From contig NC_049984.1 of NCBI RefSeq assembly GCF_000003815.2, positions 23,901,805 through 23,965,804 on the forward strand: a stretch of DNA of 64,000 nucleotides, in the 5' to 3' direction. The stretch's first letter is position 1. Each line of letters starts with the position of its first letter. This DNA comes from Branchiostoma floridae (Eukaryota; Chordata; Leptocardii; Amphioxiformes; Branchiostomatidae). The notes beneath the pieces are model-generated. The model was not told the DNA's origin. It searched no databases and was given only the letters and a program-made list of their open reading frames with translations. Shown here in pieces: positions 1 through 64,000 of the stretch. Position numbers and translations under genes: made by a program.

Positions 1-469
1 AAGATTGGTGAGAATTTACTAAGAAACGTTCTGAAATTGAGTTAACTTTTGAACAGAAGCAGCCATCCCTTCACCCGGAAATGACGTCACTGATTCCTAG
101 GTAAAACCCCTGTCACTTATTCAGGACCTTCCGGTCCGATGACTTCCGACCACTCCCCTCTTCTCAAAAACTTCGGCGCTTGTTTGGAAGTGGTTTAAAT
201 CCATCCTATTCTCCATGTACATAGACAACGGAGGGTATGGCAAAACAGGTGACAGAAGACGCCTTTTCAAAGCCACCATACCGATTTTTTTTTTTTTTTT
301 GCTTTGTTGTTCGGAGTATCCGTCTCCTAGGACTTCCGACTAAGGATGTAAAGGGTTCCTCCTACCCCTGACTCGTGTGTCATGGCGGATGCGTCATGCC
401 CGAACATGTCCCTAAGGCCTGTCACTGCCACTAGCTGCTGCTAGATACTCATTTACACCTGAGTCAAGT

Positions 470-601
470 GTGAGGAAAGTCGTGTAAAGTGCTTTTCCCA
501 AGGAAAGTCCCAAGGGCACAGGATCGGTGGCACAGCCGGATTCGAACTCAGGACCTCCTGGGCCTGAGCCGAATGCGCTGCCAATTACGCCACGTGGCCC
601 C
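470..601 (-). repeat. tRNA-derived SINE
   Basis: Read on the minus strand, this starts near position 600 with a tRNA-like block. The A box is TGGCGTAATTGG and the B box GTTCGAATCC, spaced as in a tRNA, followed by a non-tRNA body containing the words GGGAAAAGCACTT (here slightly diverged). A second copy with the same body lies at 56160-56285. The acceptor stem does not pair well, so this is a SINE and not a working tRNA gene. Confidence 0.6.
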
Positions 602-1614
602 GCTGGCCCCGTGTTCCAGAAATTCTCACTGCATTCCAGATATTGTGCCCGTTCTTTTGGCTGGCCCGAAAGTTTTTGACATGTTAAAAACTGTCGAGGT
701 GCATTCGAAGTGGAGAAATATCGAACGGCATTCGAAGTGTATTCTAAGTGTATTTTAAATATTCTAACTGCAGTATGACCGCATTCTACGGCATTCCAAC
801 ATTATTCGAGACATTCATATCTCATTCCATGGAGAACCTAAACGGCAAGCCACTTCGAATCTTGTCAGAATGTGGCCAAAAGAATATCTGGAATGCAGTG
901 AGAATTTCTGCGAATATTCCCTGGAATAGAAAAGAATTTTCATTCCGACGGCATTCCGGATCATTCCTTCTCGTGTGAAGGGGATATAAGGTCCGTTTAG
1001 AATTCCCACCCAAATGGTCCCGAATGTGGCACGAATTTTGCAAATACAAATACCGGCTGGTTTTGCTTGATTCCTGCTAATACGTTTTCAGTGTGAAGGC
1101 CCTATTACGATAGACGTTGCCAAACCCAGTGTCTGACACTGGGACTTGAACAAGAGTCTCCCAACGTTAACTAATTGATCCTCCGTGGCACGGACCATGA
1201 CTCAGAGTTTAATGGAAGCGCAAGTCCCTAACTCAGGTCCCGAAGTCAGAGTTTAACTGGAAACGCATGGACGTACCCAACAGAAACAAAACCCCACTGT
1301 AAGTCCGCCGGAAGTCCGGTGTGTACCTGGGTCCTATGAGACAGACATAGAAAAAAAGGTGACAAGACCTATATAAAGAGTACGTTTAGTCATCTGACCT
1401 GCTAGCATCACGGTTTTGATCCACTAACAATAGTGCCATGAACCAGAAATAAACTCATGAATAGCCGTACCTTAATATGTTTGCCTTTAACATGCTTACC
1501 TTAACATGTGTAGCTTTAACATGCTTCAGTGCAGCTTCACCGTCCGTCGTGCGTGATATGTCTACGTATACACTGGATCAACCTTGACCCCATAATATGG
1601 TTTAATATTCCAGT

Positions 1615-1850
1615 CAAAAGCCTAATACAATGTATTTGGGCCTAATACAATGTATTCCAGGGCCTAATACAATGTATTCCTCAAATATAATGTGTTACAT
1701 CCACTGTATTACTCAAATACAATGTATTACAGGTTCAAATACAATGTATTTCACGGATACAATGTATTCCAGGGGCAAAATACATTGTAGTGAGCCCAAT
1801 ACAATGTAGTGCGTGTAGTGAGCCCAGTACAATGTAGTGAGCCCAATAAA
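1615..1850. repeat. Array of ~10 near-palindromic motifs
   Basis: About ten copies of the near-palindrome ATACAATGTAT occur every 18-28 bp, with changing spacers (CCAGGGCCTA, CAAAT, GTGAGCCCA). The first three units are spaced evenly; later ones drift and mutate to TACAATGTAGTGAGCCC. It behaves as a degenerate minisatellite. The core palindrome is kept better than the spacers. Confidence 0.7.
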
Positions 1851-2489
1851 CTCGCACTTTAAACGTTTGTCAGTTTAAAACCTTTATCTATAAACAATTT
1901 CGCTTTAGCTAAATGCAAATACCTTAGTCATGGCCCCCGCTATCCCTGTCTTCTGCTGACTCGTCTTCGGATCGGTACCTGCAGCTTGAACTCCATTCTT
2001 TTTTTTTTCTCGAGGCCTACGTAACAGCCCAGCATGTAGCTGCGGGTGCCGGTCCGAAGCAGTCGCCCACTACACACACCAAGCAAAGGATATTACTCCT
2101 CGGCAAACCTTCCCAGCTCATATAGACACTCAGTTAACTTATTTACTCTTTCCGAAAATGTTCAGATTTCTTTATTACTTAAATTCGTGAAAGCCCATCT
2201 TTTTCATATTCCATTAATTCCAAATTTCTAACTACAAGTAAAAATTTCATTACAACCTTTAAACAATTTACAGCCTGATTTATTCATTCTTCCAAGCTTT
2301 TTAGTTTGTATAATTTGACATTTTGTTACTGGGGGTAGGGGATCGGACACGCGCGCATATCAACTTTTGTTTATGTCATACATATGATCTAATTTCCATT
2401 TTTTTTCAGTATTGTTAACATCCTGCTTCTTTTTGCATTTTGCTTAGTCTGGTTATGTTTATGTTTTTGTAAATATATATATATATATA
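1851..2489. other. Non-coding stretch, no gene seen
   Basis: AT-rich sequence with poly-T runs near 1998 and 2398 and a short AT dinucleotide run near 2476. I see no convincing coding or RNA feature. Confidence 0.5.
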
Positions 2490-2625
2490 CGGCGTGTCTG
2501 CGTGCTTAAAAATCCGTCGGTCGGAGTTCGTACGGAGGCGTCACTTACAACTTACGGATCCCAAAATATTGCCCAAGTTTTGGCACGTAGACAGCATGTA
2601 TTTTCATGTACGGCGGGTTGTGCTC
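2490..2625 (+). mobile_element. Fragment of the CCGCCGTACGTGCAA MITE family
   Basis: Matches the right half of the fold-back elements at 20133-20466 and 32101-32444, including the words GCGTGTCTGCGTGCT, TTTTGGCACGTAGACAGCA and TACGGCGGGTTGTG. The left half and left terminal repeat are absent, so this is a truncated copy. Confidence 0.65.
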
Positions 2626-2885
2626 GAAGTGGCTTGCCGTTTCGGTTCTCCATCGGATGAGATAAGAATGTTTCGAATAATGTTGGAATGCCGTTGAATG
2701 CGGTCATACTGCAGTTAGAATAGTCAAAATACACTTAGAATCCACCTTGAATGCCATTCGATATTTCTCCACTTCGAAAGCACCTCGACAGTTTTTAACA
2801 TGTCAAAAACTTTCGGACCAGCCAAAAGAATGGGCACAAATATCTGGAATGCAGTGAGAATTTCTGAAACACACTACGAATTAGC

Positions 2886-3850
2886 AGAAATTGCCAGGAA
2901 TAGAAAACAATTTTCATTCTTACGGCATTCCAGCTGATTTTTGCTCTCGTGAGAAGGGGGACGCAAAAATGGTGTTCGTATGTTCGAAAAGGTGTCTGAT
3001 GCACGTTAAAGTGGAATGGCAAGCAACTTCCCCCTGTTAAAATGTACCCTGCTCTGGAAACAGTGAGGAAACTTGTTGACCTGTGTTCCTCTAGGTGAAA
3101 AACAATAAACCTGTTACACCTCACGCTTGCGGCTGTGGTTCACGTTCTGTTTACTTTCAATACTCCCAGGTAACAACCATTACTATATCACCCATTCTTC
3201 GTAAACGTGTGCAATTGCTGTCGCACGAGAAGATCACCATAACAAATTACCAAGTTACGCTCTAACGTTGACTTTGGTGGTTTAATGTCACCAGTGGACA
3301 CTAGAAATGTAACTAGTAACACTGATCGCGGTACCACGGCAAGCAAATGATGTTCGATACTGCGAGGTGTACCCGGTGTAAAGTTGGACTTGAACGTTCA
3401 CACCGCCCCCGGAACCGGAAGTGCAACATGTTTTTTTAGGCCCTACGTTAGGCTAAGTGATCCAAGTGATCCAAAGAGTCCTTTCCTTTGAAAGTCAAGT
3501 TGCGGTTATCATCTTAAAGGTCATTGGGGAGGGGCCGTGACCGATCCCAAACTAGCGGCAAGAAACACGTGCCCCGGTAAAATTTCGGCGTCCCTTGATT
3601 TTTGCAACTTCAAAGATTATGATGACTAAAAACAAAGAACAAGGTGTGGTGCTCCGGTAAGTAACAAAGAACACAGGAAAATGACTCCTAGAAAAATGTA
3701 CATTTCACCACTTCTAGAGAGTATAGGTCTAAGGTGACTTAACCGAGGAGGGAAAAAAGTAACAAAAAAGCAGGAAATTCATTCTACCACCTAAAAGCAT
3801 ATTTAAAAAGAAAAAGATATGATGACTAAGTTTAAAACAATACACGTGCT
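2886..3850. other. Non-coding upstream flank of the cytokine gene
   Basis: No coding segment is supported here. It contains simple A-rich runs and no repeat family that I can match elsewhere in the window. Any distal promoter or enhancer of the cytokine gene would lie here, but no element is recognisable beyond the TATA-like site at 3853. Confidence 0.4.
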
Positions 3851-3852
3851 AC

Positions 3853-3858
3853 TATAAA
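3853..3858 (+). promoter_or_regulatory. Candidate TATA box of the cytokine gene
   Basis: TATAAA lies 121 bp upstream of the proposed start codon at 3974. A transcription start about 30 bp downstream would give a 5'UTR of roughly 90 nt. Only the motif and its position support this. Confidence 0.35.
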
Positions 3859-3973
3859 GTTGGTTTGGACGTCCATGTGCTGACAATAAGAGCCCAGGAT
3901 CATCCCAAAGGCGCTTCTACTGGACCGAAACCGACCGTTCTACAGCAACTTTACCTGGTGCACCAGCCCCGAT

Positions 3974-6900
3974 ATGTCTTCTCAACACACAGGTAAAAAA
4001 TGTGTAGTCGATTTTGCCAATGAAATGTTTCTGACTTAATTAGTATAAGGTAGTATCTCACTGCAATTGGGGCACCGGTGCAGCACTGTGAAATTTGTTC
4101 ACTGAGGCACATTGTTATATGTAAAAGTTTAACTTAGAAGAAAAAAAATACACAAAACGTAAGAAAACTTGTTCTTTATCTCTGAAATTCGTTGAGTAAT
4201 CTTTCGAACCCCACAGTGCCGCACTGGTGCCCCAAGTGCAGTGAGGTCAGTGAGGTACCACCTTTAGAGAGAAGAGATGCTGCTACATATGTCTAAGCAC
4301 TTCTATACTAAGTTTCAGGTCATTTGTTTGTTTAACCAGGGTACATGAGCCAAAAAGTACTTTTTGGGTAAAAATGACCGAAAATCGCAAAATCAAGCAT
4401 TTTGTTGTACTGTATGTCTAAACTGTTTGTAACATGACGATGACTTCCCGTTTCATTGTTCGACAGTAACTCTGCTACTATCATGGGCGCTGTTCCTGGT
4501 GACGGTTGTCCGGACTGTCTCCTCCTTTCCAGCCGGGGACTTTCGACCGATGGACCGACAGCCTCGCTTCGTTCACCACGCTCACATGAACCCCTACAGT
4601 CCTTGTGAGAGAAGGGGGTTCAGGAAAGACCTTCAGCTGACGGCAAAAACCATCCAACGGACCAACGACACTCTGACAATGATGGTAAGCAACTGTTATA
4701 TCCACTGCAACTGGTAGTTTCAATGTTGCGGTGTTTTTTTTCTGTTGCCATACTTTTTTTTCCGTGGTCTTATTTTCAACATCATTGATAGCTTGTAGTA
4801 ACGTTAAAGACTTGCAGAAATACAATTGAATACAATTTATTTTTTAACGATCTAGAGGATCATTTCCTCGCTATTAGATTGAAATATTTTTCATGTGATA
4901 ATTCGGTCGGGAAGTAATGTTAAAACGTCTTCAAAAAGTGCGACTTGGGGCATCCGAGGGCGAATTCAAATGATATGCATGACGTCATTTTAGAGAGTCG
5001 CGTTCTTCTAGTAGCTCTACCCCTGTCCGCTGTAATGGCGTCTTGTACTACAGGTCGTGTTAGTACAAAGTCCAGTAGAAGTTATTGTGTCGCAGGAGGC
5101 CCACATGGCGTTAGCTGTAAGAATAGTCAGTCTACCGAGGGGATATCTATGCACAGATTCCCCAAAGTTAAAAATGACAGAACTGTGGCTGACAAATTGA
5201 GAGTCTCAGCGAGCTAGAAAACAGTGTACAAAATTATGTATCAAGTTTGTTCAGAGGCATCGGCATGGTTCCTTCCGCGACATCTACGGCTCCGCACACT
5301 TCGAGCTCCGCACACTTCGAGCCCTCGTGCTTCAACATGAACCTTGAGATTATATTTGGGAGAGCTGTGGGATGACCAGAAGGATTATCGCAGGAAAAGT
5401 TCCAACTATTGACACCGCTGGTCTGCCGACTCCCAGTCACGGAACGCACGCGGAGAAGGGTGGATTCGCCACAGTTTATCACAGCTGCAGGACGTTTATC
5501 TGTCACATACTAGTAGTAATTCGCCCTGTAAATTTACCTTGTATTTCGCTTATTCTGGTCATAACTGCGGTGCCATTATTGTGAAGTACTTGTACGCTTA
5601 GACTCCGACACAAAACAGCACAAATGATTCTTGGATTTTACATCTTTGTCGGCGTCCGGATAGATTTCATAACAAAGTGAACCGCTTGTACCGAACTCGT
5701 AACAACAATGTCAAACGACGCTGTCCCAAGATTTTCAAGCACGAAAATTTGCTGACCGTATTCAAAATACGTTGGAAAAATTGTCACTAGATTTTGTCAT
5801 GAATATTGTAGTTCTTGGTCTCAGTAAAACCAAGTTACGAGCGAATCTGCGATTTTTCGTCGTCAACAACAACAACTCTAAGAAAAATGGCCCCAAAAAA
5901 GATGGCGGCCGTGCGCTAAAATCCTGAGACTTTTCGAATTTTCTTTCACGGAAACACCAGTCTCACTGTCTGTATGTTTTTCCTCGAATCACTAGGAGCT
6001 TACGAAATCTGTCTGTTGTGTAGTGTCTTTAGCGGTGGACATGTTGTTGATAGGTGAGTTAAAATAGTTTGGTTTTGTATAAAAACTTCCGAAGCGTAAC
6101 CTGAGCATGTAAACAAAGGAAAATATATCTGGGTTGCGGGACCACAAGCATGTACATACTCGTTACTATGTCATCGATAACTCGTTTTTGCTCGTGTAGC
6201 TACAAACTTGGCACTTTTGTCGCTAGATTTTGTCATGAATATTGTAGCATTGATATGTAGTACTGATATGGTCTCCGTAAAACCTAGTTACGAGTGAATC
6301 TTGGATTTTTCGTCGTCAACAACAAAGAAAAATTCCTCACAAAAAAATGGCGGCCCCGTGCGTGCCATGCGCTATTATTTAACCACACTTTTCGAATTTT
6401 CTATCACGGAAACACCAGTCTGTGTGTTTTCCTCGAATCACTGGGAGCTTACGAAATCTGTCTGTTGTGCAGACAAATATGAGACAGAAAGAACAGTCAC
6501 TATCAAAATGTTTCACGGACTCGTCACAATCTGGAGGCGTTTAGCTATCGGCCGTGCTCACGACTAGAAATAGTCAGTCTACGACGTACTATCTATCCGA
6601 TAAAAGCTTACAGGTTTGTAAATAAACACATACTTTGAGTGGGAATGTATTTTGAGTCGCATTTCTTGTGGCAATGAGGTTGCTTCTCATTTTAAATCCT
6701 GGTGAACTGTACGTAGTTAGTTGCTCAGCTGTTGTATATTTGTACGCGACCAGTTAGTCCCGGTTTCGCTAGCAGGCACAAGCGGAGACCGCAAAGAGGC
6801 ACAAACTTCTGCGCTTCCGCTAGAAAACATCTTCAAATTAATGTACAGCATGGCCTCCTTACTGAGGATAATGTAAGCTCATGCTATCATTTGTGTATAG

Positions 6901-9173
6901 TAGAAGCGATGGCTGTTTATCCCCGCTTATTCCACACACTACAATAATGAACTTTCTCCCCGCTTGCGTTACGCACGCTTGGTACGTGCTTCAACTTCAA
7001 GTGCCTCTAAGATATATTTTAGTGGCGTGAATACGAACGAAATTCCCTTCAAGTGAAGTGAAGTGTGTGTTCTTTAGTCGTGCCGAGTTTCGTCAATGAA
7101 TTATGTTTCCTTTATAAGATACGGGTCTATCAAATGTACATTATTCCCCTAGTCAACCATACCAGCTAGTAGGGACTAACTAAAATGACGTCACGGCGTG
7201 TTCCTAATTAGTTCCAGCAAAGAGCTCAAAGTACACATTTTTATGTCGCTGTTTGAGGGACTTCCGGACGGACAATTGATTTGAAACTTGCATTGACTTT
7301 TTCAGAAAAGATCAAATTTTTACATTATTGGTAGAAAATGCTACAGACGATTTCATTTCAGTTACACTTTAAGGTCCGTGTTATTATCTCCATGAAAAAT
7401 AGGGATATTCATTTGGGTGTGCCTGTCTGTCTGTCTGTCTGTGTTTCCAGACTTTTGCAGTTAGCATAACTCAAGAACCTCTTGACGAATTGCGATGATA
7501 TTTGGTATGTGGGTAAGTGTTGAATAGATAAAGGTCAAGGTCGATTTTTAGCCCCCTAGTATGTGACCTTGGTACTCCAGCAGAAATTCCATTTTATGTA
7601 TCTTTTGACCTGGACATGCCATGGTCTTCTTTGGTGACAAATAGCTTGTGTTCTAAAGAAGACGTGATGTATGTTTGGGTCCCCTAGCAGCTTGCTCTGG
7701 TGCTGCAGGGGTGTTTTTGTCAAAATCTTCCGAGGAGAATAACGGAACAAAGTAACGACGGATTTCCGTGATATTTAGTACATGTATGCAGTGATCTTTG
7801 CCAGGAGATGTTATTTGTATAGTAACATTGATCACCACAAAACTTATTGATTTTTTTTACAGAAACAGGAGCTTTTCATGTCGGATGATTGGTCTCTACC
7901 CACTTATTTCGAGGTGAGTAACTTTGCCATGGCTTTATTCATTATGATTAGTCAAGAATATATTGGTTCAAGAAAAGTGAAAAGTTTTTTATTTTATTTT
8001 CATCGATTGCCACATACTGTAAATGCAGAAACTTTCGCGGTGGTTTAATATTCGCGGTTTTCGCGGTGGCCGCTTCACCGCGAACTTAAAACCACCAGGA
8101 ACATTTTTCCATGGCTTTAAAAGACTACAGTGCATGGTGCTTCCGCGAAATTAAAACCACCGCCAAAAAGTCACTTTTCCCGCTACCGCGAAATTAAATC
8201 CCCGCGAACTTAAATGCATTTACAGTATCCCTCTCTCTCCCTCACACAAACACTCATAGCCACACACACACGCATCCGTAAATAGTTTCATCAGTTTTTA
8301 AGAGACTCTTTTAACACAACAACATTTTTACCCCGAAATTTCGGTGACCGTCTGTCACCTTCCTCAGGGCAATTCTAAGTTCGCTGCGTTACAGCGTGAA
8401 CCAGTCAAAATGAACACAAGATACAAGTACACACACACACTTAGTAAACATAATGAAATGTTTAAAATGAAATATCATACATTATCCAGGAGGACAGGGG
8501 TCTGGTTGCACTGTTCCGTAACCTCAGCAGTTTCGAGCAGACCATCCCAAGCGTCATCCTGGAAGCACAAGATCTGGACGACTACAGCGACACCTTGGGG
8601 CAGTCGATGTATCACACCGGTAGCGAGCTGAACAAGTTGCTGTTCAAACTAAGCATTACGGTAAGAAACCACGTGTTGCTAGCCTGATTAAATCTCGCTT
8701 ATAGCAGCCTGCCCAGCAACATCTGGCCGGCCTCTGTGGGGAGGGGCCAGTTACACCCTTGGGTAGCAGAGCTTGTGTTACACAGACTAATCTGTTGCTA
8801 TGAACAAAAAAAAAAAAAACATTTCAATGAATTGCGTACACGGATTTGCTCTTCTTTATTCATCGTTTTTAATCCCGAGACGGAAAATTATGCCCCCTGG
8901 CTGCTTTCCTCAGCACTGCAGCAGAACCTTCTATCTTTCATCATGTGCATGCTATTTTCGTTGATCGAAATATTTCGTTTCTCTCCGTTTTGCTAGTTGA
9001 GGGCGGCTGGGGAGTTGGGCGATCAGGACTGGACGGGCGAGCCCATTCCCCTCCAGGACGTGGGGGGTAGCCGTTACTGGCACCATGTTCGAGACTTCGC
9101 CTTCTTCCAACATCTGCTTGGAATTCTGCAACTGCTAAAAGCGCAACTCGAGGCTAGGTTGGCGGAGTGTTAG
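3974..9173 (+). CDS. Secreted class I helical cytokine, IL-6/CNTF/CLCF1-like, five exons
   Basis: Seen: coding exons 3974-3992, 4467-4684, 7863-7913, 8490-8660 and 8997-9173, all with GT-AG borders, join to 211 codons plus TAG. Intron phases are 1, 0, 0, 0. Exon 1 has only 19 coding nt (MSSQHT plus one base). Residues 7-26 form a hydrophobic signal peptide (TLLLSWALFLVTVV). Four amphipathic stretches follow: about 58-85, 97-123, 126-158 and 178-208. Sequons are at N73 and N107. Only two cysteines occur in the mature chain (C53 and the last residue, C211). The last helix (SRYWHHVRDFAFFQHL) has an aromatic-x-x-basic start followed by DF, as at the receptor site III of CNTF/CLCF1/LIF; an EPIPLQDVGG loop precedes it. 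Known: the 1-0-0-0 phase pattern and tiny first coding exon are typical of long-chain class I cytokine genes such as IL6, G-CSF and EPO. Inferred: an extracellular ligand for a gp130/LIFR-like receptor acting through JAK-STAT. Sequence identity is too low to name an orthologue; other long-chain cytokines remain possible. Confidence 0.75.
4046..4266. mobile_element. MITE (GGTGGTATCTCACTGCA family), cytokine intron 1
   Basis: A fold-back element whose ends read AAGGTAGTATCTCACTGCA and, inverted, TGCAGTGAGGTACCACCTTTA, each followed by GGGGCACCGGTGC or its complement. Further copies are at 51402-51676 and 52270-52516 in IMPA1 introns. Non-autonomous: nothing coding is inside. Confidence 0.75.
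5785..6470 (+). repeat. Direct duplication (~240 bp x 2) in cytokine intron 2
   Basis: Positions about 5785-6021 and 6220-6470 are diverged copies of one segment. Both run from CTAGATTTTGTCATGAATATTG through TTTTTCGTCGTCAACAAC and ATGGCGGCC to GGAGCTTACGAAATCTGTC. The two copies differ by many small indels. Neither keeps a common long reading frame, so I do not call them exons. Confidence 0.65.
7385..7850 (+). repeat. Interspersed repeat, 'tcaagaa...ccccctag' family
   Basis: Starts with a TCCATGAAAAATAGGG block and a CTGT run. It shares the motifs ataactcaagaac, gccccctag, and tgctgcaggggtgtttttgtcaaaa with the elements at 40160-41270 and 47525-48175, and in reverse with parts of 29000-30950. 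It is an old, internally variable non-autonomous element in cytokine intron 2, ending just before exon 3 at 7863. Confidence 0.55.
8014..8228. mobile_element. MITE with ATACTGTAAATGCA ends, cytokine intron 3
   Basis: The terminal inverted repeat ATACTGTAAATGCA is matched at the right by TGCATTTACAGTAT. The interior is built of repeated CGCGAA(A/C)TTAAA and CCGCGAA words. About 215 bp long and non-coding. TA dinucleotides at the borders suggest Tc1/mariner-type mobilisation. Confidence 0.75.
8681..8757. repeat. Short interspersed repeat, cytokine intron 4
   Basis: TAGCCTGATTAAATCTCGCT, followed by a GGCCGGC-rich segment and GGGGAGGGGCCAG. The reverse complement is at 61262-61340, with related pieces at 42590-42665 and 48325-48425, so this is a dispersed family. 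It begins about 20 bp after the exon 4 donor. Confidence 0.6.
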
Positions 9174-9190
9174 GGAGTACAGGTCGTTCA

Positions 9191-9377
9191 CACTTCCGAG
9201 TACGCATGTGCAGCGACTGGAATTGTGGGTAATGTGTCAAAGGTTAAGGCCCCTCATTTGTAAACTTGTACCATTGTCTGAATTTGCATAACAATATCCA
9301 GACGTGTTTTGTCTCAGGGGCATTCACCTTTGACACATTACCCACAATTCCTGTCGCTGCGCATGCGTTCGGAAGTG
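9191..9377. repeat. Fold-back repeat in the cytokine 3'UTR
   Basis: The left arm 9191-9254 (starting CACTTCCGAG) pairs with the right arm 9316-9377 (ending CGGAAGTG); about 90% of positions pair and the loop is about 60 nt. It begins 18 nt after the stop codon and precedes both polyadenylation signals, so the mature mRNA should carry a long hairpin. Confidence 0.8.
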
Positions 9378-9957
9378 TAAAAGAGTTTATACTGAACATA
9401 TTGAACATGTTGTATACGATTGTATGTCAGCATCTGATTTTTACATTTATGAAATAAGTGAGTGACACTGAAATTTTTCATTAGAAATCTGTTCCAACGA
9501 ATGCCAAAGGCACTTATTAAAAAACGTTTGCCAATTAATATTTTATGCTAGCGTAGCATAGACACTGTTTTGTGTAGGTAGTAACTGCCAATGTGACATA
9601 GTATGGTTATGACTGTACAGGCGACATTCTCTAGGAACCCCAAAACTGATACGAGCTCGCGATTGAAAAACGCTTGGCCACAAAAAAAGTTCTCAGTGTG
9701 AAATCTAACTGGTCAGGAAGGTTGAACAAATGATTAAAATATACCAAGTACGGTATACCGAATAGATTTTTGCTCTTTAACATATTTTATTGACTTGTGA
9801 ATTTACTTTCCATTGTATCAGTATCCGTTTTCGGATATTTTTGTAGTCCATAGATTTATTGATTTATTCGTAAATCCATACATTGTACCATGTACTACTG
9901 TCAAGCGATGAAATTTAGTAATTTATCATAGTTTATTGCACGTAACTTTGTGACATG

Positions 9958-10096
9958 AATAAAAGGTTGAGAATCGTCACTAGAAGCCTTTATATTGTAA
10001 ACGTTTTGATCTTAATTCTATTTTGTTTGAAGTTAAGAAATCTATATATTTATGAACAAATGATTATTATATTGTAAAAGAAACAATAGAAATAAA
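9958..10096 (+). terminator. Candidate polyadenylation signals of the cytokine gene
   Basis: AATAAA occurs at 9958-9963 and again at 10091-10096, downstream of the stop at 9173 with no other gene between. Use of the first would give a 3'UTR of about 0.8 kb. Signal choice cannot be decided from sequence alone. Confidence 0.5.
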
Positions 10097-10320
10097 GTGT
10101 GCTTGTTTTTCCAAAAATGCTTACTGATAGCATGATATAACGTCCTTGCTGATAGGAAGCATGTTGCTGTTATTATTTTTTTTGTACCCGGAATACAAAT
10201 ACAAATATAATTACTTTATTTTTCCTTGGGTGCTTTTTGGTGCATTTGAGTTTTTCTGATGAACAAGTAGCATAACATCACCAATCAATAATCCATAATC
10301 TGATCAGAGAGATGGGCATA

Positions 10321-10893
10321 CGAGGGGCGTGCAATTAGTAATGGTCCTGACCAATTTCCCATAGCAGGAGATGAAACTTGGCACAGTTATTAGTCTTGCT
10401 CTTCAAAGGAACCACCCAGAGTTATGCATTTCTCCCATTGTTTGATGCAGCTCTGGACACCGTTTTGTAGGACACCCCAGGTTGGTCCTCCAACAGATGC
10501 CTCATCAATGGCAGAAGAGGAACGACCAGGTCTGGGAGCTGTTTCCACAGACTTCCGGCCATGTTTGAATTCAGGATGCCAGCGTTTTACAAGGTCATAT
10601 GATGGGGCATCATCACCATAAGTTTCTTTCATTTCGTCAAAAGTCTCCTTTGGCGTGCATCCTTTCAAATACAAAAACTGGATCACTGCGCGACACTCAA
10701 CTGGCTCCATTTCACACCTGGTCCATTTCACACCTAACTCAGTTCAAACACCAGTAAATCAGAAACCACTATTACTTCAGAGCTCATTTTTGAAACATAA
10801 ACTATAGAGATATGAATCATTACACGTGCAAAATTTGATCTAGATCAGACAACTGGAAGTGGGTTAGAGTTATTACTTATTGAACGCCCCTCG
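10321..10893 (-). mobile_element. Internally deleted mariner element
   Basis: Ends CGAGGGGCGTGCAATTAGTAATGG and the inverted match ATTGAACGCCCCTCG, bounded on both sides by TA (10319-10320 and 10894-10895), as for mariner target-site duplications. The 573-bp element is less than half the ~1.3 kb of a full mariner. It carries the fused transposase remnant at 10390-10731. Confidence 0.85.
10390..10731 (-). pseudogene. Fused N- and C-terminal remnant of mariner transposase
   Basis: An open frame of 113 codons remains. Residues about 8-80 match the N-terminal helix-turn-helix region of mariner transposases (VIQFLYLKG, ETYGDDAPSYDLVKRW, EFKHGRKSVE, PRPGRSSSAIDEASV). Residues about 92-106 match the extreme C-terminus (CIKQWEKCITLGGSF). 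The whole catalytic DDD core between them is missing. The join is in frame, so the deletion left a short DNA-binding-like protein frame. Whether it is transcribed is unknown. Confidence 0.85.
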
Positions 10894-10895
10894 TA

Positions 10896-12134
10896 TAAAG
10901 TTATGTAGCTCTATAGTTTCCGACGTTTTGTCTCAATGTATCTGCATCAATAGCCCTACCATCGGTTCTCAACATTCTCAATGCGGTCGGTGAAATGGTC
11001 ACCGCGCAAGCCGACACATAAAACTAACACTAACATTTCTGCATTTACAGTAGATGATGTGTACATTCATGATTGTTAACAGGTTGCTGTCAAACTGAAT
11101 TGAAAACGCCCGTCTGACATTGAGAAATAAGAATATTACATACGATAAATTTTTGCCAATTTTAGAACTGCTATATCAGTATCCGTATGTTTATATGACA
11201 CCATTGTTGGAAGTACAATATTAGTATCATATAATATAATTCAATTTCTTTACTGGACCAGAGGAGTGTCTATTTAATCATGAGAATCTATAAGGGTTTT
11301 AGGGAATGAATACGCGTTTTACAGAACTCTCAATTTCCACTACTAAAAGAATAAGAAACAACCATTCCTACGGATTTCATACGAGTTTTAATGAATATAT
11401 ACAGTTCTTATTATAGGATGATATTATATAAATTCCGTATAATTTGAATGTTTATTAGTAGCGAATCATATTAATTCCGTAAAATTCGTATGAAGACTAA
11501 GCCGCCGCTGTGATAGTGAACAATGTGTTAACACATATAGGTAACGTCATTACAACATTTTGTCCTCGATGTTGACTCATTTAGAAAATGATAACGTCTC
11601 CTTGCAATCGCATTAAACATCGGATATAAAATATTTTTTGTGTTTGTTTTGCTTTATTTTATTTCATCTATTATAATCAGGTCTGTAAACTAAAAATGTA
11701 AGTTTTGAAATGATCAATCGGGCATGTAGACACTCGCCACGTGTCATTGATGCCTCCTAGCGATTCAGAATAGTCTTGCAGCAATACGTGATTTCTTCTG
11801 CAATAATGTCTTGAACTGCGAGGCGGCAATTTTGATCCATACGGCTCACACTGACACCTAATATAGGACTTTCCTATAATAAAAGAAGATTGTACGGAAA
11901 ATTCTAAGGTCTTTACTGAATACATACGTGTTAACAGACTTCTTACAATCCACTACTGTAAGAAATAAGAATGAAATGGACATTACGAAGTTCCTACTAA
12001 TTTGATAACCTCACCTCACCTTTGATAACGAATACATACAATTCCTACAAGTTTACATTGTAAAAATCCCGTATCTTTCGTATGTTTTTCAATCGTGGAT
12101 GGTAGAAATTTCGCTAATTTTGTACCCATTCATT
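10896..12134. other. AT-rich non-coding stretch with one dispersed repeat
   Basis: No gene is seen. Positions about 11675-11930 belong to a repeat family also found at 13050-13300, 25040-25300 and 36745-37000. Its markers are GACACTCGCCACGTGTCAT, ATGCCTCCTAGCGATTCA, TCTTCTGCAATAAT and TGGATCCATA-like words. Short TACGGAATT-type words recur across 11330-11480. Confidence 0.5.
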
Positions 12135-12546
12135 TAAGGCCATGTTGATTTAATTATATCGATAATATCCTCTGGGAATCCTAAAACTGGTGCGAGCGGT
12201 CGACTAAAAATGTTTGGCCAAATAAAAGTTGGCTTCATTAAAAATTAAATCTAAGTGGTCTCGAAAGCTGAACAAATGACCAACACAGAGTATTGAATAG
12301 CAAACAGTGGATTTTTCATTTTTGTTTTCACAGTCTTCTTCCTTATCATTGGAATTTGAACGTTGACATTAGTGTAACGTTTCCAGATATATTTTTCCTT
12401 TACTCTACTGCATGTATTTGCTCCTTTTACAGCTGTTTTTTACGATTCAAAACATGACGGAAAACTTTTTTTTTATATTTCTGGAAACGGACGAAAATTG
12501 GTGCGCGTGCTGATGCCATCTGTAAAATCAAATCAACATGGCCTTA
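12135..12546. mobile_element. MITE with TAAGGCCATGTTGATTT ends
   Basis: Left end TAAGGCCATGTTGATTTAAT, right end ATCAAATCAACATGGCCTTA: a clear terminal inverted repeat. About 412 bp and non-coding. A second complete copy is at 18131-18492, and a right end alone is near 37705-37728. Confidence 0.8.
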
Positions 12547-13049
12547 GTAAAAAAAAACGGGTGTCAGCACAAGTAACGAGGCCTCATTACAACATAACAT
12601 CTCATATCTAGTCTTCGATGTTGACTGATTTGTTTTCGAGAAACAATAACACCTCTTTGTTCTAGAATGACAGAAATCTTTTTGCTTCTTTTTTGTTGCT
12701 CTAAAAATTTCATTTCATTTTTAATAGACAATGCACAGAAGCTCCAATTGTAGGCGTTACAACAGCATGCGGAGAGTCATTAGGTGTTGTTGAGATTCCC
12801 TAGCAATCCCTATCTTTATTGCAGCCATTCATGATTTATTGTAAAAAAGATATCTTTGATTCATACAATACTCTAATATGGAGAGTCTTCAAAAGAATTT
12901 TATGGAATCCATAAGAGTTGAACGGAATACATATACAACCTCATTATAATATTTCGTCCTCGATGTTGGCTGGAAAGTCTCTTTGTGTAGGCATGGGAAA
13001 TCAGTATTGAAACTTTAATGTTCGTTTTGCTCTATCCCATTTGATTAGT

Positions 13050-13300
13050 TATACACAAGCCTAGAAACTAAATATCAAAACTGTAGGTTTTTCAAATGTC
13101 ATTGTGGCATGTGGACATTCTCCACGTGCCATTGAGGCCCCCTAGCAATTCATGGTGTCTTTGCAACCATTAGTTATTTCTTCTGCAATAATAACATGGA
13201 CTGCTAGGAGGCATTTTTTATCCATGTTATACTCTGATATATGTATCTAAGTATCCAAGAGAATTTTCCGAAATTCATAAGACTTTGTAGGATATAGTTG
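13050..13300. repeat. Copy of the CCACGTG(T/C)CAT dispersed repeat
   Basis: Diverged copy of the element at 11675-11930, sharing TTCTTCTGCAATAATAA, ACTGCTAGGAGGCA and the CCACGTGCCATTGAGGC-like core. No terminal inverted repeats were found, so its class is unknown. Confidence 0.55.
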
Positions 13301-13399
13301 TCTACATGTAATCCTGTTGATGCCTTTATCTTCTTCTATTTTTGGAGTGCAGAATCCTCTTTGTTCAAAACAACAACAAGACGACCCTAGCTTATTAGC

Positions 13400-13723
13400 C
13401 TCCTTCACCGGCGTCTCTAGGGCCTTGGCGAAAGTTATTGTTTTTGGGGTGGGGTTAGAACATGGAAGGGGGGCTTTGGACGTCGATTCGCGATTTTTAT
13501 CCGGGAATGCAACGGGAACGGAAAATGTGCCGGGAAAGGGAAAATGCCGGGAGAGGAATATATACCGGGGGGGGGGGGTGTACCGGCCCTAGTACAAAAT
13601 AATGTACTTTCCCGGCGTAATCCCGGATAAAATTCGCGAATCGACGTCAACCCGCCCCTCCCCCCAACCTCACCAAAAAAATGAGAACTTTTGCCAAGGC
13701 CCTAGAGACGCCAGTGAAGGAGA
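13400..13723. mobile_element. GC-rich fold-back element upstream of the LINE
   Basis: Arms beginning CCTTCACCGGCGTCTCTAGG and, inverted, GCGTCTCTAGGGCCTTGG mirror each other from about 13400 to 13723. The CGTCGATTCGCG word is also mirrored nearer the centre. A run of ten G lies near 13567. It separates repeat sequence from the probable 5'UTR of the LINE. Confidence 0.65.
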
Positions 13724-14082
13724 ATAACCCTTATCGGCAGGGAGAAACCTGGCTTGTCGAAGGGAGCTAACATCGGAGTTCCCGGCCAGCTTGGACCGAC
13801 GACGAGAAGCGGGGACACGGCCAGCGGTTCCGGGCAAGTCGTTAGGCCCGCCTGGTGGAAAGCTGGCAAGAACGGACATCCCAGCCCACAGTGGAGACAG
13901 CTAGGACACCGACTCCGTAAAGTTTGGAACATTCTTATATCTTAATACTCATATGATTCTACACCACCTTCAAGGTAATATCTGAATACTTGTTTACTGA
14001 TATAATAATATAGTATAAAAAAAATATAAGTCTTACTTCTTGTAGCTGTATTTACACCTTCAATATCTTTAATTTCAAGGAC
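13724..14082 (+). other. Probable 5'UTR of the LINE
   Basis: GC-rich to about 13920, then AT-rich up to the start codon. No ORF1-like protein with zinc knuckles or coiled coil is recognisable; the only frame over 60 codons here (13754-13945) has no familiar motif. Confidence 0.35.
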
Positions 14083-17000
14083 ATGGAGAAAAAATCTGCG
14101 CTAGTTTTTTCAAGTTGGAATATCCAAGGCAGTGTTAAGAAAAAGTTTAGCGATGTAGAGTTTTGTAATTACTTTAGAAATAGTGATATTGTCTGTATAC
14201 AGGAAACCTGGGCAGACAATTATGTAGATTTTCAGTTCCCAGGGTATAGTTTGTTTAGTAGTAATAGATGTAGGAATAAGAGGGCAAAACGTAATTCGGG
14301 TGGGGTTGCGACTATTTTCAAAAGTTCGTTCAGAAAGGGGATTACAAAATTAGAGAGTAGTTCAGTCGACAGCATTTGGTGCAAACTTGACAAAAAATTC
14401 TTTGGACTCGAAAAAGACCTATACCTTTGCAACATTTATATCCCTCCCGAATCCTCAAAGTCCATACAAGTCGACCCATTTGATACATTATCCATTGATA
14501 TCTGCAAATTCTCCAATCTTGGTGACATAATCATCCTAGGGGATCTCAATGCTAGAACAGGATCTGTTTTGGAAACCTATTTTAGTATTGATTCCCCGGA
14601 TGACCCCCTGACAAAAGATGTTTTAGATACAAAGAAAAGGAATAATAGAGATTCTAAAGTAAACAATTACGGTAAACGCCTTATAGAATCGTGCTCGTCG
14701 GCTGATTTGACCATATTGAATGGCAGATTCGCGGGGGATCTAAAAGGTGATTTTACATGTTATCATTATAATGGTTCAAGTGTTGTGGACTACTGCATCA
14801 CTCAAAGGTCGATGTTAACCGATATACAATATATGAATGTTAATTCTATATCGCCATTTTCCGATCACTGTCACATCTCTTTCTCATTGTCTGCAAAGCA
14901 CTCTCCTCTAGTCCTGAAGGAGGATAGCCAATGTTATAATCCTAAACCAACACAATTCATTTGGACTGACGAATCAAAACAATTATATTTAGATACTATA
15001 AACAACAAAGACACGCATTCAAAACTGAGAGATTTCTGCAACAAAACATTCCACTCGTCAGAGGAGGCCGTAACAAGCTTCACTGAAATTTTATTAGATG
15101 TTTCCAAAAGTTCTCTTAGAATAAGACGTAAGATACAAAACAATAAAAAGACACAAATCAAAAAGAACAAAATTTGGTTTGATCAAAATTGTTGGTCCCT
15201 ACGTCAAAGAGTAAAAAGATTATCTTTAGAACTGAGGAAAGAACCATGGAAACAAGAAACCAGAACGAAGTATTTCACAGCCTTGAAAGAGTACAAAAAA
15301 ATTATCAAACATTCTAAACGGAATTATAAAGCCAATCTATTACGTGATCTAGAAACATTAAATGAGAAAAACCCCAAACAATTTTGGTCATTGTTCAATA
15401 CTCTTGACAAGGAAGTAAACGGCACAAAACATAACGGTAACATAGATCCTAATATCACAAGTAAAGAATGGATAGAACACTTTCAAGGATTAAATAATCT
15501 GGTAAAAAACAATGAATTTGACAGTTCTTTTGAAAAAAGTGTCACTGATTCTCTTAAACATTTAGATAAAAACGCCCAAAATTCATTAGATTACCCTTTC
15601 ACGACACCAGAAATTATGACTGGTTTGAAATCACTAAAATCTGGAAAAGCATGTGGTATTGACTCTATTTCAAACGAGATGTTAAAATATGGGGCAGAAA
15701 AGATATGCGAACCACTGGTCATTCTCTTGAATACAATCCTTTCCAACAACAAATTTCCATCTAACTGGACCACAAGTATCCTTACACCAATTTTTAAATC
15801 TGGCGACAAATCTAACGTAGATAATTATAGAGGAATCGCCATCTCAAGCTGTCTGTCCAAATTGTTCACATTCCTTTTAAATACTCGCTTACAGAAATTC
15901 GTTGAAAGCAATTGTCTGCTAGCGGACACTCAATTCGGATTCAGAAGAAAGTGCCGAACCTCTGACAATGTATTTATCCTGAAAGCTCTTATTGAGAAAT
16001 ATATTGAAAAAAAGAGAGGGAAATTATATGTTTGCTTTGTTGACATGAAGAAAGCGTTTGACAGTGTATGGCGGGACGGTTTATTCTACAAATTGTTAAA
16101 TCTTGGTGTTGGTGGGAAATTCTTCAATGTATTGCAATCCATGTACCTCAATGTTAACTATACTGTCAGACTACAAAATGGTTTGTCAAGCCCCTTTGTT
16201 TCCACATGCGGAGTAAGACAAGGCTGCAATCTCAGTCCATTATTATTCAATATTTTTATTAACGACCTACCTCAATGCTTTGCTGATAAATGTGACGCCG
16301 CAATTTTGAATTCTAAATCACTCAACTGTTTATCTTGGGCAGATGACTTAGCCTTGATCTCATTGTCGAAAGAGGGGCTTCAGAATTGTATCAATAACCT
16401 GGAATCTTATTGCAACAAATGGAAATTAAGGGTTAATGTATCTAAAACGAAAGTACTGGTTTTTACAAAAGGTTCTATTAACAGATTATCAAACAAATTC
16501 TATATATATGGCAAAGAAATACTAGTAACCGACAGTTATACTTACCTTGGTATTCCCCTGACTTCTTCGGGAAAGTTTAAAGCAGCCAGGAAATATTTAA
16601 AGAATAAAGCCATGAGAGCTTTATTCAAACTAAAGTCACTTTTATTCTCAGAAAAGAACATTCCAATTCACCTAGGAATGAGCCTTTTCAACAAGTTTGT
16701 ACTGCCTATTTTACTGTACGGAGCCGAACTCACATGTTTTGACCAAACTTCTAAAGCAATCAAAATTATTGTATCAAAACAAATTCCAGAATCTTCACCC
16801 AAAACTGTTTTCTCTTCCTTTTTAAACAAACTCCATCTAGAGGGAGGTCTCCCAGCAACTGTTAGGAAGAGTGTGTCTTCGGACCTCACTCATACTTACG
16901 TCATCCATTTTAAGAAAAGATCAGACAAGGATAGATTATTGAGACTGGCATCAGGAATGAAATTAGAAAATGACAACTTCGCAATTGAAAATATACGACT

Positions 17001-17820
17001 TTCTTCACATACTAGTATCCCAGAATTTGACACCATTGACATGAGTTTCCAAAAATTTTTACTCGGAGTACATGCGAAATCATCAAATGACAGCATCCGT
17101 AGTGAGTTAGGAACCTTTCCCATTTCGATCAATGCTGAGATACAATTAATCAAATACTGGCACCGTCTAGCAAACTTACCCGAAGATTCTTTACTGCGTG
17201 AAGCATATGATGTTGTACTTTCCGGCGAATACGACTGGACAAATCACGTAACTGACATTCTCAACTATAATGGTTTTGGACATGTATGGACAAACCCGAG
17301 GTTGTATCATGTTAATATGCTAACCGACCAATTACGACTCCGTTTACAGGATATATACATACAAGAATGGTATTCTTCTATCCAGAATAACTCAAAACTT
17401 TGCATTTATTCTACGCTAAAGGAAAGATACGGACAAAAGAAGTATCTTTCGAATGTACACAGTTTCGAACTTCGTAGAGCAATTACAAAGATGAGAATCA
17501 GTAGTCACAAACTAAATATAGAAGCCGGAAGATATACTAAAATTCCCCGTGACCAGAGGTTTTGTCCATTTTGCCCAAATGAGATCGAAGACGAACGTCA
17601 CTTTGTTATGGATTGTTCTCGATATAATGATAAACGCACAGAGCTGTTCACATTACTTTCCGCTTGTTCTAAAGAATTTGCTACTCTCTGTTCGATAGAT
17701 AAATTCAACTACATTCTTGGAGGCGATAACCCTCACTGTGTACAAGTAGGCAAATATATCCACGAATGTTTATACCGTAGAACTAATAGTGTTAATGACA
17801 TGCTAGACCCTATATGTTGA
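14083..17820 (+). CDS. LINE polyprotein: APE endonuclease, reverse transcriptase, C-terminal zinc motif
   Basis: One uninterrupted frame of 1245 residues encodes the enzymes of a non-LTR retrotransposon. Residues about 5-265 form an APE-type endonuclease with SSWNIQG, QETWAD, LGDLNARTG (near 152) and SDHCHISF (near 260). Residues about 510-800 form the reverse transcriptase, with GIDSISNEMLKYG, PIFKSGDKSNVDNYRGIAIS, FVDMKKAFDSVW, GVRQGCNLSPLLFNIFINDL and the catalytic WADD (near 752). Near residue 1160 a CPFC...HFVMDC motif gives a CCHC-type zinc site, as in many LINE C-termini. No frameshift or stop interrupts it, so it may be recent. An ORF1 was not found. The clade is not assigned: C-terminal style matches the fragments at 23240-24690 and 58878-59230, pointing to a local LINE group. 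Confidence 0.92.
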   Translation: MEKKSALVFSSWNIQGSVKKKFSDVEFCNYFRNSDIVCIQETWADNYVDFQFPGYSLFSSNRCRNKRAKRNSGGVATIFKSSFRKGITKLESSSVDSIWCKLDKKFFGLEKDLYLCNIYIPPESSKSIQVDPFDTLSIDICKFSNLGDIIILGDLNARTGSVLETYFSIDSPDDPLTKDVLDTKKRNNRDSKVNNYGKRLIESCSSADLTILNGRFAGDLKGDFTCYHYNGSSVVDYCITQRSMLTDIQYMNVNSISPFSDHCHISFSLSAKHSPLVLKEDSQCYNPKPTQFIWTDESKQLYLDTINNKDTHSKLRDFCNKTFHSSEEAVTSFTEILLDVSKSSLRIRRKIQNNKKTQIKKNKIWFDQNCWSLRQRVKRLSLELRKEPWKQETRTKYFTALKEYKKIIKHSKRNYKANLLRDLETLNEKNPKQFWSLFNTLDKEVNGTKHNGNIDPNITSKEWIEHFQGLNNLVKNNEFDSSFEKSVTDSLKHLDKNAQNSLDYPFTTPEIMTGLKSLKSGKACGIDSISNEMLKYGAEKICEPLVILLNTILSNNKFPSNWTTSILTPIFKSGDKSNVDNYRGIAISSCLSKLFTFLLNTRLQKFVESNCLLADTQFGFRRKCRTSDNVFILKALIEKYIEKKRGKLYVCFVDMKKAFDSVWRDGLFYKLLNLGVGGKFFNVLQSMYLNVNYTVRLQNGLSSPFVSTCGVRQGCNLSPLLFNIFINDLPQCFADKCDAAILNSKSLNCLSWADDLALISLSKEGLQNCINNLESYCNKWKLRVNVSKTKVLVFTKGSINRLSNKFYIYGKEILVTDSYTYLGIPLTSSGKFKAARKYLKNKAMRALFKLKSLLFSEKNIPIHLGMSLFNKFVLPILLYGAELTCFDQTSKAIKIIVSKQIPESSPKTVFSSFLNKLHLEGGLPATVRKSVSSDLTHTYVIHFKKRSDKDRLLRLASGMKLENDNFAIENIRLSSHTSIPEFDTIDMSFQKFLLGVHAKSSNDSIRSELGTFPISINAEIQLIKYWHRLANLPEDSLLREAYDVVLSGEYDWTNHVTDILNYNGFGHVWTNPRLYHVNMLTDQLRLRLQDIYIQEWYSSIQNNSKLCIYSTLKERYGQKKYLSNVHSFELRRAITKMRISSHKLNIEAGRYTKIPRDQRFCPFCPNEIEDERHFVMDCSRYNDKRTELFTLLSACSKEFATLCSIDKFNYILGGDNPHCVQVGKYIHECLYRRTNSVNDMLDPIC

Positions 17821-17942
17821 TTTAATCATACCTATAGATATCCATATATGTGTGTTTAGTTGTACTGTAAGTAGTTGTTATACATGTAGACCTTACGAAA
17901 GTCGCTGTACTTTTGTCGTGTCAATAAAGATTGTTGATTAGA
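17821..17942 (+). mobile_element. 3'UTR and 3' end of the LINE
   Basis: About 120 nt follow the stop codon, including AATAAA at about 17922, then a short tail GATTGTTGATTAG. There is no long poly-A. Unrelated sequence begins near 17943. The short 3'UTR and simple tail fit LINE groups that prime on short repeats. Confidence 0.6.
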
Positions 17943-18130
17943 ATGTTCTCGTCCTTCTGTCAGAAATTCTGAAGAGTTTTGAGTGCCTCACGTCCTTGCG
18001 TAGTGAGGTTCGAATCTACTTTCCTTGGGCGACTGAGAACACTTCAAACTTTAGATCTCAAAATATTGGCCTCTTTTTCAGGAATTTTGCGGCAGGCCGA
18101 CTCAGTCTGTGAAATGATATCAACAATCGG

Positions 18131-18492
18131 TAAGGCCACGTTGATTTGATTATATGGATGACATCCGCGCTCGCACCAATTTTCGGCCATTTCAAAAGAA
18201 AGAAAGTTTTCGACCACACAATAAATTGTGCAAAGCAGCTGTAAAATGAGCACAAATATTCCGTAGATTGAAAAAAAGTATCAGAAAACAGATAACTAAT
18301 GCCATAGAATACCAAAATGAATCTAAAGTCAAAGAATAAGATGTGAAAGGACAGAAAGAAAAAAAATGTAATAAAGGCTAACTGTCTCTGTAACTTTGAC
18401 TGTAGAAACTTGGTGCAATTGACTATAAACTCTGCTTGACTTCGCTTTTGTTGTCATGGATGTCATCCATATAATCAAATCAACATGGCCTA
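18131..18492. mobile_element. Second TAAGGCCAYGTTGATTT MITE
   Basis: Left end TAAGGCCACGTTGATTTGAT and right end ATCAAATCAACATGGCCTA, with inner inverted match TATATGGATGACATCC. It is 362 bp and non-coding. Its right end abuts the Penelope-like remnant. Confidence 0.8.
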
Positions 18493-18493
18493 A

Positions 18494-18868
18494 TTTGGTC
18501 CCTGTTGGCGCAAAACTGAGCCCTTTGGCAAGTACTGAAAACTCTGAATCACTTCAAATTCTGTCCGAGTAGTTCTTTACCCACTTCTTAATACAACCTG
18601 AGGCAATGGATGCGTTGTCCTGGCTGTTACTCTTTTGAACTAGGCGGGAGAATTTATTTTGTTGACGGCTTTTAGTCACCAGGTGTTCCCGTAATTGTGA
18701 CCTTTCAACCCGAGACCTGACTGCTTGGGAAATTTCCACCGGAAGGGCGCTGTCCAGCGTGCATTCCAGGCGTGTTTTTTGAGCGTCCAAAGACTTGAGT
18801 TTGTGTACAGTCTGTCCGATTCTTACATTCAGAAGTTGTTTCTCTGCATGCTCGTCTGAGGATTGCAT
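18494..18868 (-). pseudogene. Remnant of a Penelope-like retroelement, N-terminal region
   Basis: On the minus strand a frame reads KLKSLDAQKTRLECTLDSAL, then HLVTKSRQQNKFSRL, then KKWVKNYSDRI. An in-frame TGA follows, after which the same frame continues SDSEFSVLAKGLSFAPTGT. The W(V/x)xNxSDR...VLAKGLxFAPT layout is what I recall of the region before the reverse transcriptase in Penelope-like elements of marine animals. No reverse transcriptase follows, because the MITE at 18131-18492 cuts it off. The family assignment is from memory of motifs. Confidence 0.5.
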
Positions 18869-19007
18869 TAGCCTTTTCCCCTTTTACTGAGCTAGACAAC
18901 CATAGTCTCGCCGCCGGGGTGATAGCGATGTCGTGATGTTTACCATGGAAATTCGAGGTAAGCAAATTTTGGTGTTATATGACAGAGTAAAATCTTCAAT
19001 ATGGATT

Positions 19008-19228
19008 AACGCTAATTCACCTTTATCCGCGGGGTAACCTATATCCGTTGCTTTTGAAAATGGGTAATTGTGGATATCAAGTTGACGGACGATAGTTTCA
19101 AACTACAATAGTTTGAACATATTACAACTTGAAACCACCGTCTGTCGACTTGATATCCCTTAATACCGTTTTGGTAAACACAACTAATAAAGGTTACCCT
19201 GTTGATAAAGGTGAACTAGCGTTACATC
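19008..19228. mobile_element. MITE with AACGCTAATTCACCTTTATC ends
   Basis: Left arm AACGCTAATTCACCTTTATC with GGGGTAACCT is matched at the right by AGGTTACCCTGTTGATAAAG and GGTGAACTAGCGTTA. An inner pair around GACGGACGATAGTTTCAA is also mirrored. A degenerate copy lies at about 55288-55495. Non-coding. Confidence 0.75.
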
Positions 19229-19544
19229 AACACAGATAAGCTTTCATGCTAAAATGAAAACATATTTACAACACGACAATTTATAAAAGAGACAATATTA
19301 GTTACTTTCGATGGTGTTGTCTTATCGTTGTTATTACGCATACATTATTTAAATATGGGTGACATTAGCATACGAGTTAGTGGCAGGTTTTTCCGGTTAC
19401 ATGCACTTCAATATGATATATTGGTTTGTTCTACCAATTCATTCCAGTGACGCTGGCGAAGAGTGATAGATGACACTCGTAACGTCCGGGAGTACTCTTC
19501 AAATCTTATTCAGTTGTAGAGACATTGGTAAAGGTAGGAAAACA

Positions 19545-19905
19545 TGTCATTATATTTCAGCCATACCATAGGTATGGTGAAATACATTGTATTCATAATG
19601 TTTCTTCTTCTTCTTTCTCCTGTCAAATCTTCAAATGGAATCAGCTCCGTTGTTCCTGGACCGAATGATCTGAAATTTGGCACAAGGGTAAAGTGGGCCA
19701 ATACCCAGATGTTTGTTTTTTTTCCTCATTTTTTTCATATCTGCCTTTAAAATGATTCATTGAGGTTTAAAGGTCATGTTTTGACCAAAACGGTGTATTT
19801 TGGCCCACTGTACCCTGATCTTACAATGGAATGGCCTGAAATTTGGTGTAGATAGGCATTAGATAGTTGGTAAAATGATCCGAATAAAATTTTGGGCATA
19901 ATCTA
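19545..19905 (+). repeat. Dispersed repeat shared with IMPA1 intron 5
   Basis: Begins TATATTTCAGCCATACCATA and continues through CCTGTCAAATCTTCAAAT, CCGTTGTTCCTGGACCGAAT and GAAATTTGGCACAAG. The same order of words occurs at 53245-53590. There is no coding content. Confidence 0.65.
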
Positions 19906-20132
19906 CTTTAAAATGCTTCATTTCAATTCACAATATTAGTTTCCTTTTGGGAATAAGTTACTGTTAAAATGTTCCAATTTTTGCGCAGGGGTGACTTTGT
20001 CCAATGTTGCGTGGGAATGGGTATGGATGAAATATGCTGTATTTGCACCCAAGCAAATGTCGGCCTTTCTAGTTATATACAATGTTTGTAACCTCTTGGA
20101 CAATGTTCCGTGTGCCCGGTGGCCGTATAACT

Positions 20133-20466
20133 TAAGCTAAGGGCACAACCCGCCGTACGTGCAATTTGTCCGTACATTTTTTTGGGAGGCCACGTCCGCC
20201 ACGTATTTCTGAAAACATTCAGGCTGTACAGGGCAGGCGCGTCGCCCGTACTGTTACGTACGGGGGGCGAATCCACAGCCCGATGGCACAAAAAGTTTTG
20301 CCTGCACGTGAAGTTCTACGGCGGGTCAAAAAATCCGTCGGATTCCTTACGAGTTCGTACGGATCGGAGGCGGTACTTACCACTTACGGATCCCCCCAAA
20401 ATGCCCACGTTTTGGCACGTAGACAGCACGTATTTGCACGTACGGCGGGTTGTGTCCCTAGCTTTA
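20133..20466. mobile_element. Fold-back MITE, CCGCCGTACGTGCAA family, copy in duplication 1
   Basis: Terminal inverted repeats TAAGCTAAGGGCACAACC with CCGCCGTACGTGCAA and the mirrored TTGCACGTACGGCGG, then GTTGTGTCCCTAGCTTTA. About 334 bp. The interior has CGTACTGTTACGTACG, itself nearly palindromic. The frames inside are too short to mean anything. Confidence 0.8.
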
Positions 20467-21122
20467 CTTAATTTAGTTCGAAATCCCGCTCCTCCAAAAC
20501 ACTTGATCCTCCATGGCCCTTTGTAGCTCTTTAGTATCATTCAGACTTGTGTCACTGGCGGTAGGCTGTATATATATGTATATATAGGTAACACTGGGAC
20601 TTCCCCTACCTCATTTTCTTTATTGGTGTATTAAAAGGCATAAACAAGCCATTTATTTGATTAGAATATGGATTTGACGAAAACACTAAAAAAATGTAAA
20701 AGGATATGACGAGTAAAATTTGCTATATGAAAGTAGAAAAACTGGACATGGTTTTGGAAACGGTCAAACGTTTCAACTGGAATCCACCAATTTTTGTCAG
20801 TGACACTGAAGTGATCTGGAAGAAACAGGTCTTTTATACCCTATCCAAATTGTCTTGACTTTGCGCTTTACATTAATTTGTTTCCATTGGAATCCAACTT
20901 GTCTTCGGCCTGAATTTGTCTAACATGTTTCCCATTGGACGGCTAAAATTGTCTTCATTCTTAGATAGGGTATAAAATACCTGTTTCTTCCAAATCACTT
21001 CAGTGACGAAAACTGGTGGATTCCAGTTGAAACGTCTGACTGTTTCCAAAACCATATCCAGTTGCTTGAGTAACTACTTTTTTTGGCGTATCTTATTACC
21101 TGGATGTCTAACCTACATCGAC

Positions 21123-21178
21123 GTATCTTGGGACAAAAATTCCACCTCTTTCGTTCCTAAACCAGACAGCGTTCCAGG
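21123..21178 (+). other. Candidate upstream exon end of transporter copy 1
   Basis: The sequence ending ACAGCGTTCCAG is followed by a good donor, GTACGTAAT, at 21179. The same end and donor are kept in copy 2 at about 33254. The next acceptor would be the AG just before ACTAGCAGATATG (exon from 22001). No common start codon in frame is visible, so it may be 5'UTR. Confidence 0.3.
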
Positions 21179-22010
21179 TACGTAATATTATACTTTCTTT
21201 CTGAGTTTGAAAGAGTTACTTGAATTTTGAAAGACTTTGTATAAAGGGACTAAATTCTGACAACAAATGATTGCATCCGTCGGAGGCAAGACCCTTCCTC
21301 CATATTTTCAACTTAGCATGGTGGTAATATTTTAAAAAGATTTAGGATATGAGTAAAATAAGAAAATACATGAAAGATAACCTGACTAAAAAATCTGTTG
21401 CTATCTTAAATGACTGTGTTGTTTTTATATATATAAGATAAAGTCCCAACCTTGTAAGAAATTTGCATGACCTATACTTACAATTGTTTTAGAAGATAGA
21501 AAGTGTCTATGTTTGTCAATGCATAATTATCTTGATAAACCACATGCTTTTTCGTCAGTTTTCTTTCTAGGCGTGAAGTGAGATATGAGCTAACACCCGC
21601 CATATAGACCCGAATATAATTTGTGTTCAATATTAAAGATTGAATACTTTATCTGCGACGGTAGTCAACATCATGTTACAATATTTTAAGAACCATATAT
21701 CCGTACACAAAATAAAGCGCTTACCAACAAGCTTTCGATCAGTCCTCTGAGCCTTATCAAGTTAAACTGACTCAAAGCCTAAGTCACACATCCAGACCGG
21801 AAGTGTGACGTCAGCAAAGGGTCAAAGGTGCTTAACAGTCGGTATCGGCCGCCGTCTCGGTTGAGGGATATGATTATATGATTATAATTCATTAATTATG
21901 CAAACCAGATTTTTATTTGTATGATTTGCAGTCAATTGTTTACATTTAACCTTTTTTCTATTTGTATGCTCAACATTATGTCACTTCTTCCGTTACAGAG
22001 ACTAGCAGAT

Positions 22011-23060
22011 ATGCAGCATCTAAGGAGCATCCTTAAGTCGGGCCTAGGTGTCCTACTAGCAATGATGGTTGCATCTGGATCCGCACTGACTTCTATTCTC
22101 ATGCGTCTAACCAAACGAGGAGGCGTACAGAACTTTCAGTCCATCTTCTGGAACCAAGTCGCACAGATAATCCTCGTCTTGTGTCTTACCATTGCCGTTC
22201 GACCCAAACTCCGAAGGGAAAGTTGGAAGGAGACCGCTGTTTTGGTTGTTGGAGGAATACTCCGCGTTGTGGCAACAGTGTGTTTGTGCCTGTCGTATCT
22301 ACATGTTTTACCGGGAAACACCAGCTCTGTTGTGTACGGCCTTGGCCCCGTTCTCACCATTGGACTAGCAACACTGATCACCAAGGAACGACCAACTGTC
22401 GTCCACATCATCGGGATGGTCATCTGCATCGGTGGGGTGACCATGGTCGGGGTTTCCATGAATGCCAAGGAGACTAACAATCAGACTGTGCAACAACAAG
22501 TAGTGACTTTACTGTATCCAATTTCTGCTAGTGCTCTCCTCACCCTGTGTTGGGTCTTACTGAGATGGCTCTCCAAACGAGGCGTTCCTCTTGTAACACA
22601 CATGTTCTACTACAGCATTGGTGGTATTCTCCTCTTACCTCTTGCTTACATAGTAGAGAAGCCGGTGTGGAGTTTTTCTCCAGATACATGGGGGCTACTA
22701 GTTGCCCAGACGCTTGCTTATGCTACGCAATATCTCTGTAACGCTGCCGCCATTCACAACGAGACTGCCGCAACAGTTCAAATTGTAAAGGTCCTGACCG
22801 TTCCTTCGGTATTTGTCCTCGGTTTCTTCGTTCTAGAGATGGTACCTAATGTTTTAGAAATATGCGGTGGGGCTATAGTGACGGTAGGGGCGATGGTGGT
22901 GGGTCTATGGACCTGGAGATTAAATCTTAAGCAGCAACGCCGTGAACTAGGGGTGGGTACCGGTACAGAAAAGTCAGGTCCAGGTTCGGTTCAAGTTCTG
23001 AAGATCAGGTCCAAGTCCGGACCTGAACCTGGACCTGATTCAGTTTGTGAAAACGTGTGA
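22011..23060 (+). CDS. EamA/DMT-superfamily transporter, SLC35G-like, copy 1
   Basis: A multi-pass membrane protein of about 349 residues from the ATG at 22011. I chose this start because an acceptor AG lies at 21999-22000, so the in-frame codons further upstream are probably intronic. About ten hydrophobic segments are arranged as two EamA halves. The first includes SGLGVLLAMMVASGSALTS, VVATVCLCLSYLHVLPG and SSVVYGLGPVLTIGLATLIT followed by KERPTVVHIIGMVICIGGV. The second repeats the theme with AAIHNETAATVQIVKVLTVP. The loop with NNQTVQQQ separates them. This layout fits drug/metabolite transporters such as SLC35G. The substrate is unknown. The last 38 residues (from codon 22947, GTGTEKSGPGSVQ...) are hydrophilic and derive from a MITE. 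A near-identical paralogue is at 34090-35145 and a partial inverted one at 63472. Confidence 0.85.
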   Translation: MQHLRSILKSGLGVLLAMMVASGSALTSILMRLTKRGGVQNFQSIFWNQVAQIILVLCLTIAVRPKLRRESWKETAVLVVGGILRVVATVCLCLSYLHVLPGNTSSVVYGLGPVLTIGLATLITKERPTVVHIIGMVICIGGVTMVGVSMNAKETNNQTVQQQVVTLLYPISASALLTLCWVLLRWLSKRGVPLVTHMFYYSIGGILLLPLAYIVEKPVWSFSPDTWGLLVAQTLAYATQYLCNAAAIHNETAATVQIVKVLTVPSVFVLGFFVLEMVPNVLEICGGAIVTVGAMVVGLWTWRLNLKQQRRELGVGTGTEKSGPGSVQVLKIRSKSGPEPGPDSVCENV

Positions 23061-23230
23061 ATGGACGATGGTCCATTTCACTACAACGAAATCTGGTTTG
23101 TGGAGTATTCGACTCACACTGGCGTTTTAAAATCCTACAAGGTTAACTGTCTCTGTACGGTTGACTGTAAAGCTTGGTAGAAATGACTATACATTCTACT
23201 CTACTTCGCTCTTGTTATTTTCCTCGATCG
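22948..23230 (+). mobile_element. Exonised hAT-type MITE supplying the transporter C-terminus
   Basis: From TAGGGGTGGGTACCGGTACA the sequence follows the free element at 51795-52233 (TAGGGCTGGGTACCGGTACA, then the GGTCCAGGTCCGG repeats, GATTCAG, GGTCCATTTCA, TGGCGTTTTAAAAT, CTTGGTAGAAAT). Its first ~113 nt are translated as the end of the transporter; the rest is 3'UTR. The right terminal repeat is missing: the LINE fragment's tail follows. Confidence 0.8.
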
Positions 23231-23239
23231 GTATGATTC

Positions 23240-24690
23240 AGAATGAATGAATGAATGAACTTTATTGCACGACATTTGTACATGGTACAATGTAAGGCAA
23301 CGGTAATAGATAAATTTGTACAATGACACTACATATTACTATAACTACATACAGTACAGGAATGCGAACGTAAATGGCGTACTGACATAGTGCAATATAC
23401 ATGTACAAGTTAAACGATTAGGTCTGCTATTGTACAATACATTCTCTCTTTTCTGAGCATTGCATATGTAGTCTGGACATGACATAAGTAGATTGAAAAT
23501 ACATGTGTTGATCTTTGGCAAGGATGCACTAGGTTTACATGTGATCATATTCATTAATTTTTGTCTCACTGCGTTATATGCAGGGCATGCCATTAGAAAA
23601 TGATATTCGTCTTTAGAGTCCATTCCAAGACACCATGCGGATGTTTGTTGCCATTGTTTAGAATTGATTTTAAAGTTTTGTAATTATATGTCTAGGACAT
23701 TTGATACTTCAGAAATATTTTTAACACTGTTTCAACTTTATAAATATCTCCCTGGTCCTGTAAAACTTTGGAAATATTCATGGTGTAGAATTGGATAGAC
23801 TTCTAATGGTTTCTAAATAATGATAACAGCATTCTACCATTATTTACCATTTTCTACCATTTTCTACCATTTTTTGTAAATGGTTCGGTGGGCTGTGAAG
23901 ATAGCAATTCACACATCCTTGCAAAGTATGGTTGGGTGCCATGCAACAATGGCCCACCACAAAGGATCCACCAGTGCCCAGCAGGGAAATCTAAAAATAT
24001 ACAGATGCAACAATAGGGCTTACTTTTATGGGGGCAATAAACTAATTTTACCATTTGGCCAGGTTTACCATTTTTTGTAAATATTTGTAAATGTGAAATA
24101 ATCACAGAGAGGTTTCACAATTATTCTAAATAAAGATAGTTTTGTACAGCTACTTTCAAAATGTTTCTCAAATATTCAAAGAAATTCAAATAAATGAGTA
24201 TTTTCTTAGGCAATTTTTGAAAATAATTTAATTATTGTGGCTCAGATATTCTTTTATTCAAAATAATTCAGACTAATTATAAATATCGCCTTAAAACCCT
24301 CATGGTGTCTAGGAATGGACTCTAACACCACCTTTAAATGAGGGCATTGCCTCTGGTTGGTATACATGTATTACGATCCTTTTCTATTCCACGCAGTGTG
24401 AACTGATTCTTAATTTCGTTATGTTAACAATAAAGCTTTATGATGAATTGACGAAAAGTATTTTTTCATATTCTGTGAATTGACTTTGATTTGGGAATAA
24501 GTTTTTAGTTTGTTACAACTCTTTATTTCTTGTAGCCATCCAGAGAGGAATGCGTCTTTTAGACGTTCTTTGAATATGTTTCCAAAGTGTTTGGTATCAA
24601 CGGCAGGGTTTAACCAAACATTTTGGAAACCATTCCTGCACAAATTTGGAACATGGACAGTTTGAGATAATGACATTCTAGCGATTGAAC
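23240..24690 (-). pseudogene. 3' fragment of a LINE, split by a later MITE
   Basis: On the minus strand, 24690 to 24323 encodes VHVPNLCRNGFQNVWLNP, FKERLKDAFLSGWLQEI and CNKLKTYSQIK. Then 23615 to 23345 encodes DEYHFLMACPAYNAVRQKL. These match, in order, the C-terminal part of the LINE at 14083-17820 (NGFGHVWTNP, LQDIYIQEWYSSI, then ERHFVMDCSRY), so it is the same type of element. The 3' end has a tail of GAATG units (plus strand 23242-23260). It is broken by frameshifts and is present in both duplication copies. Confidence 0.75.
23616..24322. mobile_element. TA-flanked MITE inserted only in duplication copy 1
   Basis: Terminal inverted repeats GAGTCCATTCC(A/T)AGACACCATG lie at both ends, with the target dinucleotide TA at 23614-23615 and 24323-24324. 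Copy 2 has the uninterrupted site (TTCGTCTTTAACACCACC near 35682). It is 707 bp and non-coding. Its interior shares ATTCTACCATTATTTACCATT-type words with 27390-27520 and 28600-28870. Confidence 0.88.
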
Positions 24691-25464
24691 GGTGACTTAA
24701 CAGTTAAAGAATTTCAGTACCTCGGTCTCCGTTTAGTTGATTAGAAGGGACGCAAAACATTGTTTCTCTGCTCGACCAAAAATTCAGTCTTCTTTCCCTG
24801 ACGCGGCGTCACTTCAAAAGAAAGGGATTGTGAATGATTTCTATACCTTAAATGAACATTATGAAGTGTCCTTCCTCGCATGGAATGATTTTTTTTGGTA
24901 TCAAATTCAATTTTGGAACAGTCCACTTCTGCATAAAGAGGAGGGTGGAGTTAGAGTTGCCGAATTTGCTCATACTAAGCAAATACAGTCCTTTCTAGTT
25001 TCGTTCGATTTATTGCTTGTAGCCAAGTCTGGAAATTCAGATTAAAAGCTTTGATCGGGTATGTTGACACTCGCTACGTGTCATCTATGCCTCCTGGCGA
25101 TTCATATCATTCTTGCAGCGATCTCCTCTGCAAATAATTTATTGAACTGCTAGGAGGCAATTTGGATCCATATGGCGGTTTGATACCCTAATATATTAGT
25201 AGCACTTTCTATGAATTCAAGAGCATTGTACGGAATTTAGAAAGTTAGTGTCAGCACGAGTGACATAACCTCACTACAACATCAAATCTTATTTGTTCGG
25301 AAAATAGTAACATGTATGGATGCAAGTATGGAAAATATGTCGGATTTGTTTTTATATTTCATGTTGACCTTCCATTGTCGTTTGTGTGATCCAAACTTAC
25401 GATCTACAATAACTCAGAATCCCCATTAATAAAGAATTATTAAGAAATAGAATTGATAAAAAAA
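24691..25464 (+). other. Conserved non-coding part of the duplication
   Basis: Nearly identical to 36400-37147. It contains a frame of about 100 codons (24737-25045) with no recognised domain, kept only because the copies are recent. Positions 25040-25300 are a copy of the CCACGTG(T/C)CAT dispersed repeat. Confidence 0.5.
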
Positions 25465-28400
25465 CTAGAGTTCCACGAACACATACCTTTGCCAAATAAA
25501 CCAGGTTTGTTATGCAGAATGATGGCTGTAGACACATGCGTTACTCATTTCATTTTATCTTATAACAAGACAGACCTGCAGAAAGTAGATTTCCCTAACA
25601 TTGCTTGGCACAGTACAATGATTATTGCCCCTACAGAATTAAATTACAATAACCACTGAGAGAATCAATATACTATACAGGACTGTTTCAGAACTGCAAC
25701 CTTCCACATTGAATAAGATAAACAAAATAATGCAACTCAACTCTAACCTAAGGGGCTCCTTATCGAACTTGACCTTCGTTTCCCCGACCCATACCCACCT
25801 ACCAAATATCATCAGAATCCATCCAAGGCTTCTCCAGTTATGCTGTTAACACACACACACACACACAGAGACACACAAACACACCCAAAACATAACCTTA
25901 ACCCTCCTGACAAAGGTAAAAATGCCTGCTATCCCCAGGAACAAGTTGCTAGGGGCCGTAACATATGTCACTTCTTCCTATTAAGCACAACACCTATTTA
26001 ACTTTAAAAAATCAGGACCATACATGTTCCTGACTATTCGTTCAAGTCTCCGACCCCTAACCAACTCAAAGCTCAAAAGATATAGCACAAAGTATCTCTA
26101 TACAAGCTAGGCATCTAAGTAGATCATATTACATGGCACAGATTATACAACAATGTTTAAGAACTGGAATCTTCCAAATCTAATGAGGAAAACAATTACA
26201 ACTCTGAACTACACTGTACTGTAATGTACAGAACTACCCGGAATAGGAGTAGTAGGAGCGGTGAATTTGGTGAATAGGAGTAGGAGGCGCGGCTCTGTAT
26301 TTTTTTCGACTACTAGTATATCTCCGCGACTCGACCTCTGCTTGGAGAGTATCAATTTACATGTCTCGGCATTCCTCTGTATTCCCCGGGTGGAATCGGG
26401 AAACAGACTCGTTTTGATGTGCAGGGGATTCCCCTATGTTGGGGAGGGTTGAAGCTGTAGTTTGGGAGTTTCTGGTTTGTGTATTTTCCTCAGATTCACA
26501 ATTTATTGATTGCCAATTATGCTGAAGAACCTAGAAGGGGTTGTGACACCGCTGAGGAAGAGATTGACGATGTTTCTACCACTGGAAGTTGATGAAAACT
26601 TCGGCATTTTGACTGCCATTTGCCGGTCCTGTACCTTGTGGTAGTATTTACAAACCTCTGTTTGGTTTCTTTGCCGTGAAAAAGGAGTAGGTGGGTGTTT
26701 TTGGTGTTTATCATAAAGGACTGAGGGCTATGAGTGTCTGAAATTGTTTTCAAATTATTGATCCAGCCAAAGTTCTGCTTTGTAATTGTTTTTTTCACCT
26801 ATGGGGGAGGGCATCATGTTCAGACATGTATGTAACACTTTGAGGTAGCAAAGTCTGTTTTGGTTTTCCTCCAAGATTAAATCATAATTTTGGTGAAATT
26901 TTCCTGGTCAAACATCATTAGGGGAACACTGATAAGGCCCATCTTTTTACAACCGGTCAAGGCTTTAGGTACTATCTTTGCTAGCAAGAATAAAACAGTT
27001 ACAGTCGCTTACATACATTTTTTATGTTTTTATTGATTCAGGAAGAATAGCAAGGCATTCTAGCCTAGTTTTCAGTGACTTAACGTTAGTTATTTTACAC
27101 TTTGTGGGTGATGTTATATACATTTCAAATATTTTTTGAGACTTCAAAGAAAAATTTTTACTGTCCTTTTGTGCAGTATTATTCCTTACAAACTAGATAC
27201 AGTCTTTATCTTGATATATTCATATTCTACAGGTTCTTTAAAAAGCTTTTCAAAAATGTATAGTTTTACCTATCTAGCATTAATATAAGTATCTGAACAT
27301 CACACAAACAGTTCGTAGGTTGGTGCGCTTGAGGATCGACAATTTTAGCTACGATTCCTGTATGCGCCGAAAATTTTAGCACGTCCTCTAAGGGACACTG
27401 TTTCAACTTTATATGTCCCTGGTCCTGCATAATTATAGAAATATTTATAAAGTGGAACTTGATACTTCTGATAGTTTCTAGATAATGATAACATTCTACC
27501 ATTATTTACCATTCTTTAAACCCTATCTAAGCATTGCAGTAGTACTGTTCGGGGCCACCAGGATCCTCCCCCATTACACCCTGGACTTGCTAATCTTTAC
27601 ATTACAGCCAATGTAGATTTCCTTTAGTGGTAAATGCTCTGCCAGACTTTGGGTTTTAGGGCAGGAGGGCCTTTAGGGCCAATAGTTCCCCTGAAACTGG
27701 TTATTTTGATAAGAAGCAGGTTTCTGCAGACTCACTTGACTCAATTTTTTTTTTCCAGTTTCTTCAATTTTACTGTCTTTTGGCCATTTTTGTTAGTTTT
27801 TGTATTCTTTAGCATTATTGCAGTATGTACTCTCCTCAAATGCTTACAGGTCTACCCCATATAACATTTTAGTCAAGATTTAGGGCCCTAAATGGAAGTA
27901 GAGTAGTCTTCTTATGTCAGGATGAGCAGGGTTTAACCATTTTTTCCTGATTTTGGCCCTTTTTGCCAAATGACAGGTGGTCTGTCACTAGCCTCAGAAC
28001 ACAGTGCCACAGCCCCCTGACCCAGCTTCTCAGAAAGTATCCCCAAGGGAGCATTCCAGGTCAGAAACCTTTGAAACTTGGGATGATTGTTAGCAACCCC
28101 TTTCCGCACCAAGTGTAATTATTGAAATTTGTCAATCTTGAACTTGAAGCCCCTACAAGGGCAATGACCCTAATTGATGCAGCCGCAGAAGGCCCAAAAT
28201 GAGTCCATACAGTATTTTAGACTATTTTCAACTTCTAGCATGAAAATGTAAGAAAATTTTCTTATTGATGAGCAGTGTAGGGTGCAGACATTCAGATTTG
28301 GCAAAAATACAAGGTTTTGGTTCATTTTTTAGGCATGTGCTGACCCCTAATGTCAGGTCATGACCCCTAATTTCAGGTCATGAGAATCCAAGATGGCGGC

Positions 28401-29223
28401 AAATTTGAAGCGGCGCATAACTTATGCTGGCCGGAATTTCTAAAAAACAGGCTTTCGGACTCTTGAGATAGCGGGCTGCTGCGTGGGGTGAGTTCTTATG
28501 ACCTGGAATGTTACGGATGAGATTATGAACACCTTGAACTGCGTAATCTTCACATTACAGCCAATGTAGATTTCCATTAGTGGTAAATGCTTTTCAAATT
28601 GTATCCATTCTAAGTCATCATACGAATGTTCCTTACCATTATTTACAATTACCTTTAAAGTCTTGTACTTAGATGTCTAGAGCACTTCATACATCATACA
28701 CATTTTAAACACTGTCTCAACTTTATGAATATGTCCCTGGTCCTGCATAATTATAAAATATTTATAATGTAAAACTTGATACCTCTGATAGTTTCTAGAT
28801 AATGACAACGGCATTCTACCATTTTTTTCCATTCCCTACCATTTCTTTAAACATCTTGTAAATGGGTCAGTGCTCTAGGAATATAACAATTCACACGTCC
28901 TTGCAAAGAAAGGTTACCAGTCATGCAACAATAGCCCACCACAAAGGATTCACCAGTGCCCAGCAGTAGAACTTAAAAATATAGAGAGATAACAATACTA
29001 CTATGGCTTCCTTTTATGGGGTCAACATGCTACTTCTACCACTTGGCAACATTGGAGTGTCTTGACAAAAATAACCTACATTTTCACGGAACTTTTGGAC
29101 AAAAATGTCTGCTATCCCCAGAAACAAGTCGCTAGGGGACTCCTACATATGTCACATATTCCTACAAACAACACCTATCTAAGTAACACTTAAAATCGTT
29201 ATCATACATGTTCCTCACCATTC

Positions 29224-29640
29224 CCTTCCCCAATCCCTACCAAGTTCAAAAAATATGGCACGCCCTCTGTCTATAAAGGTTACACATCTAAGTAGAAGAC
29301 ATAACATGACAGAGTAAATACAAAACCTGGACGAATTCTTCTCCTTTCAGAGTCATACCTTTCAAATAGCATATACTATCGTTTATCACTGATATTCTGT
29401 CGTAAACAAGACCAAACAAGTGAAACTAATGTCCATACATACAAGACTGTCCCCAATCCCTACCAAGCTCAAAAAATATAGCACGCCCTCTGTCTATAAA
29501 GGTTACACATCTAAGTAAAACAAATTACATGACACAAAGTAAATATAAAAGCTGGAGGAATTCTTCTCCTTTCAGAGTCATACCCTTCAAATAGCATATA
29601 CTATCGTTTATCACTGATATTCTGTCGTAAACAAGTGAAA
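29224..29640 (+). repeat. Direct repeat, ~228-bp period, two copies
   Basis: CCCCAATCCCTACCAAG through CACGCCCTCTGTCTATAAAG and CAAATAGCATATACTATCG to TTCTGTCGTAAACAAG occurs at about 29230-29408 and again at about 29452-29638, with a few substitutions. Confidence 0.85.
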
Positions 29641-30520
29641 CTACTGTCCATACATACAAAAGTCTGAATTACTTTCATGGATATCTTAACTCTCTGCAAC
29701 TTCTAGGAGCAAAAGACCACATTATCTAACTTAAGGACAACACAGTCGTTCAAAAAGTAGATCTCCCTAACATTGCTTGCCACAGTACAATAAGTATTGC
29801 CCCTAAAGCATCAAACTACAATAACCACTGAGGCAATGAAATCTAAACTACACTATACCGCAATTTGCACTACCCAGAGTCTATAGACGCTTTAGAGACA
29901 CCCTACAACTAAACTACAATCAGTAATATCATACTATCCTTTCCTCTCTTATTGTTTCAATACCTTACATGTCAATCTTACCTGTCAGTTAGGTCATACA
30001 CAGTGAATAAACTAAAAAAAATGCAACTCAAGTCTACACTGCACTGTACCGCCAGTGACCTTAGACCACCACCCTTCACCTCAACATCCGATCAAGTGAT
30101 TGACAGCAAGAAAGGTCAAGCAGCCTGACCCATTGGCCTTGGACACAGCTGTCAACAATGGACTCAACCAAACCAAGCTGGGGGGTTGTACTGCTTCAGA
30201 AGTTTTCGACAAGAATGCCCCTGCTGTGCCTACACTAGCCGCTAGGGGGCCCAAACTTATGTCACTAACACCTGAGCACAACAGCTATCTAACAACCAAA
30301 ACTCGTGGCCATACCATGTTCAGAAGATGGAAAAACACACCCGGAAGATGCGCTGCAGTACCAAGGGAAGCCGCTAGGGGGCCCATTATCGAACTCCCCC
30401 TTCGTTTCCCAGACCCCTACCCACCCACCAAATACCAGCTGCATCCGTCGAAGTCTTCTCGAGTTATGCTGTCCGCGGACAAAAGTTTGCAATTAAACCG
30501 GCGCCTGCACTTCCATGAAA

Positions 30521-30785
30521 GCCACTAGGGGGCCCAAACTCGCAGCAATCACTCCCTGCTTTAAGGGCTCCCTAACGCTCAAAAATCACGACGGCAGCAT
30601 GTTTGGAACGCGAGATATCAAGCATGCAGGTCCTGCTGCAGTACCTTAGCCAGCCGCTAGGGGGCCCAAACTCGCAGCAATCACTCCCTGCTTTAAGGGC
30701 TCCCTAACGCTCAAAACTCACGACCGCAGCATGTCCGGAACGCGAGATATCAAGCATGCAGGTCCTGCTGCAGTACCTTAGCAAG
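30521..30785 (+). repeat. Direct repeat, ~128-bp period, two copies
   Basis: The unit from GCCGCTAGGGGGCCCAAAC through CACTCCCTGCTTTAAGGG to CATGCAGGTCCTGCTGCAG is repeated almost exactly. Parts of the unit (CGCTAGGGGGCCCATTATCG) recur at 30371 and 30786. Confidence 0.85.
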
Positions 30786-31639
30786 CCGCTAGGAGGCCCA
30801 TTATCGAACTCGACCTTCGTCTTCCACACCCCTACCCACCCACCAAATATCAGCTGCATCCATCGAAGTCCTCTCGAGTTATGCTACTCACAAACGGGGA
30901 GAACCACACCACCAAACCGAAAACATAACCTTAGCCATTCTGGCAAAGGTAATGACTATATTTGTTGAAATGGACATACTATCTTAATGAGACAACTAGC
31001 TCAAAAGGTTAGTGCATCATGCCTATTCATGGCGTTGGACTTGACAAATCGTTTACTTCTTTGTTACTCTATCGATCTTTGGCAACTGGTTATAACCAAT
31101 ATAAAGTAATGCATTTCACAGGACGACGCCTGTCTTCAAAGTGTTGCAATCCTTTTTAAAATTGCTAGGTAGCGCTTTTGATCCATGAGAATGAATCTTT
31201 TATCTCTAGGCCATTTCCAAAGAAAACAAATTTTGAACCATACTGCAAATCGTACAAAGCAGCTGCAGAATGATTAGTTAAATGCTGCCGATTGCAAGAA
31301 AATGTAGTGAAACCTATACTGCATGCAGTTATAGAATCGCTAAACGCGGGAAAATTGGCCAGTTTGCGTTTAGTTTTGATACGTAGGTTTGACAGTGGCG
31401 AGAATGATTATTTTCTCATCAATTTGCAATATTTCTCGTCATAATTATTTAATTATCTAAACAATTGGCTTACATGTGCACTTTCTATATGAATAAAGAT
31501 CAGTGGGTACTTAAATTATGTGTAACTTATTGCTCTTTGTCAATAGATTAGCATTTTTCTATAGTGGCCATGTCTATATTGGCAACATTTCTCTCACTGT
31601 ACTGGAAAGAAAAGTGATGTATTTTTTCCCGAGCAAATG

Positions 31640-31899
31640 TAGGTACTGCTAGTTCACAAGGAGCTCATAACGGTGCTTAGACCTAGTTATTGTAGTGGAA
31701 ATTGTTGAATGGCTTCATGTAATTTCATGATGAAAATTTTCTGAATGGAAGGTGCTGTGCTTTTTTCACTTTCGGAAAAATAGGAGCTGCCGCGATTCTA
31801 ATAACCAATTCGTTATGCATAGGGGCTCCTGTGGAAGAGTATATTTTTCCACATGGGCCCGGGGAATATCGGGCAGGCTCCGTTTTGACCTGGAATCAC
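31640..31899 (+). repeat. Dispersed repeat also in IMPA1 intron 5
   Basis: CTTAGACCTAGTTATTGTAG, then GAAATTGTTGAATGGC, TGTAATTTCATGATGAAAA and AAAATAGGAGCTGCCGC match 54745-54990 in order. It lies between the two segmental duplication copies. Confidence 0.7.
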
Positions 31900-32100
31900 T
31901 TCACAATATTAGTTTCCTTTTGGGGATAAGTTACTGTTAAAATGTTCCATTTTTGCGCAGGGGTGACTTTGTCCAATGTTGCGTGGGAATGGGTATGGAT
32001 GAAATATGCTGTATTTGCACCCAAGCTGCCGGCCTTTTTAGTTATATACAATGTTAATAACCTCTTGGACAATGTTCCGTGTGCCCGGTGGCCGTATAAC

Positions 32101-32444
32101 TTAAGCTAAGGGCACAACCCGCCGTACGTGCAATTTGTCCATACGTTTTTTTGGGAGGCCACGTCCGCAAGGTATTTCTGAAAACGTTCAGGCTGTACAG
32201 GGCAGGCGCGTCGCCCGTACTGTTACGTACGGGGGGCGAATCCACAGCCCGATGGCACAAAAAGTTTTGCCTGCACGTTAAGTTCTACAGCGTGTCTGCG
32301 TGCTCAAAAATCCGTCGGATTCCTTACGAGTTCGTACGGATCGGAGGCGATACTTACCACTTACGGATCCCCCCCAAAATGCCCACGTTTTGGCACGTAG
32401 ACAGCACGTATTTGCACGTACGGCGGGTTGTGTCCCTAGCTTTA
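32101..32444. mobile_element. Fold-back MITE, CCGCCGTACGTGCAA family, copy in duplication 2
   Basis: The same element as at 20133-20466, duplicated with the segment. This copy keeps the GCGTGTCTGCGTGCTC stretch that is also in the fragment at 2490 but lost from copy 1, so copy 1 has an internal deletion there. Confidence 0.8.
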
Positions 32445-34089
32445 CTTAATTTAGTTCGAAATCCCGCTCCTCCAAAGCACTTGGTCCTCCATGGCCCTTT
32501 GTAGCTCTTTAGTATCATTCAGACTTGTGTCACTGGTATTAGGCTGTATATATATATGTATATATAGGTTACACTGGGACTTCCCCTACCTCATTTTCTT
32601 TATTGGTGTATTAAAAGGCATAAACATGCCATTTATTTGATTAGAATATGGATTTGACGAAAACACTAAAAAAATGTAAAAGGATATGACGAGTAAAATT
32701 TGCTATATGAAAGTAGAAAAACTGGACATGGTTTTGGAAACGGTCAAACGTTTCAACTGGAATCCACAAATTTTCGTCAGTGACACTGAAGTGATCTGGA
32801 AGAAAATGGTCTTTTATACTCTATCCAAATTGTCTTGACTTTGCTTTACCTTTGTTTCCATTGGAATCCAAGTTGTCTTCAGCCTGAATTTGTCTAACAT
32901 GTTTCCCATTGGACAGCTAAAATTGTCTTCATTCCTAGTTAGGGTATAAAAGACAAGTTTCTTCCAAATCACTTCGGTGACGAAAACTGGTGGATTCCAG
33001 TTGAAACGTCTGACTGTTTCCAAAACCATATCCAGTTGCTTGAGTAACTACTTTTTTGGCGTATCTTATTACATGGATGTCTAACCTTCATCGACGTAAC
33101 TGAAGAATTTTTTTCATTAGGCCCATAATTTCAGCAACTGAGTTGATAGTCGGCTTGGACTGGCTTCAGGACTCGTATCTACGTCGCGGAACGGAAATTT
33201 GTCTCTTAGGACAAAATTCCACCACTTTCGTACCAAAACCAGACAGCGTTCCAGGTACGTAGTATTATACTTTCTTTCTGAATTTGAAAGAGTTACTTGA
33301 ATCGACTTCACTACAAAGACTTTGTATAAAAGGGACTAAATTCTGACAACAAATTATTGCATCCGCCCAAGGCAAGACCCATCCTCCATATTTTCAACTT
33401 AGCATGGTGGTAATATTTTAAAATATTTAGGAAATGAGTATAATAAGAAAATACATGAAAGATAACCTGACTAAAATATCTGTTGCTATCATAAATGACT
33501 GTGTTGTTTTTATATATATAAGATAAAGTCCCAACCTTGTAAGAAATTTGCATGACCTACTTACAATTGTTTTAGAAGATAGAAAGTGTCTATGTTTGTC
33601 AATGCATAATTATCTTGATAAACCACATGTTTTTTCGTCAGTTTTCTTTCTTGGCGTGAAGTGAGATATGAGCTAAGACCCGTCATATAGACCCGAATAT
33701 AATTTGTGTTGAATATTAAAGATTGAATACTTTATCTACGACGGTAGTCAACATAATGTTACAATATTTTAAGAACCATATATCCGTACACAAAATAAAG
33801 CGCTTACCAACAACCAATCTATCAGTCCTCTGATCCTTATCAAGTTGAACTGACCCAAAGTCTAAGCCACACATCCGAACCGGAAGTGACGTCAGCAAAG
33901 GGTCAACGGTGCTTGACAGTCGGTATCGGCAGCCGTCTCGGTTGAGGGATATGATTATATTATTATAATCAATTAATTATGCAAACCATTTTTATTTGTA
34001 TGATTTACAGTAAATTGTTTACATTTAATATTTTGTCTACTTGTATGCTCAACATTATGTCACTTCTTTCGTTACACAGACTAGCAGAT

Positions 34090-35145
34090 ATGCAACATCT
34101 AAGGAGCATCCTTAAGTCGGGCCTAGGTGTCCTACTAGCAATGATGGTGGCATCTGGAGCCGCGCTGACTTCCATTCTCATGCGTCTGACCAAACGGGGC
34201 GGCGTACAGAACTTTCAGTCCATCTTCTGGAACCAAGTCGCGCAGATGATCTTCGTCTTGTGTCTTACCATTGCCGTTCGACCCAAACTCAGAAGGGAAA
34301 GTTGGAAGGAGACCGCCGTTTTGGTTTCAGGAGGAATAATCCGCGTTGTGGCAACAGTGTGTTTGTGCCTGTCGTATCTACATGTTTTACCGGGAAACAC
34401 CAGCTCTGTTGTGTACGGCCTTGGCCCCGTTCTCACCATTGGACTAGCAGCACTGATCACCAAGGAACGACCAACTGTCGTCCACATCATCGGGATGGTC
34501 ATCTGCATCTGTGGGGTGACCATGGTCGGGGTTTCCATGAATGCCAAGGAGACTAACAATCAGACTGTGCAACAACAAGTAGTGACTTTACTGTATCCAA
34601 TTTCTGCTAGTGCTCTCCTCACCCTAGGCCTGTGTTGGGTCTTACTGAGATGGCTCTCCAAACGAGGCGTTCCTCTTGTAACACACATGTTCTACTACAG
34701 CATTGATGGTATCCTCCTCTTGCCTCTTGCTTACGTAGTAGAGAAGCCGAAGTGGAGTTTTCCTCCAGATACATGGGGGTTACTAGTTGCCCAGACGCTT
34801 GCTTATGCTATGCAATATCTCTGTAACGCTGCCGCCATTCATAATGAGACCGCCGCAACAGTTCAAATTGTAAAGGTCCTGACCGTTCCTTCGGTATTTG
34901 TCCTCGGTTTCTTCGTTCTAGAGATGGTTCCTAATGTTTTAGAAATATGCGGTGGGGCTATAGTAACGGTAGGGGCGATGGTGGTCGGTCTATGGACCTG
35001 GAGATTAAATCTTAAGCAGCAACGTCGTGAACTAGAGGTGGGTACCGGTACAGAAAAGTCAGGTCCAGGTTCGGTTCAGGTCGTGAAGATCAGGTGCAAA
35101 TCCGGATCTGAACCTGGACCTGATTCAGTTTGTGAAAACGTGTGA
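34090..35145 (+). CDS. EamA/DMT-superfamily transporter, SLC35G-like, copy 2
   Basis: Paralogue of 22011-23060: about 351 residues from the ATG at 34090, with the same ten-segment EamA pair. Differences are few and mostly conservative: GAALTS for GSALTS, SGGIIRV for VGGILRV, YSIDGIL for YSIGGIL, and two extra residues in TLGLCWVLL. An acceptor AG precedes ACTAGC at 34080, as in copy 1. Its frame is fully open, so both copies look functional. The C-terminal tail from codon 35032 is again MITE-derived (GTGTEKSGPGSVQVVKIRCK). The aspartate in YSID lies in a membrane segment and could matter for transport or be neutral. Confidence 0.85.
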   Translation: MQHLRSILKSGLGVLLAMMVASGAALTSILMRLTKRGGVQNFQSIFWNQVAQMIFVLCLTIAVRPKLRRESWKETAVLVSGGIIRVVATVCLCLSYLHVLPGNTSSVVYGLGPVLTIGLAALITKERPTVVHIIGMVICICGVTMVGVSMNAKETNNQTVQQQVVTLLYPISASALLTLGLCWVLLRWLSKRGVPLVTHMFYYSIDGILLLPLAYVVEKPKWSFPPDTWGLLVAQTLAYAMQYLCNAAAIHNETAATVQIVKVLTVPSVFVLGFFVLEMVPNVLEICGGAIVTVGAMVVGLWTWRLNLKQQRRELEVGTGTEKSGPGSVQVVKIRCKSGSEPGPDSVCENV

Positions 35146-35309
35146 ATGGAAGGTGGTTTGTGGAGTATTCGACTCACTCTGGCGTTTTAAAATCCTACAA
35201 GGTTAAGCGCCTCTGTACGGTTGACTGTAAAGCTTGGTAGAAATGACTATACATTCTACTCTACTTCGCTCTTGTTATTTTCCTCGATCGGTATGATTCA
35301 GTATGAATG

Positions 35310-36400
35310 AATGAATGAATGAATGAACTTTATTGCATGACATTTGTTCATGGTACAATGTAAGGCAACGGTAATAGATAAATTTGTACAACGATACTAC
35401 ATATTACTATAACTACATAGATTACAAGTACAGTGAACGTAAATGGCGTATTGACATTGCACAATATACAAGTTAACGATTAGGTCTGATGTTGTATAAT
35501 ACATTCTTTCTTTTTTAGAGTACTGGCCTAAATACGTAGATATTTGTCTGGACATAACATAAGTAGATAATATATGTGTTGATCTTTGGCAAGGATGTAC
35601 TAGGTTTACATGTGATCATATTCATTAATTTTTGTCTCACTGCGTTATATGCAGGGCATGTCATTAGAAAATGATATTCGTCTTTAACACCACCTTTACA
35701 TGAGGGCATTGCCTCTGGTTGGAATATTACGATCTTTATCTATTCCACGCAGTGTGAACTGATCAGGGCTCTAGCCAGCGTCCGTTTTTCCGTCAATTGA
35801 CGGAAATTTGCTGCGTCTGACGGAAAATTTTAAAACCAATCCGTCAACCTTGACGGACAAAAATCCTTGGTGGAAGCTACAGGCGGCTTGGGGACGCCGT
35901 CCACTGCCGTAAAAGCCACACACTGTTTGTTTTGCTATTGTTATGATTGTTGACAATGTGTGTCGGTGCCCTTTCGCATACGATAATCTCATTAAAACCC
36001 GTTTTTCAATCTCAGCTCAGTCCTTCTAATTAATTTTCGCGGTTTTCGCGACGATTGTAATTGGCAGACGAAAAAAAAAATTCAAGCTGGCTATCAAAAG
36101 CCCTGGAACTGATTCTTAATTTCGTTATGTTAACAATAAAGCTTTATGATGAATTGACGAAAGGTATTTTTCATATTCTGTGAATTGACCTTTGATTTGG
36201 GAATAAGTTTTTAGTTTGTTACAACTCTTTATTTCTTGTAGCCATCCAGAGAGGAATGCGTCTTTTAGACGTTCTTTGAATATGTTACCAAAGTGTTTGG
36301 CATCAACGGCAGGGTTTAACCAAACACTTTGGAAACCATTCCTGCACAAATTTGGAACATGGACAGTTTGAGATAATGACATTCTAGCGATTGAACGGTG
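35310..36400 (-). pseudogene. 3' fragment of a LINE, copy in duplication 2
   Basis: Same fragment as 23240-24690: KGGVKDEYHFLMTCPAYNAV on the minus strand near 35690, and RNGFQSVWLNPAVDAKHFGN near 36330. It is interrupted at another position by the hAT-type element 35764-36105. Its 3' tail of GAATG/GAATGAAT units (35304-35330) has one more repeat unit than copy 1. Confidence 0.75.
35764..36105. mobile_element. hAT-type MITE with 8-bp target duplication, copy 2 only
   Basis: Begins CAGGGCTCTAGCCAGC and ends AAAAGCCCTG. The 8-bp target duplication GAACTGAT sits at 35756-35763 and 36106-36113. Copy 1 has a single GAACTGAT at the same point (near 24402). An 18-bp palindrome TTCCGTCAATTGACGGAA lies near the left end. 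342 bp and non-coding. Confidence 0.9.
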
Positions 36401-36744
36401 ACTTAACAGTTAAAGAATTTCAGTACCTCGGTCTCCGTTTAGTTGATTAGAAGGGACGCAAAACATTGTTTCTCTGTTCGACCAAAAATTCAGTCTTCTT
36501 TCCCTGACGCGGCGTCACTTCAAAAGAAAGGGATTGTGAATGATTTCTATACCTTAAATGAACATTATGAAGTGTCCTTCCTCGCATGGAATGATTTTTT
36601 TGTGTATCAATTTCAATTTTGGAACAGTCCACTTCTGCATAAAGAGGAGGGTGGAGTTAGAGTTGCCGAATTTGCTCATACTAAGCAAATACAGTCCTTT
36701 CTAGTTTTGTTCGATTTATTGCTTGTAGCCAAGTCTGGAAATTC

Positions 36745-37000
36745 AGATTAAAAGCTTTGATCGGGTATGTTGACACTCGCTACGTGTCATCTATGCCTCC
36801 TGGCGATTCATATCATTCTTGCAGCGATCTCCTCTGCAAATAGTTTATTGAACTGCTAGGAGGCAATTTGGATCCATATGGCGGTTTGATACCCTAATAT
36901 ATTAGTAGCACTTTCTATGAATTCAAGAGCATTGTACGGAATTTAGAAAGTTAGTGTCAGCACGAGTGACATAACCTCACTACAACATCACATCTTATTT
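36745..37000. repeat. CCACGTG(T/C)CAT-type dispersed repeat in duplication 2
   Basis: Duplicate of 25040-25300, containing GACACTCGCTACGTGTCAT and GAACTGCTAGGAGGCAATT. Confidence 0.6.
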
Positions 37001-37910
37001 GTTCGGAAAATAGTAACATGTATGGAAGGTAGTATGGAAAATATGTCGGATTTGTTTTTATATTTCATGTTGACCTTCCATTGTCGTTTGTGTGATCCCA
37101 GAATCCCCATTAATAAAGAATTATTAAGAAATAGAATTGATAAAAAAATGTCTATATTTGTTAAAATGGACATACTATCTTAATGAGTCAAAAGGTTAGT
37201 GCATCATGCCTATTCATGGCGTTGGACTTGACAAATCGTTTACTTCTTTGTTACTCTATCGATCTTTGACAACTAGTTATAACCAATATAAAGTAATGCA
37301 TTTCACAGGACGACGCCTGTCTTCAAAGTGTTGCAATCCTTTTTAAAATTGCTAGGTAGCGCTTTTGATCCATGAGAATGAATCTTTTATCTCTAGGCCA
37401 TTTCCAAAGAAAACAAATTTTGAACCATACTGCAAATCGTACAAGGATTAGTTAAATGCTGCCGATTGCAAGAAAATATAGTGAAACCTATACTGCAGTT
37501 ATAGAATGTCCATGTCAATTCCAAGGTCAAAGAAAATTATGTGAAATTTAATAAACATTGTTCAGTATACCATATCCTGTGTGTTATGTTATTATTGAAC
37601 CTTCCCGATCACTTTGATTATATAGTGAAGGCAAATTGGTTGGTCAATATTTCTTTTATTCATATGCTCGCATGATTTTTTTTGGTTTCAGAGTATGACA
37701 TACATATTATCAAATCAACATGGCCTTACTACCAACCGACGAAATATGTACAGCCCAAACAGTAGCCATTACACAAATAAGCGAACTGACCTGGTACTGA
37801 ACGCTATTCAAATGAACAAGCAAAGTCACACACATAAACACACATTAATGTTTCGAAACACATACATATTGGTAATCATTTCTGAGCACAAAACGTTTTA
37901 ACATAATATG

Positions 37911-38149
37911 TTTTGATTTGATTTGATTTGATTTATTCAGAATCTGTACGCATGATGTTTTCATATCCGCGATTATTGCAGTGCTAGTAAGGACTGCTAG
38001 GTGACGTTTTTGATCCATGACAATGTTGCTCCAATTACAAATTCAATTCTTGTAAGATCTACCAAATGACATCATTGAGGTTTTGTCGCTCTGAAAACAC
38101 CATGCTGTGCAGATGATTCGTACAGATTCTGAATAAATCAAATCAAAAC
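37911..38149. mobile_element. Fold-back element with (TTTGA)n ends
   Basis: The left end TTTGATTTGATTTATTCAG with AATCTGTAC is mirrored at the right by GTACAGATTCTGAATAAATC and AAATCAAAA. A solo related end is at 62018-62048. Non-coding, about 240 bp. Confidence 0.65.
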
Positions 38150-39550
38150 AACCAATATGTATGTGTATCTGAACATCAGTATAAGTTTATGGGTTTGAGT
38201 TTGCTTGTTAATTTGACAAACTTCAACGAAAGTTTTAAGTTAAAATGAATAACACATACACAACTAGAATCCACGAAAACAAACCACTGCGAATGTTTTT
38301 ACTTTTACTTTACTTTATTAGACACGACCCAGGCCCCTTCCCCAACATAAATTGTTTACATAGAAGGTCAATTGTGAACCTTTTTTTGACGCAAAGAGCC
38401 AACAGTAAAAAAAATAAGTGAAAAAGGTGTAATACTATCTAAAACATAAACTCAGCATTTAGAATTTAAAATGGTGAGGTCAACGCATTATTCTTATTTG
38501 CTAGAAACAAAAAGTAGCTGTGTTTCCGGTCCTCAACAAAGCAAAGAGAATGAAAAGAAACGTGTATCTTTTAAATAGTTATCAGCAAAGGCCTTTTCGT
38601 TCCAAATCACATACATAAACGTATTCGAAATATTTGAAACAAATTTCCCCAGGAAATACTTTTGTCAAACGGACGCATACTATTCTATTAGGCTAGCCCC
38701 TGAGGCGTCGCCAAAAAATACCGATTGCCTTGACATACTACATACAGGACGTTTAAAAAATATGAAGCAAGCTTTAAAGCTGAACCGTTTGACACTTATT
38801 GAAAAACGTATACAGCACACAAACAGTACAAAGACAGAACTTTGTCTAAAGCTAAAAGCAATTATACAAGACTAAGGCTGACATTTCCAAACAGGTGCCC
38901 GACCGGATAGTTTGCGGGAAGGAAAAATATGATATAGATTTAGTTTGGCCCCCTGTACCCTGGTATTACAACCAAATGACCAGAGGTGCCTTGAACATAT
39001 GCCCATATGGTTTCAATAATACTTTTGGTATACATGCTTAATCTTGAGATTTTGGGTCATTTTTTACCATAAAAGTTCATTTTTTGCACCCTGGTTTTAC
39101 AACCAAATAACCAGTTATCATCATCCAGGCGTGCTGACCAGTACTGCAAGCAATTTGTAATAGTTCACTTTTATCTATTCTCCCTGGAGGAGTACATGTA
39201 AATTAGAGGAGTGATTTTGTAACTAGTGTAATGGAGATGGCTGAAATATGCTGTATTTGCTCTCGAGCAAATATTGTCCTTTCTAGCTAGTGTACTTAAC
39301 TTAACGTTTCATTTTTCGTTCCCACAAACATCCCGAAACCCGAAATGTGACCCCAACGACGTGAACAGCTAGTGACCGCTAGTGCCCTCGGTGAACTTTG
39401 AACTTGTTGTTGATGGTTTGAGCTTCATCCAAGGTCGTAACAGACATACATCGGGTTCTTTCAGTAGTGTAGAAAGAGGTGGATATTTTTGTTGAATACT
39501 CTGCAAGTTTAAGATCGTATCGAGACCGTTCGACCAACAGGTATGTAATG
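38150..39550. other. Non-coding stretch, no gene seen
   Basis: AT-rich sequence without a supported coding region. Positions about 38940-39130 share CCCCCTGTACCCTGGTATTA-type words with the dispersed repeat at 19790 and 53490. Confidence 0.45.
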
Positions 39551-39559
39551 TGTGGCCGT

Positions 39560-39835
39560 GGGTGGGTGGGGTGGGGTGGAGTGGAGTTGGTTGGGTGGTT
39601 GTTTGGTGTGGGTGGTTTGCGTGTGGGTGTGTGGGTGGGTGTGTTGGTGGGTGTGGGTGTGTCGGTTGGTTGGGTGGGTGGTTGTTTGGTGAGGGTGGTT
39701 TGCGTGTGGGTGTGTGGGTGGGTGTGTTGGTGGGTGTGGGTGTGTCGGTTGGTTGGGTGGTTGTTTGGTGTGGGTGGTTTGCGTGTGGGTGTGTGGGTGG
39801 GTGTGTTGGTGGGTGTGGGTGTGTCGGCTGGTTGC
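39560..39835 (+). repeat. G-rich minisatellite, 79-83 bp period, three copies
   Basis: The unit starts GGTTGTTTGGTG at 39597, 39680 and 39759 and consists of GGGTGTGTGGGTGGGTGTG-type runs. The plus strand has many G3 runs at short spacing and could form G-quadruplexes. Both strands show long frames rich in Gly/Val/Trp/Cys or Pro/Thr/His, which are by-products of composition. Confidence 0.85.
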
Positions 39836-39839
39836 TTGT

Positions 39840-39970
39840 GTGTATGCAATGGTGCAAAACGCTTAACTGTTGAAGATACTCAGGCTTTATCGTTGCATAA
39901 GTATCTCGGAACAACTCTTGATCGTGTCGGAAATTCTGGAATTTCCTTGGTTTATCAGACGAAACTGTAA
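39840..39970 (+). pseudogene. Tiny LINE reverse-transcriptase fragment
   Basis: The frame reads RLTVEDTQALSLHKYLGTTLD, resembling the 'YLG(I/T)' segment after the palm domain in LINE reverse transcriptases (compare SYTYLGIPLTSSGKF in the LINE at 14083). Only some 40 codons survive, next to the G-rich minisatellite. Confidence 0.35.
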
Positions 39971-40159
39971 CTTGTCCCTTATATCATACGTTATGTGAAT
40001 ACTGCAGCTGTTGTAATCTATGGTATCAGTCACTACATTATAGATCGTTTTCATGTGACGTCACAGTCGCGTTCGGACGTTCGAACGGCCATGTTGGATG
40101 ATAAGCTGCTCGATCGCCACACAGCTGTGTGTTGCACGGGGTGGACCCGTATGTGGATA

Positions 40160-40227
40160 TAACTTTTTTACCTCCATGAAATGTCATGGAGGTTATATTT
40201 TACCCCGCGTTTGTGTGTGTGTTTGTT

Positions 40228-40271
<44 letters not shown>

Positions 40272-41270
40272 CAAAATAACTCAAGAACGGCTGGGTGGAT
40301 TGGTTTCATACTTGGTGTGTTGGTATTGTGTGATGAAAGCTGGAAATGATTAGTTTTTGGGCCCCCTAGCGGCTTCCCTTGTTACTGCAGCGCAACTTCC
40401 GGTTTTGCTATCTCGGTGTTCTGAACAAGCTACGACCACGATTTTTGAGTATTAGATAGCTCCTGTGCTCAGGAAAAAATGACATAAGTTTGAGCCCCCT
40501 AGCGTCTAGTTTTGGGATAGCAGGGGCATTTTTGTCAAAAACTTCTGAAGACGATAACTCAAGAAGGGAACAACGAATTTTCATGATTTTTGGTATGTAG
40601 GTACCTTAGACAATGTTGTACAAGATAAGATACTAATTATGCAAAATAGGAGTACATTTGCATAATTAATGAGAATATTCTATCATAGCAGTTTTCTCAA
40701 TGTATCTCTTGTTCCAGACATGCTATGGTCCTGACATTTAAGTGGTAGATAGCTTTTAGTGCCATGACAAAGTGGGGCAAGTTTCAGCCCTCTAACATTT
40801 AATTGTGGAACTGCAGGGGCATTTTTGTCAAGACACTCCAAAGAGGATAACTGCAGAAAGGAACGACGGATTGCCTGCATTTTACGCATGCAGGTAGCTT
40901 AGGCAAAGATTTTCATAATGATATACATGTTATGCAAATGAGGACTTAATTTGCATTATTAATGAGGAAATTGTATAATTCCATTGTTTTTAATAACTGG
41001 ACTTCAATAAATGTAACACATGGTAATTATGATAGGCGGAATGTTAGCAGATACCAAATATGGTAATGAGGAACTTATTTGCATAATTTATGGCAAAATC
41101 GCAAAACCGCTTTATGATTAATAATGGGATTTTATAATTGTGACATGTGTACGTTTTTCAATGATGAACAACACCATGCATAAATTATGTTAATGTGTTA
41201 GTTAATTGCATGAAATTTACGAAAGCTCTAAATTTACATGGAGGTATGAGGTCGCCGAACTCTAGTTTTT
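40160..41270 (+). repeat. Long dispersed repeat bounded by CATGGAGG words
   Basis: Starts TACCTCCATGAAATGTCATG and ends ACATGGAGGTATGAGGTCGC, CGAACTCTAG. The interior has a GT microsatellite (40214-40268), AAATAACTCAAGAACGGCTG, GGGCCCCCTAGCGGCTTCC and several TTATGCAAATGAGG/TTTGCATAATTAATGAG repeats. A shorter copy is at 47525-48175. No coding content; class unclear. Confidence 0.65.
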
Positions 41271-41670
41271 ATTATTATTTAGAAACGGCTGGATGTTTGT
41301 TGTGCTAACTGCGAGTTCCATGAACACAGGATTCAGCCTACTCGCCGTTTCTACCTAACAACACTAGTTACAGTCCATCCCTTTTTTTAGCTCGATTGAA
41401 TCACTCTTCTGGCGGCCCGCCAACATGGGCCCCGGTGTGGAGTTTGCTCATCTGTGATCAATTGTTAGAAATTTAGTCGATTTTGTGCACATGAATATGT
41501 GGTCTTTTAGAAAATAGCACTCTCCTCTGGAGGGAAATAGTTTCATTAGAGTCATTTTATGGAATATGGCGCATTTACATTTCATTATTCCAGTTATTTG
41601 CACAATGAGCATATACGTTTCCCGCGTCGATCAGCGGTTGAACTTTTTGCGTTAAGTCAAGCGTAGAGAC

Positions 41671-42007
41671 AGCGATTCGTCAATTGTATGTTGTCAGTTT
41701 GAGAATCATAGACATACGTCGTGGGGCATAATTTTTTCCAGCGATTCGTCAATTGTATGTTGTCAGTTAGAGAATCATAGACATAAGTCGTGGGGCATCA
41801 TTTTTCCCACGCGAATCGTCAATTGTATGTTGTCAGTTTGAGAATCATAGACATATATCGTGGGGCATCATTTTTCCCAGCGATTCGTCAACTTGTATGT
41901 TGTCAGTTAGAGAATCATAGACATAAGTCGTGGGGCATCATTTTTCCCAGCGATTCGTCAATTGTATGTTGTCAGTTTGAGAATCATAGACATACGTCGT
42001 GGGGCAC
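41671..42007 (+). repeat. 70-bp tandem array, five copies
   Basis: The unit CAGCGATTCGTCAATTGTAT, GTTGTCAGTTTGAGAATCAT, AGACATACGTCGTGGGGCAT plus ATTTTTCC repeats at 41670, 41740, 41810, 41880 and 41949. TTTGAGA and TTAGAGA variants alternate, suggesting a two-unit history. A frame through it encodes a repeated VVSLRIIDI-like peptide only because the unit lacks stops in that phase. Confidence 0.9.
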
Positions 42008-42009
42008 GA

Positions 42010-43116
42010 TCGCTGTCCTGGGCTTCCTCGCGTGCCGGGATTGGATAACCCACGTTTTCTGACTACTAGTATATGGTCGTGAAATCGGGCGTTTGCTCAT
42101 TTGCATTTTCGTGACGAGACAAATGCGACAGTAACCGGTTAGACAGCATCTTCAGGCAGGGTGTGACACGGGCAGGTCAACACTGCAAGCTTGAAGGTCA
42201 CTAACGTTGTCACCAACTTAGTCTCACAGGTGGGAATATATTTACTGTGTAGATTCTCGGTGAAGAAACGGTTAGCGTTACTTTAAAAAGCTTCATAGCA
42301 GTTACCACACATATGTGTAGCTATTGCGTTGTAGGAAACATGTACTGATGTCTCCTCCTGATTAAAACGACCAATCCTTACCCTCAGGGAATTCTTCTGG
42401 TTTTCATAATGGCGATACGCTCGAATGCTTATCTTGTTCTCAGTTTAGCGTATTTTGGGGGAGAATACAATAACGTTACGGTGTCGAGGTTATGTACAAG
42501 TTGGTAGGGTTAAGACGTAGTCCAACTTTGTCGCAGTATGGCTGAAAATACGTAGTTTGGGTTGTTACATTTTGCACTAGGTGTGTTTACACAATCTCTC
42601 GCTGGCTGGGTTTAATGAGGGGGCGGCAACTGTCGGGCTAGGAGAGCGATAATCATTGTAGTCAGGCCATGGTTACTTACGACGTAGTTGAGTCAGACCG
42701 AACTTCAGACACGTACCCTGGACCGAAAGTCAAGTCGTATCGAAGCTCGTTGTGTGAACTTCGTGGGAGTTCGCCAAATTACTTCTCGCCTTGTCAAACT
42801 ACGTCGTAGTTGGCTGAAGCACGCCGTAGCTCAGTTTTGACCGGAGTAGAAAACCATAATTGTCATACGGAGTCAGAGGCGGAGAAGCGCCAAATCTTGC
42901 CCCTTGTGAGGCAAGCGGATAGTGGGGGCAGTTGCATGGTAATGGGGCACTTTATAAAGTTCGTGCGAGCGTGCCGTGTGGGGTCTGTATACGTAGCTAG
43001 TCTAGTCCTCCGCGCGCAGCCTATATGATATGAGTGTACATAACGTTATATAGTCACGTAGCGGTAAAAGATGTCCGGGTATCGACACCAGCGTTAGATC
43101 GTTGAATGCCTTGTCT
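42010..43116. other. Non-coding stretch, no gene seen
   Basis: Contains a piece of the TTTACACAATCTCTC dispersed repeat (42585-42665; also 48310-48425) and several ACGTAGTT/AACTACG words around 42675-42830 that can pair. No supported coding sequence. Confidence 0.45.
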
Positions 43117-44863
43117 CTTAAAGGACAGCATCAGAAAATCCTGAAATCATTATTTTCCAGTAGTTTACTCATTAAAAAGTTGATGTACGTCAATTTTTAC
43201 ATTGATCCGCCTAATATGACCCTGTAGACACGTTTGAACTTCGCGCTCTCCTCCTCTCTCCCGCCGGGCTGGGCCATGACGTAATGGCCCCGTGCTGATC
43301 GTCTGACGTCACGGATCCGAAACTTCTGGCCAGCCATTACCATTTTGCTCGGTGAACCTCGGTCCTCTCAGCGGTAAATAATCACTCCACCATTCTGGAG
43401 TTTAGTCCGCTGTTGTTGACAATTACCTTCGTAGACCTGTAAGTCGCGTTGTGAGCTGTCTACGAAGCCACAGTCCCCGGGAGACTGAACATGAATGAGC
43501 TTGCCTGCACGTAAACCGCGCGGCGACGGAACGAAATCAAAACAATGGTGGTGGGGGAGGTTCACGCACCGTGCCATTCTGGACTGTTTAATACAGGAGC
43601 GAGTTCGAGTCAGTTCTTACCTTCTCCTTTCCGGACAGCACATCGATAATTACACGTAAGCTTCCACGAATTAGGGTTGAATTTACACTTGTCCAACTAA
43701 CATTGACTTTAAAAAAAACCCGAGTTTTCGTGACATTTTTCCTCTGACAACATACCCTTGATCGCTACATATCGAACGATCCCGTTTTCGTGCCCAAACT
43801 GATAGCACCAAAACTTGACAGACTCGAGCGATTTACGCCGCGCCTTTCACTTTATTTTCTGTTTCTGAGGAAATTATCTGGACTGGCTGGTTTTTATTGT
43901 AGCTTTGGCGGAGATTGTTGGGTGTTCAATCAAAACAAATCACGGACTCTGAAACAAAGCCGATCATTTCGGGCCATTCACCATGCCGGCCTGTGTACGA
44001 TGGAAGCACGGAGAGCAAATAAATAAGTTTTACAGATTTCCGAAGAATGATGATCGCAGGCTACATAAGTGGCTAATCGCTGTGAAGCTTCATATCAAGC
44101 CGTCATGGACAATTGACAAAATTCGTCAAAATTGCCATGTGGCGCGTGGATCTGCTCTGACCATTTTTCACCTGACTGTTGTTATGACGGTGTTTGGGCG
44201 CGAAAACGGGATCGTTCGATATGTAGCGATCAAGGGTATGTTGTCAGAGGAAAAATGTCACGAAAACTCGGGTTTTTTTAAAGTCAATGTTAGTTGGACA
44301 AGTGTAAATTCAATCCTAATTCTCGGAAGCTTACGTGTAATTATCGATGTGCTGTCCGGAAAGGAGAAGGTAAGAACTGACTCGAACTCGCTCCTGTAAC
44401 AGTCCAGAATGGCACGGTGCGTGAATCTCCCCCACCACCATTGTTTTGATTTCGTTCCGTCGCCGCGCGGTTTACGTGCAGACAAACTCATTCATGTTCA
44501 GTCTCCCGGGGACTATGGCTTCGTAGACAGCTCACAACGCGACTTACAGGTCTACGAAGGTAATTGTCAACAACAGCGGACTAAACTCCAGAATGGTGGA
44601 GTGATTATTTACCGCTGAGAGGACCGAGGTTCACCGAGCAAAATGGCTGGCCAGAAGTTTCGGATCCGTGACGTCAGACGATCAGCACGGGGCCATTACG
44701 TCATGGCCCAGCGCGGCGGGAGAGAGGAGGAGAGCGCGAAGTTCAAACGTGTCTACAGGGTCATATTAGGCGGATCAATGTAAAAATTGACGTACATCAA
44801 CTTTTTAATGAGTAAACTACTGGAAAATAATGATTTCAGGATTTTCTGATGCTGTCCTTTAAA
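43117..44863. mobile_element. ~1.75-kb palindromic element with THAP-like core
   Basis: The left arm 43117-43798 and right arm 44188-44863 are near-perfect inverted copies of about 680 bp, starting AAAGGACAGCATCAGAAAAT. Only scattered substitutions distinguish them (for example CCGCCGGGCTG against CAGCGCGGCGG). The ~390-bp centre holds the THAP-like fragment. Long inverted ends with a THAP remnant suggest a fold-back derivative of a P-element/THAP9-type transposon. I found no convincing target duplication. Confidence 0.8.
43983..44187 (+). pseudogene. Degenerate THAP-domain fragment inside the palindrome
   Basis: The frame starting MPACVRWKHGEQINKFYRFP and continuing KNDDRRLHKWLIAVK resembles the start of THAP zinc-finger domains (MPxC...F(H/Y)RFPK...RR..KW..A). 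The second zinc cysteine expected a few residues after the first is absent, and the downstream CxxH is not recognisable, so it should not bind zinc. THAP domains are the DNA-binding part of P-element-type transposases. The frame runs into the right arm to 44399 with no known domain. Confidence 0.6.
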
Positions 44864-44974
44864 GCATATGGATCAAGACCTATTATTGCAACTTTGTCCT
44901 GATATCTGAGCCTTGGCTACATCACTGAATGAATAACAGTACGGAGATAAAACAGCACACTTGAACCCTCAAGT

Positions 44975-47320
44975 AACTTTTTTTTTTCTTTATTGAAATA
45001 CGTGTAAGAATACAAATAAACGGACGAGGACTAAGTGACGGCGGACTCAAGTTACATTCAACTTATATTAACGCCGCCACTTATACAAGAATTGAAAATA
45101 ATAAATTATACAGGACAATAATAAATAGATAATTACATATGTATGAACAGTGTGCGTGAGTCGATCTCCCTTACTGGAGTAGAAAACAAAAACAAAGAAT
45201 TATACTTGAATCTAAAAACGATTTGTTGTTGCAATGTACACATGTGTTGCTTCTATAATTCTGCAATTGACATTGAAGGAGCAGAAAGAACTACCTTGTA
45301 AAATCAACATTTCTTTGGCATTATTTGCAAGACTGTGGAAATCAAGTATATGTACAAGTAACCCAGAGAGTTTGCCGATGAGAACTGAGCGCTGGTAATT
45401 ATAGGTAGGGCAGTGCAAAAGGTAGTGTGAAATAGTTTCGAATGGACACCCGCAGCTGCAGGCTGGGCTTGACACAAGACCCCGCGTGAAAAGACTATAA
45501 TTCAAGCTGCAGGTGCCCATACGAAGTCGTGAAATGAGAATGCAAGAGTGTCGAGACCCGAAGCTGAAATGGCTGAATTTGGGAGGGCGTATCGTTTTAA
45601 AAAGATGTTCTCGAAATTTCGAGAAATCGAGTGCACGAAGAGTTAAGTCCAAGTTGTTCCAAGCAGTGATGGAATATGGAGTAAAGGACTTTCCAAAGCG
45701 GTCAGTCGAAAATTTAATAGGTCTCAAGTTTCTGCTGTTTCTCAAATCATAATTACATATCACCGTAATTGCATAAGGGATTAAAGTGGTAAGGTATTCA
45801 CGAGTCAGTCCGTTAACAATATTGTGAAATAGTAATAGGCGGTGAATATGACGCCTGTCGGACAATGACTCCCAGCCGAGTTCTTTACGAGTGGCAGAAT
45901 ATGATGACCCTTTTATTGCACCGGTTACAATGAGGGAGCAGTGATACTGAATTCTTTCGACGAGATTTGATTCCTCAATTGTGCACCCGTGCCAAACAAT
46001 GTCAGCATATTCTAACAATGAACGTATAAAGGACTTGTATATTTTTTCTAGAACCTGACGGGATAATTTAAATTTTAAAACACTAAATAATTGGACACTT
46101 TTAGAGGCTTTGGTGACAATGCTTTCAATGTGTTGATGCCAAGACATATTGGAGCTAAAAATAACCCCAATATGCTTGTGACTAGAAACTGACTTAATCA
46201 TGGTTTTATTAAGAAAAAGAGGGGGATGGACCGGATAAAGTCTTTTGGAGGTAAAGCACATTTCTTCAGTTTTAGCAGGGTTTAGTTCCATTAACCAATT
46301 GGTGGACCATAAATGAATCTTTTCCAAATCTGAATTAAGCGAAAGTGCGTCGTTAATTGGGTTATCAATAACTTGGAGCAGAGAGCTATCATCAGCAAAT
46401 AACATAGGCTGGGAGGCAAGTCCTTCAACAATATCGTTAATGTAAACTAAAAAAAGTAAAGGGCCCAGAACAGAACCCTGGGGGACGCCGGCAGAAATGC
46501 CGCACCAGTTTGACGACTGGCCGTCGATAACGACACGTTGAAATCGATTTTGGAGGTAACTATATAACCAATTTATAAGGGGGCCTTCGATACCATTTTT
46601 TTGTAACTTATAGACTAGGCCTGTATGCCATACTTTGTCGAAGTCCTTTGAGAAATCCAAGAAAACAGAACGAACCTCCCTCCCCGAGTCCAATGCTTCA
46701 AGAATTACATGAGTAAAGTATACCAATTGTCGTACAGTGGAATCACCACGTATAAAACCTGATTGTAATCGATAAAGAAGGCTGTTCTGTGTAAGGTGGT
46801 TGTACAAATGTTTGTAAACTATTTTCTCAAGGACCTTTGACAAGGAAGACAACAAAGAAACCGGGCGATAGTTGCATTTGTCCTGGGGGTCCCCCTTTTT
46901 AAAGATAGGAATAACATTAGCATACTTCCAAATTTCAGGGAAAGTTCCGTGACACAAAGACAGATTGAATACATAAGCTATTTTATCAGCAATTAGGGGC
47001 GTAATAACTTTGAGGAACCGATTATCAATGTTGTCTTGACCATGGGCCTTATGAATGTCTATGTTACCTACAAAAAGACAAACTTCCTCAGCTGAAGTAG
47101 TGATTTCGGACAAACGTTGATCCGTAAGGTAATAAAATGGTGGCAGAGAAGCATTTGAATCATCAACAGTAGACTGTGACGCAAAATATTTGTTAAGAAG
47201 TTCTGCCTTTTCTGTAGAGTCTAGAATAAAGGAACTACCTTCTTTAAGAGGAGGCATAGTGGACGTAACTTTTGGCTTGTAAAAATACTTAACAATATGC
47301 CACCACTTCTTACCTTGCTA
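44975..47320 (-). mobile_element. 5'-truncated LINE (CR1/L2/Rex1-like)
   Basis: The minus-strand 3' end has a poly-A (plus-strand T run from 44980) and CAATAAAG. The reverse-transcriptase frame follows. Coding similarity continues past the first methionine to about 47318 (GKKWWHIVKYFYKPK) and then stops, so the endonuclease and 5' end are missing. It lies 110 bp from the palindromic element. Confidence 0.85.
45212..47257 (-). CDS. LINE reverse transcriptase, 5'-truncated element
   Basis: An open frame of 681 residues. The reverse transcriptase spans about 75-345, with the motifs DNIDNRFLK, VIPIFKKGDPQDKCNYRPVS, SVFLDFSKDFDKVWH, GVPQGSVLGPLLFLVYINDI and the catalytic FADD near residue 285. 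Residues about 590-620 carry a CSCGCPFETISHYLLHC zinc-type motif at the C-terminus. SKDFD in place of the usual SKAFD changes a small residue beside the first catalytic Asp. The endonuclease half is absent, so the element cannot move by itself. The FADD/PQGSVLGP style differs from WADD/RQGCNLSP in the LINE at 14083, so two LINE groups are present. Confidence 0.88.
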   Translation of the reverse strand: MPPLKEGSSFILDSTEKAELLNKYFASQSTVDDSNASLPPFYYLTDQRLSEITTSAEEVCLFVGNIDIHKAHGQDNIDNRFLKVITPLIADKIAYVFNLSLCHGTFPEIWKYANVIPIFKKGDPQDKCNYRPVSLLSSLSKVLEKIVYKHLYNHLTQNSLLYRLQSGFIRGDSTVRQLVYFTHVILEALDSGREVRSVFLDFSKDFDKVWHTGLVYKLQKNGIEGPLINWLYSYLQNRFQRVVIDGQSSNWCGISAGVPQGSVLGPLLFLVYINDIVEGLASQPMLFADDSSLLQVIDNPINDALSLNSDLEKIHLWSTNWLMELNPAKTEEMCFTSKRLYPVHPPLFLNKTMIKSVSSHKHIGVIFSSNMSWHQHIESIVTKASKSVQLFSVLKFKLSRQVLEKIYKSFIRSLLEYADIVWHGCTIEESNLVERIQYHCSLIVTGAIKGSSYSATRKELGWESLSDRRHIHRLLLFHNIVNGLTREYLTTLIPYAITVICNYDLRNSRNLRPIKFSTDRFGKSFTPYSITAWNNLDLTLRALDFSKFREHLFKTIRPPKFSHFSFGSRHSCILISRLRMGTCSLNYSLFTRGLVSSPACSCGCPFETISHYLLHCPTYNYQRSVLIGKLSGLLVHILDFHSLANNAKEMLILQGSSFCSFNVNCRIIEATHVYIATTNRF

Positions 47321-47524
47321 GCGCCGTTCTGTGTTCTATTCATCCAAGTTATCATCCAGATCACCGCAAAGCAAATTCGTCATCTAGCTGCCGACAGAAG
47401 GTCTTGGAAGAAACTTACAGTCGCCTGCTCCGCAGCCGACCGATGATGATGATGATGATATCATCCAACATGGCGCCCACGCGTGACAAGGCAGTTTTCG
47501 AACGTTCTGTGAAAACGATCTATT

Positions 47525-48175
47525 ACTTTCATGAAATATCCATGGCGGTTATATAAATTTTCACTAGCGGTTGTGTGTCTGTGTGTCTGTAAACAAGATA
47601 ACTCAAGAGCGGCTGAATGGATTAGTTTCATACTTGGTGTGCTGTTGGCGTGTGATGAAAGCTGGAAATGATTAGATTTTGGGCCCCCTTGCGGCTTCCA
47701 TTGGTACTGCAGCGTAACTTCCGGTTTTGCTATTTTGTGTTCTGAGCAAACTATGACCGACGGAATTCCATCATTTTAATCCTCATGCAGGTAGCTTATG
47801 CAAAGATGTTCGTAATGAAATACATGTTATGCAAAGTGATAATACTTAATTTGCATTATTCATGAGGAAATTGTATATTTTTGTTTTCCGTAACTCCACT
47901 TCAATTAGATTAATGTAACACATGTGATTTGTGATAGGTATAAAATAAGCAGCTTCTAAATATGCAAATGAGGAACTAATTTGCATAACATGAAAAATGG
48001 CAAAGATAAACGTTTAATGATTAATCGTGGTAATTCATACTTGTACTCCTGACATGTGTAGTTAGTCAAAGATGAAAAATCACCATGCATAAATCATGTA
48101 AATGTATGAGCCATTTGCATCAAATTTACAAAAGCTCTAAATATTTCATGGAGGTATGAGGTCGCCGACCTCTAG
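47525..48175 (+). repeat. Second copy of the CATGGAGG-bounded repeat
   Basis: Matches 40160-41270 in order (TTCATGAAATATCCATGGCG, AAATAACTCAAGAGCGGCTG-like, TGATGAAAGCTGGAAATGAT, TTTCATGGAGGTATGAGGTC) but lacks about 450 bp of the interior. It ends CGACCTCTAGTG. Confidence 0.7.
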
Positions 48176-48655
48176 TGTTTTCCTACGTTAACTGTAGTGA
48201 GAGGTAATAGATTGTACTGTTGTGTCGCTCGTGCCCTGCTTGGTGAAGTTTGATCAGCGGTCCAAAGGTTTACGTGTCCTTGCTTTGAGGCAGATATACA
48301 ATGTCATATAGTTTATGTTTACACAATCTCTCCTTGGCTGGGGTTAATGACCCCCTCCCCAAGGACTAGGGCGGCGGTAATTGTGGGGCCGCCCGCTAGG
48401 AGCGCGATTTTAGTCAGGCTAGATAAACATGGGGCCTAAGAAAAACGGTGTGTTTCCAACTATGATCCTGAAAAGATAGGGTTGGTAGGTAGGGATTTTT
48501 TCTTATTTTACCTCTTTTATTTTAGATCTGGGTTGAAGTGATGCAACAGTTTTACAATGCAAAACTGACATGCATTGGGACTTAGCTACTTTAAACACAA
48601 TGAGTTAAACAAATAAACTAATGATAAAATCTCCGCACCAGGGAACGTAGCGAGG

Positions 48656-51600
48656 ATGGAGACCTGGGATGAATGCTTCCATGCCGCCGTGGATGTGGCG
48701 AGAAAAGCAGGGGAGGTACAAGTATATGTTCTATCATTCTACAAAATATTAGATATGTCACATGTAAGAACAATGTACTATTATGGAAAACATCTCACTT
48801 ATTGATCAGCAAAAAAAACGCATAGCGATAGAAATCGCTATGATAATAGAATAACTATGTAAAATACACTCGCATAATTCACCAGGAGCCAATATACCGC
48901 CACCTCAAAAAACGTTTGTTATAGAGGCCTTCTCAAGATTGTCTTCAACACCTAAATTTCTGAATTGTATTACATTTAGGATATTTAACATTCGGTGTTC
49001 AAGACAATTTTGGGAAGACCTCTATACTAACTTTTTTTGATGTGGCGGTATTATGGCACCTGGTGGAATTATGATGTTACTAGTATATCTTTACTGTGGG
49101 CCAATAAGTGTCTAAAATAAAATAAAAACTTAACTTCTTAGACATAGAAACAAATAAGATTTAACCTTACTTGATATGCCTTTTGTCATGAGTTAATTAT
49201 CAAGGTTCAACACGTTGATATTCACATCCTCCTACGCAGGGACATCCATCAGCGAAACCGCCTGTCTGGATGTACCCTGCTTTCTCAACCGTCACTCTTA
49301 GTCCCCGTGGGCGTCGCCACTAACCAGCTGTCAGCCAATCAGAGAATGGGCCTTTTAGTTTTCAAAAGGGATCTCGCATATATAAGGGTTAGGTCATTAA
49401 TATCTATAACATCCATAAGCAGGGCGGTCAGGAACTAAAGGGTGACGGTTGAGAAAGCAAGGAACATCCAGACAGGCGGTTTCGCCAACGGAGGATGAAA
49501 GTTCAATGATTTTGTACTACTATACTTGTAGGAAATCAAAGTTGCCTTCAGTAGTGAGAAAAGAATTCAGACCAAATCCAGTGCTACAGACCTGGTGACA
49601 GAGACTGACGTAAAGGTGGAGAACATGATCATCTCCACACTGAAGGAAAAGTTTCCAACACACAGGTGAGACAGTTACATTTAAGTATTCATGACCCGCC
49701 CCGAGGTGTATACGGTGCCATAACGCCTGGGCCTTTGCTATAACCACCGAATAAAACCACCGAGTGAGCGAAGTCTTCTGATTGGTCCGCGGCGCCTGGC
49801 TATATGATAATAAAGTGGTTAATGCCCCGCCCCGAGGTGTATATGGTGAGATAATCCCTGGTCAGGTGCGATAACCACCGAATAAACCACCGAGTGAGCG
49901 TAGCGAACGAGGNNNNNNNNNNNNNNNNNNNNNNNNNNNNNNNNNNNNNNNNNNNNNNNNNNNNNNNNNNNNNNNNNNNNNNNNNNNNNNNNNNNNNNNN
50001 NNNNNNNNNNNNCTCACCATATACACCGAGGATAAGGCGGGGCATTAACGTTATTATCATATAGCCTATCCAACTGACAGTTATTTCACACAAATTCCTT
50101 TATAACAAATAAACACTTTAATACATTACATAGAAATACATTTGCAATATATATATTGTACAATAGTGTGTATATATAATACAAACATTAAACTATTTCA
50201 TCATCATCATTTAACTAATAATTTTAACTAATCATCTGTTTGTGAGATAGCATATCAGCATCAACATGTGGCTTATTTGCAATACAAACTACATGTATTA
50301 AGTGGAGTCCTGGTACCCCCCATGCAGAGCCTTTTCACTTGGGCACAACAAAGTACGTATATACGAAGTGATTTAGGAAGGTACTGGCTTAATCACGTTA
50401 GAAAGCCATAATGAAAATGTGTAAAATCAGCATAATTCCTTTTCAAGTATCCCTATATTCCCCATGTGGAGCCCTAATTAACATAACCAATCAATCATAA
50501 TATTTTTGACAGTTATGCATGGTTTACACACAAACAACAGTACAAAAAAAATTCATAACTGTCCCCTGTATAATGGTGCGGTCCAAAAAGTGGTCGGTTA
50601 TTCTAATAACCGACCACTTTTGAGGTTACTGCCTGATAACCCATGGGAAATGGGGGCCTCTGATTGGCCAACTCCATCTGGCTATATGATAATGTACCAT
50701 AACAACACGGGATGGCAAGTAAATAAAGCTAACTTGTTTATGTATTGTAAAGGTTAAAATGAATATTTCGAACTGACCACTGTTACGATAATAATATCCG
50801 TGTGTGTGTGTCTGTGTGTGTGTCTGTGTGTGTGTCTGTGTGTGTTTGTATCTCTGTGTGTGTGCGTATGTGTGTGTGTGTGTGTGTGGTGCCTGTCGAC
50901 GTCTGTCTGTCTGTGTGTGTGTGTGTGTGTTTGTGTCTGTGTGTGTGTTTGTCTCTGTGTGTGCGTCTGTGTGTCTGTTTCTGTGTGTGTCGGTAGTGTT
51001 TGTGTGTGTTGACTGTGTTTTCAAGTGAAGAAAGAGAGGCAGAGATCCACAAAAAAAACTGGGTCTCACAGTCTCACAGAACCAGAAGCGCAACTGTAAA
51101 ATTGCTACCAATTGAGCCACAGGGACATATTTGTTTTGCTACATTATCATTGTTATTGTTATTGTTATTGTATAGGTCATAACATACTTTTTGTTGCCAG
51201 TTTCATAGGTGAGGAGTCAGCCGCGGCAGGTGAGAAAGTAGAGTTGACTGACAACCCCACCTGGATCATTGACCCTGTGGACGGTACCACTAACTTTGTG
51301 CACGGGTGGGTTTGAAAAATTTTTGACATATTCTAAGTTAAAGTATTCTGTTGAAGATGTTAACTTCAATATCTGCACCAATTGATGCATGACACTGGGA
51401 GTAATGGTATATCTCACTGCACATGGGACACCGATGCGGCACTGCGGGGTTCGTTCACTGACACTGTGGCACTGTTGTGTTTTTTTCTCCAATTTTCTAT
51501 AATTTAGAAATTGCGTAATACGTAAAAGTAGGATGTAGACGACAACCAAATATACAAACGTACGTATACGTAAGAAAATTCGTCCTTTACCTCTGAAATT

Positions 51601-54600
51601 TGTTGAGTATTTGTTGAAATTTCGAACCTCGCAGTGCCGCACCGGTACCCCAAATACAGTGAGATATACCACCTTAACGACCAGCAAATAAAATTTTTTC
51701 TGCCATATTTCAGGTTCCCGTTTGTGGCTGTGTCAATAGCGTTGTCGGTAAACAAAAAGGTAAGCACGTACGCAAACATTGTAGCCATATGCATTAGGGC
51801 TGGGTACCGGTACAGAAAATTCAGGTCCAGGTCCGGTTCAGGTCCAGAGGATCAGGTCCAGGTCCGGACCTGAACCTGGACCTGATTCAGTATGACTCAT
51901 ACCAATGGTCCATTTCATGATCACTAAAAAGAAATCTGTTTGGTGGAGTATTAGACTCATACTGGCGTTTTAAAATACTACAACGCTAACTGCACCTATA
52001 CGATGGGCTGTAAAACTTGGTAGAAATTACTATAAACTCTACTCTGCTTCACTCTTGTTATTTTCTTTCACCTACAAGTGCCAAAACGTGTGAATGCCTG
52101 ATGAAATAATCTGTGAATTTTCTAATCGGTCCAACATCCGGTCCACCTAATTTTTTCAGGTCCGGTTTTTCTGGACCGGTCCAATAAGAAAAACTGGTTT
52201 TGTACCGGTACGCTGTACCGATACCCAGCCCTATTATGCATAAAGCAACCGACGGACCAACAACGGCTCTAAAGGTGGTATCTCACTGCACTTGGGGCAC
52301 CGGTGCGGCACTGCGGGGTTCGAAATAGTACTCAACGAATTCAGAGATACAGAGAAAATTCTCTTATGTTTTGTGTATTTTGTTGTTTTCATACTTTTAC
52401 GTATTACGTAATATCTAAACGCTAAACAATCGGAGAAAATAACACAACAGTGCCGCAGTGAACAAACCCCGCAGTGCCGCACCTCTGCCCCAAGTCCAGT
52501 GAGATACCACCTTTAGGTTGGCAGGATTTTGCTATGGTAGGTCGTGTAACCGCAAACACAACTGTTACATCTTATTTCTAGGTATAAGAAAACATTGTTA
52601 AATATTGATTTAATAATCTGATTAAAAATTTATCAGCAGTAATAATGGTGTGTACGTTTGGGTATGTATTCCAGGTGGTGGTTGGTATTGTTTACAACGC
52701 CATTCTAGACTACATGTTCACAGCACAGCTAGGGAAGGGTGCCTTCATGAACGGAAAGCCTATCCATGTTTCTGGACAAGAAGGTACACATGCAGTATTC
52801 TCTGTTTATCTTCTGTGACATGATTTCATCTTTTTTATTTCATTTTTTTTGCTCCAAACAGTCTCCAGAAAATTACTTATGTTTGTGGAAAAACGCAGCA
52901 AAACGTGTAAAATGAACATTATAGGTTAGGACTGGGTACCGGTACAAAAAATTCGGGTCGAGGTACGGTCCAGGTTCCGGACCTGAACTTGGACCTGATT
53001 GTCGACGTCTGTGAAAGCTTGTAAATGGGTGATACATAAAACAATGCTGCTAAGGATTCTGTTTAGTGACTTACACTCACGTTTTAAAATCCTCTTTTCA
53101 TGTAAACAACTTCGACCAAGTTTGACAGTAGAAACTTGGGGTTAAAATGATTATCAACTCTCTATTACTTCGCTCTAATTATTTTCTTGGACCAGTAAGC
53201 CATAAAACTCGTGAACGCCTACTGATATAATAATCATAATTATATTTCAGCCATACCATATATGGTATGGTGAAATATATTGTATTCGTAATGTTTCTTT
53301 CTTTCTCCTGTCAAATCTTTAAATCGAATCATCTCCGTCGTTCCAGGACCGAATGACCTGAAATTTGGCACAAGAGTAGAGTGGGTCAATACCGAGGTGT
53401 TTTTTTCTCATTTTTTTCATATCTGCCTCTAAAATGATTTTATTGAAGTTTAAAGGTCACGTTTTGACCACAACGGTATATTTTGACCCCCTGTACCATT
53501 GAATTACAATGGAATGACCTTAAATTTGGTGTAGATAGGCATAAGATAGTTGGTAAAATGATCCAAGTAAAATTTTTGGCATGAACCAATTTCAAATTAT
53601 TAATTTCTGCACTTTTCTGAGGGGAAATTGGTTTTCTTTCGGCCTTCTCCCGTGAACTCCCGTGACCCCAGAGCCCACAGGTGCCAGGTGCCAGCGGTCT
53701 GGGGAGAGCGAGAGTTAATTACTTTATGGACGCCAGCCAATCAGCGACGAGAAAGGCGAATGCTAGTTAATATTCATAAGCGGAGCCTTGCAATCCCGTT
53801 TATACACAAACAGATGCATATTACAGCCTTACACTAGTTACAGTGGCCATATGTTACCCTGTGCCCGGTTTGAAATTGTAGTTTGCGAGGATTTGGAGTT
53901 AAGACAGGGTCATTTGAGCGGTAGCGGACGGTACGCGTGCATTGAACGTCAGAATACAAGTCTGTGTCGATGAATTTACCAACATTCCGCATGGCGATAT
54001 CAATCATTTTTGGCAGATTTGACTTTGGGGGTTAGTTGAGACAATCGAGAAAATGTTACTTGGCGGAAAACGCGGGAAAATTGGACAGTTTGCGTTTAGT
54101 TTTGATACGTAAGTTTGACAGTGGCGAGAATGCATGTATTTTTTCCAAAACAAATGTAGGTACTTCTAACGTTAGCGTTGTTGTTGTTCTTTTTTGACGT
54201 AAACTTTGTACATTCAAATAACTTTAAACTGCCAGAGTTTGAGCCCAATAAAACACTCTCAGTACCAGAGTATCACTACTGACCTCCGAAAAGAAACCCC
54301 CGAACAAGGTAGAAACTCCTATCCTCCAGGTCTCGCACGCTACGAGCAGGAAATTACAACACTCAGACAGGATTACGTCCGATGGCTGATTGCATACAAA
54401 GTAAAACAATTCAAGAGTGGTATGCAGGGCATATACTTACAAAGAATTCGAAGGAAAATGAAATATATAGATAAAGCCAAATCAAGTTAACTTGTTGGTC
54501 CTGGGATTTTTCAGAAAAGAAATGAAGCGACAGGGTGGTAAAATTCTTGTAAAAATTCGAGACGTCTCCGTTTATGTAATGGCTCATACAAAACAAGAAG

Positions 54601-57600
54601 ATTGAAGTTTTTAGCTTGAAAAAAAACAACAACAACAACACACTCCTACTACACAACACCTGCACCTGCTTGACAATTATTAAAACGTATGCCCTACTTG
54701 ATTAAAAAAACTATTCAATGCAATAATAAATGTACCCACATCACAAGGAGATTATGACGGTACTTAGACCTAGTTATCCAAGTGGAAATTGTTGAATGGC
54801 GTCATGTAATTTCATGATGAAAATCTTCTGAATGGAAGATGCGTTTTTTTTTTCACTCTCGGAAAAATAGGAGCTGCCGCAATTCTAAAAGTCAATCAGT
54901 TATGCATAGGCGCTCCTGTGGAAGATTATATTCTTCCATATGGGCCCGGTTCATATTGGGCAAGCTCTGTTTTGACCTGGAATCAATTCACAATATTAGT
55001 TCTCTTTTGGGGATAACTTACAGTCAAAATGTTCCATTATTGCGCAGGGGTGACTTGGAACAGTCCAATGTTGCGTGGGAATGGGTATGGCTGAAATATG
55101 CTGTATTTGCACCCAAGCAAATGTTGGCCTTTCTAGTGATTATAATCGGTTCATTTTCTAATCGGTCCAAGATCCGGTACACTGTTTTTTTCGGTTATTG
55201 GTACAGACATCAAAATACAAGTAACTCAACATCAACGTACATTTCAAACATGCAGGGATCAGCAACATTTTATTTTGTTTGTATTCAAGTTAACGCTAGT
55301 TTACCTTTATTCGTGGGGTAACCTATATCCCGAGACCTGAGTCTTTATTAGGGATATTAAATCAACGAACCAACGGTGCCAAATTTTGCAATTTGAAAAC
55401 AAGGTCCGTCGACTTAATGTACCTAAATATGTGACGTGTTATTGAAAATAACGGCTATAGGTGGATAAATGTGATGTAGGGTTACTCAGCATACACACAT
55501 TCAATGTTTTCAGTCTGTTACTTACTGGAACCGTTGAACATGTCACAAATTGATCTTTCGAAACGGACGTAAAACGGGGGTCCCGTGTTCGAAGAGGAGC
55601 ACGTATATTATTACCCTTATTAATGAAAAAAATACTGGGTACCTACTGGCTGTAAATAATACACCAGATGTAATAATATTATTGTTATTTCTACTTAAGA
55701 TATCAAGAAGACCCTGCTTATCGCAGAACTTGGGAAGAGCAGAGACGCAAAAGTGTTGGATATAATCTTCGGAAATCTGCGGGAGTTCTACAATGAGGAA
55801 AATATAACTCATGGGTAAGTCTGGACAAGAACGTAAAAATGTAATTCTATGCCTGGGATCGTGTGGCGCAATAGGCAGGGTGTCACAACCCAGAGGTTCT
55901 GTGTTCGAATCCGTTGATGTGTTAAGTTCATATGTGCATCTCTTCAATGTCTAAAGTTTTGGTGGTGTGCTCTTTGTAATATGTATGCGCCTTCATCGTA
56001 ACATGCGCCTCCAACACATAATAATATACTGTACAAAGCTGTTGGACAAGAGGGTAGACAGGAAAAAGACAAAGAAAATGCCGTGGTTTTGAGTTCGCGA
56101 AAGCAGCCAACTTGAAAACCACGGTCATTTTTTTTCTATTTTGTTTTCGACATACAATGACAATGTGGCACTGCTCTCAAGTAAAGTGCTTTTCCCAAGG
56201 GAACGACGTCGGAGGCACGGCGGGTATCGAACTAAGGACCTCAGCCGAACACTCTACCAGTTACACCACATACGTCACCACGGTCATTTCTGCATTTAAG
56301 TTAAAGTGTTTAACTCTGACCTTGATACACTATGGCCTTACACCATTTGTTTTACTTCAGGTGCAGAATACTTGGTTGTGCCACTCTGGACATGTGTCAG
56401 GTGGCCAGCGGTGCTGGAGACGCATATTACATGTCTGGGAAGTACGGCATTGGTGTGTGGGACATGGCTGCAGGAGCGCTGATAGTCACGGAGGCAGGGG
56501 GAGTAGTGATGGACACCACAGGTAGGAATGGGGAGTAGTGTGAGACACCACAGGTTCGAATGGGGAGTAGTGTGGGACACTACAGGTACGAATGGGGAGT
56601 AGTGATGGCCACCACAGGTACGTACTAGGTAGGAATGGGGAGTAGTGATGGACACTACAGGTAGGAATGGGGAGTAGTGTGGGACACCACAGGTAGGAAT
56701 GGGGAGTAGTGTGGGACACCACAGGTAGGAATGGGGGAGAAGTGTGGGACACCACAGATAGGAATGGGGGAGAAGTGTGGGACACCACAGGTAGGAATGG
56801 GGAATAGTGTGGGACACCACAGGTGCGAATGGGGAGTAGTGTGGGACAGCACAGGTAGGAATGGGGAGTAGTGTGGGACACCACAGGTACGAATGGGGAG
56901 TAGTGTGGGACACCAAAGAAATTTGGAGTAGTGTGGGACACCACAGTTAGGAATGGTCGAGTAGCGTGGGACATCACAGGTAGGAATGGGGGAGTAGTGT
57001 GGGACACCACAGATAGTAATGGGGGAGAAGTGTGGCACACCACAGTTAGGAATGAGGGAGTAGTGATGGACACTACAGGTAGGAATGGGGAGTAGTGTGG
57101 GGCACCACAGATAGGAATGGGGGAGAAGTGTGGGACACCACAGGTAGGAATGGGGGAGTAGTGATGGACACCACATGTACAAATGTAGGAACAGGGTGTA
57201 GTGTGAGATACCACAGGTAGGAATGAAGGAGTAGTGTGGGACGCCACAGGTAGGAATGGGGGAGTAGTGTTGGACACCGCGGGTAGGAATGGGGGAGTAG
57301 TGTGGGACACCACAGGTTGGAATGGGGGAGAAGTGTGGAACACCAAAGAAATTTGGAGTAGTGTGGGACACCACATTTAGGAATGGTCGAGTAGCGTGGG
57401 ACATCACTGGTAGGAATGGGGGAGTAGTGTGGGGCACCACAGATAGTAATGGGGGAGAACTGTGGCACACCACAGTTAGGAATGAGGGAGTAGTGATGGA
57501 CACTACAGGTAGGAATGGGGAGTAGTGTGGGGCACCACAGATAGGAATGGGGGAGAAGTGTGGGACACCACAGGTAGGAATGGGGGAGTAGTGATGGACA

Positions 57601-58252
57601 CCACATGTACAAATGTAGGAACAGGGTGTAGTGTGAGATACCACAGGTAGGAATGAAGGAGTAGTGTGGGACACCACAGGTAGGAATGGGGGAGTATTGT
57701 TGGACACCGCGGGTAGGAATGGGGGAGTAGTGTGGGACACCACAGGTTGGAATGGGGGAGAAGTGTGGAACACCAAAGAAATTTGGAGTAGTGTGGGACA
57801 CCACAGTTAGGAATGGTCGAGTAGCGTGGGACATCACAGGTAGGAATGGGGGAGTAGTGTGGGACACCACAGATAGTAATGGGGGAGAAGTGTGGCACAC
57901 CACAGTTAGGAATGAGGGAGTAGTGATGGACACTACAGGTAGGAATGGGGAGTAGTGTGGGGCACCACAGATAGGAATGGGGGAGAAGTGTGGGACACCA
58001 CAGGTAGGAATGGGGGAGTAGTGATGGACACCACATGTACAAATGTAGGAACAGGGTGTAGTGTGAGATACCACAGGTAGGAATGAAGGAGTAGTGTGGG
58101 ACACCACAGGTAGGAATGGGGGAGTAGTGTTGGACACCGCGGGTAGGAATGGGGGAGTAGTGTGGGACACCACAGGTTGGAATGGGGGAGAAGTGTGGAA
58201 CACCACAGTTAGGAATGGGGAGTAGTGTGGGACACCACATGTAGGAATTGGG

Positions 58253-58283
<31 letters not shown>

Positions 58284-58430
58284 AAAAGAAAAAAAGATTT
58301 CCAATTGAATCTCATCTCATATTTTCCCCACTTAGGAGGACCGTTTGACATGATGTCCAGGCGTGTCCTGTGTGCGAGTAGCGAGAAACTGGCGAGGACG
58401 ATAGCGGAAGGGCTGACGCAGTTGGACTAA
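48656..58430 (+). CDS. IMPA1: Inositol monophosphatase, eight exons
   Basis: Hydrolyses inositol monophosphates to myo-inositol in the cytosol, a Mg2+-dependent, Li+-sensitive step that feeds phosphoinositide signalling. Coding exons: 48656-48715, 49532-49665, 51201-51305, 51714-51759, 52675-52783, 55700-55814, 56361-56521 and 58336-58430. All have GT-AG borders and join to 274 codons plus TAA, close to the ~277 of vertebrate IMPA1. Motifs: DLVTETD (exon 2), GEES with the metal ligand Glu at 70, [15 protein letters not shown] with Asp 89 and Asp 92, GKGAFMNG (exon 5), and [15 protein letters not shown] with Asp 224 (exon 7). All catalytic residues are present. Translation begins [20 protein letters not shown], aligning with the family N-terminus. 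Introns are loaded with transposons, and intron 7 is a minisatellite derived from the exon 7 end. A 100-N gap lies in intron 2 and does not touch an exon. Confidence 0.95.
48873..49073. mobile_element. Palindromic MITE in IMPA1 intron 1
   Basis: The left arm CATAATTCACCAGGAGCCA with ATACCGCCAC and the right arm GTGGCGGTATTATGGCACC, then TGGTGGAATTATG, pair along most of the element, with CCTTCTCAAGATTGTCTTCA mirrored inside. About 200 bp. Confidence 0.8.
49225..49498. mobile_element. Fold-back MITE in IMPA1 intron 1, next to exon 2
   Basis: The left CATCCTCC with GCGAAACCGCCTGTCTGGAT and CTTTCTCAACCGTCAC is mirrored by GTGACGGTTGAGAAAG, then ATCCAGACAGGCGGTTTCGC and GGAGGATG. It ends 34 bp before exon 2, so it lies across the likely branch-point zone. 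Confidence 0.8.
49689..50050. mobile_element. Fold-back repeat broken by an assembly gap, IMPA1 intron 2
   Basis: GCCCCGCCCCGAGGTGTATA occurs at 49823 and, shorter, at 49693. The inverse ATACACCGAGGATAAGGCGG ends the element at about 50050. ACCACCGAGTGAGCG occurs twice. The middle is exactly 100 N (49913-50012), a standard unknown-size gap, probably because the palindrome defeated assembly. Confidence 0.7.
49913..50012. other. Assembly gap, 100 N
   Basis: One hundred consecutive N inside a fold-back repeat in IMPA1 intron 2. The true length is unknown. Confidence 0.99.
50588..50619. repeat. Perfect short hairpin AGTGGTCGGTTATT
   Basis: AGTGGTCGGTTATT, a short loop, then AATAACCGACCACT: a strong 14-bp stem in IMPA1 intron 2. 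Followed at 50660-50695 by words shared with the gap-bearing repeat (CTGATTGGCC, TATATGATAAT), so likely the end of a related element. Confidence 0.7.
50802..51014 (+). repeat. Imperfect (GT)n microsatellite, IMPA1 intron 2
   Basis: About 210 bp of GT with interspersed CT, e.g. GTGTGTCTGTGTGTGTCTGT. Frames through it, Val/Cys-rich or Thr/His-rich, are not genes. Confidence 0.9.
51402..51676. mobile_element. MITE (GGTGGTATCTCACTGCA family), IMPA1 intron 3
   Basis: Ends TAATGGTATATCTCACTGCA and TACAGTGAGATATACCACCT, with inner GGCACTGCGGGGTTCG and its inverse. It ends 37 bp before exon 4. Confidence 0.8.
51795..52233. mobile_element. hAT-type MITE, reference copy of the element in the transporter tails
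   Basis: Terminal repeats TAGGGCTGGGTACCGGTAC and GTACCGATACCCAGCCCTA. The 8-bp flanks ATATGCAT (51787-51794) and TTATGCAT (52234-52241) are a one-mismatch target duplication. The interior has GGTCCAGGTCCGG repeats at both ends. 439 bp, in IMPA1 intron 4. Confidence 0.88.
52270..52516. mobile_element. MITE (GGTGGTATCTCACTGCA family), second copy in IMPA1 intron 4
   Basis: The cleanest copy: TAAAGGTGGTATCTCACTGC, then TTGGGGCACCGGTGCGGCAC, mirrored at the right to CAGTGAGATACCACCTTTA. 247 bp. Confidence 0.85.
52927..53590 (+). repeat. Truncated hAT-type MITE followed by a dispersed repeat, IMPA1 intron 5
   Basis: 52927 to about 53233 starts TAGGACTGGGTACCGGTAC and follows the element at 51795 but lacks its right end. 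From 53245 the repeat shared with 19545-19905 follows, beginning TATATTTCAGCCATACCATA. Confidence 0.75.
53600..54740. other. Remainder of IMPA1 intron 5, no gene seen
   Basis: Positions 54065-54140 share GCGGGAAAATTGG and GTTTAGTTTTGATACGTA with 31345-31400. A 94-codon frame at 54206-54490 is rich in charged residues but has no motif I know and no splice context, so I do not call it. Confidence 0.45.
54745..55140 (+). repeat. Dispersed repeat shared with 31640-32050
   Basis: Shares TACTTAGACCTAGTTATCC, GAAATTGTTGAATGGC, CTCGGAAAAATAGGAGCTGC and GGGAATGGGTATGG with the sequence before and within the start of duplication copy 2, so those ends are themselves an interspersed element. Confidence 0.7.
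55288..55495. mobile_element. Degenerate copy of the AACGCTAATTCACC MITE, IMPA1 intron 5
   Basis: GTTAACGCTAGTTTACCTTT with CGTGGGGTAACCTATATCC at the left, and GGTGGATAAATGTGATG with TAGGGTTA at the right; compare 19008-19228. Confidence 0.6.
55859..55916 (+). repeat. tRNA-like SINE head, IMPA1 intron 6
   Basis: A box TGGCGCAATAGGCAG and B box TGTTCGAATCC at tRNA-like spacing. It lies 45 bp after exon 6. The stems are poor, so this is not a functional tRNA. Confidence 0.5.
56160..56285 (-). repeat. tRNA-derived SINE, IMPA1 intron 6
   Basis: Minus-strand TGGTGTAACTGGTAGAG (A box) and TAGTTCGATACCC (B box), then a body with CCCTTGGGAAAAGCACTTTA. Same family as 470-601. Confidence 0.7.
56506..58255 (+). 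repeat. 33-bp minisatellite grown from the IMPA1 exon 7 end and its splice donor
   Basis: The unit is GTAGTGTGGGACACCACAG followed by GTAGGAATGGGGGA (33 bp; 32-bp variants occur). The first unit is the last 16 bases of exon 7 (GTAGTGATGGACACCACAG minus variants) with its donor GTAGGA. About 53 units fill intron 7 almost to exon 8. A higher-order repeat of 430 bp (13 units) is visible, because CACCAAAGAAATTTGGAGTA recurs at 56911, 57341 and 57771. Most units keep CAG|GTAGGA, a good donor. Reading past the true donor gives GRNGE and then a stop. Confidence 0.95.
58256..58288 (+). repeat. (GAAA)n microsatellite before IMPA1 exon 8
   Basis: Seven GAAA units and an A-rich tail directly after the minisatellite, 50 bp upstream of exon 8. 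Confidence 0.9.
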
Positions 58431-58877
58431 CGCATTCAGTAACTAGAAAGGCAACATTTTTGCAAAAATGCAGGATGTTTTCCCTCTAGCATTGTGTCAA
58501 GCTACTCGCATACAATATTGTACCATTAGGCTTCGCCATTTGAAAGTAGTGTGTGTGGGTGAAAAAAAGACTTTGGGCTATGAATGGGGGCATCTGAGTA
58601 GCTTGACGTGATAGCCAGTGCTGGTAGACAGCCCAGGTAGCCAGGCCTGGTGGGCAGTCCAGTCTTTTCCGTATTCCTTTTGTTTTGCAAGGGGGAGGAA
58701 CGAAAAAGGACACTCCAGCAAAACATAATCATAAGATAGAAGTGTTCCTGGCAAATCGCTTCAGTCAAAGCGTGATGTTATGTGTCGTACGTTATACCTT
58801 GACGAACAAGATACAATTGTACTTTGACGTCTTGAGTAAAATACAAGCGACCAGCGTTTTTTTTTCTATTCTGTCTA
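58431..58877 (+). other. IMPA1 3' flank
   Basis: No coding sequence and no canonical AATAAA in this stretch. The 3'UTR of IMPA1 must begin here; its end is not visible, and the first AATAAA downstream (about 59214) belongs to a LINE remnant. Confidence 0.4.
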
Positions 58878-59232
58878 GAGCTAATTGAAGACGAATATCA
58901 CTTTTTGATTGTTTGCCCCAAATATTCTGTTATATGCAATTCACTGTACACAAGGCTATCATACAACATATCGGAATTTACCTCAATAAACGTAAAGATA
59001 GTAAATTTACTTCCATTATGACACGTAACAACCCTTTCATGGTATACACCGGAAAATATATTAAAGAATGTCTGGGCGCTAGAAATCAGTGTAATGATTG
59101 TAAAAGACCATTTTCATCCCATATTATGCACCATTGTATAACCTTGATCAGTCTTATATAACTGTATTCATGTATCAGTAGATGACGTGATTTGTGCCTT
59201 GTACATTGAAGCGCAATAAAGTTACAAAGTAC
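58878..59232 (+). pseudogene. LINE 3'-end remnant downstream of IMPA1
   Basis: The frames read ELIEDEYHFLIVCPKYS and, after a shift, IYLNKRKDSKFTSIMTRNNP then YTGKYIKECLGARN. These match the end of the LINE at 14083 (EIEDERHFVMDCSRYN ... VGKYIHECLYRRTN). It ends with GCGCAATAAAGTTACAAAG and a short tail. A 5'-truncated copy of the same LINE group, same strand as IMPA1, whose AATAAA could serve as the gene's polyadenylation signal. Confidence 0.75.
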
Positions 59233-59333
59233 AAAAAAGTACAAAATCTTGCAGTTATTCGTGTTTTTGTTTCAAGTCTTTATTTCTAAACATACTACAA
59301 GCAGTATATACATCAGTACACACAAACAAATGG

Positions 59334-59337
<4 letters not shown>

Positions 59338-59366
<29 letters not shown>

Positions 59367-59790
59367 CAACACGGTGTATTCCGTATGGCCCAAGGTATCT
59401 TACAACACGGTGTATTCCGTATGGCCCAAGGTATCAGCCCGACCGGGACACAAAAGGCCGGAGGGTGATCCGACCCGCGGGAGGGCTGAGAGCGAGGGTG
59501 ATGCGGAATACACCGTGTTGTATTTTATTTATGTCATACCCACCTGAGAATACCACTGTTTTGATGCGAAATGCGCCAGAAGTTGATTTGTTGCCCTCGA
59601 AAAAAAATGCGTTGCAACAGTAATGTTCCAACGTCCGAATCAGGTATTCGAACTTTCGATGGCGCCGTAATCGGCCCACTCGAAACAGTTCGATTAATTC
59701 GAATGGAGCCCGGGCCGTACGGAAAGTTATTATCCGGTCCGGAACACCCGTATCGAACGTTTTCGCGTCACAGGTATGACATAAAGAGAG
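59338..59790. repeat. (TA)n run and nested fold-back repeat
   Basis: (TA)13 at 59338-59364. Then TACAACACGGTGTATTCCGT twice (59365 and 59401), mirrored by ATGCGGAATACACCGTGTTG at 59500. A second inverted pair, TTTATGTCATACC at 59527 and GGTATGACATAAAG at 59772, encloses a GC-rich centre. Non-coding; at least two nested elements. Confidence 0.7.
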
Positions 59791-61555
59791 TTACACAATG
59801 GGTAGATTATCAAGACTGTACACCTGTTGTAAGTAACGACCATAACTCAAAAAGCAGTTTCCGTAAAATTAACTTTCCTCACGAAGCTTCTGAATAGTTT
59901 TACTTATGACAGCCAAGCCATATAGTAACGATAACGTATTTAGCTATGAAGACCAATACATTGATTACCACGTAAACATTTGGAAGATGAGCCAAGTAAA
60001 CTTTGTCCTCACACCCAACAAAATTTCCTTAAAGTTAATACTTAACATTGACAGATAAGGTGCTGCTGTGTATATAGATGAAATCAACAACTACTTTCCA
60101 GAACCCATGTGGGGGGTGGGGGGTTCTCCTGTCGATTGGACAGATGAGGAGGCAGACAGGCTTTTTGCCTGTCTTGCCTGACCTGCACATGCACCAGAAC
60201 CCATGCAGTCTTTCACATAATAAAAACACATGCTCGTAATCTTCTTAACATCTACAAAAACTACACAAGTTGTTATGTCGAAATGTCCACGTATACATTA
60301 AGATCCCACATGGTAGAAAACAATGTAATAGCTTATAGTTTAAGTGCGCTACTTGCCTATCAATAGAATAGTTCGTCGGATTAGTCATATATTCTGCCAG
60401 TTATAGGCTTACAATAAAATGTAGCTTCCCATTTATTTAGGACATATGGGGGTACATTTTTTGCAATATAATTTTTTATAAAAGTCAGACGTTTTTGGAA
60501 AACATCAGGTAGGTATTTCAGACTTTTGTTTTCTTTCTGAACTGCAACTTTAATTTTCCTATGGCATTTGTTTACAATAAGTAATTCTTGTATTCATTTA
60601 AGTTTTCGGAATACTTATATATATAAAGTACCATTAAAAAAATCATGAACATAAACAAAACGATAGTTATTCCAATATGGGTACAAAAGTGTTTCCCTTT
60701 GATATAGCTTGCTTGTTTCCCCAGATTATCTGGTTTGTGTTGTCACATATTTACTTGTACCAGGCATGAATAACTTGTTCATAGAAGACAGGTATATTGT
60801 ACAAAAGTTCATGTTGTTCTACGCTATTTATTTCACATATATTCCAAAGATAGATACGTAGTAAAGGGGTATATCTTCATGGGCCCTTTCCAAGATTTAA
60901 ACGAAGAAGCCAGAAGAACATATTTAACACAGTCAATGTCAAACATTCTTCATCCTCCTTGTTCAAAATTTCCAATAAGTGTTTTGCGTTTAGGCCTTGC
61001 CTGGTGAATTAGACATATTGTTCTACTAAAATGCGCATACCTTTTGTCCCCGCAGATTTTACCATAAAAAACATCAAAACAAGCTGGTTAAAGTCGACCT
61101 ACCTTTAAAACTTCTGCTCCTATTAAGAAATATCTTTAAATCTGTCAGTAACAACGTTTTAAAAGAGACAAGTTTTGTATTTCTCCTGATATCCAAATAC
61201 AAGTGTATCCTTTCGTCCAGGTATACACCACAATAGTCTGTGTAACAAAAACTCCGCTGTCCAGGGCTCTAACTGGCCCCTCCCCGCGGCCGGCGGATGT
61301 TTGGCGGGCTGCTATAAGCGAGATTTAATCAGGCTAACACCACAAAGACTCCGCCATATTACACCAAACATTGTCTTTTGCTAAGAACACCATCTTATAA
61401 TCATCAAGACGTTTCTTTTGAAGAGGTGGGCAAAGGAGAAACCATGCATGTAACAATGCGAATCACTGTTGCGTTATGTGGAAAAGACTAAACTTTACGT
61501 AACCAACACCAAGTTAAATTGGGACTTACCCCAAATTTTCAGCCGACTCCGTCAG
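59791..61555. other. Non-coding stretch, no gene seen
   Basis: AT-rich. 61262-61340 is the inverse of the repeat at 8681-8757. Nothing else could be matched or read as coding. Confidence 0.45.
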
Positions 61556-61559
61556 CCTT

Positions 61560-61792
61560 GTTCACGGAATGGACCCGTCTGCTGTAGCTTCCGGGCGTGA
61601 CGTCAGGGACACACATCTGCAGCAGAGGGTCGTAGATGCCAGATAGCCTGTGTCACCCCCCGTCTCTGTTCAGCGATGGACGGTGGGCCCGGATGTACAC
61701 AGCCTCCTTCACTCCTCTTGCAAAGAACTCCGGCTCCGAGTCAAGGATTTTGACTTTTTCAAGTGAAACTGAGTGTCCTGGCGACTGTTGCG
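61560..61792 (-). pseudogene. C-terminal GIY-YIG-region remnant of a Penelope-like element
   Basis: The minus strand encodes HSVSLEKVKILDSEPEFF, then ARGVKEAVYIRAHRPSLNRD, then GG, followed by a frameshift and (R)HRLSGIYDPLLQ. The (R)GVKEA(V/I)YIR...PSLNRDGG pattern is what I recall from the end of the GIY-YIG endonuclease in Penelope-like and related elements of fish, cnidarians and amphioxus. It starts directly beside the IMPA1 exon 8 copy. The family call rests on memory. Confidence 0.5.
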
Positions 61793-61887
61793 TTAGTCCA
61801 TCTGCGTCAGCCCCTCTGCTATCGTCCTCGCCAGTTTCTCACTACTCGCACACAGGACACGCCTGGACATCATGTCAAACGGTCCTC
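61793..61887 (-). pseudogene. IMPA1: Orphan inverted copy of IMPA1 exon 8
   Basis: The 95 nt of IMPA1 exon 8, including the TAA stop, are present on the minus strand with an acceptor (GATTACAG) immediately before them. Four bases differ from 58336-58430. Three are silent (AGC/AGT, GCG/GCA, GAA/GAG) and one changes Leu to Met (TTG/ATG). The flanking intron is unrelated to IMPA1 intron 7. No other IMPA1 exon lies between here and the right edge. It is either the last exon of an inverted paralogue continuing beyond the window, or an isolated exon duplicate. Confidence 0.85.
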
Positions 61888-62439
61888 CTGTAATCATTAC
61901 AACAACTGAATTATTGTAATGTCATTGGAGCAACATTGCAATGGATCAAAAACGCCACCTGGCAATCCTTATTAGCATTGCATTAATCGCGGATAGGCGT
62001 CGCTATGAAACATCATGCGTACAGATTCTGAATACATCAAATCAAAACATCTTATGTTTAACAGTTTTGTCTTTAGCAACAACAACCAATATGTATTTAA
62101 TTGTATCTGAACATCAATATGTGTTTATGTGTGTTAGTTTGCTTGTTAATTTGAATAGCGTTCAGCACCAGGGCAGTTCGCTTATTTGTATAATGACTAC
62201 TGTTTGACCTGTACAGTAAAACCTGTCTATAGCGGCCACTAAAGGGACTGGAGAAATGTGGCCACTATAGGCAGGTGGCCACTATAAAGAAAATGTTGAT
62301 CAATTGACCACGATCGTACGAGCAATACGTTACACATGATGTCAGTGCCCACTAATCTTTCTCACCAAGTAACATTGTCTCAATCGTCTCAGAATTCAAA
62401 TTACCCTGTCAAAGGGGGGCTTACCGATCAAGGAAAATA
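61888..62439. other. Non-coding stretch with repeat ends
   Basis: Holds a solo GTACAGATTCTGAATACATC end of the 37911-38149 family and, at 62216-62300, a repeated GCCACTATA(A/G)-type element end (TATAGCGGCCACTAAAGGGA). No gene is seen. Confidence 0.45.
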
Positions 62440-63160
62440 ACAAGAGCAATGTTGAGTTTATAGTCATTTCTACCAACTTTTACAGTCAATCGTACAGAGG
62501 CAGCTAGCCTTGTATGATTTTAAAACGCCAGTGTGAGTCGAATACTCCACAAAACAGACTTCTTTGTAGCGAAATGGACCATTGTTGTGAGTATCGTCAA
62601 TTACAAGTACTCACATATCAGTTGAACAAGAACTAGACTGGACTGTCCATGTTCAAGATATTTTGTGCAGGAATGGTTTCCAAAGTGTTTGGTTAAACCC
62701 TGCCGTTGATGCCAAACACTTTGGTCTTAAGGACGCATTCCTCTCTGGCTGGTGACAAGGAATAAAGAGTTGTAACTAAATAAAAACTTATTCCCAAATC
62801 AAAAGTCACTTCACATTTGAAAATTACCGGTACCTTTTGTCAATTCATAATAAAGATTTTATTGTTAAAATAACCAAATTAAGAATCAGAGGCAATGTCC
62901 TTCATGTCAAGATGGTGTTGAAGACGAATATCATTTCTAATGGCATGCCCTGCATATAACACAGAGAGATAAAAATTAGTGAATATGATCACATGTAAAC
63001 GTAGTGCATCCTTGCCAAAGACAAGCACAGGTATTTTCAATCTACTTATGTCATCTCCAGACTACATATCTAAGTATCTAGGCCAATACATATGTTATAG
63101 AAAATAGAGAATGTATTGTACATTAGCAGACCTAATCGTTTAACTTGTATACTGCACTAC
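62440..63160 (+). mobile_element. MITE remainder and LINE fragment, third copy of the transporter 3' side
   Basis: 62440-62600 is the inverse of the MITE body found after the transporter at 23065-23225 (ATTTTAAAACGCCAGTGTGA). 62640-63160 is the LINE 3' fragment seen at 23240-24690, here on the plus strand (AGGAATGGTTTCCAAAGTG, ATGCCAAACACTTTGG, AATATCATTTCTAATGGCATG). In this copy the LINE sits inside the MITE, not after it as in copies 1 and 2. Confidence 0.7.
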
Positions 63161-63161
63161 G

Positions 63162-63470
63162 AGGGGTGATCAATAAGTCCTCGGCCTCACCCAGAAATAA
63201 TAAGCACAACTCAAATGTTGAGGCACAACTTCATAGTATGGAGCCTTTTATCAATATCCGCCAAATTTCAAATCATTGCAGTCATTATTTTACAGGCAGT
63301 CGTTTTTTGCATATCAGAAGGTAATAATAAGTGGCGAGAAAAAAGTGGTGTGAATTGTGATCAGTTTTGTGGTGTATGGCGGGAATGGTGGCAGCATTTG
63401 GATTTGAGTGATTGGTGTGTTGTATGAAGTGATGTGATGAGTTGACTGGCAATGTGACCTTGTGGTCTTG
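63162..63470 (+). mobile_element. Mariner-like end fragment
   Basis: ACGAGGGGTGATCAATAAGT resembles the ends of the mariner at 10321 (CGAGGGGCGTGCAATTAGT). The following 5'UTR-like sequence has no transposase frame. No matching right end was found, so the fragment is truncated; its right limit is set only by where the transporter tail resumes. Confidence 0.5.
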
Positions 63471-63471
63471 T

Positions 63472-63999
63472 TCATACTGAATCAGGTCCAGGTTCAGGTC
63501 CGGACCTGATCTTCAGGACCTGGACCGTACCTGGACCTGAATTTTCTGTACCGGTACCCACCTCTAGTTCACGACGTTGCTGCTTAAGATTTGATCTCCA
63601 GGTCCATAGACCGACCACCGTCGCCCCTACCGTTACTATAATTCCGCCGCATATTTTTAAAACGTTAGGCACCATCTCTAGAACGAAGAATCCCAGGACA
63701 AATACCAAAGGAACGGTCAGGACCTTTACAATTTGAACTGTTGCGGCAGTCTCATTATGAATGGCGGCAGCGTTGCTCAGATATTGCATTGCACAAGCAA
63801 GCGTCTGGGCAACTAGTAGCCCCCATGTATCTGGAGAAAAACTCCACTCCGGCTTCTCTACTATGTAAGCAAGAGGCAAGAGGAGGATACCACCAATGCT
63901 GTAGTAGAACATGTGTGTTACAAGAGGAACGCCTCGTTTGGAGAGCCATCTCAGTAAGACCCAACACAGGGTGAGGAGAATACTAGCAGAAATTGGATA
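63472..63999 (-). CDS. EamA/DMT-superfamily transporter, SLC35G-like, copy 3 (partial, runs off the edge)
   Basis: The minus-strand frame enters from the right edge as YPISASILLTLCWVLLRWLS and runs to a TGA at 63472. It covers the second EamA half of the protein at 22011-23060 (PLVTHMFYYSIGGILLLPLA, AAIHNETAATVQIVKVLTVP, GLWTWRSNLKQQRRE). Differences include CAMQYLSNAAA for YATQYLCNAAA and ATVVG for AMVVG. The MITE-derived tail is again present but stops earlier, at GPDSV. The N-terminal half lies outside the window. Confidence 0.85.
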   Translation of the reverse strand, partial: YPISASILLTLCWVLLRWLSKRGVPLVTHMFYYSIGGILLLPLAYIVEKPEWSFSPDTWGLLVAQTLACAMQYLSNAAAIHNETAATVQIVKVLTVPLVFVLGFFVLEMVPNVLKICGGIIVTVGATVVGLWTWRSNLKQQRRELEVGTGTENSGPGTVQVLKIRSGPEPGPDSV

Positions 64000-64000
64000 A

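Follow-up and report, generated by a model that had tools for sequence, protein, structure and literature searches.

Whether an invertebrate chordate possesses a ligand of the IL-6 or erythropoietin kind, and to which branch of the class I helical cytokines such a ligand would belong, is the question raised by a five-exon gene of Branchiostoma floridae. The gene lies in the 64,000-nucleotide stretch of DNA analysed here, hereafter the window (C6:23901805-23965804), and had been described from the letters alone, in an initial annotation, as a complete gene for an IL-6/CNTF/CLCF1-like four-helix cytokine. IL6 is reported in vertebrates only, in the available part of one source (PMC13203501), and the accessible portion of another lists for amphioxus the hormone GHl plus several unnamed genes that are divergent relatives of the type-I helical cytokines (PMC9010856). 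The genome searched was the window's own assembly (513 Mb, 431 contigs); a 19-chromosome B. floridae assembly is described in the accessible text of a further paper (PMC7269912). A literature search, which mostly stopped short of full texts, recognised no published description of the seven-gene family set out below. Our reading of the sequences is that the window protein is probably a secreted class I long-chain helical cytokine and one of at least seven genes, and we put the probability of this at roughly 0.78. With their intact cytokine-type layout, the seven amphioxus genes offer concrete loci at which to test which JAK-STAT ligands were already there before vertebrates.

The gene extends over positions 3974-9173 on the + strand, and its five exons, separated by four introns that are all GT-AG and have phases 1-0-0-0, encode 211 residues with no internal stop. 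The coding part of exon 1 (3974..3992) has only 19 nt, MSSQHT plus one nucleotide, and ends in phase 1. Exon 2 (4467..4684, 218 nt) supplies the remainder of the leader, a basic, His-rich N-terminal tail, C53, and the predicted helix A with an invariant N73-x-T75 sequon, and exon 3 (7863..7913, 51 nt; 51-81 nt across the seven-gene family) the end of helix A and the A-B loop. The predicted helices B and C are both encoded by exon 4 (8490..8660), whose 171 nt correspond to 57 codons, and exon 5 (8997..9173, 177 nt including the stop) carries the end of helix C, a C-D loop with an invariant W165-T166, the predicted helix D and the terminal C211. All five exons are read on the + strand. The genes for IL-6, G-CSF, EPO, TPO, GH and PRL likewise have five coding exons in phases 1-0-0-0, and a 19-nt first coding exon is found in IL-6 and LIF. 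The initial annotation had claimed both a complete five-exon gene and the architecture of the long-chain class I cytokines, and both claims are borne out; the same layout could be modelled in all seven genes of the family. The layout of five exons speaks for the class and for an unreduced form of the gene, but does not in itself favour the CNTF branch.

A protein search with the window protein matched six further genes in its own genome, and the protein of one of them, C12, recovered exactly this set of seven when used as the query. One relative (C6b) stands head-to-head with the window gene (C6a), start-to-start at about 4.8 kb and just beyond the window edge; two more (C4a and C4b) have about 275 kb between them, another two (C15a and C15b) about 8.5 kb, and C12 is the remaining single member. 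In all seven models exon 1 has 19 nt, exon 4 exactly 171 nt, the phases are 1-0-0-0, the introns are GT-AG throughout and there is no internal stop; the encoded proteins have 208-223 residues and are 36-97% identical in pairwise comparison. The 171-nt exon 4 is the top-scoring model in every one of the seven. For the paralogues, the 19-nt exon was selected in the knowledge of the window gene, from three to six mechanical candidates per gene with one 19-nt candidate each, and a comparison of C4a with C4b served to locate their exon 3. The window gene and its layout, recurring in 7/7 genes of the family, are far beyond chance. Values of dN/dS (Nei-Gojobori, point estimates) fall between 0.35 and 0.64 in 21 of 21 pairs, which indicates purifying selection yet fast evolution, as expected of a cytokine. 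The seven genes are a selected, apparently secreted family.

Independent support for the choice of so small a first exon comes from the conserved TATA box and the stretch upstream of it. The TATA box of the window gene, CTATAAAG, is at 3852..3859 (+), and TATAAA occurs 107-121 nt 5' of the ATG in all seven paralogues, with a second TATA box 16 nt upstream in C4a and C4b. Upstream of TATAAA the window gene carries GATGACTAAG (3821..3830, +), which we take to be an AP-1-like (bZIP) element; the identical 10 bases are present in four of the seven paralogues and GATGACTATG takes this upstream place in two (C15a, C15b), and in the upstream region of C12 neither GATGACTAAG nor GATGACTATG was found. 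Beyond the last exon, AATAAA at 9958..9963 (+) is a candidate polyadenylation signal, with another at 10091 and two ATTAAA before it. Intron 1 contains a MITE-like repeat with inverted ends (4047..4245, +), which lies outside the gene product and accounts, with 39 other places, for the 40 copies scored out of 3301 first-look candidates; the copies are 74-92% identical. A second repeat-like stretch, recognised by eye, occupies 8010-8225 in intron 3, where inverted ends TACTGTAAATGCA and TGCATTTACAGTA flank a CG-rich body.

The encoded protein had been described as secreted, with a signal peptide and four helices, and this description stands in part. A hydrophobic leader, ending near FP/LP, is the basis of the signal-peptide call; it was recognised by inspection and hydropathy rather than by a predictor. 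Together with the length of the chain, which is 208-223 residues in all seven proteins, it fits a secreted product with a mature form of about 160-200 residues, as in the long-chain class I cytokines. Hydrophobic periodicity at 100 degrees exceeds that of shuffled sequences in the predicted helices A (p 0.017), B (p 0.032) and C (p 0.013), less cleanly so in helix C, where the strongest angle is 160 and not 100 degrees, but it is not significant in helix D (p 0.30). Four helices in the window protein are therefore plausible from the sequence, with A, B and C carried by the periodicity and D not.

Several positions are invariant among the seven proteins. In the predicted helices they comprise the N73-x-T75 sequon of helix A and several leucines, and in the predicted C-D loop W165-T166. 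The sole invariant cysteines, C53 and C211, flank the predicted bundle; the two C6 and two C4 proteins have just this pair, and there is one more in C12 and three more each in C15a and C15b. In an up-up-down-down bundle helix A begins at the same pole at which helix D finishes, so that a bond between C53 and C211 would be sterically natural. The initial annotation had pointed to an FxxK-like motif in helix D, Y180-H183, and to an EPIPLQDVGG loop ahead of it. Position 180 is aromatic in 7/7 proteins when these are aligned, but the residue three positions on is variable (H, H, A, A, Y, Q and Q in C6a, C6b, C4a, C4b, C12, C15a and C15b), being histidine in two and lysine or arginine in none, so that the motif is half kept. 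The loop fails as a signature of the family: variants of it are present in five members and it is missing from C15a and C15b.

Sequence searches gave no link to any known cytokine. With the window protein as query no Pfam family was matched at E<=10, and some of the seven members matched three families between them, none of them a cytokine family; the family profile gave 20 matches in the PDB at E<=10, among which there was no cytokine and the best was YabA (E 0.002), and the single window protein found no cytokine in the PDB either. In the genome the profiles PF00758 (EPO_TPO) and PF06875 (PRF) had no matches. A profile search with IL-6/CNTF family models, which had been put forward as a check on the identification, thus came back empty in Pfam, in the genome (PF06875) and in the PDB. 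How much such silence means can be gauged from known relatives: human EPO as query found TPO only at E 0.49, TPO found EPO at E 0.21, and human CNTF and CLCF1 found no family member in the PDB besides themselves. Silence in Pfam and the PDB therefore says little, because the same searches fail between true relatives, and the lack of genome matches to the EPO_TPO and PRF profiles is not evidence of absence, because the control genomes were equally silent.

Two further comparisons were no more telling. HMMER run without filters did not lift known cytokines out of the range of the shuffles: 36 of 421 scored shuffles (600 made) came at or above CLCF1 and 2 of 421 at or above LIF, with TPO left unscored. 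Smith-Waterman comparisons reached p<0.05 against the IL-6 class in 5/28 cases forward and 4/28 reversed, against EPO, TPO, GH, PRL, leptin and G-CSF in 0/24 forward and 3/24 reversed, and against unrelated bundles in 1/12 in either direction. Two small values from this comparison, LIF with C15a (p 0.002) and IL-11 with C12 (p 0.003), were dropped, as reversed sequences give similar counts of small p.

When the family profile was compared with 13 cytokines by hhalign, CLCF1 came first with a score of 26.6 (single-comparison E 0.0022), and the other twelve scored 11.1-17.8; as yardsticks, CNTF against CLCF1, which are true relatives, scores 28.0, and GH against EPO, which are of one class, 11.9. 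The CLCF1 score was reached by none of 200 full shuffles and by two of 200 local shuffles. In global mode the alignment spans the whole length, and it is in register, helix C falling on helix C, the C-D loop on the loop and then the start of helix D on its counterpart, so that W-T is paired with WT, the aromatic 180 with the F of FLQK, and RDF with DDF. From the tryptophan to the aromatic residue the C15 genes and CLCF1 have the same distance, 9. CNTF, by contrast, scored 11.1, which is shuffle level, and a joint profile of CNTF, CLCF1 and CTF1 scored 22.4, below CLCF1 alone.

The register of the hhalign alignments points the same way. For CLCF1, IL-6, LIF and IL-11 the offset from the expected register is no more than 2.5 residues, G-CSF is off by 16.3 residues, CTF1 is out of register, and none of EPO, TPO, GH and PRL (0/4) is in register. 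Over the 13 cytokines, and with nominal helix midpoints and mostly working copies of the sequences, four are in register at <=8 residues (CLCF1, LIF, IL-6, IL-11; P 0.015), five at <=12 residues (CNTF added; P 0.022) and six at <=16 residues (leptin added; P 0.026). A test by groups gives P 0.002-0.003, for groups that were set after the data were seen. The likeness to IL-6-class cytokines is on this showing modestly supported, and the register may be said to lean weakly to the IL-6/LIF/CLCF1 side, which is a lean and not membership. The original description of the gene as IL-6/CNTF/CLCF1-like is supported in part: CLCF1 is the best of 13 and in register, but there is no echo in Pfam, the PDB or HMMER, nor in CNTF.

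These results bear differently on the possible places of the family among the cytokines. If the window protein were a gp130/LIFR-type ligand of the IL-6/CNTF/CLCF1 branch, that branch would predate vertebrates. CLCF1, among the closest known proteins, shares with it the N-terminal leader, the W-T of the loop and an aromatic residue at the site III position, in addition to the leading hhalign score and the register from helix C to the start of helix D. Against this, CLCF1 has K at the +3 position of FxxK, where the seven-gene family has H in two members and a non-basic residue in five, and the reversed-sequence control was not beaten. The terminal cysteine pair, which is invariant in the amphioxus family, is to our knowledge absent from CLCF1, and it is likewise unlike CNTF; the cysteine patterns of IL-6, LIF and IL-11 also differ from that of the family, and although these three share the register, each alone scores at shuffle level. 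The exons number three in CLCF1, according to the available part of the source (PMC8780587), versus five in the window gene. We regard this placement as rather unlikely, and the earlier suggestion that the gene dates the CNTF branch before vertebrates is unsupported, because the terminal cysteines are of the EPO/TPO kind, no cytokine family emerges from HMMER, CNTF stays at shuffle level and CLCF1 has three exons. The cysteines resemble those of EPO and TPO, in whose sequences a cysteine likewise stands ahead of helix A and another at the end of helix D. The EPO C7-C161 and TPO C7-C151 disulfides tie the beginning of helix A to the far end of helix D, and EPO too has five exons in phases 1-0-0-0, with phase-0 introns close to where helix B begins and where helix C ends. 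These features would suit a cytokine of the EPO/TPO type or of a sister group, but the window protein lacks the further cysteines of EPO and TPO, no profile alignment of EPO, TPO, GH or PRL is in register, and PF00758 is silent in the genome, as it is in the control genomes; we think this placement improbable. The FQHLL that the window protein and TPO both have in helix D might be added in its favour, and was rejected as a sign of descent (local match p 0.31).

Two further alternatives concern novelty and class. The family might be kin to GHl, reportedly described by Li et al. in 2014, and the window gene would then be a gene already on record. In the accessible text, GHl is a divergent, novel type-I helical cytokine of 208 residues (PMC9010856), the length also of C15a, but the published GHl qPCR primers, which are from B. 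japonicum (PMC5376476), match none of the seven genes; the comparison is by primers and description alone, and the divergence between the species weakens it. Primer P19 matched at best 17 of 25 bases in the seven genes, a level reached by 9 of 300 shuffled primers, and its apparent fit to the leader region at that level was rejected for this reason; P19 had no genome match with <=3 mismatches, and the degenerate P20 peptide no genome match. Identity or close kinship with GHl is, on balance, distinctly doubtful. It is about equally improbable that the seven genes form a secreted helical family unrelated to cytokines, having only general features in common with them. The absence of any HMMER link to a cytokine, and pairwise alignments no better than reversed, would agree with that; on the other side stands the combination of a short phase-1 exon 1, the 1-0-0-0 phases, an exon 4 that holds helices B and C, the terminal cysteines and the in-register profiles, and sequence searches miss true relatives too (EPO and TPO at E 0.49; CNTF and CLCF1). 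A bolder reading, which we put forward tentatively and at something below even odds, is that the seven genes are an expanded family of long-chain class I cytokines whose origin lies in the ancestor shared by the IL-6/CLCF1 and the EPO/TPO/GH branches, that their terminal disulfide is of the EPO/TPO type and their C-D loop and helix D are IL-6/CLCF1-like, and that they supply the missing ligands of the amphioxus gp130/GHR-like receptors. The seven genes look like early relatives of the vertebrate IL-6, CLCF1 and erythropoietin signals, and may reflect the condition that preceded the split between the EPO/GH and IL-6 branches.

Candidate receptors for such ligands are present in the same genome. 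The EpoR_lig-bind profile gave nine matches, of which two exceed the cut-off (one of these solely together with its neighbours in the frame), and among 14 control genomes two were matched, both prokaryotes and both below the cut-off. Three of the nine matches are sequences like the D1 domain of class I receptors (CLSxNLxxFTCWWxxGRD), at three places on C7, at 20.69, 20.65 and 19.44 Mb (L041, L040 and L042); two of the three are nearly identical, one is below the cut-off and has an Ig-like stretch nearby, noted by eye, and a WSXWS motif was not found in the three stretches. They are consistent with the GHR-like gene mentioned in the accessible part of the published account (PMC9010856), and can be regarded as candidate receptors for the seven-gene family. 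Four sub-threshold matches to IL6Ra-bind were judged to be chance, the + strand frames of the four loci containing neither a WSXWS-like motif nor a recognisable receptor frame. On the main reading, that of a secreted class I long-chain helical cytokine, the protein would leave the cell by way of its signal peptide and adopt an up-up-down-down fold of four helices, in which a C53-C211 disulfide would close the bundle by linking the beginning of helix A with the far end of helix D; through the faces of the bundle it could cross-link type I receptors, for which the GHR-like sequences on C7 are an example, and this cross-linking would lead to JAK-STAT activation.

The remainder of the window contains some features of other kinds. 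Retrotransposon frames are found at 14014-17820 (+), with reverse transcriptase and endonuclease domains, and at 45212-47317 (-), with reverse transcriptase. Between them lies a tandem duplication (20058-24783 and 32027-36489) with a spacing of about 12 kb, whose matched pieces are 94-99% identical, and each duplicate carries an intron-free EamA transporter frame (21888-23060 and 33955-35145), presumably SLC35G-like. Towards the far end of the window is a large minisatellite (56465-58324) with units of about 32-33 bp and a higher-order spacing of 430 bp, and the bin 56001-58000 shows a strong GC skew.
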